Assembly: GCF_041146795.1 (NCBI RefSeq)
Contig: NC_135176.1
Coordinates: 13,884,286-13,948,285 of the forward strand
DNA: 64,000 bases
Direction: 5' to 3'
Source: Maylandia zebra
Lineage: Eukaryota > Chordata > Actinopteri > Cichliformes > Cichlidae
The notes beneath the pieces were generated by a model, which was given only the letters and a program-made list of their open reading frames with translations, had not been told where the DNA came from and did no database searches. Below, in pieces: positions 1-64,000 of the stretch (positions are counted from its first letter, which is position 1; each line of letters starts with the position of its first letter). The position numbers were made by a program, and so were the translations under genes.

Positions 1-509
1 TTAGTGGTGAGTGCTTAAACATAACAGTTTAACGTTTTCGTAAAATGAAATCGATAATGAAAATCACAGAGCCAATCAGCAAGAACATCTGACCTTACGA
101 TCAGAGAGAGGCAGATAACATGACAATGAATTTGCTTTGCAGTCGTGACTGGTGGATCCTGACATTGCCTGTCTGTTCTAGACAATGTTGTCCAGACAGA
201 CAGAATGGTGAGATAACATAAACACAGACAAGAGACATAACACTTCATTCACAAAAGCTCTATTCCATCCATCACAGCTATTTGGGTCAGTCACTTGACC
301 ATTATTGTCTCCTGTCAGTACAGGGCTGGGGTGACAGCATGCCAGACTCAACCCAGACTGCTTTCTATGCTTTTATTTTCCCAAGGTCAAGCCAAGTTGG
401 CGTAATTGGTGGAATATGGAAATTAATTGTATATTTTAAATGGTTTTCAGATGTAAATTATGTTTAGACTGACTGGGAGCATCCCAACTTAATGGCATCA
501 ACAAACCAA
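1..509. other. no gene recognised
   Basis: AT-rich sequence beyond the 3' end of the defensin gene. Short open frames on both strands show no family resemblance and no splice context. I see no repeat that I can name. Confidence 0.5.
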
Positions 510-520
510 ACATCAGCACA

Positions 521-540
521 TTTATTTTAATGCATTTATT
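521..540 (-). terminator. poly(A) signals for the defensin gene
   Basis: Two AATAAA hexamers on the minus strand (complement of TTTATT at 521-526 and 535-540) lie about 300 bases downstream of the defensin stop codon. They are the first such signals past the stop, so the 3' UTR probably runs from 845 to about 510. Confidence 0.55.
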
Positions 541-845
541 GTCAACACTGCAGACCAGAGAGGTAAAGGTGACAGCTCAAACAGTTCTGTTGTAAAGAAT
601 GCGAGGTACATGGCAGATACACACCTAAGAGCTGCAAATGAGCTTTGTCTAGCTACAGAAAGTCCACTTCAAAAGCACTCATTGTCAGATCCCACAGGAT
701 GCTGGGAGGCCAAGAGGGGTCGAATGACAGTAAAGTTGTCATAGTTTCATCCAGGAGCGTTACTATGACCACAGCTGCCTGTACTGAATATGTCAGAACT
801 GATGATGTGATAACTTTCAGGCAGCATTAGGCAAGTGGAGCGCTG

Positions 846-1422
846 CTAGTATCTCATAGCACAGCACCTGGAAAAATAGAAGAGTAAAACTTCAGTTAAA
901 CTTGCAATTAGAGATAATTTCTTATGGGTTTGTACCTTTAGCAAAAGCACTATAACAATCGTTCCACGCCTACCTGTATCTTCGGGGGCAGCCGTGATGA
1001 CCAACAATGTATTCTTGAGCATAGCAGAACCGTCTGCAGAGTCCTCTATACCCACAAGTCCAGTACTGCGTTTCTGGATCAGTTCCTGTAGATAATTATT
1101 TAAAAATGACATTCCAGCATCCCTGATGAATGTTGGCTTACTGGCATTTCCATAAGCTATGGTGGCAACGAATCCTTCAGATATTTACAGCACCTAAAAT
1201 GTATCTGACATAGAAAGTTGTATCGTTTTATGATGTCTTACTTCTCCTCAGTTCAAACACAAACAGGCCCAGTACACTTACGGTGTAGTTTGAGCATATG
1301 CGACACTTTGATTTGCTTCATTTCAGTCTCTTACTGTGACAAAGCGGATGCATTCAATCCTTACCCTCCCCAGCTGCGAGCATCAGGAGAAGCACGAGGA
1401 GAACCAAGCTCAGTCCCTTCAT
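846..1422 (-). CDS. defbl2: beta-defensin-like antimicrobial peptide
   Basis: Small secreted host-defence peptide gene with three coding exons at 1365-1422, 974-1085 and 846-867 (192 coding bases, 63 aa), each bounded by consensus GT-AG sites with matching phases. Exon 1 encodes a start Met and a strongly hydrophobic signal peptide (MKGLSLVLLV at the N terminus, about 18-20 residues). Exon 2 gives the mature core beginning near Asp22, with motifs YWTCGYRGLC and GCPRRYR. Exon 3 adds only CCAMRY and the stop. Six cysteines (residues 30, 36, 40, 52, 58, 59) show the beta-defensin pattern, which folds as a three-disulphide beta sheet; the core is rich in Arg and so cationic. From memory it closely matches the fish beta-defensin-like 2 type rather than type 1. 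It is divergently placed to SPAG7. The family is sure; the paralogue number is less so. Confidence 0.9.
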
Positions 1423-1474
1423 GTTTGGGTACCAATGAGCTTTCAGACACTGCCGCTGACGCGCTGGTGCTGCA

Positions 1475-1480
1475 TTTATA
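1475..1480 (-). promoter_or_regulatory. TATA box of the defensin gene
   Basis: TATAAA on the minus strand, 53 bases upstream of the start codon. A transcription start about 25-30 bases downstream would leave a short 5' UTR of roughly 25 bases, in keeping with an inducible immune gene promoter. Confidence 0.6.
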
Positions 1481-2365
1481 CAGCAGTTGAAGCACGGGGG
1501 AGGAGTCCGGCGTGCTCTGTCCAAATCACAATAGCAGAGCATCACTGAGTGATGAGAGTCTGAGGGCTGAAGGTCAGGACTGTCGGTTCACTCAGCATAA
1601 TCAACAGCTGCAGCCTCTTGAGAATTTGAAGTTTCTTTTTGTTTATTATTCAAAAGAACCATCCCTGTAACTGTCTGTCAATATGCAAAACACAAACTAG
1701 TTCTTATAGGATATGCCCCTATGGCAGAGCAGAGCAGTTAATTTAGACGAGAGTGGACTCTTTCAAAAGAAAATGTAGCATTTAAAGGTAAAGGACTATC
1801 TAATATATTTGTATTACAGAAGGTAAGCAGAACAGTTCTGTCTGTCCTGCTGCACGTTCAAGCCTCTGTGCACGTACTGCTCTCCCCACCTCTGAATATG
1901 GCAGTAGTTCATGTGTTACTGCTGATGCTGGGAAACTCCAAACTGCACAAAACATGCTGGTCCAGTGACGCAGGGAATGATTGTTAACAAAACAATAACA
2001 GAGACATATATATATATAATTGGACAGCATGCCCTCTACTGCTCATGCAAAGTTATTTGCTGGCATGTTTGGCCCTCCCAAACAACACAAACAAAACAAA
2101 TATTTATATACACATATAAACCTAGAAACTGGGCCAATCAAATGAGAAATGGGCTTCGGCTACAATTTTTCAAATTGAAAATAAAATTTAAAAAAAAGAA
2201 TGAGCATGAGAAGCCCAGCAGCCTTACGATTGTCTGCAACAAGATGAAGCACAGAGCAATTTATGTATTTCAACGCGCTTACTGTTTTTGGTCTGGTAAA
2301 TGTAATTGCGATTTAGAGAAACAGAAGTCTAAATCGATTCCACTACAGTTGTGCAGTACAACCTT
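1481..2365. other. intergenic space between defensin and SPAG7
   Basis: Shared upstream region of two divergently transcribed genes. It is AT-rich, with a short TA run near 2008-2020. No gene or named repeat seen. Confidence 0.5.
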
Positions 2366-2501
2366 CTGGTAGAAGGTGGCGCTGTGTAATTGAAATGCGG
2401 ATATTTTGCCCCGGCGAAGACGGCTCAGTTCATCCGCGCCTGCGCAGCCTGTACAGCTGCAGCTAAAAACAGCCTTTACAGGTCTGCGCTATCATTTCAA
2501 G
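2366..2501 (+). promoter_or_regulatory. SPAG7 promoter with NRF1-like, YY1-like and partial CTCF-like sites
   Basis: The GC-rich block just before the SPAG7 start has no TATA box. CGCGCCTGCGCA at 2435-2446 differs from the NRF1 palindrome at one base. CAAGATGGCGG at 2498-2508 spans the start codon and matches the YY1 motif often found just after housekeeping promoters. AGGTGGCGCT near 2374-2383 matches the right half of a CTCF site, but the left half does not. Binding is inferred from motif only. Confidence 0.5.
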
Positions 2502-4216
2502 ATGGCGGACCTCCTCGGTTCAATCCTAAACTCGATGGAAAAACCTCCTACAGTCGGCGACCAGGAAAGCCGACGAAAGGCACGAGGTACATATTGTATC
2601 GCCTAAACAGCGAATAGCGTCAAGCTAGTCTGAATCCGTTTAAATGAACGTGACGCGGGATTTAAACGTATGTGAAAATTGAAAGAAGAGGCGAACCAGG
2701 CATTTCTTGAGCTGCCATTGGTCAGTTCAGCTTTCAGTAAACGGCGGCTGACCTGGTTGAAGAGTTAGCACCGCCTCAACACAACATGCTGCAGACTGTC
2801 GCAGACAAGTCTGAGCTACGGGCAGCTGCTGAAACGCAAACCTGCCGAGAACAGTCCGTCTTTGCCATCTGATTAAGTTACCTCTGAGCTTTCACAATGC
2901 TCGGCTTTCAAATGCAGTTTCCTGAAAACCCAAGTTATTCGAATTCACGGTCATTAACCGGTCATTAACCCTTTCTGTCTCCCAACATCTTATCAAAATC
3001 TTAACTATTAGGTCTGGGAATGTGCTTCCTACCTTGGTTCCCTTTAATTGATAAATATTGTGTAGGCTGCTTAAAGCTTACAGTTACAGTCAGCAGCTAT
3101 AACAAAAGCACATGTACTAAGAACTGCAGTAACTCTTAAGTTTCATATGGCTCCAGTAAAAATGGGATATTTGTTTGTGTAGATGCACTTTTAATGCTTT
3201 CAAGAGTCCTGCTCAAAACACTGGCAACACTGAGTGGAGTGTTGGTACAAATAAACAACAAAGAAATGTCTTTTCAGTTGTAGTGAGGACATGGGCACAA
3301 CCAAATCTCTTTAATTAACTTTAGAGAGTGTGCATCTGTATAAAACATCACAGACATGCAACAGATAATAGGATCTGATGCCTGGTGATTTTGGGATTAC
3401 AGGAAGCCCGTTGTTTTACTATCCTTGGGTCATTAAGGAAAACGACCAGTTTTTGCAGTAGGACTAGATGTTCTGTGTTTAACAGCGGGGCACTCTGAAA
3501 GTTTTCAGTACTAAAATGCCTGAGTAAACACATTAAAAATCAGTTGTTGTTCTTTGAAGAGCAAGCAGCAAGGCTCAAGAAGATGGAAGAAGAGGAGAAA
3601 AGAAAGAAAGCAGAGTTCAGGAAAAAGGTGAGACCTTTAAGTGTTATCTAAGACAAAATGAATTTGTGATGCAGAGCTTTTCTGACCGCCCTAAATTAAT
3701 CCTGCTATTTATCACATGCATCTTTTATTCAGATGGAGAAAGAGGTGTCAGATTTCATCCAAGACAGTTCACAACAGAAAAGAAAATACAATCCCATGGG
3801 GAAGATTGAAAGGAGTATATTGTACATACTATTTTTCTTTCATTACTAAAAAGTAAAACAAGCATTTATCTGCCTTGAAACACATTTCTCCCCCACTTGT
3901 CGATACTATTAAGATTTCATCTCTTCCTGTCTCTCAGACATGATGTTGCAGAGGTGGCTGGTTTGACGTCTTTTTCTTTTGGGGAGGATGAAGAGAGCCG
4001 TTACGTCATGCTTTTCAAGAAGGTACGAGTGCTTTGAAATCCAGTGTTGGATCTGAAAACAATCTTTTTAGTTTTATATGACTGATGGGAAAATGTTGTT
4101 GTGGCAGGAGTTTGCTCCATCAGATGAGGAGCTGGAAGCCTATCGCAAGGGAGAAGAGTGGGACCCCAAACTGGCCGAACAGCGGCGCAGACTAAAAGTA
4201 AGACTGGTGTTCCTCT

Positions 4217-4297
<81 letters not shown>

Positions 4298-4977
4298 TAT
4301 ATAATTTTTATTTTTTTTCTTCTTGTCTAATGTTATAATTCCTATATTTAAATATTTAGAAACTAAACAAATGTACCTTCTAAGAAGCTTCCAAAAAACA
4401 CTTCCATACATATGCAAAGTTTGAAACAGTGATAATGGTAGTTGCTACTTATGCTACTTCTGTGTTAAAGTGGAAGAGTGGAGGCACTTTATGGCTCTGA
4501 GGTAAAGAAATTAAGTTGAATTTAAAAAAAATTAACTTCTTGATCACATTTCACTTTGGTGCTTGATGATGATTACCTTGAATTTCTCACCATGTTGCCC
4601 TTTCTTGTCACTTCTAGGAACAGGCTGCACTGGAAGAAGCAGCATCCAGTCAGACAGAAAAGTCACAAATATGCCCCAACTCTAACTACAGAGACAAGTA
4701 CAGTCACCTGATTGGCACTTCAGCTGCAAAAGATGCTGCACATACACTTGAGGCCAACAGGGCTTATGGCTGTGGTGAGTGTAGAGGCCGGCTTACAGAA
4801 ATGAAACACTTTGCTTTGTGTCATTATCTTTGGTCATTGTGTTGGTTGTTTTCTGTCCCAGTGCCGGTGGCCAACAAGAGGGACACTCGCTCCATAGAAG
4901 AAGCCATGAATGCAATCAGAGCAAAGAAACGGCAGAAGCGCGAGGACGACACGGGGGCGCACGGCAGCAGCTCTTGA
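2502..4977 (+). CDS. spag7: sperm-associated antigen 7, R3H-domain protein
   Basis: Seven coding exons: 2502-2586, 3560-3627, 3733-3821, 3938-4022, 4108-4197, 4618-4774, 4862-4977, giving 690 bases and 229 aa; human SPAG7 is 227 aa. Phases agree at every junction. The N terminus MADLLGSIL, the block DFIQDS, the segment [17 protein letters not shown], the [19 protein letters not shown] stretch, and the late [16 protein letters not shown] run match the vertebrate protein as I recall it. The R3H domain, which binds single-stranded nucleic acid, spans about residues 45-110. Charged coiled segments flank it (about 20-50 and 125-150), and a Lys/Arg-rich tail near 215 suggests a nuclear signal. It is a nuclear protein whose molecular role is poorly known. 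The start was chosen because it begins the conserved N terminus and follows a YY1-type promoter motif. Confidence 0.96.
4220..4289. repeat. AT dinucleotide microsatellite in SPAG7 intron 5
   Basis: About 70 bases of alternating TA with one short GTGTATGT interruption, lying in the 420-base intron 23 bases after its donor site. Open frames across it are artefacts. Confidence 0.95.
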
Positions 4978-5620
4978 GTCTCCGGCACGTGTGCCGTCTG
5001 TCTGTCTGCTGTTTGCGTGTGCGAGCACGTAAGTGCGTTTATGTGTGTCTCATTCATCCTATAATGCAATATCCTGTACTTCAGATGTACAAACGTTTAA
5101 TTTATGTATCAACAAGCAAGTGTTTTCTCATGCTTTGTGACCAAGACTGTGCTAAAATTATAAAAACTTGCTCAGTGGAGGATCTTCAGGTGTGCTGGTG
5201 TCTGAGAACTGGGTTGTTAAACACATTTAACATTTGCCTCACACTCACATGTGAACTGTATAGTATAAACATGTTATATGAGTGTTCAGATGCATAAAAC
5301 CATAACGGCAGAATATTTTTAGCAGATTTAAGCACGGCTGCGCAGGATGAACTTTAAAAATCCAGCTGTTAGGTAGTTAAAATTGAACTCTGCACTGACA
5401 GTGTCCAAAATGTCCAGTACAGTTTTTTTTTTTAAAGCCGTAATCTCATATTTTAACAAGGGTTTGGTTTGTTGAATTTTTCTTTTCAGTCTAAACCTAT
5501 GTCACATTGTAAAGATGGAAGCATACCATTTTTGTCTGTCACATGAGGAAACCCTCTTTTAGAAATCTTTCTGTAAACCTGCACTGACTGTGTATTCTTT
5601 AACTCCAGTGTAAATGTTTT

Positions 5621-5866
5621 ATTAAAAAGCCATGTGATTGCTTACAAAAGGCATCATAATAGGAGTCGGAGTACCAGACTTCTTCTTAGGATGTTGTGCT
5701 CTCAGTTTTGTTTTCTGGTTTGTTTGGGTTTGTGTTTTTTTTTTTTTTTTTTTTTTAAATTTCATGTCTTTTGTTTGTTACAAACAAGAATTCATGCAGG
5801 TGTTCCCAGCATCTTAGTGTCTCTTTTAACATGGTTGTATCGTTTTATCCCCAATGTATTAATAAA
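5621..5866 (+). terminator. candidate poly(A) signals of SPAG7
   Basis: ATTAAA at 5621-5626 and AATAAA at 5861-5866 follow the SPAG7 stop at 4977. The 3' UTR would be about 660 or 900 bases. A T-rich run at 5737-5757 lies between them. Confidence 0.5.
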
Positions 5867-6144
5867 TGGAGAAAAGTATTAGTTCTTTGTATGTTTGATC
5901 CCGTCTCTATTCTCTCAGCAGGGCGAAAAGCTCTCACTCAATACAGCTACATGCATAAACATCTTATAATCAAATCAGCAACTGTGATACATCACTGTCC
6001 AATCATAATGGCAGTTACAGTGTATCTACTTGCACTAAATTCCTTTTTTACATTTTCTCTATTGATGTCTTGTTTTATATCACACACGCTGCCTTGGCTT
6101 GAGGTCAGGGGCTGCTGCTCTGACATCCTCCGGTAATGTCTTTC

Positions 6145-6432
6145 TCTGCAGTTCATCTTGTAATCGGAAGGTTGCCGGTTCAAGCCCCAACTCTGACAGT
6201 CTCGGTCGTTGTGTCCTTGGGCAAGACACTTCACCCGTTGCCTACTGGTGGTGGTCAGAGGACCCAGTGGCGCCAGTGTCCGGCAGCCTCGTCTCTGTCA
6301 GTGCACCCCAGGGCTGCTGTGGCTACAATGTAGCTGCCATCACCAGTGTGTGAATGAGTGGATGACTGAATGTGTAAAGCGCTTTGGGGTCCTTAGGGAC
6401 TAGTAAAGTGCTATATAAATACAGGCCATTTT
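6145..6432 (+). repeat. tRNA-derived SINE
   Basis: A retroposon with a tRNA-like head: the promoter B box GGTTCAAGCC lies near 6178-6187. The body carries CTTGGGCAAGACACTTCACC and the 3' end reads AAAGTGCTATATAAATAC, the kind of tail shared with L2-type LINEs that supply reverse transcriptase. The same 3' tail recurs at 29061-29162, which confirms that it is dispersed. It looks nearly full length. Confidence 0.8.
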
Positions 6433-6705
6433 TTACAGTTGTGAATTTATTGTTTCCTTGATCATTGCAGCCACGAACTACAATACTCCTTCCACGGTTG
6501 GTATGAGGTTTTGGCGTTTACTATGTCTTCTGTTGCAAAACTGACATGTAAAGCGATGCTTTGATTTACTGTTTTTCTTTCATATAACTAAATGCTAAAA
6601 CAAAAAAAGAGTTGTGCAGATATTTTGCTGTTACCAGTGGGTTCTTCTGATAAATCTTTCAGAAGTATGTAGATTTTGCCAGGAAATATAGTTTTTGTAT
6701 GTAAA

Positions 6706-6945
6706 CTTAATGGCCACTCCACTTGTTCAGCCTTTTGATAATATAAACATCTAATTAGCCAATCACATGACAGCTGCCCAGTGATTTTAAAAATGTGGAC
6801 AAGATGGACCTGTCGCATTAGAATGAGTAGGAAAAGTAATTTAAGTGACTTTGAACTGTTGATCTGCTTGGAAGTTTTGCCCAGCCATCTCTGACGATTA
6901 CACAGAATGGTCTGGAAGAAGTAAATATCCAGTGAACAGCAGTAG
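6706..6945 (+). mobile_element. Tc1-like transposon fragment, family A, 5' part
   Basis: Begins with a terminal-repeat-like AATGGCCACTCC and runs into the transposase start region (TTTAAGTGACTTTGAAC; AGAATGGTCTGGAAG; ATATCCAGTGAACAGC). It belongs to the same family as the copies at 32447-33070 and 34795-34945. Truncated and decayed; no transposase could be made. Confidence 0.65.
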
Positions 6946-7537
6946 CTTTAACACGTGACTCCCAAGCAGCTTATGGAAAGATCATTTGCACAGAGGGTCA
7001 CTTTTACTGATTCGTTTAATAAAAAAAAAATACAAACATCTTTGTTTTATCACTTTATGAATAATCAAAGCATAAATCCTGGTTCATAACCTCTTTGCTA
7101 CAACTCCAGCACACTGTTAAAGATTAAAACAGTTCAATCCACATTTTAAACGGCGCCTGTCTCAAACAGCTAAAGAAACGCTTTTAGGGAATTCCTATTA
7201 ACGCTGATACAAATACATGAGTGCAAGGTTAAATTATTTAAGTGCTTTTATTGCCGTAATTTTGGTACTTTCTACTTTCTAAAGAGAGGAACTGACACTT
7301 TTTCTTGAAACAGTGACATTCTTCCACTTCTGTAACGCGGTCGCTGTTTAAGCTGTTTCACTTGTGATACGTCCACTCTAATGCCATCCCTGTTTGTCTC
7401 CTGAAGAAGGCGCCATAGATTATCCAACAAAAAAAAAGTAGGATTTTTTTTAAAATTCCTGTTTCACACTGTCCTGCAGTTTCTGTCCCGCAGAAACACA
7501 TATTTATTGCGCATTGAAGAGTCAGTCGGGCACATGT

Positions 7538-7563
7538 AAAAAAAAAAAAAAAAAAAAAAAAAA
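7538..7563 (+). repeat. 26-base A tract just before the CHRDL2 start
   Basis: An unbroken run of 26 A lies 15 bases before the CHRDL2 start codon, so it is inside the 5' UTR or the core promoter. The preceding 600 bases (from 6946) hold no gene. Confidence 0.9.
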
Positions 7564-7578
7564 GAAGCAAGAAAAGAA

Positions 7579-10500
7579 ATGAAGTCCATGTTTTTGTTCA
7601 TTTTCATTATTTGGTTTGCAGCTGCAGAGCTAAAACCCCGGAAAGGTAAGAGCAGACTGTTGATGCTTATTCTTTCCTGATCAAACGTGTCTTTGAGGGG
7701 GGCTTTAAATGTTAAGGAGGGGGAGAAAAGCATGAAAATGCGACTCAAATGAGAAAAGTTTGCTCGGATTCCGCGACTCGTATATTAGGATTAACGTGTT
7801 TGCTGCACAGTTTTCTTTCTCTTTTGCTGTCACAGAAGTCAGCAGAAGTTAAATCATGACTTCTGTTTCTCTAAATAGTCTTAGGGAACAGTCCGCTGTT
7901 TGGCATCTGATACGTTTTCCACGTTTTAACCCAGTTTACACAACTCAAAGGTGACAGTTGCTTTGGAAAATGTTTTATGCAGTACTGAAGTAGTGTGAAT
8001 GTCTTTATTTTCTGCCGATCCGTTTATCTGCGCCATATGCATTTCTCAGTAGCTCATCTTTTTTTGTTTAACTCTCAGGGTCCGGTTTGGTGTGTACTTT
8101 CAAAGACAAGACATATATCCCAGGAGACAGCTGGCATCCTTATCTAGAGCCTTTTGGGTACATGTTCTGCATACGCTGCGTCTGCACAGAGGTAAAGTTG
8201 ATACATTAAAGGGATATTACACCAAAAGAAGCCAAAGTTGCTTAAATAGCAGCCTATAAATTCTGGGATTTGCTCTCTTTTAGACAGGCCATGTGAAATG
8301 TAACACAATCAAGTGCCCTGTCCTGCCATGTGAAAACCCTGTAGCTGAGCCTCAGCAATGCTGTCCGAGATGCACAGGTAGACTGACTCGTCACACACTG
8401 TCAGCTTAAGCTTTTGAGAAAAACTACTTCTGTTGTGGTTTTTAAAGCATCCCGTCCTGCTTGGTGTGTTCTCCCCCCTCTCCCAGACGAGCCGAGGATT
8501 CCTGCAGGGCTGAGGGCTTCGGTGAAATCCTGCAGGTATAATGGGAGCATTTATCAGCCCGGGGAGACATTCACCAAACACAACCTCTTCCCATCCAAGC
8601 AAAGCAATCAGTGTGTTATGTGCACATGCTCTGTGAGTTCAGTCTAATTTGATACTTTCATTTCTTAGTTTCTGAATAAAGAGTTTTCATTTTTCAGAGA
8701 GAGTTTGATTGTAAAAAGGATGTAAAATGCAAAAGAAATAGGAGAATATTCAGAACCTTTGCAATGTAATTCATATTGAAATGTTAGATATGTAAAGAAA
8801 AATCATTATATACATGTGTGGGGTGTGTTTTTTTTAAGTATAGTGTTATTGCATGTATGAGAAGAAGTAGCTGCCAGTGTTATGCAGTTGTAAGTGAAAT
8901 GCATTGCTGTCTTGCTTTGGCTGTGACATGCACATAATACAAAGTGTACTTTACAATATAGAGCAGCATGACAAGCTAATGTTTAAGCTTTTAAGTGCTT
9001 TTTGCTTAAAATGTTGTACAAAAACAGAATAAACAGCAATTATTTAACCAGTGAATAACTTACAGGTACAGGTTTAAAAACAGTGAAAAAAGCTTTCGGC
9101 ACATTTCTTTGCCGTGCTGTATCTGAACAAAGGGCAATTTGTTTTTTTGGTAGCGATATGATGTGCTGTTAAAATACATTTTGCTATCACAGCATGGTTA
9201 TTATTATAATATTATCTAATTCATTCCACTTTTTACAATAGATAGTTCTCGAATGTCATTTTTTTCTTAATATTGGATTTTTTTCTTATCACAGGATGGA
9301 AACATCTTCTGTGCTCTGAAAACCTGCCAACCTATCACCTGTTCCTCCCCGGCGTCTGTTCCAGATACCTGCTGTTTGCTGTGTAAAGGTAGTCAATCTT
9401 CTCTAAGCTGACAAAATGCCTTTATTCAGTTTCCAAGATGGAATTCACGAAGCAGTAAGGAGCACTATTTTAGGATTTTCACATATAGGTTAGGGGCTGA
9501 GCAATGTAGCTGGTTAATAAGAGTGGTTTTTTTTTTATATTGATCTACATTCCCCTTTTTTTCTCTTAGATCATGGCGTCAGTGGGTCCTCATCAACTGA
9601 GGATGGAAACCATCAGCTAAACAGAGGAGTTGTATGTATTTTGCTGATTGCTTTCGTGGGAAATTTGCCTGCATTTGAAAATTATATTTAAATTTAGTTT
9701 AAGACTGCAAAGTGGTCTCACCAGTTTAGTAGCTGCAGTTTAATTATAGGGCTTGAAATCTAACAGGATCTGGTAAGCTGTCCTCGTCCGTGTCACCGTG
9801 ATCACGACAAAAGTCGGAGCAAGCAGGCTGATTTTTTCCCCCTTATGCAGTTATCCGCCCAACTTGGCATCATATTGTTCAGATTCTTTGTGAATCACCC
9901 ATTTGCTGTGATTGTTAGTGACAAAGGCACAATCTGTGGTTCATTTGGCCCAATCACTGCGCAGCACTGAGCTGCACTGTCATCCTATTTAAAGGGGAAA
10001 AAATGAGCTAAAAGCAGTGACTCAGATGTCTTTAGCAATGTTATTAACTTTAATGATTTGGGGCATATTCTGATGTTCCTTCAGTTTTCACTTTGGGGGC
10101 AAAGCAAGTAACTCCAGTAGCTAAATACATGAAGGATAACTGCATTGTCTTCTGTTTTACATAGAGGCATTCGGTTGATCAGTGCTCTGGAGAACAGAGC
10201 AGGGTGCGGTCCAACCGCGCCACTGCACCCAGGACCTCTCCTAGAGGCCCGAGTCTCAGTAAACTCAACCTTAAAGGGGCTTCAGAGACCACCGTGAAGA
10301 TTTTGTTGCAGAGGAAACACCAAAGAGGTGAGACTTTGTCAAAACAGAAAGATCATTTGTAGGCATTTTATTTTATGTACATGCTTCTCACAACTTTACA
10401 ATCGTTTCCATATGTAGCGCAACACTCAAATGTTTTCCATTTCTCTCAGCGTGTTTATACAATGGCAAGACATACTCTCATGGAGACATGTGGCACCCAG

Positions 10501-13500
10501 TTTTGGGTAAAGTCCTGGAATGCATCCTGTGCACTTGTACTGACGGGATATCGGACTGCAAACGCATCACATGTCCTACCCAGTACCCTTGCCAACATCC
10601 TATGAAATCAGCGGGAAAGTGCTGCAAGACTTGTCCAGGTAGTCAAACAATACTTTGGCTGTTTATACAGATCTGATGTTGATGGACTGTAAACATCATC
10701 CATTCAACCGCTCTCCTAATTGTTTTCCCCAGAGACTAAAGCTGAAAGTAACCAGACCCAGTGCTATCTCGGACATAAAAATAACCTCTTGGTGTATAAA
10801 GTTGAATCAGCTCTGAATGTTGACTCACCCAACGCAGTTAGGATCATTGCTGTTGAAAGACAAAGTACTGCTGAAGTTGAAGTACAAGTATGGAACACTA
10901 TAGAAGGTACTGCACCCGCTCCTCTGAGCTATATTATAGGAAAAGTTAACATTTTTTTTCAAACGTGCTCATTTTTTCTTGCCGAGTATTAGATGAGAAG
11001 ATTGTGAGCATGTACAGGTTTCCTGACTGTTCAGTATCATCACTCACTTAGCATACAGAGTGGCTTTCATTCATTTTAGAGGTGCTGGTCAGCAGATTCT
11101 CTTACCTGAGCCAAGCTATTTTCTTCATATTTCCAGTCTTTATGAGAGTGTAACTTAACTCCCTCCAATAGACTGTACATAAAAGCTGCACCACTGCTCC
11201 AGCTCTCAGACCTGAACCTCCAGCAGAAGTGCCTTAAATCTAAATTATTAATAACAACTTCTCTGATTTGTACCAAAAACACATGAAAATCTATGAGAAA
11301 AAGAGGGTCTACCTTGTGGTTCAAGCTACCACGTGAGGATGGAGTGCCTTCAGCTTTGGTTTAAAAACAAGACAGCAATAGAAGAAATCCTGAACTTGAG
11401 GCTTTAAATTGGTAGTTCACAAACCCTAAAGTAGCTTTATGGTGGTTACATCCATCTTTGATATACAGCTTAGTCGTACCTTTATATTAAAGATATAGTG
11501 TGTGTCACGACTGTCGTTCTTCTCACCTAACACTTGACAACAGAGCAAAAAAGAATAGAAAGCCAATTAGAACAAAGTGGGAATGCTGTGTAAAATGCAA
11601 ACAAAAACATCATGCTGTGATTTGTCTCATAAACCCATATTTTATTCACAATAGATCACAGAAAGCATCTAAAAGTGAAAACTGAGAAAATGTACAGTTT
11701 TAAGATCAAAATATATTCTTGATGGTCGCAACATGCCTCAAAAAAAGTTGGGACAGGGTAATGTTTGCCAGTGTGTACCACCTCTCTTCTTTTAACGACA
11801 GCCAATAAATGTGTGGACTTTTAAGAGAGGAATCTTGTCCCATTATTGTCCAATATAAAATTATTGCTAAAACAGTCTTCTTTGTTGTATTTTTAATTTC
11901 GTGACACGCCAAATGTTTTCAGTTGGTGAAAGGTCTGGACTGCAGTGGAGTATGCGGTTTAGCATTGTTTTGCCGAGATGCAAGCCTGATGGTGCCTTTC
12001 AAGCTGCCAAACTCATAGCCACTAATGCACCTCTATACCTCTATACTTCAGAGATGCAGGCTTTTGAACTTTTGGACAACAAACCGAGCTCCTCCTGTGT
12101 AGTTCTAAGGATGCGGCATCCATGTTTTCCAAGACAAATTTCTGATTTTGATTCATCTGACCTCAGGACAGTTGTCCACTTTGCCTCGAGAGTTTTAGCC
12201 CAGAGAAGACAGCGATGTGTCTCGATCATGTTCACATGTGGTTTCCTCTTTGCATGACAGAGCTTTGACTTGCATTTGTTGATGGCACAGTGAACTGAGC
12301 TCACGAAGTGATTAATGCAATACCGAAGATCATAGGCTTCCAGTACTGATTTTTGGCCTTTTCCTTTGAGCACGGAAATTTCTTCACATTCTCAGAATCT
12401 TTTGGTGATATTATGTACTAAGATGATGGAATCTTTTAATTTTATACCAAGAAAAATGATTCTGAACTTGCTCCACTATTTGCAGTTTTTGCAGATTAGT
12501 GACTACCTTCAGTTCAATTAGTTGTTTTTATGTAGCACCAAGGTAAAAATGCTGCAATATTAGAAAGACACTCCTACACGTCCCCCTATGGCAAGTGCTT
12601 GGAGACAGTGGCAAGGAAAAACTCCCACTGAGCAGGAAACAGGAAGGGAGATCCATCTCTTGTGATTGGTTGGAAGTGAGGGGAGGGAGAGAGAAACAGA
12701 GTTTCATAACTATTAATGATTAAATGCAGAGTGTTGTATAAACACACAGGGAATGAAAAGAGATGACTATGTCTTAGAAACTCTGCCTTGGCTAGATGCT
12801 CTTTTTACCCAGGCACGTTACTAACCTGTTGCCAATGAATCTAATTAGCTGCAAAACGTTCCTCCAGCTGTTTCCTTTTAGTACAACTTACTTTTCCCAC
12901 CTATTGTTGCTCCTGTTCCAAGTTTTTTGAGACGTGTTGCTACCATCGAATTTAAAAATAAGCTTACTTTTGTAAAATAGTCACATGTTTAAACGTTTAA
13001 TGTTTTTTCTATCGTTCTATGAAAAATACATCATTTAATTCCGTTTTTATTTATTTTTGTTCCCCTCAACTCTTCTGAAATTGGGGTTATAGTTTCCAAA
13101 ATGTGAAAAGCAAGACAAACATACAGCACGGCTGCACCTCTGTGTGATTCTCCTCTGAGTCCTTTATTCTTACAGGCGTTTTGCAATTAATGGAAATTGG
13201 CGACATTCAAAGGAAAGACATTTTGGATCATCCAGAGAACTGCACGTTGCTCACAACACTCGATGAAGGTTTGTTTTTTGAAGCGACTGATTTATGTGGC
13301 AGATTTGGAAATCATTATTTTAGACTTATCTTACTGTGATTTTGTGTGTGTGTGTATCAGGTTTACATCAGTTCTCATTTATTTTTCAGAGACATGGAGA
13401 AAATTTAAAGAGGAAGGAGAAAATCTGAGTAAAGCTCCTCAGACCACGATTTGTGAAGATGGCATTCGGGAGATTGTGACTTTCCTAAATCCTAAGCAAA

Positions 13501-13523
13501 CCGAAGGCCTGTGTTCACCCTAA
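7579..13523 (+). CDS. chrdl2: chordin-like 2, secreted BMP antagonist
   Basis: Eleven coding exons: 7579-7645, 8079-8191, 8284-8377, 8487-8632, 9295-9388, 9570-9631, 10165-10327, 10450-10638, 10733-10906, 13176-13268, 13390-13523; 1329 bases, 442 aa, close to human CHRDL2. A signal peptide (MKSMFLFIFIIWFAAA) is followed by three cysteine-rich von Willebrand C repeats. CR1 is built from exons 2-3 (GDSWHPYLEPFGYMFC, ending CCPRC), CR2 from exons 4-5 (CRYNGSIYQPGETF, ending CCLLC), and CR3 from exon 8 (CLYNGKTYSHGDMWHP, ending CCKTC). CR repeats of this family bind BMP/TGF-beta ligands outside the cell. Exons 6-7 encode a Ser/Arg-rich linker. The C-terminal part (exons 9-11) carries the CHRD-like-family tail, starting CYLGHKNN and ending ICEDGIREIVTFLNP. 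CHRDL2 rather than CHRDL1 is favoured by its neighbours XRRA1 and NEU3. Intron 9 (2.3 kb) is swollen by a transposon. Confidence 0.93.
11560..13091 (-). mobile_element. decayed Tc1-like transposon, family B, in CHRDL2 intron 9
   Basis: A near full-length but heavily decayed Tc1/mariner-type element read on the minus strand. Translated pieces show transposase landmarks: AKRKPHVNMIETHRCLLWAK, then WTTVLRSDESKSEI (the DESK block carries the second catalytic Asp), then GKHGCRILRTTQEE. The plus-strand left side carries CGCCAAATGTTTTCAG and the right end GAAATTGGGGTTAT, which fit the known family ends. A LINE tail has inserted at 12530-12760. Ancient and inactive. Confidence 0.8.
12530..12760 (-). 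repeat. 3' tail of an L2-type LINE, nested in the Tc1-like element
   Basis: Complement shows GAGTTTTTCCTTGCCACTGT and related blocks found at 46975-47215 on the plus strand, so the same retroposon tail occurs twice here in opposite orientations. It splits the Tc1-like element, so it is the younger of the two. Confidence 0.6.
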
Positions 13524-14503
13524 TTGTCGCTATATGTATCATTATTCAGAATAACTACTTGGATGTGCAAGTCAAATATATTATCTATACTGTTTTTAAT
13601 CCATCATTGACCATCATGTTTAATCATCACATATTTTTAGTTTTAAACTGTTAGGTTGCACAGTCTGTAGCAGTGCGCTCGACAGCTGACTTGCTTATGA
13701 TGTGTACTTGTAATAATTCAAAAACTATCATGAATTTAGCTAGGTGCTGTAATTATAAACAAAATGTGAACATGTGAATAAGAAATGTAGATTTCTTAGC
13801 AGCTTCATTCAGTTGTAATTTTGGGACGAAGGCTTCAAAGACTGTTTTGGCATTCACTCAGTGGGATCAGTATTTGTGGAAGAAGGGAAAGGCTTTGCTT
13901 AAGTACATGAAAGGAACTTGTATTTTAATATAAGTTGGGATAGAAGCCACATTTTGTTTGTTTGTGTGGTCATCAAAGTATTTATTGTAAATACAGCAAG
14001 TTTTTGTCACCTTATTTAAAGGGTATTGTTTCCTATATGATTTCTGTGTATATACATGTGACTGCTTGAATGTTTTTCTTATTTTTCTTGAAGTAGTTTC
14101 AGGCATTACATGGGAGTAAATGCACAGCTTTTTACAATTGTGCCTTTTCTGTTGTTAGCTAAAGACCTATTGTAGCTTCTTTTTGTATGCAGCTGCACAG
14201 TTTGTTGTAATATCCTGATATTTTACTGCTCCACATACCTTTTGTGTATTTTACAGTGGCGGATGTAGTTGAATGCACTCTGTACCACCCCTCATGGGTA
14301 TAAATACCTTAAAGTTTTCTCTGATTTGTGTCCTGCTGTTATGTATGAAATGATGCATTTCAGTCACAGTAGGAATCAGGATTTCTACTTGAGGCAGGGT
14401 GTCTAACTGTTTTTGAGAATGATTTGCTGATTCATCAGTGGTCTGCACGCCAGCTACAGCAGTGCAGTCCTAAGACCTTCATCGCCTGGAGGCTTCCAAT
14501 AAA
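13524..14503 (+). terminator. CHRDL2 3' UTR ending at AATAAA
   Basis: About 1 kb of AT-rich sequence after the stop runs to AATAAA at 14498-14503. No other gene is seen. The UTR end is inferred from the hexamer alone. Confidence 0.5.
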
Positions 14504-14607
14504 TCGAGCTCCGGAAGGCCGGATAAACTGTGTTCCAGCTGGAAATTAAATGTTATCAGAGGCGTGGAAATCAAAAGCAGAAGCTCAAACTAAACCTTAA
14601 ACTCATA

Positions 14608-14640
14608 TTTTCTGATCAGCCACAACATTCAAACTACCCA
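14608..14640 (+). repeat. terminal repeat of another Tc1-like family
   Basis: TTTCTGATCAGCCACAACAT is a familiar end of a widespread fish Tc1-like element. The transposase expected next to it is absent, so this is a short relic. Confidence 0.4.
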
Positions 14641-15989
14641 TATAGTTTGTATATTTGTGCCACCAAATACAACTCAGACACATTAAGACATAAACTCTGA
14701 AAAACCACTGAAGGTTGGTTTCAAGGAATTGAGATGTTAGTGCCCTGAAAACATGTTTGCCTTCTTCCATAGTCTTAGGTTTTTGGGTTTTTTTTGCATA
14801 TTTATCATACTTTACACGTATCTCTGAGCATTAAAAAATGTAATAGTAGACAAAGATCATTCAGGTAAATAAGAGAAAAAAAGCGATGCAAACCTGCCTG
14901 GCCCTGTGTAAAAAACAAAAATGGCCCTCCTTGTTAATTAACCGTGATTAACCACATTTTTTGTGGAAACCAGAGTTCAGTTTAACTAGCCACACACATG
15001 CCTGATTAATGCCAGATCGGCTGAATCAAGAAATCACTTAAAGAGAACCTATCTGACAAAGTAAGGTAGGCTAAAAGAGTTAAAACAAACAAACAAAAAA
15101 ACACATGCCACAAAAGAAAGAAACAGCTGAGAAACAAAGTTACTGACATCTGTCAGTCTGGAAAGAGCTACAAGGTCGTTTCTAAGGCTTTGGGACTCAA
15201 ATAAACCACAGTGAGAGCCAACCTTCTGATTAGTAGATGACCTGCTCTGCCTCCTGAGCTACAGCCACCATAACGATCACAGCTTTTTATGTATGGGTGT
15301 AGGAACAGCTCTTTTCCAGATACTTTGGACCAATCCCACAACAAACTGACAGTTTTTACAATTGGATTTGTGAATGTGTTTCTCAAATTTGTCATCATTA
15401 TATTGTGTCCTTACCAAAAACATCCCTTGCTTGTGAAGGTCGCAATAATTTCATAATTTTGAACCTCTAATTCTGAAACATGCTTAAAAATAAAGGTTAG
15501 CTCCCATACTGATGTCAATTTCTTAAAATCCCAGAGCAATGGTGGCTACTAAATGTATAAAATAGTGGTCAAAAGATTCTGACACTTTCACTGAAATATA
15601 CATAAAATTTCCATTTATCTGAATTTAATATTTTTTGTTGACAATATCATCCTGTCATCTCATTTAAGTGATCCCAAATTAACATTGAGTTACCCTCTAC
15701 TTTTTGCCCTTCAGCTGTATAAGGCTGATGGGTATTGTTGTCACTCCACCAGGTCATCGGGCAGCTGGGTGGGCTGGCAGGCGGTGTGGCCGAGAATGAG
15801 GAGCCATGGAGTTCGAAATTGATACCAAAGGTGTATCTACCAAAACTCAAATTTGAGACTGAATCCTTTCTCCTAATAACAATTAATAATAACAACAACA
15901 ATAAACCAAAATGACAACAATTAATTTGTTGCACTATATGTCCACTTAATAGTAAAATCCTCCACTCCAGTAACTTCTTTCTTAAAATT
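14641..15989. other. no gene recognised
   Basis: AT-rich intergenic sequence between a Tc1-like terminal repeat and a Tc1-like fossil. No coding or RNA feature seen. Confidence 0.45.
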
Positions 15990-16640
15990 ATTATACAAAT
16001 GTATTTGCCAAAAATCATCTTGATGAGCCGCAAGACTGATGATATTCTGTGGATGGACAAGACAAAAGCAAACCTTTTTGGAAGCTTTGAGTCCCATTAC
16101 ATCTGAATTCATAAAAAGAACACCAACAGTCAAGCACGGTGGTGGTAGTGTGATGATCTAGGGCTGCTTTGCTGTTTTACAACCTTGAAGACTTGCTGTA
16201 ATCAATGGAACCATGAATTCTGCTTTTTATCCATCAGATCAGACCCTGAAGCTTAAGCACAATCAGGCTATGAAGCCCGACAATGGTCCAAAACACACCA
16301 GCAATTCCACCTCTGAATGGCTAAAAACCACAAATAAAAGAAAAAACCCAAACAAATAAAGGTTTTGCAGCGGCCTAGTTAATGTCCAGATCATAATCAG
16401 ATTGAAATGTTTTGGCATGACCTTAAAAAGGCCCTTCATGCTCAAAAACCCTCCAGTGTGCCTGAATTAAAACAAGTCTGCATTCTTCCACAGTGATGTG
16501 AAAGACTCATTGCCAGTTATTGTAAATGTTTGATTGCAGTTCTTTATTTTTGCCAAGGCCAGCACAACCAGTTATTTGGTTAAGGGGCAATTATTTTCTT
16601 CCCTTAAGAAATGAAATCATTATTTAAAAACTGCAGCGTT
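15990..16640 (+). mobile_element. Tc1-like transposase fossil, family C
   Basis: Plus-strand translation in broken frames shows Tc1 transposase landmarks: WMDKTKANLFGSF, VKHGGGSVMI, a DNGPKHTS-like stretch, and PDHNQIEMFWHDLKKALH. These are the middle and C-terminal DDE-domain blocks. The 3' side carries GGGGCAATTATTTTC, a likely subterminal end. Many stops; long dead. Confidence 0.8.
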
Positions 16641-17529
16641 AACTGTCTTGAACTGTCAGCCCCTCCAAGTAAGTGATGCATATGCACCTTGTGTTTAATA
16701 TCCTAGACAAACTAAGGGCTCACTGAATTTATCACTGTAATGTTTGTAAAGTTATAAATGGTGACACGTTATATACGTCATCATTCTGATGGATCGGCTT
16801 GGTGGATCAATATCGTGCTCTCTGCCTTCTTTAATAGGGCTTAATGGTTTGAACAAGCATAACTGAAGTTACATCCAAACCAGCAAGAACAAAGTGTTTA
16901 TTATTCAGGGAATAACTCTCTAATAAATAATTCTCATGAATAGAAAGGAGTTTTTAGGGGTTTAATCAATGCCAGGAGAGGAATATTCAAATAAAATTGT
17001 TAGACTTTTCACAGTGTGCCAAAATTTTGCAGGAGGTCGGTGATGCTTTGAAGCTCTAAGAGATTTTGCATTGTTGCCTAGAACTGGGGGGAAAAGGGCC
17101 CTATTAGCAAGTCAGCATACTAATTTTTTCTTGTAATCTTCTAAGATTCATAGTGAATAACTTAAAGGAATATGAGGAGAAATTCAAAATATTGTGTGAA
17201 ATTAATCACAGTAAATCTTACATATTAATCCCATATTACACAGATGTGGGCCAGAGGAAATTATGGCTTATTAAAACACAATAATAGGAATAAATAAATA
17301 AATGAATTATTAATACCATTTATTTCTATAGCACCTTTCTAATCCAAAGATACAAGGTGCTTCACAGAATTTCCAATGATCAGTGGAATTAAAACATAGA
17401 ATGAGTCAAATAAGACTGAATCATAACCAACATGGACGTAGCCACTGTGAAGTCTTCTTTGGTTTGTTGAAGCCTCAGTGTTAGTGTTTTGTTTTCTTTA
17501 GAATAAAAAGTTACCATATTGGACAAATG
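16641..17529. other. no gene; one possible LINE-derived scrap
   Basis: Only a short piece at about 17318-17370 (ATTTATTTCTATAGCACC; AGGTGCTTCACAGA) resembles a dispersed retroposon tail. Otherwise nothing is seen. Confidence 0.4.
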
Positions 17530-17678
17530 AGTGGAGTATGCTCTCCATGCTGGTGACCTGTCCTCTGTGCACCCTGCCTCTCGCCCCTTGGTAGCTGTAA
17601 TAGGCTCCAGTCCCCCTGCAACCCTGAACTGGATAAGAGGAAGAGAATGGATGGATGGATGGATGGATGGATGGATGG
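17530..17678 (+). repeat. retroposon 3' end with a GGAT-repeat tail
   Basis: TAGGCTCCAGTCCCCCTGCA followed by CTGAACTGGATAAGAGGAAG and a tail of (ATGG) units at 17647-17678 is a common fish LINE/SINE-type 3' end. Only the tail is present. Confidence 0.65.
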
Positions 17679-19828
17679 CGCGGAGTAGTTATGGGTTGAC
17701 GCTCTCAGTCAAACTGCAGTCTTAAATTGTATGGGTGCAATGCACAGACACACACACTTGCTCATTAGTGCTAAAAAACAGAAAAACAAAAAAATTAGAA
17801 TTTTATTGACCGAGGATGAAAAGAAAAATCTTTTTGGACAGGCTGGGAGATTTCAGTGACTTCACCTACAGAGGATGATGTTGTGCTAGCACACCTGTCA
17901 GGCAAAGTGATCACCCCTAACTTCAAGCCTCACTATATGAATGAAAAAAAAACCAGCCTGTGTTATAGACCATCAATGGAGGATTAATCAGGTGTTTAAC
18001 ATTGATTAATTGTCTTTTTTCCAGAAGGAAAAAAGAAAAAGAACAAAGAACAAAGAAAAAAAAGAAAGAAAAAAGGTGGATTTTGAGACAGGGCCTTCCT
18101 GCTTTGAGGCAACAGTGCTAACCACCACAGTGCCATGCTGGTGTGCTGTTTACCACACTGGGTTTTTTCAAATGGTCTTTAGTTGGCCATTTTAACATGG
18201 CAGCCTATGGAAGGAATCACTTTTGTTGCTGGAAATACTTTTTTAAATCATTTTAAAATGCAAAAATGGTGCAGGCACACCAACAACACAGTTGCTATTT
18301 ATTTCTGGATCCACGCTTCAGTTCTTGGTTTAATGAAGAACAGAGAGTCAAATAATTAGAATTTATGTCTGTTGTTATAATCTGATGAATGACTGCAAGT
18401 ATCTGTTTTTATAAAAATGGGGTAAAGGACATCAATGCAACAACAAAACCACCTTTTAGTGAGAACACCGTATACAGTGTAACCTGCTCGTGGAAATAAT
18501 GAGCTACAAAGCGGATCTGTGGGAGCAGCAAAGGTTTATTTTGCTCAGCAGCACTGTGTGCAGTCTTTCTACAGGGCAGCTTGATCAACAGGTGTCAAAT
18601 TATTACTGCCGGTTCCCATGCTTCAGTCAGAGTGCAATTGCTGATTTGGTAGACTGCGTGGGCGCTTCAGAATAATATTGCTTCCCTTCTCTGTGAACCC
18701 CCGACATGCTCTCTCTGTCCCCTCCCCTCAGACAATGACTCAATTGTGTTGCTTTCACACTTTGCGCCAGACAGCTCTGTCCATCTCTCACTAAAGGCAT
18801 GAAACAATATTTTGAAAGCGACGCACTTCCCTTGTGTGCCTTCATTACTCTCACAAAAAAACCTGTCATATTTTTGTGTTAGCTGTTAGACCTGACAGCT
18901 AACAACAGTCTGTCTCTAAGTTGCCCAATCAGGCTGTTCCAATGAAAAGTGTGAGAAAGGGGTGTTCTACTTTGATGCTGCCAACTCAAATTAGCAGCAT
19001 TAAACTTAAACGAACGTTTCCATGTGCCCTCCCTTCCTTTGAGCAAGTCAGTTGAGTTGCAAGTTACTTTTTACCTCTAAAAGACGCGCTGCAGCCTAGT
19101 CAGTATCAGATGTTGTGATATGTTTTTATTTTTAATGGAAATCCTATCAGTCCACTTTTTGTGGATGTTTGAATTCGTCTCGTGGGTTAATTCAGCTATG
19201 CATGCTTAGTCTTGGCTCTTGCAATTGTAACAGCTGGGGGCAGTCAGTAGGTATAAATCATGCAGTCGGTCAGCTCCCTGTGTATGTGTACTCCACCCTG
19301 CTGCCCATGCAGCCCCGATTCAGTGAGAAGGGAAGAAAATGTGAGATTCGGGGTCATGACTCGGCCCAGGATTGGAGTCACTTCTTGGCCAAAATTGTGA
19401 TTATTAACAAATCTGATTCGCTGTTGCTTAAAAATGTGAGTTCCTTTGTGAGAACAGTTGGTGCACGTTGCAGAAAAGGCTGCATGTTTGTGCAGAGTAA
19501 CTATATGTGAGCTTTTTAAGCTTGCAGTGTTGACAAAAAGAGCAGCTTAGTAGAGGTGATTACATTTACAAAAAATCAAATATAGCATCTTGTAAATGGC
19601 TGCAGGAACTAAATCCTCACAGATGCGTATGGTGTTTTTGAGGAACTGAAGCATTGCAAATCAATCAGGCAGTCTTTTGATTCAAAGGGAGCCAAATTGT
19701 GTTGAGTTAATTAAGTCTGATAGATGTGTTTGCTTTCATAGCTGATTAAGGTGCTCAGCAGAGTCCCTGAGTTTATGCTTCTTCAAAATACTTCCGAAAT
19801 CTATCAAGGGCTCTGTTTTTTACACCCT
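17679..19828. other. no gene recognised
   Basis: Mixed intergenic sequence. Short frames on both strands show no conserved domain and no good splice context. An A/G-rich patch lies at 18021-18075. Confidence 0.4.
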
Positions 19829-19968
19829 TAACCCTCCTGTTAATTAAGTTGGCCCTGATCATTTTAGCCGATGCTTGGAGTCGGGCCAAAAAAAATACGG
19901 ACAGTACGAGGCTACATGTCACGAACGCTTAAATCTTCGTTCCTTTACCCCTGAACGACGAGGGTTAA
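19829..19968. mobile_element. possible short MITE
   Basis: A 140-base block bounded by TTAACCCTC and its inverted copy GAGGGTTAA. The ends are only 9 bases long and no clear target duplication is visible, so this is tentative. Confidence 0.3.
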
Positions 19969-21074
19969 AGGTCAGAAATATTAATGCATGCCTGCAATGG
20001 CAATAAACTATTAAAGACAGATCGCAGCGGGGTGGAATACCCCACCACCCCCCACCTCGAAATAAGTGTCAACTTTACAGTTATGATCTATAATTAACAA
20101 TGGCCTCTTTTCAAATGTCAGCCAGAATATCTGAAGCCTTTCCAGGATTACATGATAAGTGTGTTACAGTTCAATTGTCCATCAAAGGAAATAATGAATA
20201 GGTTCAGTCCGCAGTGAGCTCATTTGGCACTTGAGTAATGAGGAGTGTTGATGAGGTATTCAGGCCTATTCTTTCCGAGCCAAATCTGGTGTTTGAGTCT
20301 CCACAGGGTTATCCTCAAAGCTTAACTGTTGGCCCTCAGTTTGAGAGTCAAACAAACCTTACCCAAACATTTCTCAGGCTTGATTGCTGTGACGACTGCT
20401 CCAGATGTGAAGCTGTGCCGCGTTGAGACGTACAGAAAAGAGACGTATAAATATGTAAACAGATGTGCCGTGCCTAAGACATCAGCGCCTTTCTTCGCCA
20501 TGTCTTTTGTTATTTTTCTTTTTGCGTTTGGACAGAGTATCCGACTCCCCTGCCAGACTCTGTTATATCACCAAGAGCGCGGATGAAATGTGTTTTCAGT
20601 TATTAACTCAACTCATCAGTTTTTCATCGTAACATCAAAGAGGTTACAGAAGAAGTCGCTTTTATGTGTTTATTCTGCGGTTAATGTTAATGTGAGGAAA
20701 AATCCAATGAAAACAGAGAGAAACAGGGTTCTCTATTGGCTTTGGTCTGCAATCTAAAGTAAAACTAGCTTTGTGTGTATTACAATAAGCTATGTGGACT
20801 ATGTCTCCAGTCTTGAACATAGACATATGTTTTCCAGCTCCTTATTTATAAAGTTGGACCCTGCTATAGGAGTGTTGCATGAGTCACAGTGCTGAATAAT
20901 GGTTTTTAGTTTGTTCTGGGCCTTAGGGCAGCATCTCACTCAAACCACTGTGTGAAACTGGCTTTTGAGACCACCCTCCCTTTTAAGCTAGCTTCATGCC
21001 TGGCTTCCACTTTTAAAGAGAGCTTAAACAGCATGTAGGAGGGACTTTAACATAGAGATGAAGGTATACCTTCA

Positions 21075-21077
<3 letters not shown>
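19969..21077. other. no gene recognised
   Basis: Intergenic sequence with one C-rich patch (about 20029-20060). No repeat family or coding signal I can name. Confidence 0.4.

Positions 21078-21120
<43 letters not shown>
21078..21120. repeat. AT microsatellite next to the hAT-like element
   Basis: About 40 bases of alternating TA abut the left end of the inserted element, which makes its target duplication hard to read. Confidence 0.9.
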
Positions 21121-21125
<5 letters not shown>

Positions 21126-21235
21126 TAGGGGTGCAACGATATTCGTATCGATATTGAACCGTTCGATACAGTGCTTTCGGTTCGGTACGCATATGTATCG
21201 AACAATACAAAATTTGTAATTTATTTTATCAACTA

Positions 21236-21357
21236 TCCTTCTGACGATGCTGTCTGTGTTGAGCGCTCAGTGAATCTGCGTTCGACTACTCCGCCTAGGC
21301 TGCACTGTCGAGCGCAGATCCACTGAGCGCTCAACACAGACAGCATCGTCAGAAGGA
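21236..21357. repeat. long hairpin with 50-base arms
   Basis: Left arm 21236-21285 and right arm 21308-21357 are inverted copies that differ at two bases; the outer 37 bases pair perfectly. The loop is 22 bases (21286-21307). It lies just inside the left end of the hAT-like element. Confidence 0.95.
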
Positions 21358-22406
21358 AGAGCGCAGGGCAAGCTAGCGAGACAGAAGTTAAGCTCTCCTT
21401 GCAACATGGCAAATTGAGCCTCCCCCACCTTCATTCAGATCTGGCGTTTGGAATTATTTTGGTTTTCATGTGACGTATGACCCTGAAGGTAAGCGCGTCA
21501 TGGACTAAAGTAAAACAGTATGTTGGATGTGCCACGCAATGCTTAATTACATGGGTGGGAACTAGTGTGTTAGCGCAGTTAGCTTGTTAACGTGTTGGCC
21601 GTCCAGCCCCACGCACGGGCGATCCGCGGTAGCTCGTTAACGGAGATTTGCCGTGTTGTGGCGTTAATGTCATTTCAACGAGATTTACGCTGACAGCACT
21701 AGTGGGAACGCAACGAATATGACTGCACATTTACTCCGACATCATCCTAGTGCAAAGACAAGTGGAAGCAGACAAAAACAACAAGCACGCATGCTACAAA
21801 CTTTACCCGAGTCGTTTAGACAGCCGTTAGCACATGATTCTCCTTATGGGGACCTGATATGTTTAATATGCTGCTGAGAATATAGCCCAGAAGAAGCGTA
21901 TAGTATAGCTTTTATTTTGGAAAGAGACATTTCTCTGTAATAAACTCTCTTTTCCAAAGATGAGTGATTCCTCAATCAGATACAGGGCTCGCAAAATCGC
22001 CTGCCCAACGTCCCGGGGCTAGCGATTTTTCCAGTCGGGCTACCAAAATCTATCTCCGCCCTGCCCATCGGCTTATCGTAGGAAGGAAAAATATATGTCA
22101 ATGCTTTTGCATTCTTTCGGAAATGTAGCTGGGTAATTATGTCATTGGCATCGGTGAGCCACTGTCAATATGTGACATATTGAAATCGCGTTTGAATTTG
22201 CGCTTGTTTTTTGCTTTCACTTTGCAATCGTGCGAACTGTGTATAGAGAGCGACAGCACTGATCTGTGAGTGATGATAATTTGCGCACCAATTCCTCTGA
22301 CATCGTCTTATTAATCGTTAGCTTACTATGCAAACATGACAAGTGAACTCACCCGCAGCAAGCTTAAACATGTGAGAGGTTGATCGCGCAGAGAATCGCT
22401 GACCGT

Positions 22407-22408
<2 letters not shown>

Positions 22409-22451
<43 letters not shown>
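22409..22451. repeat. TG microsatellite
   Basis: About 21 TG units inside the hAT-like element. Confidence 0.95.
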
Positions 22452-22455
<4 letters not shown>

Positions 22456-22735
22456 GCAGCAGGATATATATTTTAGTTCTGCTGAGCCAAATAAGACAGG
22501 TCAGGGTGAAGAAGTGACAGCCAAAGAAAAGCTTACCACAAAACGGAAAAGTTATGACAAATCAGACTATAAGGCAAAAAGAAAGTGCAGCTTTATGGTT
22601 TCATGGACAAAATAATTTCTGTGGCTGCAATATGACGAGCTAAATAACCAGGGGTGCACATAAGTGGTCCGCAGGTGCGCATTCGCTGTCAAAATAAAAA
22701 ACGCGCACAAGATAAGAAGTTGCAATGCGTGTTTG

Positions 22736-24317
22736 TGTCACGGGGTGGAGAGGGACAAGTTACCTAAGATATTTTTATTGTGCATGTTTGGTTGTGTTTT
22801 ACTTTCTTTAATATTGTATAGTGTTGTATTCTTATGGGTTTTATTGCATGTTTTATGGTATTCATCGGTGACTTGTCCTGGAAAGTCTCCGCCCTCCTTG
22901 ATTATGAACCCAACACACCTGTGAGGTCCCGGAGGCCAATAAGAGTGATGGGAGACGAGAGAGAAGACACTGATGGTGGAGTGAGGACTGGGAGAGTGAA
23001 CGGTATCAGGCGGTGGCGGCGGCCACAAGCCCAGACGGGCTGGTGCCGCTTGGTTTGCCACAGGAAAGCGGTGGCAGAGTTGAGAGCTCTGCCCATTCGG
23101 GAAACCGGAACAGAAACATTGATAGGGCGGCGAGACGCCGCCGGGTTTTCCCTTGGCGGCTCCACTGCTCAATCCGTCTGGAGGAAGGTTTCCTTCCTTC
23201 GCACAAAACCACTGTGGAAGTAGAATCAGCCTTCCGCCTCCGTTACATAATTGGCGTCGTCGACAGAATCCGGTCAAGAGCAGTTGGGGTAGCTGAGGGA
23301 ATAGCAACTTTGATGATGTATGTGTATTCTGGTGCCCCGGTATTTTTGAAGTTTAAAGGGTTAGACAAAAGAAGAAGGATGGATTGTTGGAGCCAAAGCC
23401 AAGGACCCCTGAGCAGATGGGTATGGATAATGTGCGCAGGTATGAGTGTTGCCCACAAGAAGAGTAAATGAGGAACTTTCGACCGAGGTTGCCATGGGAG
23501 GTCAGCTGCAGGGTTGCAGGAAGTGGGGTTATGGGTTGCTGCTAGGCAGCAGTGCTTGGGATGAAGCATGAAGCCCAGGTTAGGCCTGGAAGTATCCCCA
23601 CAGTGGCAGCGAGGTGCAGCTTAGGACCTAATGGTTTCCGGGTAGCTATGCTATGGAATGCGAAATGGTTCGCTTGTTGTGGAACTGGACAGAATGGCGC
23701 ACTTTGTATTTTTCCTTGGGGGCCGAACAAAAAAGAAAGAAACCAGACTCCAAGAAGGTTGCAGGACCGCAAGTTGGGCCTTAGCAGGGACTGCTAATAT
23801 TTTAGTGTGGGGGGATGTCACGGGGTGGAGAGGGACAAGTTACCTAAGATATTTTTATTGTGCATGTTTGGTTGTGTTTTACTTTCTTTAATATTGTATA
23901 GTGTTGTATTCTTATGGGTTTTATTGCATGTTTTATGGTATTCATCGGTGACTTGTCCTGGAAAGTCTCCGCCCCTCCTTGATTATGAACCCAACACACC
24001 TGTGAGGTCCCGGAGGCCAATAAGAGTGATGGGAGACGAGAGAGAAGACACTGATGGTGGAGTGAGGACTGGGAGAGTGAACGGTATCAGGCGGTGGCGG
24101 CGGCCACAAGCCCAGACGGGCTGGTGCTGCTTGGTTTGCCACAGGAAAGCGGTGGCAGAGTTGAGAGCTCTGCCCATTCGGGAAACCGGAACAGAAACAT
24201 TGATAGGGCGGCGAGACGCCGCCGGGTTTTCCCACTGCTCAATCCGTCTGGAGGAAGGTTTCCTTCCTTCGCACAAAACCACTGTGGAAGTAGAATCAGC
24301 CTTCCGCCTCCGTTACA
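22736..24317 (+). mobile_element. LTR retrotransposon fossil, Gypsy-like, non-coding
   Basis: Two direct long terminal repeats, 22736-23247 (512 bases) and 23816-24317 (502 bases), begin TGTCACGGGG and end CCGTTACA. A 568-base inner part lies between them (23248-23815). It starts with ATTGGCGTCGTCGACAG, a primer-binding-site-like stretch, and ends in a purine run GTGGGGGGA, a typical polypurine tract. TTTG flanks both sides as a probable 4-base target duplication. The two LTRs are almost identical, so the insertion looks young. The inner part is far too short for gag and pol, so the copy is broken or was always a passenger that depended on a relative. Family assignment is inferred from end structure only. 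Confidence 0.8.
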
Positions 24318-24959
24318 TTTGCGTACATAAGATTTTCTGGAGGAGGACCGACATTTGTTTAGAACTCTTAAAGATGTCGAAGAAGCTCCTTTAAGCAATT
24401 ACTGTGATGTTCCTCCACCTCCAAAGAAATGTCAGGAGTCCGAACCACAAAAGAAGCACGTATTTTCGGAAAAGTAGTTGCAGGAGGTGAGCTGGCTTCA
24501 AACAAATGATGAACGCACAGAGATGTGGTGCGGAATGTGCCGTGAAAATTTAATAAATGACAAATTAAAAAGGCATGAACATTTTTTTCTGTATCGAAAA
24601 AATATCGAACCGAACCGTGAATTTTGTGTATCGTTGCACCCCTAATATATAGGTATACTATCATGCAGAACTAAAAGTCCAAGCATCTAGACTGCTCTGG
24701 CGTCTATTTACTGTTGTGCAAAAAACAGAAGGTGTAGACATTCCCAAAACTCTACATGTTAAGACCTATTACAAAAAGATTTAGTCCTTCATAGGTTCTA
24801 AAATTAATTAAAGAAAATCTCAGATGAACATCAATATGAATCAATATTTATTTGTCACAAACTAAGTGAAAAAGAAGGCGCTCTGTGGGGAAAAACAAAG
24901 TAGGCCTACAGCCAGTTATTCAGTAGCCTGTAGCCTTTAGCAATAACTAAAAGGAATTG

Positions 24960-25425
24960 TTTTCCATGCAATTTTATCAGTTCCTCACATCGTTTTAGAG
25001 TCATTTGTACCACTTTTCTTTGTGGGTGTTTATTTATGCACAGCTTTCTTAAGGTCCTGCCACAGCATTTTAGTCAGGTTGAGGTCTGAGCTTTGATTCG
25101 ACTATTGCAACATCTTGGTTCTTTTCTTTCGTTTCCTTTGTAGAGTTGCTGCTGTGCTTGAGATTTTTGTCCTGTTGCAGTCTGAGTCAAGTTTTAGTTG
25201 TTGACAGATAACAGATCGCCTCACGTTTGACCCTCGAATGCTCTGGTATACAGAAGAGCTCGCGGTTGACTCAATGACTGCAAGATGCCCAGGTCCTGTG
25301 GCTGCAAAACAAGCCCAAATTTTCAGTCCTCCGCCACTGTGTTTGACAGTTAGTATGAGGTGTTTGTGCTGACTTGCTGTGTTTGCTTTTCACCAGATGT
25401 GAGAGTACTTTGTTTTTCATGTGGC
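24960..25425 (-). mobile_element. Tc1-like transposase fossil, family D
   Basis: Minus-strand frame shows KSKHSKSAQTPHTNCQTQWR followed by GLFCSHRTWASCSH, a decayed version of the HxHLxxTVKHGGG-LMIWACFAATGPG block of Tc1 transposase. The plus strand carries AGGTCCTGCCACAGCAT and GCAAAACAAGCCCAAAT, also familiar from this element. Decayed fragment. Confidence 0.65.
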
Positions 25426-27266
25426 TGCATATGTGGTAGAAAATAAAGAGAAGCATAAGAGGTCCTCTTTTAAGCACCCCCATGAGGCGTCTACAAGTAA
25501 ATCAATTATATATGACAACAAAAAATAATGCTCATGATATCACATTGATGTCATCGAGGTTATTTATGCTGGGAATGTGGGGTTTAAGTGCAAACTGGGT
25601 AAATTGCATTTTGGGAAGTGTAGGATCCAGAGGTTTTGAAGCCATTCGTACCACAGGGCCTTTACAGCTTTGTGTCCTGCATCTGTCATTATTTATTGAC
25701 ATAGCTGATAAATATAAAAACATCTGTTAGTATAAAACATCCCTTTGTATTGCATTCTTGGGGTATTTTGGGGTACTGTTTATGTCTATATAAAGCAACT
25801 GCTCACACTGAAACTGTGTTGGCAGATTCAAGCACAACTGGCTGTGATTAATTACTCATCGACTGATCAGACTCAAAGGGGAATTTGTAGTTGCTTTGGT
25901 AGTTATCCTTCTGACTTTTTCCTGATAACAGATTCTTTTAGAATTGCAGAAGGAGCCTGAGGTAACAGCATGAAGCCAGGATTCATCGCCTGCACAACGG
26001 TAATGCGGGAAAAGAAATGATCAGATTCATCTGCTTTATTAATTACATAATCTAAAATTTTCACATGTTGGCACAAACACAAACAAAGAAAAGGAAGGTG
26101 TATGTCCCAAAAGAGCTGGTGAAAAAAGTGGAAGGTTTACCAACTAAGTGCATCTGAGTTATTTTTTCACAATCTCGTGAAGAGTTCTTGGAGAGATCTC
26201 CAAGTTTGTGATGAGGTCAGTAAACGCCTAGAGTGTACTTGGAATAGACAGCCATCAGAGGGACTGATTATTCCCAAAAATGTGGAAAACTAACATGTGT
26301 AACAAACCTCTTGCACAAGAGTACATGTCTATTTTTCTTCCAGCATTAAAGAATTACAACATGACAGCACTGGACTGCAAGTACTAATCATTATCATTTC
26401 TAAATTACTTTGTAACAGCAATCTGGTCAAACAAAATAAGTTCATGCTAGGACTTCCTGGCTGCAGAACAAAATCCATAATGTTAGTGAAAGCAACAACA
26501 AGTCTCAGGGCACTTTAATGGAGTCGCACCCAAGCCTGGATAGGGAGTAAAAGTGCAATTTGAGAGTCAATAATGAAAACAATCTGATCATTTATAATCT
26601 ATTTAGCATCGAGGATTTTCAGCAGCTGTTGTGTCCAATACTGTGGAATATCGCTGCAGCTCAGACAAGCTCGGCTGTGTGGAGCTGAGCTCCACTGGAC
26701 TGGAAAAGAGTATTTCTGTAGAAGGGTGTCTCTGCCATTTGGCACAGGCTCCTCATTACCAGCAAAAATATAGTTAAGGATGAAAAGACCTGAACAAGGC
26801 CATCAGACTGGAGACCAGGTGTTTGCCTGATAGCACTGAGCAGCACTGTACCGATTGTTTTCACTGTGTCAAACTGTTCATCCATCAAGACTAACTTTTT
26901 AGTGAAAAAATAATAGAACACTGCTTTAAACTAATTACAATGCTGAAAGTTGTTTATCGCTAAGATTTGTGTGACACCACAATGACAGCGATTCTCATGC
27001 TAGAGCTCAGTGATTGATTTCATTAAAACATATCACTGGAACCCAATGCTGACTCTTCCACACACAAAACTAAAAGAGTTCCTTCTGCATGCACTCCATT
27101 GCTATGGTGAGCAGCTACTGTAATTTTTTTCACTGTTTTTATTATTAGGCATGTTTCCCGGGGGCAAGGTTTCAGAAATTCACAGTAGTTATACAACACA
27201 ACCACAACACCATGTTAAAGCAGCGCACGCCCAATCATGCAGACACCCCGGTTTCAATAACTAAGC
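25426..27266. other. no gene recognised
   Basis: Intergenic sequence. The block near 26100-26290 is mildly reminiscent of transposon DNA, but I cannot place it. Confidence 0.4.
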
Positions 27267-28239
27267 ACTATCTTCTGTTGTCAAAGGAGCTTGCAAAGAA
27301 AAGCGTCTGGACTTCTTTAAGTTACTTGAAGACGTTTCACCTCTCATCCGAGAAGCTTCCACCAGCGAGGGAGGATAAGAAGGACAGACGCAACAACATT
27401 GTCATCCCCTATGTAGCCGGTGTATCAGAAAAACTCAGGAGGGTTTTCTCCAAGCATGACATCCCGGTGCATTTCAGACCCAGCAACACGCTCAGACAAA
27501 AACTGGTTCACCCGAAAGACAAAACGCCAAAACACAGACTTAACAATGTGGTGTATGCTGTACAGTGCAGCGAGGAATGCCCAGACCTCTACATTGGAGA
27601 GACCAAGCAGCCACTTCACAAGCGCATGGCACAACACAGAAGAGCCACCTCCACAGGACAAGACTCAGCAGTCCATCTGCATCTTAAGGATAAAGGACAC
27701 TCTCTCAAGGATGCCAATGTTCACATTTTGGACAGAGAGGACAGATGGTTTGAAAGAGGAGTGAAAGAAGCCATCTATGTCCACTGTGAGCGACCATCTT
27801 TGAACAGAGGCGGGGGTTTACGACACCAACTCTCTGCCATCTATAATCCAGTTTTGAGATCCCTTCCCAGACGCCTTAACGCCCACTCACATCCTGGGCC
27901 ATCTGATCTCAGGAATTCGCATGATAAGGTGGGGCCAGGTTTCACAATGAACTCACCCGAAACTCTGGCTGATTGGGACCCACACCCAATTTCACACCTT
28001 GGCTCAGGCGATTAGAGGATCATCAGGGGGTCCTTTTGTCCCTCTGTGGGGGGAAACTCCCACTAGGTTTATATCTGGGACTCTCCACCATTTGACCTTA
28101 GATCTGAAGAAGCTTCTCGGATGAGAGGTGAAACGTCTTCAAGTAACTTAAAGAAGTCCAGACGCTTTTCTTTGCAAGCTCCTTTGACTACGATGACCTG
28201 GATGACTGAGAACCTTCACAGACATACTATCTTCTGTTG
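27267..28239 (+). mobile_element. Penelope-like element, 5'-truncated, GIY-YIG endonuclease end
   Basis: The element itself is 27281-28225. A 14-base target duplication (ACTATCTTCTGTTG) flanks it at 27267-27280 and 28226-28239. Inverted 80-base copies lie at 27280-27359 and 28109-28188, a common feature of Penelope terminal repeats. An open frame from about 27281 to 28015 encodes the C-terminal GIY-YIG nuclease: NNVVYAVQCSEECPDLYIGE carries the YAV/YIG core, and later blocks RMAQHRRA, HILDREDRWFERGVKEAIYV and PSLNRGGGLRHQLS fit the Neptune/Penelope nuclease. The reverse transcriptase part is missing, so it cannot move alone. Confidence 0.9.
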
Positions 28240-29060
28240 TGTTTACATTTTTGATCAAACTGAAAAAGACAGTGAAATGCAGAATTAAATTATAACCAAG
28301 CTGCTTTTATCCTAAAGATCCTGGAGCAGCATGTTAACCCTCAGAGTACATCTTACTTGTGGTTCCCACTGTTTCCGGGAGCATAATGAGAGGCAGAACC
28401 AGGCTCCAGGTTTGGGTTTGGAAGGCAGACTCTCTCTGTTCTAACATTAGGCTTCAAAATTTCCTTCTATGGCTGGATCAGGTGACTCTGATCCATTGTT
28501 TGTGCTGCATTAGGCCCATTCTGCCTGTTCTTCGTCTCTTCTGTGTCTTCCCCTCCCGAGATCAACACCTCAGCTGTTCCTCGGCTCGTTCCATAAAAGT
28601 TTTATCACCTTTTTCCCTACAACCTCCTCGCATGTTGAATCTGGGTCCCGTCTTAAACCGAACCCCCTGCCAGAGCACGCTTTTTTGTTTAGCGTAAGAA
28701 ATGCATAAATGTTTTATGATTCAATCCATACAGGAGCAGAAAAATGTCCCGACATGAATGTAAAAACCCAGAATCCCTGCACCCAGTATCTTCAGAGTGC
28801 CAAGTGATTTATTCCACAGGGGCTGAACATGCATTCCACATCTGCACGCTGCACTCGAGACAAATAATCAAAATCATATGATGGACAAGACCATGAAATC
28901 AAAAAGGGAATGAGCAACGAAAACAAACAACTACCACTCTCAACTCGTAGTAATACCGCACATTGGCATCGAAACCTAAATCATTCTGCACTGCAGAAGT
29001 CTGTTCAAAGTTACGAAAAGATAATAATCAGCCACATAATCATTTTTGAAAATCTCATAT
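28240..29060. other. no gene recognised
   Basis: Intergenic sequence with no recognised repeat or gene. Confidence 0.4.
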
Positions 29061-29162
29061 ATGTGTGAATGTGTGTGTGAATGGGTGGATGACTGGATAT
29101 GTAAAGCGCTTTGGGGTCCTTAGGGACTAGTAAAGCGCTATATAAATACAGGCCATTTACCA
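29061..29162 (+). repeat. SINE 3' fragment
   Basis: Matches the last 100 bases of the SINE at 6145-6432 (GTAAAGCGCTTTGGGGTCCT and the following CTATATAAATACAGGCC). The tRNA-like head is missing. Confidence 0.85.
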
Positions 29163-29740
29163 TATAAAAGGTGAGTGAGAGGGTGATGCACAATACCCAT
29201 GGAGAATAGCTGATTGGGAACCATTAGAGGGTGTACAACATTTTCAAATACAGCAGGGCTTGATGTGGACTTTGTTGCACTGTTAATCTACCCCAGTGTT
29301 CCTTCAACAGAACAGGGTGTTTGCATATAAATGTGCACAAACAGTCTAAAACACCTCTCCTCACCCAAAACAAAACAAAAAGAGAGAAAAAGCTCTCTCT
29401 ACTTTCTGTTTTTGCAATGAGCTCTACTGACAAACTCCTAATGAATACAATGCATTCATCCTGGATGGATTCTGGTCACAGCCGTGGCGGCACAGCTGCT
29501 CAGAACTGTCAGGCTTACGGGGAGCAGACAGTGGCACACTTTTTTAGTTACAATTAGACACACTTGCATCTGCTACAGCTTTGTGAACTCTGCACTTCAA
29601 CTCTAGAGCTGATAGTCGAGGAAAACATTGCTCGATTTACTTATTTCTACTCACAGTAATACAAAGAAAACATTTCAAGCCAAAGAAAATCTGCTCGGCT
29701 AATTATTTGGATGTGACTGTTAAACAGATGGAGATTCAAC

Positions 29741-32700
29741 TCAGATTTGGTCAGAGTCTCTGTCAGACTTGATGGCGGCTTCTTGCTCCATTGTTTTCGC
29801 GTGGACCATCTTATATGTTCTTTTCATGTCCCTCATCAGCGAGAGAGCTTCCTTATATTCTTGCTTACTGACACCTCTGCTTTGTAGGGTAGTGGCTGGA
29901 CAGAAAACAGAGTGTTATTTAAAGAAAGAGGGCTTTACAGGGGAAATATGTTGACATTCACTGCGTATAAGTAGGAAATGTGCATACCTAAAGGGACCAC
30001 TTTTACTGTTTTACTCTCTCTGATTTCTTTGATCATGTCCTCTACCCTTTCAGTCAGCTGCTTCACAGGTTTCAGAGGTGGCAGCTCCTTAATCTGTGTG
30101 CAGTAATTAATAAAAACGTAGTTAAAGTCGCTCGGTTTATTGCAATTTACGAGCCTGCAAATGAAGTTTGCGTGGCTAAACATCAAACCCTTTTCTCTCG
30201 CTCCCTGTACGGCGTCTGGATGCTGTCGAGCTTTGGTTTCGAGTCCCTGTAAACATGGAGATTCTTCAGTGTGTGCTCCAGCATCCGAACAGCTGTTTGA
30301 ATTCCTGCACAAAGAAAGGAAGAGAGAAAGAAAGCATCAGTATTCTCCACGGTCCCGCTGTATAGCCAAACTTTACTGGCTTTGAAACAATTGACAAAAA
30401 AACGAAATGGCTGCAGATGAAAATACATTCCTCCTTCCTCACCACTGAGCTTGAGCACACGAGGGTTCGGTTCGACATCCATCAAGAAATCAAACTGCTT
30501 TCTCTCCTTGCTGTCTGCAGTTTCTTTGTCTTCAGGAAGAAGACCAAATTCAAACTCAGGTCCATCTGCTGCCTGAGCATGAAATAACACTGACTACGTT
30601 AAAATGCTGCGGCATTAACTAACATTTAAAAAACTTGGTAAAATGATGGATTTTTATATCCCAATGAGGAAAACTACTGAAGAACATACCTGAGTAAGAA
30701 AGAAGGGTTTTCTTTTTTCATGGAAGGTGTGGTTTCTGCTGTTTTTGCCTTCATTTTTGCCAGCCTGGCTTTGTGGATTCAGCAGTATTAGCTTCTTTGA
30801 CACCTTTGGTATTTTTTCATCCACCTCCAATATGAAAACATTGAAAACATAATGATTCATTCACTGAAATGGAACTTTACAGTGATTAATACAAAAGCAA
30901 AAAGCTTGATAACACACACCAGACTTATTTTTATCCATTTCTGAGCAATCAATCATTAAGTTGGCCTTGAAGACCTTAGTGCATGCAAATCCACTTTTAA
31001 TGGATTGTTAGCATGACCCCACTCTACGCCCTTACAGAGTTTTATCAGAATTCATAAAAAACGATCAAGTTTAGAGGCAAACGCTACCAAAAATATGACC
31101 ACCTTGGAGTCAATCACACGTCCTTTCTGCAAAATCACTAAACCTAAGACTCCAGCCTGGACATTGATACAGCAAAATTCAACGGATCGTGATCAAACAC
31201 AAAAAAGTCCAACCTTCCATTTTGGTTCAGTGGACACTTTCAGCGGGCGCTTCACAACCTCCGGTGTTTTCTTCTGCTTTATTGTTATTCCAAGTCTCTC
31301 CTGCATGTAGGCCAGCAAGGGAGGATCTCCTGTATTTAAACAAAGACATGATGAGGTTGTTTCTGAAGCCCCGAACACCTATTTTAAAATGATTCTTTAC
31401 AGGAGGAATATTACCTCTCCTCCGCGTGGTTATGGGGTTGAACTGAATATCAATTTCACGAAGCTTTGGGAAAAGAGTGGCAGCCATCAGTGCTTCCTCC
31501 TTAGCAACCTGATGAGAAACCACCGGTGTGTCACGCTACCTCATTTCCCAAAAATAGTGGATTTATTTATAAAAAGCAGCAGCACACCTTGTTGTCAGCT
31601 AGGTTGAGGTACTGCAGCGCTGGAAGAGGTAAACTGGATTCTTTGCGGTTCTGCTCCCAGTTGTGTTTGCGAAAGATCTAGAGTGACCACGAGACACGCA
31701 AGTTTAATGGGAGAATAACACCGAGCTACAGTGATGACACATCTAAAAGATCATGGACGAATTACCTCTGAGATTCTTGTCAAATACTGATCGGAAGGCT
31801 CCGAGTGAGCGAGTGCTGGATCGGGAGAGATATTTTTAAAGGAAATTTTGGACACACATGTGAATTACACAAAGCTGATGCCGAGTATTTACCCTCTTCC
31901 TCCTCTTCTTCAGTGGCAGTCTGCACAGGTTTGGAAAAACCCACCAGTTGCATGAACGGTATTTCAGAAATGCAGTTCCCCTGTAGGCTTAAATGCTTTA
32001 GCCTGTAATCAACAATTAAAAATGCTTAATGAGCGTTTCCACTAATTTGCTGTGCCTTGTGATAAAGGAGTCCATGTTAAGAAACACTTTTATTTAAAAG
32101 TGCAATTTCTCACTTGCACTGTGACGCACAAAGGCTGGCAATATGCATGCAGACTTTTTAAAAGTGCATTTATAATGAATATTTTGTATGCAAAAAGTCT
32201 TTACAGGAAAACTTACAGACCTCGTTAGGTTTTTAAGGCTCCTGAAGACTCCAGAGGTCAGTTCATTATCATCAAGCATCAGGACTTCTAGAGCTTGAAA
32301 GCATGTGTCTTCATCTTTAGCCGGCCTACACGTAAACGAAGAAATGCTAAATGTGTGTGATGATACAATTAAAGTGAAATAAGATTTTATGTATCTATTT
32401 TCATCAGTGACTTTGGTAAACCATTCAACCCCTCATTTACACAAATCAGCCAATCACAGGGCAGCAGCTCGCTGCCTCTAGCCATGTGGTCATGGTCAAG
32501 ACAACCTGCTGAAGTTCAATACGAGCATCAGAATGTTTACAGAGGTTGACCTCAAAGAGAGAAAACATCCCTTGACTGGCAGGTCTCTGGGAGAAAGTGC
32601 TGTTGATGGTGGAGGTCAAAGGAGAATATCCAGACTGCTTCGAGCTGATAAGAAGGCAAGGGCAACTCAAATATCCACTCTTTACAACCAAGCTCCTGTG

Positions 32701-35416
32701 AGCTAAGAGCAGGAAAAAAGGGCTGTAAGTTAAACAAGTTCACCAAAACTGGACAATAGAAGACTGGAAAAAACATGAAAGCATTGATCCAACCTGCCTT
32801 GTATCAGTGGTTCAGACAACTGCAGGTGGTGTAATGGGACATTTTCTTGGCACACTACCTTAGTCTAAATGTCACAGCCTACTTGAGTATTGCTGCAGAG
32901 CATTTTCATCCCTTTATGACCACAGTACCCATCTTGTGGTGGTTGTCTCCAACAGGATATGCCCTGTCTCCATCTCCATCTGTACCATGGAGCTTTAAGG
33001 CAGTTGTGTAGTCAAAACACTGTCCAAACTGGTACTAGCAAGGTGTACCTAACAAAGTGGCCTGTGAGTGCAGGTTTACCGGCTCAGAAGTGTGAATTTG
33101 GAGCATTTGTGCTCCCCCTTTTGGTGGGTTTGAAAACTACATTTGTGAATGTTTCAGGAATGAAATGTGTCATGAAATCATAACCAAGGTACTGGATAAC
33201 TTCATGGATCATGATAATCATAACACTTAAAACATGCTGAGTTAACACAGATTTTAAAAGATAGCCATAAATTATTTCATCTTGGAATATTTTACTAATT
33301 ATTTATGGGAGCTGGATTCAGCCAGTTTAATGACTACCACTATTGGATTTGTAAATTTGTAAATCAGGCAGCTTTTTATACCTAAAGTTTGTTTTGTTGT
33401 CAGTCATTTAACACAAAGCAGGGCAGAACTGTGTGTGTATGTGTGTCTGTGTGTGTGTGAGGTGGGGATAGAAGACCAAGACTACACTCGCAAATTCTGT
33501 TTTTGCCCAGTACCAATGTGCACATACTTCTGAAGTTTATTCATTTGAAGCTTTTCAGTATAAACGTACATCAAAGTGGGCAGGAAAGACGAGCAAATTC
33601 ATCATCTGAACTGATGGACGGCTAACGTCTCTTGATCGTGGATGAAACGTGGTAAAAAATAGATTGCTATTTCAGGCACTTACAGCTGAGTGGGGTCTTG
33701 GTGTGAGGGGCCCAGATTAGGAGGGAGACGCTGAAGCTGATTTGCAGTTAGATGAAGGACCTTAAGACGTGGGAGCCGACCGAGAGAAACAATAGCATCA
33801 GGTGATAAGCAGTTGTAGGACAAATCCAGAACCTGCGAGGATTAAAATGCACTGTTCGGGTGAACTTAACCACATTCAAAAGAAGAAGGAGAGAAGAAGA
33901 AGAAGAAAAATGGCACACATTTAACTCTTCCTCTGAATGTCAGCATCTCTTTTGCACATTCACAGTTACAAAGCACCGCCGAGTCATCTTACCTCGAGAA
34001 GAGGGAAGGCAGCAGCATCAAACATCAAGTCGCTAACCTCATTTAATGACAGGTTGAGTTCTCTTAGAGACACAAAACTACTGAAAGATCCTGCAGCAAA
34101 GACAATGGACAGCCTCTGATATGACTTCATGAAAAAGGCACACACAGCGATGCTAGAATGAAATCTGCAGGATAATGTATACATGCATATTCACCTAGAG
34201 AGAGGGAGTTAATAGATGCGTTGATGTAAGCCACGTTATCAAACACCTCGAGTTCTTCTGGTTTGACCTGTGACCCCCAGTATAAAGGAACTAATCACAA
34301 ATGATTTTAACCAACAGGCTGATAAAGGTAAGTAAAAGTAGGAAAAGGTGGCTCTTACAGAGCTTAGTTTCTGCTCGCTGATGTCCAGAGAACAGAGCTC
34401 AGAGGGTCTGTCAACATGATGCAACTGGAGCTGAAAAAGAAAATAAAAAAATATCACTGTTTTTCTAACTTTTGTCAGATAAGCGTTTGTGTGTTGAATT
34501 CAAGGTTCATACCAGGAAAGCTCTGTCTAATGTGACTCCATGAGAAGTATCAGCCAGCTCGCTCTCACATTTTTTATAAGCTGCTTTTGTTCTCCTACGT
34601 TGATGCCTGTATTTTTGCTCCTCTGCCTCCCTGTAAGCTGCAAGCCAGTGCCCAGCACCTATAAAAGCAAAGATGGATGACTAAAACCACGCCAGCAGGT
34701 GTTTTCACACAGGTAAACACTCTTCATTATTGGTTAGTCTCTTCATTCTGGATCTGTCAGTTCTTTTCTCACTGAGCAGTGCATCTGCTCACTAATGCAA
34801 ATATCTTATGAACCAGTGACATGGCAACAACCCAGTATATTTTGGCTTAGACATGTCAAGATGACCTGCTGAAGTTTAAACTGAGGATCAGAAAGGTGAT
34901 TTAAGTGGCATAATTGTTGATTCCAGATGGGCTGGTCTGATTACGGATATGTGGGCATGTATGTTCAAAATTAAACTATGATTTTTGCCAACTATGATTT
35001 CTCTCAACTAAACCCTCCATTCATACACCTGTATACAGACAGACACATACAGTTTAATACAGTGTAGACAGCTCAGTAGACCAAGCACAAATATTATTTA
35101 GGGTATGGCCCAAATTCCATTCATAAAAGTGCCCTTTGGTACTGCTTGAACTTCTGGGCCCCTTTTGATAAATAATATTTACTTTGTACTGTACATAGCA
35201 GTAGCTCACATTACAGCATTTACAACATTAGAGTAACCAGCTAACTTGGTTTTGGTGCTGTTCGTTTTCACTATATTTATTTCATTAATATAAGCTAGTT
35301 ACAACCTTGCTTTATTTCAACATACCGTCTCGTCTTCTGTGGTGTGAAGTCCCGGCAGGGAAACAATTTACAGGATAGCTCCGCCCTGCGTCAGCGGTGT
35401 AGGACTCTGAAGTCAT
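29741..35416 (-). CDS. xrra1: X-ray radiation resistance-associated 1, LRR protein
   Basis: Seventeen coding exons, from 5' to 3': 35326-35416, 34513-34658, 34359-34430, 34195-34267, 33993-34090, 33684-33832, 32221-32325, 31893-32002, 31766-31815, 31588-31677, 31415-31508, 31214-31329, 30690-30824, 30443-30572, 30189-30304, 29988-30093, 29741-29895; 1836 bases, 611 aa, all phases in agreement. The N terminus contains a GHWL block as in human XRRA1. Leucine-rich repeats run from about residue 95 to 300 (LRELNLSLNEVSDL; LEVLMLDDNEL; LKHLSLQGNCISEIP; LQYLNLADNKVAKEEA). The C-terminal SKPKLDSIQTPYREREKR and the coiled-coil-prone RVEDMIKEIRESKTVKVVPL match the family end. The human protein is longer (about 790 aa), mainly in the poorly conserved stretch after the LRRs. 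Function is little known; linked to X-ray response in cells. The donor of the exon ending at 30189 is weak (GTTTGA). Introns carry two Tc1-like scraps. Confidence 0.92.
32447..33070 (+). mobile_element. Tc1-like element, family A, internally deleted, in XRRA1 intron 6
   Basis: Starts AGCCAATCACAGGGCAGCAG and ends with the terminal repeat CAAGGTGTACCTAACAAAGT. Between them are patches of transposase DNA (CTGCTGAAGTTCAATACGAG; GGACAATAGAAGACTGGAAA; ACATGAAAGCATTGATCC). Compared with the family it lacks most of the DDE domain. The orientation is opposite to XRRA1. Confidence 0.8.
34795..34945 (+). mobile_element. Tc1-like fragment, family A, in XRRA1 intron 2-1 region
   Basis: Carries GACATGTCAAGATGACCTGC and AGAAAGGTGATTTAAGTGGC, the same family as 6706-6945 and 32447-33070. 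Short relic lying between XRRA1 coding exons 1 and 2. Confidence 0.6.
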
Positions 35417-36335
35417 CCTGACTGCAGCCAAATCCATTTATCACCACACTATGTCAAAAAACTGCTACAATGTGTTTGATCCCGAGCTTCAGTGTAGCTC
35501 TCTGTATCTTAGCAACAGCACGTAAGACGAGTACCGCTTCTCCCGTCCAGCAGGGGGCAGTAACATTTCTTTTCTAAGCTAAAGGCGGAAGAGACCGGTG
35601 AGTTTAGGTGTTCAAAGATTAACTAAAATGGCAAGATAATACTCCGCCGGGCCAACCTGAGGCATTCAAAGACATTAAAAAAGCACGTTTACAACCAGGA
35701 AATGCTTTATTTTGTGTATTGTTTGGCAAATAATTACTCTCGGAAGATTTTAAGCCTGACCTGTGTTTGTTTAAACCGGCTAGTTAGCTAGCTTCTGTGT
35801 AGGGCGTCCCTGCGGGGGAAGGCCGTTTTAGAGCGGCGTAGGTAGTGACAGCCATAACTGATATGTAGTCATTATTGCGGTAGTGCTAGTAAGAAAAACA
35901 CAATCAAATACGAAGGTGGATATATTCATTTGCATAAAGTCGACGTTTAGTTTAGCTGAGAAGCGAACGCGGAAGGGAGCGTAAAAGTCTCTCTCGGTCT
36001 CAGGTACGGCTTCGTTTCTGATGAACCAACAGCATCAGTGTCGTGAACATCAGAGGTCTCTGGTTTCGCGTGCGATTATAGACGGTATGATGTTCAGACA
36101 AAGATCACGAGTGGGACCTGTGAAGAGCGATCAGTGAAGGTAAGGGCTTTGCTGTGCATGCACGGTGCGAGCTGTTTGTGGCAATGCAGCGGTCTGTGTT
36201 TATAGGGAGCTGCTGGAGTGTGAACTCTTCACCGAGTCTGTGCTTTGAAGGTTGTTATAACAAGACTATAAAAGAAGCTGAGGCTCTGTCATGCATTTTA
36301 GGATATTTTATTGCTCACAGGAGCTCTGATCCACC
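35417..36335. promoter_or_regulatory. shared divergent promoter of XRRA1 and NEU3
   Basis: About 0.9 kb separates the XRRA1 start codon (minus) from the NEU3 start codon (plus). NEU3 has a non-coding first exon whose donor AAG|GTAAGG lies at 36139/36140, and its coding exon begins at the acceptor ending at 36320. CpG-bearing sequence between about 35580 and 36140 fits a TATA-less two-way promoter. Sharing is inferred from spacing. Confidence 0.6.
35547..35560 (+). promoter_or_regulatory. consensus CTCF site
   Basis: CCAGCAGGGGGCAG agrees with the CTCF core motif at every defined position. It sits 130 bases upstream of the XRRA1 start codon, between the XRRA1 and NEU3 promoters. Confidence 0.7.
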
Positions 36336-37676
36336 ATGGGAAACACGTCGTCGAAGGGAGACAGCGGAGAAGAACCTCCTAAAACAACTTTGTTTGAAAG
36401 GGAGCCAAGTGGGATAACATACAGAATCCCTGCTCTCGTCTATCTGAGGCACTGTCACACCTTCCTCGCCTTTGCAGAGAAGAGATCCTCACCCTGTGAC
36501 AATGACGCCAAAATTTTCGTTATGAGGAGAGGCACCCTGAAAGAGGATGGATCCATGCAGGTTACCATTGCCACATGATCACTTTGATTTTCATAGTTGA
36601 AGTTAACATGATTTGTTGTCCTCTTTTCAAATGTTGCCTTTGTCATGTTTCTGGGATTTTGTTTTTTTTTCCAGTGGTCGTCCAGTCAGGAGCTGTCTTC
36701 GGTGTGCCTGCCAAACCACCGCACTATGAATCCTTGCCCGGTGTATGAAAAAAACACCAAAACGCTCTATTTGTTTTTCATCTGTGTGTGGGGCACAACC
36801 ACGGAAGCGAAGCAGATCCTGACAGGTAAGAACAAGACTCGTCTTTGCTACGTCAGCAGCCGAGACGACGGCCAGACTTGGAGCCAAGTGACAGACTTAA
36901 CTGACAGCGTGATCGGCGAGGCCATTCACAAGTGGGCCACATTCGCCGTGGGCCCCGGCCACGGTGTTCAGCTTGAGAACGGCCGACTGATCATCCCTGC
37001 GTACGCCTACTACATTCCTTACAGATGCTGCTCCTTCCCCATCCCTTGCACAGTCTACCCACGTGCACTGTCAGTATATAGCGAGGACTTTGGACAGACG
37101 TGGCACATAGGTAAGATGCTGCGGAAGAAGTCGTGCGAATGTGAAATGGCCGAGATCATAGACCACGAGGGCAGGAGCCACCTCTACTGCAATGCTCGTA
37201 ATGCCGGGGGCCACAGGTGTGAGGCTCTCAGTGAAAACAGCGGCGTCTACTTCGACAAGCCCCACATGGCCCCGGAGCTGGTGGAAACGCGCTACGGATG
37301 TCAGGGAAGCATCATCGGCTTTCCCGCGCCGGAATTTGTCCCAAACGACGACGCGGAAAGCAAAGCCTGCGGCACATCGCTCCTGTCACCAGACACGCAA
37401 ACCTGGCTCCTCTTCATGCACCCGACGAGCAAGTCCAGAAGAAGGGACATGGGTGTGTATTTGAACCGATCCCCCCTGCACTCATCCGGATGGGACAGAC
37501 CCAGGATCATCCACAGGGGGCCCAGCGGCTACTCGGACCTGGCTTACAACGGGGACAAGGATCAGTTTTCGTGCCTGATGGAGTGCGGGAAAGAGAGTGA
37601 ACTCGAGCAGATTGCCTTCGTGTCGTTCTCCCTTAATGATGTCATGCAGACAGGCGGCAGGAAAGAAAAGCGTTGA
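36336..37676 (+). CDS. neu3: sialidase-3, ganglioside sialidase
   Basis: Two coding exons, 36336-36560 and 36675-37676, total 1227 bases and 408 aa (human NEU3 is 428 aa). The enzyme removes terminal sialic acid, chiefly from gangliosides at the plasma membrane. The six-bladed propeller marks are visible: the arginine motif YRIP at residues 29-32 (usual form FRIP/YRIP), the acid/base Asp at about residue 55 in SSPCDNDA, and Asp boxes SRDDGQTW (137-144) and SEDFGQTW (211-218). The second exon also has VGPGHGVQLENGRLIIPAYA, a strongly conserved block. The long second exon is typical of NEU2/NEU3/NEU4. Gly2 and the following Asn-Thr-Ser-Ser (MGNTSS) form a good N-myristoylation site, which would fit membrane attachment. 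NEU3 over NEU2/4 is favoured by neighbours CHRDL2 and XRRA1. Confidence 0.92.
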
Positions 37677-38318
37677 GCGGTCTAACTGTGGTCGCTTTTA
37701 TTTCTGTGTTAGCAAACGAAGCTCTCTGACATTCCCCCACAGCCTAAAAACAAAAAAAGGAAAAAAAAATAGAGAGAAAAACAAAACAAAAAGCCACTAA
37801 ATATGCTGTGCAGTAACATCCGTCTGTGTTTACTATTGTTCCACATTCTGGAGATGATAATGCATGCATGAGTCGTGTGTTTTGCTGTCTCCTTGTTTAC
37901 ACAAGAAAAAAAGTTATTATAAGATTAAATATTATTAATATGCAACAAGCTGCATAAGGAAGAACACTATTCTGAATAGGCTAGGTGGTTTGTTTCAGGC
38001 ATGCTGTGCTGGACTGTCACTTAGGGGAAAAAAACTGGCTTTGCGTGTAGCATGTTTGATAAGCACTTCATCCCCGTTTGCATCTTATTAAACTGCCAGT
38101 GTTTTCTGAGCAGCAGAGACAATTTGCCTACCTCTTTTTATTTTCATACGAAGATCATAGCAGGCCTTGGAAAGAGTTTCCTCCATGCTCAGTCTCTCCT
38201 TTTTTACACGTCATGTGCTCTGATTCACGTATGCCTTCTCCACTGTTTGGAACGTGGCCTGTCAGTGCTTTCCCCCCCCCTGCAGGGTCACAGTCGGTGC
38301 CATAAAGGTGGCAATAAA
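37677..38318 (+). terminator. NEU3 3' UTR with candidate poly(A) signal
   Basis: AATAAA at 38313-38318 is the first canonical hexamer well past the stop; another lies at 38790-38795. The UTR would be about 0.65 or 1.1 kb. No other gene is seen. Confidence 0.45.
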
Positions 38319-38795
38319 ACTGGAGGGAAAAGATGCATCCAGCTGACCAACTTCATCTAAGTTTTTCTTGGTTGTTTGTTTTTAAAACGTGATAGATTAA
38401 GGCTACTTTTTACCGCACACATATTTTTTTATGACATTAATTTTCAAAAGCAATACAGCACTCCGTTATTGTTGATTTCCGGCGCATTGAGCATGACTTT
38501 CTTTTCCCAGCGTAAACTGCGTCGCTATGACCAGATACATCTGGCTCGCTATTGGTTCGCTAATGACGGCATGTGACATCAGATGAGGACTCGCTATTTA
38601 TGAAGCCACTAGGAATTTGCACATGCGGAATATTGTACCGTGTGACTTTAATGTCCCTCTTTGCCTGTTGTTGTGCGGCAGACAAGAAAAAAACATTTAA
38701 AATAAGAAGCCCCGAGGTGGCATTAGTTTAGGTGTGTTTCTGTTGTGGAAAGTGACAAAAAACCCTGCATGAAACGTGTATTTTAGTAAAATAAA

Positions 38796-39183
38796 GGTAA
38801 CCTGTGATCACCTGGCTTCCTTTTTTTTCCTCTTTTTTTCCTTGTGACAATGTAAAGTAATTGAAGAGCTTGTAAAAGCTGACTCAGAGCAGGAAAAGTA
38901 AAAGAGATGGTTGTGTGCGTGTTTTTTTTTTTTTTTAAGCAGTTATAAAAAACACTTCAGATGCATTCCCATGGCAGCAAACAGAGGCTGAAGGGCTCCA
39001 GCTCGCTGAAATGATGTTGAGGACTTCTGTTGTGAAGCGGCCTGTGGGGAGTTTAATGTGATTCAGCAGATGTGCAAACAGAGGGGGAGGAATTAAGGAC
39101 AAGCGGGAGCTCTTTATTTCCCCCTCCACTCTCCCAACTTTCCTAAGTAATACATTTCTACTAATATGGGAGTTTCTGATATA

Positions 39184-39264
<81 letters not shown>

Positions 39265-42200
39265 TTGCATAACCTGAAAGCCAAACACGTGAAAATACAG
39301 CAATAAAAAGGAAGTCCACAGTAGCTTAGTCCACTTCATCCATTTATTGTATGGTAGCAGGTGGGGTCAGATTAAAGGAGTCGAGATTTAACTGGCTTGG
39401 CACAGTGGAGACAGCATACATTAGGAGGATGAGGGTTGTATGTGTCCTTGAAGCAAACGATCTGCATGGACTCTTTTTGAAATGTGCGAAGGAGGTTATT
39501 CTATTGGAATAAGTGCATGTGAAACGCTGTCCTGTCCTTGTCTTGGCGAGCCCACTGCAATAACTACAAAGTGTTCGAATTATCAGCAAAGATCCAAATC
39601 AACATTAATTTAGCTTGTCTTCTTGTTTCTGACTTCCACATGGTGTCTGTGTAAAACAAATCTTTAAAAACGGTCCCTAAATTAATAAGAACAAAAATGA
39701 TTTTATGTCTTAGATACTGCAGGGCACTGTAGTATTATCAAATGTTTCTACTTCAAACAGCGTATAGTTCTTCTTTCTGAATATTTTAAGCAGCAGATTG
39801 TTGCACATTTTCATGCTGTGCTAAGTAGCAGGAAGCCATCCTTATTGTAACAAAGAGATATCACCCAGTGGTCTGTAACACAGCAATAACCTTCATGAGG
39901 ATTTGGCTGCAGAGGCGAGCCTTACGAGAAACACTGAGCTGGGCTCATTCTCAGCACTCTGATGGAGGCTGAAGGATTTCAGGCTCTTTATTGACACAAA
40001 TGCAGTAAATGTAGTCGGTGCACGAGTGCTCAGCTCGTGCTGACATGGGTTGCTTTGCTCCACTGCATTATTACATTTGTATTAGGATTTTAGTCAACAC
40101 AGCAGAAGCTACAGGTTACCTGGGATTTCATCACCGGGTCTGACCTCTAATATAATCGGCTCACTGTAGGACCAAAACAACAGCATCTGGGTAAGGTATG
40201 AAATGTGCTTTATTAGATGTGGGGGCTTGTAGATCTCCAATGTGCTTCTGAACATCTTTCTCTCTGTTTTTTCTTCTTTCTTTATAACCTTATCCCCAAC
40301 TTGTTTCACCGCACAGAGGATGAATCACGTGGCAAGACCTGTTTCCTTCTTCTGTGTTGGCGGTGAGGACGTCAATATTTTTCAGCACATGTGTTTCATC
40401 TGTCGCTCTGAGGGCACCTGGGAATCCAGTAAGAGAAGGCCTACCGGTGCTGGCGTCACAGATGTTTTCTGCTCGCTGTAAACATGTGTGGCGTCCCAGC
40501 GGGCACGGCACAGAGCGCCGGACACACGGCTGAGTTATTGTTCTCGTACCATCCATCTGAAAGAGTCAGGGGTGAAGAGCTGGCACACATTTAACAGGAT
40601 GTAAGCAGGGAAATAAATGCAAGGCTTCTTAACTCGCACCTTTCTTGAATTTGTGAGCTTTTTAGTGTTTTAAATCCACCTGCGATTTAGTGCTAACCAA
40701 ACCCCCAAATGTAATTGTACAATAACACTACAAGGTGCAAATTTGACTCCTTTGGATGTGCAGCTGAATATTTGTGTGGCTCATACTGTAAGCCAGCGCT
40801 TGCAAAGTGATTAATCAGATGTGGACTTTTGTTACAAATATAGTCTGTTATTGCACGCAACAAAGCTGCCTGTCACAAACGTCACCATCGTCAACATACA
40901 AGAAAAGGAAAAGTTTGATCAACTCATTGCGTTTCTTCGCAAGAAGCGCTAAGGAAAAGAAGGAGCTGATTAGTGTAAATCCACATAAGCACAAACAGTC
41001 TTAATGCCAGATTTCACAGAGGGACGTTTTTCCCCCTCTCAGAAAGAACAGTCTGAAGATCCACATGAATAATCAAAGTTTTTTACGCTTTAGTGAGGAG
41101 ATTTCGAATTTCTCTGAAACAACACATCTCCCTGAGCCTTTTCACACACAAAAAATCACTATTTCCACGGTCAGCACCCGTCGCCACGCTCGGTCAACTC
41201 GTGCTGTTTTGGTGCAACACAAAGAGGCTCTGTTATATCAGCAGCAACACAAAGGTGCAGGCTAACCTCAAATGGAAGGAACAAACGAGCTTTGCAGGTA
41301 TGCATTATGCACTCAGTGTTATCTGCTGGCTTCTGTTGACTTTAGTTAAGAACATTCCTCTGCCAGTCACTGCTTAACCACAAATAAAATAAAAATCTGT
41401 AGCTGAAAGCTGCTTTATTTTCTATCTGCATAAAAATGTCGAACAAAATAAAACAAAAATCTGAAGCAATTACAGGTTTAAGTGTCTTAGTCATCTAAGT
41501 ATGTCCATCAACATTGTGTTGATCATCAAAGTGTACATAAGGAAGCTAAAACCCATCAAGGGAGCACATGATATGCGAGAATGAAGGTTGTGACAAATAC
41601 TAGTGCTCGCGGCCCATATGCAACTCGTAAAATTGCATCGCACATGTACACAAATAAAAGGTGGTCCAAAAATGAACGTGGAAGAGTAGCTAGCAGTTGG
41701 GGGTTTAGCGTCACACCTGTGATTAGACTACTCCGGGTTTTGGAAGTACAAAAATCTCATCTGACTTTGTATTAACAGCTGAAAGAAGGGGGTGCAAGAA
41801 GCTTGAGTTGGCTAATCCCAATGTAAATGTTTGCACGTTTGCAGGTTCAAAAACCACTGGACTTCATGGAACAGGGTATGTGCTTTGTCCCTTAAGTAGG
41901 TTTGAGCAACAGACATGATACATTCACAATCAGTTGTCTCTTCTCTTATTATTATTATTTTTTGTTTGTGTTTTGGTTTCTCTTTGTTGCAAGACAGTAA
42001 AATATAAGTTAGGCAGGCAAAGTTACATTTTCAGGGTTTGATTGAAGGACCTATGTACACAGGAAGCTACGCTCAGTCGAACTGTACATCATGACAGACT
42101 CACGGAGAGCCACGTTTCAGCGGCTCCTTTAAGAAAACCTTCATGAACCACAGACTTGAACTCTCTCTTGTTACGTCACCGTCAAAACACATGAGCCTAT

Positions 42201-43265
42201 TTACAATATATTGCAACCTCGTGTCTGCTGAAACAACTCCGGTGTATCAAAAACTCCACCTCGGAGATTAGTTTTCATGGCAAATCACACAAAAAAGGAG
42301 AAAAACAAAACAAAAGACACCCCCCTTTCACATTACAAAGTGTTGAAGTCATTACAAAACTAAAGGGAAAAAGACAAAGTGCACAGTATAAAATCTGTCG
42401 TGCGTGTGTTTGAGAATGGGAACGAATTTGGAGCGATGCAGAGAGAGAAATGAGCAGAGAAGCTGTGTTTTCAGGCTTCCACAAACAAAAAGAAAAGTTA
42501 ACATTAATCGAAATCTTACCCTAAGTGGTCTGTGGTAAGACTCGTATCACATTTCATAAACTCAGACTTATTGTTTTTATTTCCCATCTTTTTGAAAACG
42601 TAACGTTCACCACAATATGTCCCAATCTTTGTGTCAGACACCCAGCAACCTTTCCGCTCAGTCCAGCCGTCTCAGACCTGCGACTCGAGATCAGCAACTC
42701 GGCACCGCTAGAAAGTGATGTCAGCATCTTTTGACATAGTTTAGGACGATGCAAAGATTATATGCAACATGGACACACAAGCCGTGTCTGCAGACTGCTG
42801 AGAGCCTTTAAGGCGAGCGTGCCCAGCAGGACGGTTATGTCGGATAAAACTATCTGACCGCTTAGAGTTTAAAAAATAAATAAATAAATGGCTTACAAGG
42901 GCACTGCAAATCTACATAAGCCGTAAAAAAAAAGAAAAGAAGCCATGCCACATTTACACCCTGTTAGGGCTATTCTGTCTTAAAGGGACATGCGCACAGA
43001 GGAGGCAAACGGACCGCTGAGAAAGCAGCAGGGTTGGGAAAAGTCACTTTGCAAAATGTCACTGGCTTTTGATTTCTGATTGCCAATTTGACAACGTAAC
43101 AGCACACATAAGTTATTATTATTATTTCAACATTTCTGCCAGACTCAGTTCTAACTCTGTAACCTTCATGTTTGAAATTCATTTGCCAATTTTTCCTTTT
43201 AAATCATGTGATTTAAAAAAAAAAAAAGTAATACCAGAGTGGCTTATTTGCTGTGGGTTTTTTTT
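38796..43265. other. intergenic between NEU3 and KCNAB3 (convergent)
   Basis: About 4.5 kb between the 3' ends of two convergent genes. Apart from the AT microsatellite at 39181-39260, I see no gene and no repeat that I can name. Part may be KCNAB3 3' UTR. Confidence 0.4.
39181..39260. repeat. AT microsatellite
   Basis: About 80 bases of alternating TA with two TGTA interruptions. Open frames through it (repeated Tyr-Ile) are artefacts. Confidence 0.95.
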
Positions 43266-43857
43266 TTTATTACTTCACAAGTAATTCATTGTTCCCAACC
43301 CTATAAAGCGGTGAGTGTGGCAGAGCAGTCACATGCACACTACGGGAAATGTTCGGTTAGACACATAAGGACTAACCTTTAGCTCTCTGGCTGCTGGGTA
43401 CTAAACATCACACAGAATAACAGGCAGCTGTGAGGGGAGGAGACTCACACGTCTAATGAAAGCACCGTTCACGCAGTAAAGTTGCATGTTAGGGCAGAGG
43501 TGGCCTTTTTTTTTTCTTTCTTTCCTCATTTTAGGATTGACATTTGATTGACCAGCTTTAGCCTTCCTCTATGTTGAAATAATTAGTCTCTGAACAATCA
43601 ACAGTGAGCAATATATGATCGATTATGTTTTTTTTTCTTCCACAATTGAGAGAGTTCTCTTTTTCTTTTTTCTTTTTTTCTTCTTCTACATGATATAATG
43701 TACTGCGCAGAATGGATATGCGCACATACTGGAAGCATAAATGTTGCCGAGGACATGCAAGTTGTTGAGTATACAGCAGAGCAAAAAGCGATGTTTCCCC
43801 AATATCAAAGTCTTCTTCAACTTCTCGGAACATCGTCCGTCGCTGAGATTTGAATCA
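43266..43857 (-). terminator. KCNAB3 3' UTR, candidate end
   Basis: The first AATAAA on the minus strand after the stop codon is the complement of TTTATT at 43266-43271. The UTR may well extend further left; this is only the nearest signal. Confidence 0.35.
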
Positions 43858-46800
43858 TCAAGCGCGTGACTCTTTCTTCGAGTGTGGCTTGTTTCCCAGC
43901 AGGGCGTCCATCTCAGTAACGGTTTGAGGGGTCATTTGAGATAAAATCTGAAAGAAGGGGAGGGTGGCATCAGCTTAAAGTGTCATCTGCTGTTTTTTTG
44001 GGTGGTTCTTTTTATTGCGCACAAAACATAAAAGCATATTTGAATACAGCACATATTTACCCGGAGGGCACCCAGATTCTCAAGAAGCTGGTCTGTATTA
44101 GAAACACCCAGAAGTACTGAGCTGACTCCCTCACTGCGCAGACACCAGGCTGTAAAAAGAGCAAACCAGGAAAACTTTATTGCTGGAGGAATATCAGTTT
44201 GTAACCGAAGTAAAGTAGCTGATTTTTTAGACTTCTTTTAAAAAAAATGTTAACAGATTTAACCAGTGGTTGGATTCCATTTGAAAGCCTTAATGCAGAC
44301 CATACATATACAAAGCACTTAATTAACAAGATCACAGATTATGTAATGTTATTTTCATGCAGGAGACATAGATTTTCAACACTTCTCCCAGAACCGTTAC
44401 AGCACTTCCTACCTGCGTGTGTACAGTAAGATTAAACATAATGAATCAGTCATTTAAGGAGTGAAAATCATTCAAATACGAATCAATTCAGTCTTAATCT
44501 GCAGTCACATGATGCGAAAACAAGCAAAGCTGCATCTCTGTATGTCTGCACTAAAAAATTAAGGCCGTTTGCTCGGATCATACCGATGGCTAACTGTGCA
44601 GCAGTGCAGCCCAGTCTGTCTGCCAGTAGATGGAGCTCCTTGATTTTAGCCAGCTGCCTCCGACCCTCCTCACTGTTCACTCGCTCCTTCAGCCACTGGT
44701 ACCCCTTCATCAGGACCAACATGGAGAAAAGCACTGATTCACACTGTATGCCGATAAAATCAAGAACTATAGTGAGGCTGATGTGGAGCCAGAAGAAGTG
44801 GAAGATCAAACTGACCTTCATTGCTGCTCTGGAGCACTCCGGTACACCATCACTGTACTTGCCTGTGATTAAACCACAAGCGAGCGGAGACCAGGTCATC
44901 GCTCCAACACCTGACAGAGCGAGGAAAGTGTGAATGAAACTAATGAAACTTAATTAAAAAGAAGAGATAAATGTTGCTGTGGGGTTTTTGGATGCCTGAC
45001 CGATCTTGTGGTAGAGTTCAGGAAGCTGCACTTCCACTTTGTCCCTCTGGAAATAGTGATACTCTGCCTGCTCGCACACAGGTGGTATCAGGTTGAACTG
45101 GCGTGCCACTGAGTATGCCTCCTGGTGCCGCAGAAATGGAAACACAATGCAATGGTAAGTGATCAGCGTTATCTGGAAAAAAGCTGACACTCGTGAATTT
45201 GTGAAGAGTAAGACTTTAAGAGTGAGAGCTCAGCACCATGATTTCCATTGCGCTCCAGCGCGAGGTTCCCCAGTACATAGCCATACCCTGGTTTATTACA
45301 AACGTCATGGCCCGTACAATCTCTGCAAATCACAGCACACGACATCTCACTTAAATTACATTCATTTGACAACTCTAACGCATCTGATTAAAGCTTATTT
45401 CCACAAATAAAACATACTACCATACAAAAACCCTCCATATTTGTGCTACAACAGTAGTAAGCGGTTCAAACTGACCTTCCATCGGACTGTTGACATCATT
45501 TCTGTTGGCAAAAACGATGTCCACATAATCTAGCTGGAGTCTTGATAGGGATCCTCGTAAACCTGTGAGAAACACGAGTCAATTATTGGACTAAGGGTCA
45601 TAACTTTAAGGCACAGTGATGTTTTGAGCCACTGCTACACAACAGAGAGTCTAATTACAGTGTCAATAGCTTTGCAGTTATTTGGCAATAAACCAAAGTA
45701 TCAGGCTGCATTATATTGATCTGGTAATCATGCTCAATGAAGCGTAAGGGAAGGACCAAAGTTATTACATTTTTTCCTGATTGAGACATGAGTGTGTGTT
45801 TGGAATTTCATGGAGTTTCATCCAGTAGATCTATAAATACAAACTTCATGCTGGTGCCTAATCTTAGGCCAGATCACTAAAGTGATTTATTTTTTACATT
45901 TTAAGTTTACATGGCATCAAAACAGCATTCAGCTCCTCCCAAGATATTAATGATTATCCTCAGTACAGTGTGCTGGTGGAGGGTAAAATGAGTGATTCTG
46001 TTTTATGTTCGATTTTCTGCTTCTCAAATGTTCTGGGCAAGCGTCTAACCTTGGGTAAGTCAGCAGTTGGACTTTTTTTTCCTGAGCAAAGTGAAAAATA
46101 GTGCATAGAGTCGAAATCTGAGCGTTGACCCTGCACGCGGTGCAAGCCTTAAGAGCTGCACGTAGTTCACTCATTATGCAACGGCCCCAAATCAAAAGCT
46201 TCATGACAATGACATAAAAAAGTCATTCAAGTCCAAGGTAAATGGTCATCCTGCGGCCGTGCTGCTTACAAAAGGAACAAAGACCACCACCATATCCTTT
46301 AGCTTTTTTAGGATTATTTTTGGAACCGATGAAATGGCTGGAAAACAGCAATCAAGACATGTACCTTCACCTGACCTCTGTATTTTCTTTGACCCCCCAA
46401 CAAATCTGATGACAGGCCTCTGAAACATCCTACCCATCAACATCTGTACTATAGCTTCAAAGTGAATGCACCTCATATCCCAATAGTGTCCACTGACATC
46501 ACAGTTAAAAATGAAGTTGTGCTTACTGTGACGTGTAACACGGAGCTGACTGAGTGAGTCAAACAATGCTCACACTAAAAGGTAAAGGGGGCTCCGAATG
46601 AATGATAGCAACCACATCATTAGTGGTTGAAGTAACACACAGGAAAACATGCCATACAAAATAAAGATGCAGTGCAACCTAATAAAGCAAGGCTTTCATT
46701 TATAGTCTTTAATGTATAATAAGCCTAAAGCTAACGCAGAAGTGCCACAAACTGCAGTTTGTGGCACTTCTGCCTTTTTTTATATATGTAAATCACCACT

Positions 46801-49800
46801 TCATTTTATATCAAAGTTCTGCCAGCTGTGCGCTAAGTTTCACCTCAGCTAATTTGAGTCATTGAGTGAGAGATCCCCACAGTATCTATGGTGATGTTGT
46901 GGTCCAGCTCCAAATGACCCATTTTCTATTTTAAATTGTCAGTTTAAAGTCAAGCTGCAGAAAAATATTTATCCAATGTCTTCTCCTCTCACCGCCAACC
47001 AGTTGTGGCAGATGGCTGTCCCTCCCTGAGTCTGTTTCTGCTGAAAGTTTCTTCCTGTTAAATGGTAGTTTTTCCTTCCCACTGTCGCCAAAGCACTTGC
47101 TCTGTTCGTCTTCTCCGTATTATTGTAGGGTATTTAACTTTCAAAATAAAATGCCCCGAGGCAACTGATGTGTGATCTGTTGAATTTTCTATAAATATAA
47201 CTGAACTGAAATTTATTTAAATTGCTTTCAACTGGACCAGAATAACCCCTTATTTGGTTTACACTTTGCAAATACATGAGTAGACTGTACCTTCAATAAT
47301 GTGCTTTCTGGAGAGTCCTCTCTCTGTCTCTGCCCTGTGAAGTTGTGAAAATACAAATCATTGATCCTCAGTTAAAATGATGAAGAGGCTGGGTTGAAGA
47401 AATGTGAAGAGTCTAGTGTTTTAGTCTTATACTTACTGGCCTCCCCAGTAGATTTTTGTCGTAATGACAAAACTTGAACGTCTGGCAAGGACAGGAGTCG
47501 TGAGTATTTTGATTGCAGCATAACATTTAAGTTAAGGGAATCAGCTCATCCTAAATCTAATAGTACGGACAGTCTTTCTCTCTTTCTGGTGTTAAAATTA
47601 AAACATTTTATTACCAATATGTGTCTCTTAGGCAGCTGGGTGAGTCAGCCACCATCTCTGATCAGGGAATTTAACATTTTTATCCTTTTTAGTCTCTCTG
47701 AGGATAAAGCTCTACATTTTTTCCCCAAGCATGGCTTTCCCTTGAGAGAATTTAATGGTGTGCCGCTATCAAAAGTAATAAAAACATGTAGTAATGCATT
47801 TCATCTCAGGAAGGGATTATTAGGGATTATTTAAAGTAAATCTGTGATCTGGTCGAGTTAAAAAGGTTTGCATGCCTGTGAGTCAGTTAGGAAGAATGAG
47901 TAATCTCACCTCCAACCTTTCTTCTTGATGATGTTCCCTAGAGTAATTTCCGCCCTGTGGAGAAACACATCATTGGTTGTGACGGGCTGAGGCTAATAAA
48001 CTTTATTTGTATGTAACGTTTAACGAGATAAATAAATGATAAAGACACGCAGACCAAAGAAAACCAGATTAATGTAGAGAAGAAGAATGGAAAACGGCAG
48101 ACAATAAAAGACGACGTCACATAAAAACAGGTTTAAATTTTTGTATTTGCTGTGAGAGAAATCAGACGATTTAAAAAAAAAAAAAGTTTAATTGAGGCTC
48201 AGGAGAGGAAAGTGAAGTCTGACCTTCCAGAGGCGTACACCTCCGCTGTGTCAAACAGGTTCACTCCGTTCTCATAAGCTACGGTCATCAGGTTCTCCGC
48301 CATCTGAGAGAACACAAAAACTGAGACTGAGAGAAGCAGACGGCGGATAAATTCCAATTACCCAGAGGTCGTTCATGAAGGGCACTACTCAGGGAGGATA
48401 ATACAGACAATATCTCGCCAAGCTACAGCAGTCTTAAGGCCTGTCACACATATTCCTGCGATCGTGAACACTGAGATTTGTTTACAGTGCGCCGAACGGT
48501 GTTACACAAAAACCAAACGAGTGAAGGTGTGCGGGAATCGATTTCTCATACAAACACAGAGAGAGAATGCTCACTTCATCAGAGATCTGCGATCCAAATG
48601 TCACCCAGGTGCCTGAACAAGGAGAGAGAGGGAGAGACAGACAGACGGATTTTATTTAAGAGTTTGAAGCTGAGCTGAATGTTTCCCTGCCTTCATCCCA
48701 ACTTACCTAACCCGAGACAGGAAACACGTAGGCCCGATTTTCCCAGGTTCCTATAGAAAGGGGAAAAATCAGGAGGTTAGATGAGAAATGCCTGTAAAGC
48801 GCACACACACACAAAATGTGTGGGCAGTTGGAATATATCTGGACATACAATCTTCAAACACAGTCAGTAAGATGTACGCATGTGAGTGATGAGCAATCCT
48901 CAGTAGGGAGACACTGTGGTTAAGCAGTGATGAGACTAAGAGATACCTAAGTGGAGTTTAAAAAAGATGGCAGCTGCAATGTTACACTGTATTTAACACA
49001 CATTTTGTCTTATTTGTTTCTACCCAAGCCTCCGAGCCATCTGAAGTAGTTTCGGTTTATTAATAATCACATCCACTCACAACTACATTACAGCGTTATA
49101 AACTATTTATTCACGTCTATGAGGGAGCTGGCTCACTGCTTTACTGGACACATCAGGATTTGAAAGCTAAACGTCGCCTTAATATGGCGATGTTGTTGAT
49201 GAGATCCTGATTATTCTGTAGCAGCATGTAACACAAACCTGGTGTCACATGTAAAACATAAGTACGACACAAAATTAAAAACCAGACACAGATGTAATTT
49301 ATTTCTATCGTAGTCTCCGACACTTCACTCCTCCACTGCAGCTGCTGAGTGAAAGTCTTTCTCGCCTCTGGTAAAATGACTTCCTCTGTCTAATTATTTC
49401 TGAACAATTGACCTTTCATCCCTCGTATGTTAGCAGTTCAGTGTATTACAGTGGGCCAGTGAAACACCTGGAGGGGACGGAGCTCAGCGCAGTTAGAGAG
49501 TCCTGGCAAAAGCTTCTTTGGTCTGCACCATAAATGGCTCAAAAATGCTCTGTGAGCTAAAGAGGAGTCCATTAACTGACATGCCACATCTGATTATTCA
49601 GACAGCTGAATTTTGAAGGGCAGGCGGGGGAGAAGCAGAGAGCTGCATTTCTGACCACAGGAGCATGTACAGCTGAAAATGATGTGGGCTTCATGCTTTG
49701 CTCTCCTGTGTGCTCTCCCCCATTCTAATTAGCCGGGGAGCCAGCTGGAGAGCCGGCAGAACTGCAGTGCACCTCGCTGCTCGCCGTCTTTTCATCTCCA

Positions 49801-52800
49801 GCGCCTCTCCCCTCTCGGCTTGTCTGCCTGCGTCCACTGCGAAACAGCCAAATGCACAAAGACAGACTGTCAGAGCATTTAGACTCAGTCGAACAAGTCC
49901 CGCTTTTATTTTCCTGGTCTATTTTCTATTCCCAACCTTATGCTATTTTTAGATTCCTGCATATGTAAGCATTTGTTTCACGATCTTTATGTGTGTGTGT
50001 GTAGTGGGGGCATCAGTCTTTATGTGAGCACTCCATGTGGGTGTGAAATACATATTGTTTGTGTCATTACGTTAAACTGTTAAAAAAGCACACAGGTGGA
50101 AGGTCAGGAAAGCTATTTAAAGGGAAATGTGTCTGCGGGGTTTGGATGTAGCTGATTCCTTGTATGGTAAGCTGGCTTTTCTTCGTGGTTCGTCAACCAA
50201 TGACAGCTCTGTCTGTTCTCTCACGCTGACAGCCACTTTGAACACTGGGAGTAAATTTAAATGAGGCACATGGGAAAAACATATTTCAGAGACTGGGTTA
50301 TTTCAAATGAGCTACCTGAATATTTTACCATTTGTTTTGTTCGTTTTTGTTGGCTCTTCTTTTTTTGTAGTATCCATCAAATCAGTCCTTTTTTGTCTCA
50401 ACTTTATTTGGATGAGAATAAAGGGGATTTTATTTATTTTTTGTCAAGCAACATTTGACAAGGTGGGGCCAATAACAGCATCCGGAAAAAATATTCCCTA
50501 CAGTTTTAATCAGCTTCTAAAGCAAAGCTTGAAACTGATTCAAAATTGCTTTTGAGGTAGCTTCTGTATCTGCACACCGGGAGCAAATAAACGATATGGT
50601 TTATACCCAACTTTATTTTTGTTTATTACCTTCTTTTTTATTATTATTTTTAGGGAACTTGAGAAAAACTCATTAGAATTATGCATGATGGCTTTGAGCT
50701 GTGAATTAAGGACAATAAAAATCTGTTCCCCAGCTTAGTCACACACCTTCTGTCCATACTTTCCTTTTCACATTGGACCAGGACGGCAAACAGAAGGCTT
50801 ACGTGTGAGGAAAAAACACATACCACCAAAACATGAGTCAGCATTCGGTGGAGTGTGTCAAGCATCCAGTGGCATACGGCTGTTACGCAAATGTTTTCTT
50901 CTCCTTCTTCTGTTAAATGCTCTTCTATCCGATATGCTTGTTAAAGATGAGTGCATGAAGCTGACAGCCTCGTGTTTGGTGAACGCTGCTTGTGAACGCA
51001 TCATGACAGGGAGCAAATTTGAAACCGGTGTGCATTACTGGGCGAATTCCACAATTGCCGAGCCACATAAAAATCTCATTTTTATGTCTGTGTGTGCGCG
51101 TGTGCTTCTGAGCAATAGAGGATGTCACTGTTTCCATGTGTGACAACTGGCCGCCCCCTCCCTTGCGCTCAACTCCGCCGCTCTCTGCAATGCTGCAGTC
51201 TGCTAAATTACTATCAGTGAGTCTGGAGAAACACATGCTCTGTCTTTCCTCGCACTATCTCCCTATTGACAGTCTTTTCCCACTATCTCCCGCACGCAGT
51301 ACACCCAGACGCTCGGCCTATATTTCATCTGAGGCGGATGTGAGGGACGCTGTGCAATAAACGGAAAACATCTATGCTGTGCATGTGTCATTATGGGGAG
51401 GGGTTCGATGCTTTCACGTGAATATTCACGCTTGATGGGAATTGCATTGGAACGCAGGCACAGTTCCACATGCAGACATGCATGAATGCACTCTTGAGCA
51501 GGGCACACAGATGCTTCTCTATAGCCTTTATAAGTAGGTCTTCCAGTGTTTTCTTCTCTATTTTTTCCATTGCCATAAATCATGATCTCCAAACGAGATG
51601 ATTGTAGCAACTTGGCTGCCTCGTCCATACATTATTAACGCTGGAGAGAGAGAGACAGAGGAGACACACAGGTGCTCCGTCACGGTTTAGTCAGCATTTT
51701 AACCTGTGCTGACATTCACAGTTAGTTTTCACCTGAGACAGGAGGAAGACACTATATACAGATGGTTAGGTGCTAATGGTGGACTTTTTTTCTCCCCCTT
51801 CCCTCTGCAGTTGTCATAAAATGCCACACACATGCTGAGCAGGCTCTTCTCCAGAGGGAAGACCTAGATATTAATAACACTCACGTCAGTTTTATGTGTA
51901 TGCTTAGACACACATTTTCTGAGCACAGAGTGTGGGAAGATGGTGGACTGTCTGTTCTCTTTCAGTAATGCTGCACACACTGTTTTGTGGCTTTAAAGGG
52001 TCACTTCACCCAAATTACAGAGAACAGATTTTTCTCACCTGTGCCTGCCTAAATACAATCAATGGAGTGGGCAGAAGTTATGGCACTAAAAAAACGCCAC
52101 CACAAACTTTTACTTTGCTTGTCATTCTCAATAATCCAGAGACATGCCAACAGAGCTACATTTTTGGGTTTATATGACAAATGAAACCAAATTAGCCACA
52201 TGGCCTGGCACTAATCAAAACCCCAGCATCTAAGAGTGTACTAATTATTGATGTAGCTATTTTTAAAAGCATTAGCCTAAACAATGGACCCTTCATGTAA
52301 ATGTGATTTTTTTTTTAATTCAGCTATATTAAAACAGTTAGGAAATCAGGTCTGTCCTAATTATAAAATACACATGCTGTGCAGGGAGCGAATGGAGAAA
52401 AAGGGGCACAAAGACACACACACGCACAATCTCAGCTGCTCTCCTCCAATTCTGCGTATCAGCTGCTGACACTTTATTAGTGGTCCTGACTCTCCCGTTA
52501 ACTAAAAATGCATGTAATGAAGTGGTGCAGGAAAGAGCTCACACAAGCTGAATTTGACACAATGCGCTGTCATTACTGTTTATTCCAAGTTTGGGAACAC
52601 ACGTGACCTGCGACAAAAAAAAAAACCCCCAAAAAAATGTTCACTCGCCCCAACATGTAATCAAATGTTAATGAAATTCGCTCGCTGAGAAGGTCGCTGC
52701 ACTCTGCCTCTGTTTCATGTCCGCTGGCAGACGGATAAAGACGAGTATTTGAGGGATGTGGCGCTTTCCGGATCTCATGCCCCCGTGAGTGACAGCGCAG

Positions 52801-53654
52801 TGAATTCAAAGTGATTGAATGCAATCGCGAGCATGTTTTTGAGTATCGCGCCGTCCTCCGGTTTTCTTTGGTGTTCCTGTTTCCCTGTGATTTAAAACAG
52901 CTCAACTACTTTGCCTTAATGAATTTTGCAGTGTATTACACGGCAGGCAAATGAATGCTACCAAGATTTATTTAAATAAATGAATATATTAAAACACTGA
53001 AAAGAGTTTCAAATAAAAGTAAGATTTTAAAAGAAGAAAGAGGAATTGATATCATCTAATTAAATGCCTTTTGAGTCTTTTCCAGAGCATGCGGACACTT
53101 GTTCATTAGGCTGCCCTCTGCTCTTACATAATAACAACATGCGGCCATGATGGCTCTGCCAGAAGACAATACCAGTCTTTGACTTTGATGAGACAGCCTT
53201 ACTCCGAGGACGTGATGTGGATTTTCTGGCCGCGATTACGATGCCTCTCAGTTAAGAGTAAGCCGCCAAATGCAGTCAATTATCGACAACTCTGAGCTTC
53301 ATCAAACAACACTGACACGCAGGTCACTTTGCATTTTGAGAGGATTAAGTTGCCCGCTGCATACACTTAATCAAGTCCCAACAAGCAGCTGCACACATAA
53401 TAACAGCCTAGATATTGTTCAGATGCACGATATATGCAGTAATTATAACATTAAGCACCGTACAGCGTGCTGTAGTAGTGGGTGGCAGATGAAAATAAGC
53501 AGCCACAGTTTAGCAGACAGTAAACAGATCATGGTTTGGATTATGTTTTGGTTGAAATCAAGCAAGTGAACACCCGGCGTTACTTTGCCTAAAACTTCCC
53601 AGACCTCAAAGTGAGTCACTAATCTGCCCAGTCAACTGGAACCCCTCCTGAAAA

Positions 53655-53685
<31 letters not shown>

Positions 53686-56600
53686 ATGTCCCAGAGCGAC
53701 AGAGGGGAGAGCTGAAGGTCAAGGTTTTTGCAGCCCGCAGTCGTGTTCTCCTCCCTGCCACACAGGCCATTTATTTCCCGTGGTTAATCATGACAACAGC
53801 GTGAGGTCAAAATCACTACATTATCGCTTCACCTGCCGGTTACGATGAATATTTTAGTCGCTGCTGGGGATTTGTTACACTTCGCTTTGCCTTCGGTGGC
53901 ACGCGTGTGAACGGCGCGTGGAGTGAAATTAACGAAGCGAGCCGGTGACGCCGCTGTGCCGTCAGAGCGCATAAACGCGGGCGAGATAAGAATCTGAATG
54001 CTAAGAAGAGGCACGCGGCGAGAGTAATAACACTCAGGGTAGGTCACCGTCTCGCAGCACTAAATGAGCATGAGATGCGTGTTTAAAGTCGACAGGGCCG
54101 CTCGACGCCAAAGCTTCAGCTGCTGCGACTACGCTACTGAGATTTCCACCTTCCGCTCCTCCAGACAACGACACCTCTCTGCATGGCTGAATGTCAGAAC
54201 ACTTCAAATCCTCATGAAAATACATGAAGGCTTTGTTCTCCAGTTTAACATGCGACCTTACCCAGTATCAGGTATTATTATGAACGCTACATCTTCTTTT
54301 TCTTGTTTTTCTCTTTATGGTACAGCTGAGGCTTTTGTTTGTCGTCTGCTTTAACTGGAGCAGCATGTCCTAAATGTTTAAAAATGTAGAAACAGCTTGG
54401 AAATACATTAGTTTGGCAAAATAATCTGAAATCAGGGAACTTTTGTAGAGCTTAAGATTTTGATCTGTAGCACGAGTACAGCCACATCACTAACAGAGAG
54501 CGGTTGCTTTGCACCAAAGCAGATGATAGAGGTCAACTGGTGCACCTAAGGTGACAGAACTTAAAGCTCATTGATTAACAAGGTCTCTATTACTTGATTA
54601 ATCCTTGCAAAAGCCAAAGTGCAAAAACACCACAGCAATTCCCATCAGGTCACAGACTCTTCATGGAACCAGCAACAGCTCCTCGTCTCCAGTCTTTGGT
54701 CTAAGCTGCTGGCTGTGATGTGAAACATCACGTGCAAGTGTCATCAATAGTTTGTTCTCACTCTTCACAATCACATGTCTTTAAGTTTAACTTGAGTTCT
54801 TTTAGATACAGTAGAACGGCATTCTTGGGTAATCGCTCCTAAACTCCTTCATGTCTTTCCAGCTGTCCTGAACTTATTTTGATTTTCTCACATCTTGGCT
54901 CTTTAACAATAATACTTTGTTTCACAGTTTACTGCATGTCAGTGCTGAATGTTTTATCTGAGTAGGGCTTCCCTATTCACATTCTCCATCTCTCAAGCAT
55001 GCATTAAGATTTATAGGCATCCGCCACAGACACAGCGTGCCCCGCGGCCATCTGTGAGGAACAGCGGTGGATAGATCTATGGTCTTCTCCAGTATTAATG
55101 TAAATCAAATTCCCTTTTCTTTTTTTTAAACTCATACCAAAAAAATGTTTTAAGAAATTCATGATGCTCAGATATACCATATTTTATTCTAACTCATGTG
55201 CATTTTAATTTGCACAGACAACTTTGTGAATGATGCTTTTAGATAAATTCTCTTTTGAAATATTTAGGTGCAAACATGACAAAAATGCGATTCCAGAGGA
55301 AAGTCGAATCATTTTTGGCGTTGTCTGTGAAATGTGCATTATCTTGTCATATCTTTTAATTCAGTTTTCTCAAACTTGAGTGTATTGTGCCAAATGGAAC
55401 CTTAAAATGGGCCATCTGGACAGTTTGGTGTTGAAAACAGAAGGTTTAGTTACTTTAAAAATAGACGTTTTGCTGAGTGACAGAACTGACCGCTACAGTC
55501 ACCTCTCCATCAGCTCGAATGCATACCCTGTGGCCACACTGAACACCCAGCATATTGCACACGCACACAGACACAAACATACACACAAACCAGAATGCTG
55601 CAGTGCACTGTGAGGGAGTAAAAAAGGGCAGCATTTGAAAAGAAAACAGTGAGCTTAAACAAGATCAAAGAAAGAAGATAGAGAGAGTCGCAAAGAAAGA
55701 CTCTGAGCATCTGTGACCTGCCTGTGAGTGATCAATACTTGGGTTAATGAGACAGAAGGGCCACAAAGATGTGGTCAACGCAAGCAGCAGCATCCAGAAC
55801 TGGAAATAGAAACCAGCGCTGGAGTGCCAAAAAATGCAGTTCCTCAAATGGCCACTTGAGGCTGCCTACAAGAGTGACTCAATCTCCCACTGCGTTTAAA
55901 CAGCATTATAGGGCATGTTTACAGCCTGGCACATTGGTCTCCTTAACTCATTTTCACCATCTAAATATATAATATAATATAAGTTCATTTATACTCAACG
56001 TTATCACCATTGAGCAGAAGCTGGGAAATGTTTCGTCACCCATCGTGACCTCTTCTGTGTGTTTGTGCCCCCCTGGAACATTTTTAATGCAATCATCTGA
56101 CAAGTCACAGGACTCACTGTGTGGTTAATGACACCAACAAGAGATCTGTGCTCAGGTGTTTTTTGCAGAGTAATATTCTTTTATTCTATTTCTATGTTAC
56201 TTAGCAATAATTAGCAGATATCTGTTTCTGCGCGATGCAGTTACACAGTCTCTGGACACACCTTTGTATTCCAGCCATTCATCCAAACATGGTCAAATCC
56301 GGGACTCCACAAACCAGTGGATGACACCACAGTGGCCATGGCCCACTTTTCTATATATCTATATAGTTCACGGGTGGTTTAAAGTGAAGGCAGAAGCCTG
56401 CTTCCTTCCTGACCTCTGTGTAATTGTGATAACGGTGTGAAATGAGGAATGTGCGGCCACCACGACGCCGCCACAACCAGACTGTTGTGGTGCAGGTGGT
56501 GGAGCTTTGAGCATACTCAGTTAAGGAAAGGACTGATAAGCGACAGCAGTGCTGGCTGATTAGAAAATAAGACAAAAACTAAAGGCAATGCCTGGGGTGT

Positions 56601-58191
56601 TGCCAATGGCAACTGGAAGTGGCCATATGCTGTATAGACTTATTGTGCTGCTGCACTCCCTATTAGTGACACTTTTTTAGAGACGACAGAACAACTGGAA
56701 AAATCCAGCCCAATCATAAAGTCCTGTATGTGTGTGATTCTAAAGGGAAAAAATAGGAGTGGAAATATCCTAGTTTTGTCCTGTGCCTTATTCCCTTTTT
56801 AAGCATCTTATTAAGTGGAAACTAAATTGACTGAAGAGAATGGCAGCAATTCAATCAACCTGATTACCAAGAAACCAGGTCGTTAAAACTCTCCTCCTAG
56901 TTCTCGAATTTTACAGCCCAAAGATGGAAACACAGTGTGAGCCTGTGGAAGTCTGCAGCCTAATGTTAAAGTGCATGCTTTGTGCTTTCCCCCCCTTTTT
57001 TAAAAAAAATGTATGTTTATGTATAAATACGAGCCTCCTTCATGCATGAGCTGTGCATGAACAGCTGTCCTTGTTTAGCTTCAAGCTCTAATCCATCAAA
57101 GGTAAACCACAAGTTTGCCAACAAACTAAAAGAGGAAAAACATACATTGCATTCTTGTCTTGTTGTTTATCTGGTTGGATTTCCTTCCTACTTTATGACT
57201 CAGACCTGGTGTGTGTGCAGCAGAGATTTTCTGTGCATACGATGGTCTCCTGCAAGGCTATTTTATGAAAGTACATGTGTTTAAAACCTCTAAGAAAAGC
57301 CGGGCGTCCTAGTGTGGTTTCAGGAGAAGCTGTTATTGGAGGAAAGCTTTTTTTGTATTATTAATCTGCTGAAATGAGAAAGAGGCTAACGCAAAGTCTG
57401 TGGCTAATGCTCCCATATGCATACTGTCTGAAATATTGTGATAGCATTAGGGCTATATAGTATGACTTATGTAAGCATTTTTTTATTTATATCCATAAGC
57501 GCTTTTAGGAATAAATGTCATATTTTTGTAATGTCAGCGAAGTCATTGCTCTCACTGAGGTGTTTCTCATCTGGCTAATGGATATGTAGGCAGTCTGCAC
57601 AGTCTGCTCACTGGTGATATGTTTGGTGACAAGCTAACCTCGAATTCACCTCACATCTCAGCAAAGAGACTGGCAGAACTAGGAATAATGAAGGCCCGGC
57701 AAGGCAGGTAGAGCCTCATTGTGAAGAAGAGGCCCAACACCTTGTTTCTGGTGGAGGACTTTCACCTCTGGTGGAGGTCAAAAGGCCACAGTGATCAGAG
57801 CGAAATAAAAGCCATCTCTCCAACCAATAAAGCTCCGGCTCCTCGTCTCCCCCAGTCAGGCTCATACTCACCTGTACTTCATATTGGTGTGGCGCCCAAT
57901 AGCCTCCTTCATGTGGGCGTGACCCTGAGGAGTCTGACGAGACCCGGAACCCTCCCTGGTCTTGACAGAACCTTGAGACATGTAGTTGCCATTGCTCCCT
58001 TGTCCACTGCTTCCACCTCCGCTTCCTCCTCCACCACCACCACCACCTCCACTTCCTCCTCCTCCACCGCCACCACCTCCCCCTACTCCGCCACTGCTCC
58101 CTCCAGGAGGTGGAGCGGTGCGAAGGCCACAAAGCCGGTCCTCGCTGCGACTTTTGAGGTTGTGCTCAGTGCATGCAAAAGACACCTGCAT
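43858..58191 (-). CDS. kcnab3: voltage-gated K+ channel beta-3 subunit
   Basis: Fourteen coding exons, 5' to 3': 57872-58191, 48707-48750, 48575-48612, 48224-48303, 47910-47954, 47437-47481, 47291-47334, 45476-45562, 45237-45322, 45001-45121, 44816-44910, 44584-44704, 44061-44149, 43858-43947; 1305 bases, 434 aa, all phases agreeing. It is a cytosolic aldo-keto-reductase-like subunit that sits under Shaker-type Kv channels and tunes gating and surface delivery. The AKR tetrad is complete: Asp152, Tyr157, Lys185, Asn225. [15 protein letters not shown] opens the conserved core. Beta-3 is shown by the N terminus [20 protein letters not shown] and the C terminus [20 protein letters not shown], both like human KCNAB3 and unlike KCNAB1/2. 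The first exon encodes a Gly/Ser run at residues 30-63. The first intron is 9.1 kb. An alternative first exon lies upstream at 62654-62949. Confidence 0.96.
46736..46773. repeat. 38-base perfect palindrome in a KCNAB3 intron
   Basis: GCAGAAGTGCCACAAACTG and its exact complement meet at a central PstI-type CTGCAG with no loop. It lies in the intron between the exons at 45476-45562 and 47291-47334, followed by a T run. Confidence 0.95.
46975..47215 (+). repeat. L2-type LINE 3' tail
   Basis: AGTTTCTTCCTGTTAAATGG, CCCACTGTCGCCAAAGCACT and the ending ATAAATATAACTGAACTGAA are a common fish LINE tail. The complement of the same sequence occurs at 12530-12760. It lies antisense in a KCNAB3 intron, ending about 75 bases from an exon. 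Confidence 0.7.
48751..57871 (-). other. KCNAB3 intron 1 (long)
   Basis: 9.1 kb without any further coding exon I can support. It holds an (AAAT) microsatellite at 53651-53687 and several low-AT blocks (about 49700-49860 and 53850-54180) that could be regulatory. Long open frames here have no recognisable domain. Confidence 0.55.
53651..53687. repeat. AAAT microsatellite
   Basis: About nine AAAT units in KCNAB3 intron 1. Confidence 0.95.
58003..58104 (-). repeat. glycine/serine codon repeat in KCNAB3 exon 1
   Basis: About 34 codons that are nearly all Gly or Ser (residues 30-63). The plus strand reads as CCX-rich triplets. Human KCNAB3 also has a Gly-rich run here, but it is shorter in my recollection. 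Confidence 0.85.
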
Positions 58192-61100
58192 CCTGGCAGC
58201 TGATGTCTGTGTCTCTTATTCTGAGAGTCTGAGTATAGGGTTGGGTTTGTTTTTTGTCTTTTAAACAAGGAGTCACACAAACAGCAATGTCTACAAACTG
58301 TTGGTGCTGCTCGACACCGTTTCCCGTCGTGCTGTTGTGGCAGCGCCGTGATGCTCATACAAAAGGGCTCAGACAGGGCAGGTCAAAGATTTTGGCTCAG
58401 AGTTGGAGGGAGCAGGCAAGAGTCCAACCTCTAAACATGACACACACAGAGTTACCGTCTGCTCAGTCTCCTGTCTGGTGATGCAAACCTGGCAAAAAGG
58501 CTCTCGGAGCTTTCACACTCACACGATGCATCAGGGCTGCCCTCCAAAAATCATCAGGGAGCTTGTGTGCTCGCAGCAGTCCTCAGACGAATTTGGGGAT
58601 GTGGCAGTTCTTGGGAAGCCCCCCCACCCTCCCACCCCAATAAAATCTCAGTGCAATAGATGCCCTCCCTGGAGAGTGGCTTCGTCCGACATAACATGCA
58701 CGGGCTCTGTATGGCTTATGTAGGGTGATAAAGCACTTGCCAGCTTGCTGTTTTCTCTTCAGCTGAGGTTTGTTGAGACTGTCTTGAGCTGAGGAGCTCC
58801 GGAACGTGCCGCAGCAATGACACAACCACAGCTACAGGCATCCTCACACCTCGCGTCGAAATCACTCATATTTCTCCCCCACCTTTTATTTTACTGTCGC
58901 AAGGTGGGTGAGCAAAAGGGAAAAAAAAAAAAAAAAAAAAAAAAAAGATCGGGCTCAATAGCTCGAATTTACATCGCCGAGGAGAAAAGTCAGATCGGGG
59001 GTAAAGACACTCAAACCCCACCAATGCATCATCACCAAGCGGCTTCACGCAGCATCCAATTGATGCAACAGCGATGGAGAAAGAAGAAGAAGGGGGGGAA
59101 AAAACCCAACAAAATCAGCAAGCACGGAGCCGGTTCATCTTTAGCTTCAGTGTGAGAAGTTGTTCACATACCGGCAGCAGCGGTAACTGTGCACGTCTCC
59201 CGTTGTTCGCCAGGATCTCAGGGTGCGCGGATTTGGGAGAAAAATGCCGGCATACTGGCCCCAAAATCAGCTGCAGCAGACATTTCAAACGCTCGGTGCC
59301 GCCTCTCGGCTCTCCAGCATCATTTGGAGACCGCCCCCCCCCCCCCCCCCCTCCTTTTTTTTCCACAGGCTTCAAAACGTTCACGACACACAAGCAGTGT
59401 GGGGGTTTGGATAGATACTCCCTCTCCCTCCCTTTCTTTCGGGTGTGATCCACATTTTTTCATCACACCGATGCGCACACATTTCATCACAAAGGCACAC
59501 ATTAGGCTATACTTACTCAACCCCCTCCCCAAACCATCTTTTTTCCCTCCATAAGGTCCAGAATTCTGTCGTCCCACCACTCCCATTATTCCTATTCTTC
59601 CTATGCAAAACATTGCCCTCCCCAATGATAGCTTGATTTGCCATCAATGACCCAATCACCAGAATTACACTCATTACTACCTCTGAGCAAACAGAGGATA
59701 GATGGTTTCTAAGTCACAATACATCACATCACGGGCATAGCACGGCAGGGCATATCAGATCATCCTGCAGCCCATCATAATGAAATGAAATGGATGTGTC
59801 ATTTTGGTGGCCAAGCAATGATAATAGCCCCTTCCAGGCTTTGTTTACCATCTAAAGTGTGATGCCATATCCTTAGAGAGGACTGTCAATCCAAAAGGCT
59901 TTACTCTGTGGTTAGTGCTCGCCCCGCTAAGTCTGCTTCACATAGCAGGACGATGTGCAAAATACCCCACATTTGTCACCATTGTCAATTTGGTTTCACA
60001 TCTAGTGTTTTGAAGCAGATCTGCAGTCCCAGAGCAGATTGCAGGGCATCCACTGCCAGCAGAATGTGACTTTGAGTTGGCAATCAGCTCTTTCTAAAGA
60101 ACCATTCAGCACAAGTTTGGACGGGGAAGTTTCCAGCTGTACAGGCAGAGAGAAAATACGAATGCTGCCCGTGGTGGCGCTTCAAAAGAGGAGAAGATTT
60201 AATTACTTCCACTTCACTGTTAAGGCGCTTATTTTCCAGGAAGCACATTATTTTTGTATAGCCAAACTTTTGCATAATCATGTCGACTTCTTTATCTTCA
60301 TCTCCCTGTAGGCTTAACCTTCCCCTTCACTCCAAATAATGGCCACTGGCATCGCCGTATTACACAGTAATGACACTGACTCAGTCTGTTCTCCACTTCA
60401 GAAGCTTACAGCGCTAAAACCTCGGGACACAACCAGCACTTGTGAGCCTCATGTTGAAGTATTTGGGTGGAGAAAGACCAAAAATGAGCACATGTGTGGT
60501 GCATCCTTATTTTTCTAGTAATGATAAGGTTATAGAATCAAATTATCAGAAAATAAGGGGATACAGTAGATGGCTTTTTTTCTTCTCAAGCTGGATTATA
60601 CAAGAGCTTCTATAATTTGAACGTCCTTGAAAAGGTAGGTTATTCATGCAACTCAGCGTAAAAACTCATCACAAAGTGTGACTTTCTGAGCTATAATCCC
60701 CTAAAATCTGCCAAACCGCACTTTGATAAGTGCTTGCAAGCATATTCCTTTAATGCTACAGAATGAAATGACCTGGACTTGCCTGTCACCCTTTTGGCTC
60801 CATTTTCACTTAAAAACAGAACAATTCGACATAACCTGGTAAATAGAGAAATAAATAAATGTGTAAATGTCTTTTTAAAGCAGGATGAAGCAAGAAAACT
60901 CGTCTCCCATGGTGGTGTTCATGTTGGTTTTGACACGCTTGAACTAAAATAGCACTAAAGAACGCTAAGAAGTGTTTGCAGGTGTGCCTCAACATGAAAT
61001 TCGCATGACGTTCTGAGAAAGCTGATGGCGTTGACCCTGTGACTTTGAAGGCATCTTGTTTCTCCTCGCGGTTTTTATTCAAAAGTAATTCAGCTCCTCG

Positions 61101-62653
61101 AAAAGAGGACAGAATTCCTTTGATATAATCCATGAAGATTCACACATGTTCGAATCTGTCTGACCTATTAGCTTCGTTTCATTCGGCCCTCGTTGTCTGT
61201 TTTTCAGAATCTAAATAGCTCACATTTCTGCAGCTCAAATGTTTGCAGCTAAACCGGGAAAACGAGAAAGAACGTCAAGGTAGATGCTGGCTTCTGTTTT
61301 GATTACAGGTAATCATTTTCTGTCAGGAGGGAGTCCAGATCTCATGCAAATGAAGGCGCACAGAGGCTGTGGAAACAACTTCCACTGGAGGCTCTGTGGG
61401 GCAGTTCAAGTGATGGAAGCGGTTCTGCCAGAGGTGGTCGAATCAACTGAATCATACTCTGGTACGCCGTTAGTTTGTTTCAGCTATCAAAATGTACGCT
61501 GCCAGTACAAATGTGCTATAAAGTAAGTCCTAGATCTGAGCATAAAAATGATGTGAAATTGCAAATGATACCCCTTGGCCTGCACTATTGTCCCTCTTTC
61601 TGCTTTTGAGTCATTGGTCACAGACTTGTCTTCACACCATGATGACGCTGCCACCTAGAGGCAACTGTGCTGGAGACTAGATGACTGTGTTTGCATGTTT
61701 TGGATGTGTTATAGCAAATAAAATGACAAATGTAATGGAATCTGTACTCAGTATTTTAGTATGATGGTGTTTAAGCAGTAATAATGAAATATGCAGCAGC
61801 CTGGCCTGTATCTTCCTCTTCTCTGCAAGCACCCCACCCCTCCTTTTTTCAGGTCTCATTCAATTTACAAAAATCTATTTTTCCCTAGGTTTTTGGTAAA
61901 CTGATTGAAGAGTAGCCAACACCACCGTTCATTCGCCTCCACACTTTAAACAGAGAGATGCACGCGGTACAACAACCAACCGCCCGTCCCCCGCTGTCAA
62001 ATCATGCATCATTAACCCCAAACTTCTGCACCACTGATGCCTGACCCCGTCAGGCTGTTTTTTGGAAAGGCTGGAATTAGACAATGGCTCACGTACAACT
62101 CACATTAGCGTTCCTGAACAACCGGATGCTTCTGCAGTCCGGCCACGTACACTCATCAGTCCTCTGCATTGAAATCTCATCAAACGCCTGATGTTTCTTT
62201 TTAGGTCACCAGTGAGAAAAAAACAACAAAAAAACAAAAAATAATAATATTTTTTTTCCCCCATCTCTCGTGAATGATGTCTCCACTCACTGCCTTTCAA
62301 TTGCAGTCCTCTCCAAACACTCAATTACATCAACGCATTAGTAATATGTTAGAAAAATATTAACCATGTTATTAAAATGGATCATCCACGGATGGCTGAG
62401 TGCTCGGGATGGTCTCTTATTATCTCTGTAAAATCCAGACATTCAGTGTGAGTCCTGCACTCGCTAAAAAAGCAGCCGAAACCCAGAACGGAGTTAAATC
62501 TGCAGCCTTGTGTAGGCTGTACATTCCAGTTCTTTATTATTAATAATTGCTTTTATTTATTTTTTTTTTTAGTGGCCTAATTAAATGTACTAAGTCATAA
62601 CTACAAACTCTAACTGCCTCATGGTTTCATGCTGTAAAGTCTTCTCCTCATAC
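58192..62653 (-). other. region between the two KCNAB3 first exons
   Basis: 4.5 kb holding the promoter of the beta-3 first exon and, further right, no coding exon that I can support. Simple runs occur at 58920-58947 (poly-A) and 59334-59351 (poly-C). A GC-rich patch near 59100-59350 could be the start site region. A CTCF-like site lies at 61648-61663. Confidence 0.5.
61648..61663 (-). promoter_or_regulatory. CTCF-like site between KCNAB3 first exons
   Basis: GCTGCCACCTAGAGGCA contains the reverse CTCF core GCCACCTAGAGG, one base off consensus. It lies between the two alternative first exons. Confidence 0.4.
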
Positions 62654-62949
62654 CTGTACGGCATTGCAGAGCGCTCAGCCTCGCACTCAGCCAGGGAGAG
62701 GCCACATTCTCTCAGGTACAGCTCCAGCCGGCGTCGCTCCACCAGTCTGTGGGCTGCCTCCAGGATCTGAGAGGCCAAGGCCTCTGACTCAGTCTTCTGT
62801 TCCGAGCTCTTGCTGCTCCGGGTCCCAGCCTTGGCCACAATACTCCCTGAGGAGGTCGACGCCTTGGGCTTCTTACTGATGCCATAGAGGTCCTCCACGG
62901 AGTATTTCCCCCCCTTACCTCCTCCGCTGCCACCACGGCTGGCAAACAT
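62654..62949 (-). CDS. kcnab3: alternative first exon of KCNAB3, Kv-beta1-like N terminus
   Basis: A 296-base coding exon starting at ATG 62949 and ending at donor CAG|GTATGAG. It ends in phase 2 (MPY plus AG), exactly like the known first exon at 57872-58191 (MKY plus AG), so both would splice to the core exon at 48707-48750 to give Arg-Asn-Leu-Gly. The isoform would be 426 aa. The last part, ELYLRECGLSLAECEAE then SAMPYR, lines up with the end of the Kv-beta1.1 first exon as I recall it (a WYLKLCDLSS-like stretch ending MPHR). An in-frame stop three codons before the ATG fixes the start. The first 50 residues are Gly, Ser and Lys rich with no acidic bulk, as a tethered inactivation particle might be. 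Assignment is by phase, position and similarity; no transcript seen. Confidence 0.8.
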
Positions 62950-63555
62950 TGTTGCCTAGATTCCAGCACCCCGACTGATGAAATGGCTCTTCGATTCTGC
63001 TTTGCTTACTTTTTCTTTCTTTTTTTTTTTGCCTGCTACATCTACTTTAAACAAAAGCTGCTTCTAAGTTTGAAACAAAATAACAAGGCAGTGCTATTTT
63101 GATGGAGTTTCATGTAGATTTGAAGCATCCGGCCCGAGGATGTGTCAGACATCAAACTGCTGGAAAGGAGAACTTAAAGCACCTGCGAAATATTTTAAAA
63201 AAAGTCTTGATTTCTCCTTTGTGGAGCCTAATTCCAAAATAAAACAAAGCCAGTTCGACATGTCAGCAGCAACACCCAGTCACAAACAATGACTCCTGCT
63301 GATGTGAGGTGCGTCTTTGAGTAAAAATGGATAGGAAAAGCAATCAGTATCTTTCTCTCTTTATCTCTCAAAGGAAGGACAGTGGGGGGATTTGTGTCGA
63401 AGCACCACCAGCTTACATTTGCTCAGATTAAGAGCGCACCCGGATGAAGTGTCTGTTCTTCTGTGACTATAATCAGCGGCGGCTGTGAGAGTTCAGCTCG
63501 CTGACCTTTTTCTTCAGATATAAATTAATAATGACTTTTTTTTTGTTTTTCATAC
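62950..63555 (-). other. upstream flank of the alternative first exon
   Basis: Holds the putative promoter of the 62654-62949 exon. A T run at about 63018-63030 is the only simple repeat. Nothing else is recognised. Confidence 0.4.
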
Positions 63556-63737
63556 CTGCGTGGCTATAATTGATCAGTTGATCTGCAGCGGCGCTGTCAT
63601 CATAACCAGCACCCTTGCTGCCATCGAGCCCTCGGTCCCTCAAACAAAGCGAGGGTGGCATCCTCTCAAAGCCTGGCTTCAGGCCACTGCTGAGCGTGAT
63701 ATTGTCGGGGTCTGGGTTAATGCGCGAGCCAAACCTC
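63556..63737 (-). other. unassigned exon-like block
   Basis: A minus-strand open frame with a good donor (CACGCAG|GTATGA at 63556/63555) and a possible acceptor (CTGTCGCAG|GAGG at 63737). It would encode about 60 residues including RINPDPDNITLSSGLKP, PPSLCLRDRGLDGSKGAG and YDDSAAADQLINYSHA. I do not recognise the family. The donor phase does not let this frame join the KCNAB3 core, and it cannot read into the 62654 exon, so it is either a 5' UTR exon of KCNAB3, an exon of a gene beyond the window, or chance. Confidence 0.3.
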
Positions 63738-64000
63738 CTGCGACAGTTTTTCACACAAACCATAAAGCAGAGCACAATGTGTGAAACCCTTTTTCACTGG
63801 AGGGGAAAGAAAAATCAGCGGCTACTGGTGCCCTGTTCATAAAAAATTAAACATAAAAAAGGGCAGGTCATCTTTTGTGCACTAAAATGAAATTGAACTG
63901 CTGAAAAGAGAAATACAGACAGACAGAAAGCGTGCAGTTTTAAAGAATGATGATGCAGATAGAGAGGATTAGTTCTCTCCATCAGCTTTTCGACAGTTTG

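Follow-up and report, generated by a model that had tools for sequence, protein, structure and literature searches.

The window, by which we mean the whole stretch of 64,000 nucleotides that was analysed, carries on its minus strand a Kv-beta gene with two alternative first coding exons, and the upstream one is, when all of the evidence is taken together, best explained as an alternative first coding exon of fish kcnab3, probably the counterpart of KCNAB1 exon 1.3, that would give the shared core another N terminus. We refer to the two exons by the residues with which they begin (MFAS upstream, MQVS downstream), and to the MFAS exon together with its relative in a duplicate gene (MFAG, on contig C23) as MFAx. 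The features on which the argument rests are the following:

62956..62958, minus strand: in-frame TAG, nine bases ahead of the ATG of the MFAS exon, read from the sequence
62654..62949, minus strand: upstream alternative first coding exon (the MFAS exon), with an open frame and coding conservation in the C23 duplicate
62648..62653, minus strand: splice donor of the MFAS exon, CAG/GTATGA, donor score 8.4, with CAG/GTGACA at the equivalent spot in the C23 copy
57872..58191, minus strand: downstream alternative first coding exon (the MQVS exon), a Kv-beta1.1/Kv-beta3.1-type ball of 106 residues plus AG, with donor CAG/GTGAGT
48707..48750, minus strand: exon 2, with the acceptor shared by the MFAS and MQVS exons, starting with a split Arg codon
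43858..48612, minus strand: exons 3 to 14, the aldo-keto reductase core, twelve in all, with AG/GT splice borders and a stop closing the final exon

Two first coding exons on one core

Read on the minus strand from 62949 to 62654, the MFAS exon comprises 98 codons plus AG with no stop and is followed by GTATGAG; its protein, MFASRGGSGGGKGGKYSVEDLYGISKKPKAS...LELYLRECGLSLAECEAERSAMPY, reads MFASRGG...AMPY and is in phase 2 at the splice donor. Because of the upstream TAG the start is fixed if translation begins within the exon, and the base at -3 of the ATG is an A, making this start Kozak-like. The G+C content at codon positions 1, 2 and 3 is 0.57, 0.54 and 0.72 (0.42 for the window as a whole). 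The MFAS donor scores lower than that of the MQVS exon (12.0) on the same donor matrix. We use "first coding exon" as the safer term, since a non-coding leader exon may precede MFAS and MFAG: a good acceptor-like stretch (tttatcatttcag) lies directly before the MFAG ATG on C23, and there is a donor-like site above MFAS. The latter (CAG/GTATGA at 63556/63555) falls in an open frame at 63473-63793 on the minus strand, which may be a leader exon or chance; as another first coding exon this frame was rejected, as its phase-2 frame stops just before the donor and Pfam returned no match, leaving it a leader at most.

The MQVS exon, from 58191 to 57872, terminates in ATGAAGTACAG/GTGAGT, its last residues being NMKY plus AG, again in phase 2. 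Its scores against human Kv-beta1.1 and against human KCNAB3 were each equalled by 0/2000 shuffles, and by its sequence it is the Kv-beta1.1-type ball of the window gene. Within this exon (57868-58191, minus strand) there is a long glycine tract; the C23 copy has a short one, at another place. The sequence-only reading, which had described two first exons 4.5 kb apart with the same phase and the same MxYR junction, was right as to both coordinates and joint, the gap being 4,462 bp and the exon 2 acceptor at 48750 (ctatag/G) filling the split Arg codon of either exon. The joined frames are open up to a single stop over 427 (MFAS) and 435 (MQVS) positions, stop included, and the gene core comprises 13 exons down to 43858 with every join AG/GT.

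We scanned the minus strand between 48760 and 64000 for frames of 25 residues or longer that start with ATG and reach a donor in phase 2, and obtained nine candidate first exons, of which only two, MFAS and MQVS, end in MxY plus AG. When the sequence was resampled 300 times under a first-order Markov model, candidates of 98 residues or longer averaged 0.093 per resample, with no MxY plus AG ending among them. The MFAS segment is almost certainly a genuine coding exon.

The duplicate on C23 and the identity of the gene

A search of the fish's own genome (962 Mb) with MFAS returned four matches, one being the window itself. The strong second match (C23:394940-395176, 52% identity, E-value 3.5e-16) is to the MFAG exon, MFAGRASAAGAAG...LASQILEAARRLMERRRLEIYLKECDITMEQRDMQY plus AG/GTGACA, which reads MFAGRAS...DMQY and is in phase 2; the remaining two (E-values of 0.09 and 3.6) contain stops and lie away from kcnab genes. 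Further down the same strand lie the MQVS exon of C23, at 391625-391414, and its thirteen exons of the core, at 386297-376995, with AG/GT borders throughout, and the exon order (MFAx, MQVS, core) is identical in the window and on C23, where MFAG lies 3.3 kb above MQVS. The sequence-only reading had named absence of the frame from related fish as a point against it; the frame is in fact conserved in a relative, this duplicate, which belongs to the same fish and not to another species. About 55 kb below the C23 gene, at C23:322231-322522 (minus strand), a pair of fragments resembles exons 11 and 12 of the core, perhaps a partial copy.

MFAS and MFAG share 50 of 90 aligned residues, and the third position holds 51 of the 104 codon-position mismatches. 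For this pair pS is 0.685 and pN 0.294, with a bootstrap median pN/pS of 0.43 (95% range 0.30–0.58; values of 1 or more in 0/1000 replicates). The two cores are identical at 285/328 residues (pS 0.736, saturated; pN 0.088), and the MQVS pair gave a pS of 0.684 and a pN of 0.356 over 68 codons. When 4 kb of flank was compared with 6 kb by blastn, the exon aligned (window 62691-62930, E-value 3e-24) and the sole further match was of 38 bases in reverse orientation (E-value 0.01). The MFAx exon is under purifying selection at the protein level, and because its pN/pS is well below 1 while synonymous sites are saturated, we regard it as an old exon that has been retained as coding since the genes split. 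Apart from the kcnab exons, the open reading frames that matched between the window and C23 proved to be repeats common to both. One of these, at window 21028-24670, recurs in C23:365001-375000 with translated identity reaching 100%; it is a recently dispersed element close to each of the kcnab3 copies.

The ~328-residue aldo-keto reductase core matched Kv-beta2 in the PDB with an E-value below 1e-180 (the query was a core joined by eye, one residue unlike the final exon-joined core), and on this similarity the window gene is a member of the Kv-beta (KCNAB, AKR6A) family. Overall core sequence alone does not settle that it is kcnab3, identity to human KCNAB1 (259/328) and KCNAB3 (258/324) being equal and that to Kv-beta2, in the sequence matched in the PDB, 254/328. 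KCNAB1 and KCNAB2 share a residue that sets them apart from KCNAB3 at 48 sites; the window has the KCNAB3 residue at 15 of these and the KCNAB1/2 residue at 22, and it carries 4/15 KCNAB1-private and 2/17 KCNAB2-private residues. The MQVS and C-terminal exons fit KCNAB3, the latter with 80.8% identity to KCNAB3 versus 50% to KCNAB1. An unrooted tree of 140 columns separated the KCNAB1/KCNAB2 type from KCNAB3, the window and C23 with 62% support, and one of the full core joined the window and C23 with 99%. A trappc1 gene lies at C23:399949-400491 (E-value 3.2e-40), 4.7 kb above the MFAG exon; since KCNAB3 and TRAPPC1 adjoin in a cattle gene list (PMC7764440), we take the C23 gene to be kcnab3 and the window gene to be its duplicate.

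The trappc1 neighbourhood is absent from the window, where the neighbours are an EPHB4-like kinase above and a sialidase gene below. The kinase exon is at L033:5008-5421 (minus strand), ~15 kb above the window end, with EPHB4 chains first among its PDB matches and EphB2 close. The sialidase-like exon at 36612-37673 (plus strand; Pfam BNR_2, E-value 2.6e-34) we presume to be neu3. A von Willebrand type C domain exon at 10332-10673 (plus strand, E-value 1.9e-11) perhaps belongs to a chordin-like gene. The frame at 27149-28012 (plus strand) resembles a mobile element, with a weak GIY-YIG match below the Pfam cut-off (E-value 0.0085) and similar pieces on C23.

Predicted properties of the two N termini

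Kv-beta proteins are described as joining a conserved core to a variable N terminus, 70–90 residues long, which in some of them blocks the open pore (PMC13031570). Kv-beta1.3 is among the blockers, and its Arg5 is a reported PIP2 contact (PMC3456799, through which Decher 2008 is also cited here), the PIP2 effect not having been reproduced in one study cited in that paper. In the arrangement that we propose, transcripts starting at position 62949 or upstream of it would splice 62654 to 48750 and encode a Kv-beta3 with a different N terminus on the common core, and those from the lower promoter would encode the MQVS (ball) form. We infer that both first exons are transcribed in the animal.

AlphaFold2 applied to the MFAS exon alone, as a single sequence, gave a mean pLDDT of 74 and a pTM of 0.36, with a loose first half, helices at 49–82 and 86–95, and a block of pLDDT 84–97 over residues 51–90. 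Residues 1 to ~48 may accordingly be pictured as a flexible basic tail that keeps the MFAxR start and is carried by the long helix 49–82 leading into the core; this tail could reach into an open Kv1 channel through its inner mouth and produce N-type block. We put the chances about even that the MFAS form, judged by its sequence, gives fast inactivation. The reading that competes most closely is that the MFAx N terminus is translated and does not block, serving instead in targeting, phosphorylation or assembly and giving a non-inactivating, Kv-beta2-like Kv-beta3, which we consider possible and somewhat the less probable. It would account for the finding that the best-kept parts of the MFAx pair (SVE[DE]LYG[IF]SKKPK and the helix) are inner and not at the extreme N terminus, and that the Gly/Ser/Ala-rich first 20 residues are strongly divergent between MFAS and MFAG. 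However, MFAxR is retained in both copies, with Arg5 kept in MFAS, and the net charge of the first 40 residues is +5 in MFAS and +4 in MFAG. A positive net charge is usual for inactivation tails.

The blocking reading also makes a prediction about regulation. Kv-beta1.1, Kv-beta1.2 and Kv-beta3.1 have Cys or His in their N termini and their inactivation is slowed by hemin, whereas Kv-beta1.3, whose N terminus is without Cys and His, gives hemin-insensitive inactivation (PMC7239824). Ahead of residue 67 MFAS is free of Cys and His, as is MFAG ahead of residue 88; in the window, the MQVS form retains C7 and H10. Because its distal part is free of these residues, the MFAS form should be redox- and heme-insensitive, unlike the MQVS form. 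This freedom from Cys and His is not a rule of the 1.3 type, since the fish 1.3 exon on C14 has five His. Promoter choice would, on this account, switch Kv-beta3 between a redox/heme-regulated gate (MQVS) and an unregulated one (MFAS).

The hint in the sequence-only reading that Kv-beta3 would owe fast N-type inactivation to the new exon alone does not hold. KCNAB3 with KCNA5 produces a very fast inactivating current (Leicher 1998, cited in PMC5429088), and Kv-beta3.1 accelerates the inactivation of Kv1.4 (PMC7239824), so an inactivation ball is already established for human Kv-beta3.1. Kcnab3 has also been put forward as a marker and channel candidate of fish (paddlefish) electroreceptors (PMC5429088).

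Relationship to the KCNAB1 first exons and the layout of the family

We compared the MFAx exons with human and fish KCNAB1 first exons by a shuffle test in which the last four, junction, residues were cut from both sequences, with 4000 shuffles. The closest relationships were to exon 1.3: only 1/4000 shuffles scored as well for MFAS against the fish kcnab1 1.3 exon (C14), and likewise 1/4000 for MFAG against human 1.3, with 60/4000 for MFAS against human 1.3 and 95/4000 for MFAG against fish 1.3. Against human 1.2 the values were 26/4000 for MFAS and 2416/4000 for MFAG. A tblastn search of the window with the human 1.3 N terminus had MFAS as its best match, end to end (E-value 0.007; the next listed 0.97). 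An HMM of two 1.3 exons scored MFAS at 22.8 and one of the fish 1.1 exons at 20.4 bits, with MFAG outside the best 14 rows, and in a smaller, earlier test an MFAx profile scored human 1.3 at 15.8 bits, human 1.1 at 7.6 and human 1.2 at 5.8 (top of 2000 shuffles, 8.5). An hhalign comparison with the 1.3 profile aligned no more than 20 columns, those next to the junction, with a probability of 60. A separate 1.2-type exon in the window was sought and rejected, the best match of the 1.2 query being the MFAS tail itself (E-value 0.017; next 0.045). Outside this genome, 63 pattern matches in viral contigs and 596 in prokaryote contigs yielded no confirmed relative.

By these comparisons MFAS appears closest to KCNAB1 exon 1.3, with a match that is moderate and uneven, and descent of the MFAx exon from a 1.3-type exon, as the KCNAB3 counterpart of KCNAB1 exon 1.3, is likely, not proven. 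That MFAx is a coding exon of its own lineage, which arose in KCNAB3 independently and has nothing in common with exon 1.3 but the phase-2 MxYR junction and a basic make-up rich in Gly, Ser and Lys, seems unlikely to us, although it would explain the unevenness of the 1.3 match between MFAS and MFAG, the lack of any 1.3 counterpart to the two blocks best preserved in the pair, SVE[DE]LYG[IF]SKKPK and ASQILEAA, and the outcome of a genome search with human 1.3, which returned the C14 exon and neither the window nor the C23 exon. Against independent origin stand the position of MFAx upstream of MQVS, as in KCNAB1, the shared phase, the resemblance of the MFAxR start to MLAAR, and the two shuffle results of 1/4000. 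A chance open frame or a dead exon with no role is strongly disfavoured and very improbable: it has in its favour one weak donor base pattern (GTATGA), and against it the conservation of frame, start, junction and donor in the C23 duplicate, with the substitution pattern given above, and the rarity of such frames among the resamples.

Least probable of all is that the upstream exon is the Kv-beta1.1 inactivation-ball exon. The sequence-only reading had found the end of MFAS close to the Kv-beta1.1 exon, and with the junction kept only 13/2000 shuffles beat MFAS against human 1.1, the MxYR end and phase being in common; yet once the junction residues are cut the score falls to the shuffle mean, with 1951/4000 shuffles doing as well against human 1.1 and 2437/4000 against fish 1.1 (1995/4000 for MFAG against human 1.1). 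We rejected the Kv-beta1.1 identity on these tests and because the 1.1-type exon of the window gene is MQVS. Of the proposed comparison with KCNAB1 first exons there stands a moderate, uneven likeness to 1.3, and none to 1.1 beyond the junction.

Matches to the kcnab core in this genome numbered 33, on C10 (the window), C23, C14, C18, C5 and C20. By the exons compared, C14 and C18 are nearest to KCNAB1 (each with one exon that is tied or almost tied) and C5 to KCNAB2; C20 is likewise nearest to KCNAB2, narrowly and on a single exon. MQVS-type exons were found at 5/6 of these loci (C14, C18, C5, C10 and C23) with none among the matches listed at C20, and 1.3-type or MFAx exons at C14, C10 and C23. 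The C14 kcnab1 1.3 exon (MLAARSSGGG...TNWYLK...GMLYR) lies 51 kb above the C14 MQVS exon. Since the exon pair is shared with the C23 duplicate, in the same order, and 1.3 stands above MQVS on C14, the ancestral alternative-promoter layout, one of two options offered by the sequence-only reading, is favoured. From the distribution of 1.3 and MQVS exons over the loci of this one genome we infer a fit to an ancestral gene with both exons. As a tentative scenario, to which we give slightly less than even chances, a single KCNAB gene before the vertebrate KCNAB1/2/3 split would have had 1.3-type and 1.1-type first exons, both of them kept by the fish kcnab3 duplicates, the ball only by mammalian KCNAB3, and the ball by one fish kcnab2, with promoter choice in fish switching Kv-beta3 between a heme/redox-sensitive and a heme/redox-insensitive gate.

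The kcnab2 exon in question, at C5:25090821-25091033 (minus strand), is of the MQVS type and encodes a Kv-beta1.1-type ball with 53% identity to human 1.1; it ends in phase 2 with donor AG/GTAGGG, and exon 2 of the gene lies 14.4 kb below, at C5:25076386. The C5 core between the ball exon and the exon 2 locus is Kv-beta2-like. As Kv-beta2 is described as having no inactivation peptide (PMC7239824), a ball-bearing form of it in fish would count as a separate finding.

KCNAB1 is reported to have three alternative first exons, those of mouse being ordered 1.3-1.2-1.1, with 1.3 lying 169 kb and 1.2 lying 132 kb above 1.1 (PMC6509479). For mammalian KCNAB3 a 2026 review names Kv-beta3.1 only (PMC13031570), and on this basis a Kv-beta3 with a 1.3-like start appears to be new. 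Among literature titles and abstract openings we found no second KCNAB3 first exon, the terms KCNAB1, KCNAB3 and "first exon" co-occurring in PMC6103258; automatic annotation of fish genomes may already predict the isoform. If fish Kv-beta3 does have two N termini, probes and knock-outs built on the MQVS exon would cover only half of it, and the alternative-promoter design of the family would predate the three-gene split and have been trimmed later in mammals.

Set beside the known first exons, MFAx is like KCNAB1 exon 1.3 in being the most upstream first coding exon with a phase-2 MxYR-type junction, in its M-[FL]-A-x-R start and basic tail, and, in both forms, in having no Cys or His in the distal part, as in human 1.3. 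It differs in belonging to KCNAB3, in carrying the insert block SVE[DE]LYG[IF]SKKPK that is missing from 1.3, and in its distance above the MQVS exon, 4.5 kb in the window and 3.3 kb on C23 versus 51 kb for the 1.3 exon of C14 kcnab1 and 169 kb above the 1.1 exon in mouse Kcnab1 (PMC6509479). The MFAS tail, GLSLAE...MPYR, also resembles that of Kv-beta1.2, GISLQE...MAYR; however, the C23 copy shows no such likeness, and the distal half of 1.2 with its Cys/His motifs is unmatched. With the Kv-beta1.1/Kv-beta3.1 ball exon, MFAS has the gene, the phase and the junction in common, and no similarity beyond that junction.
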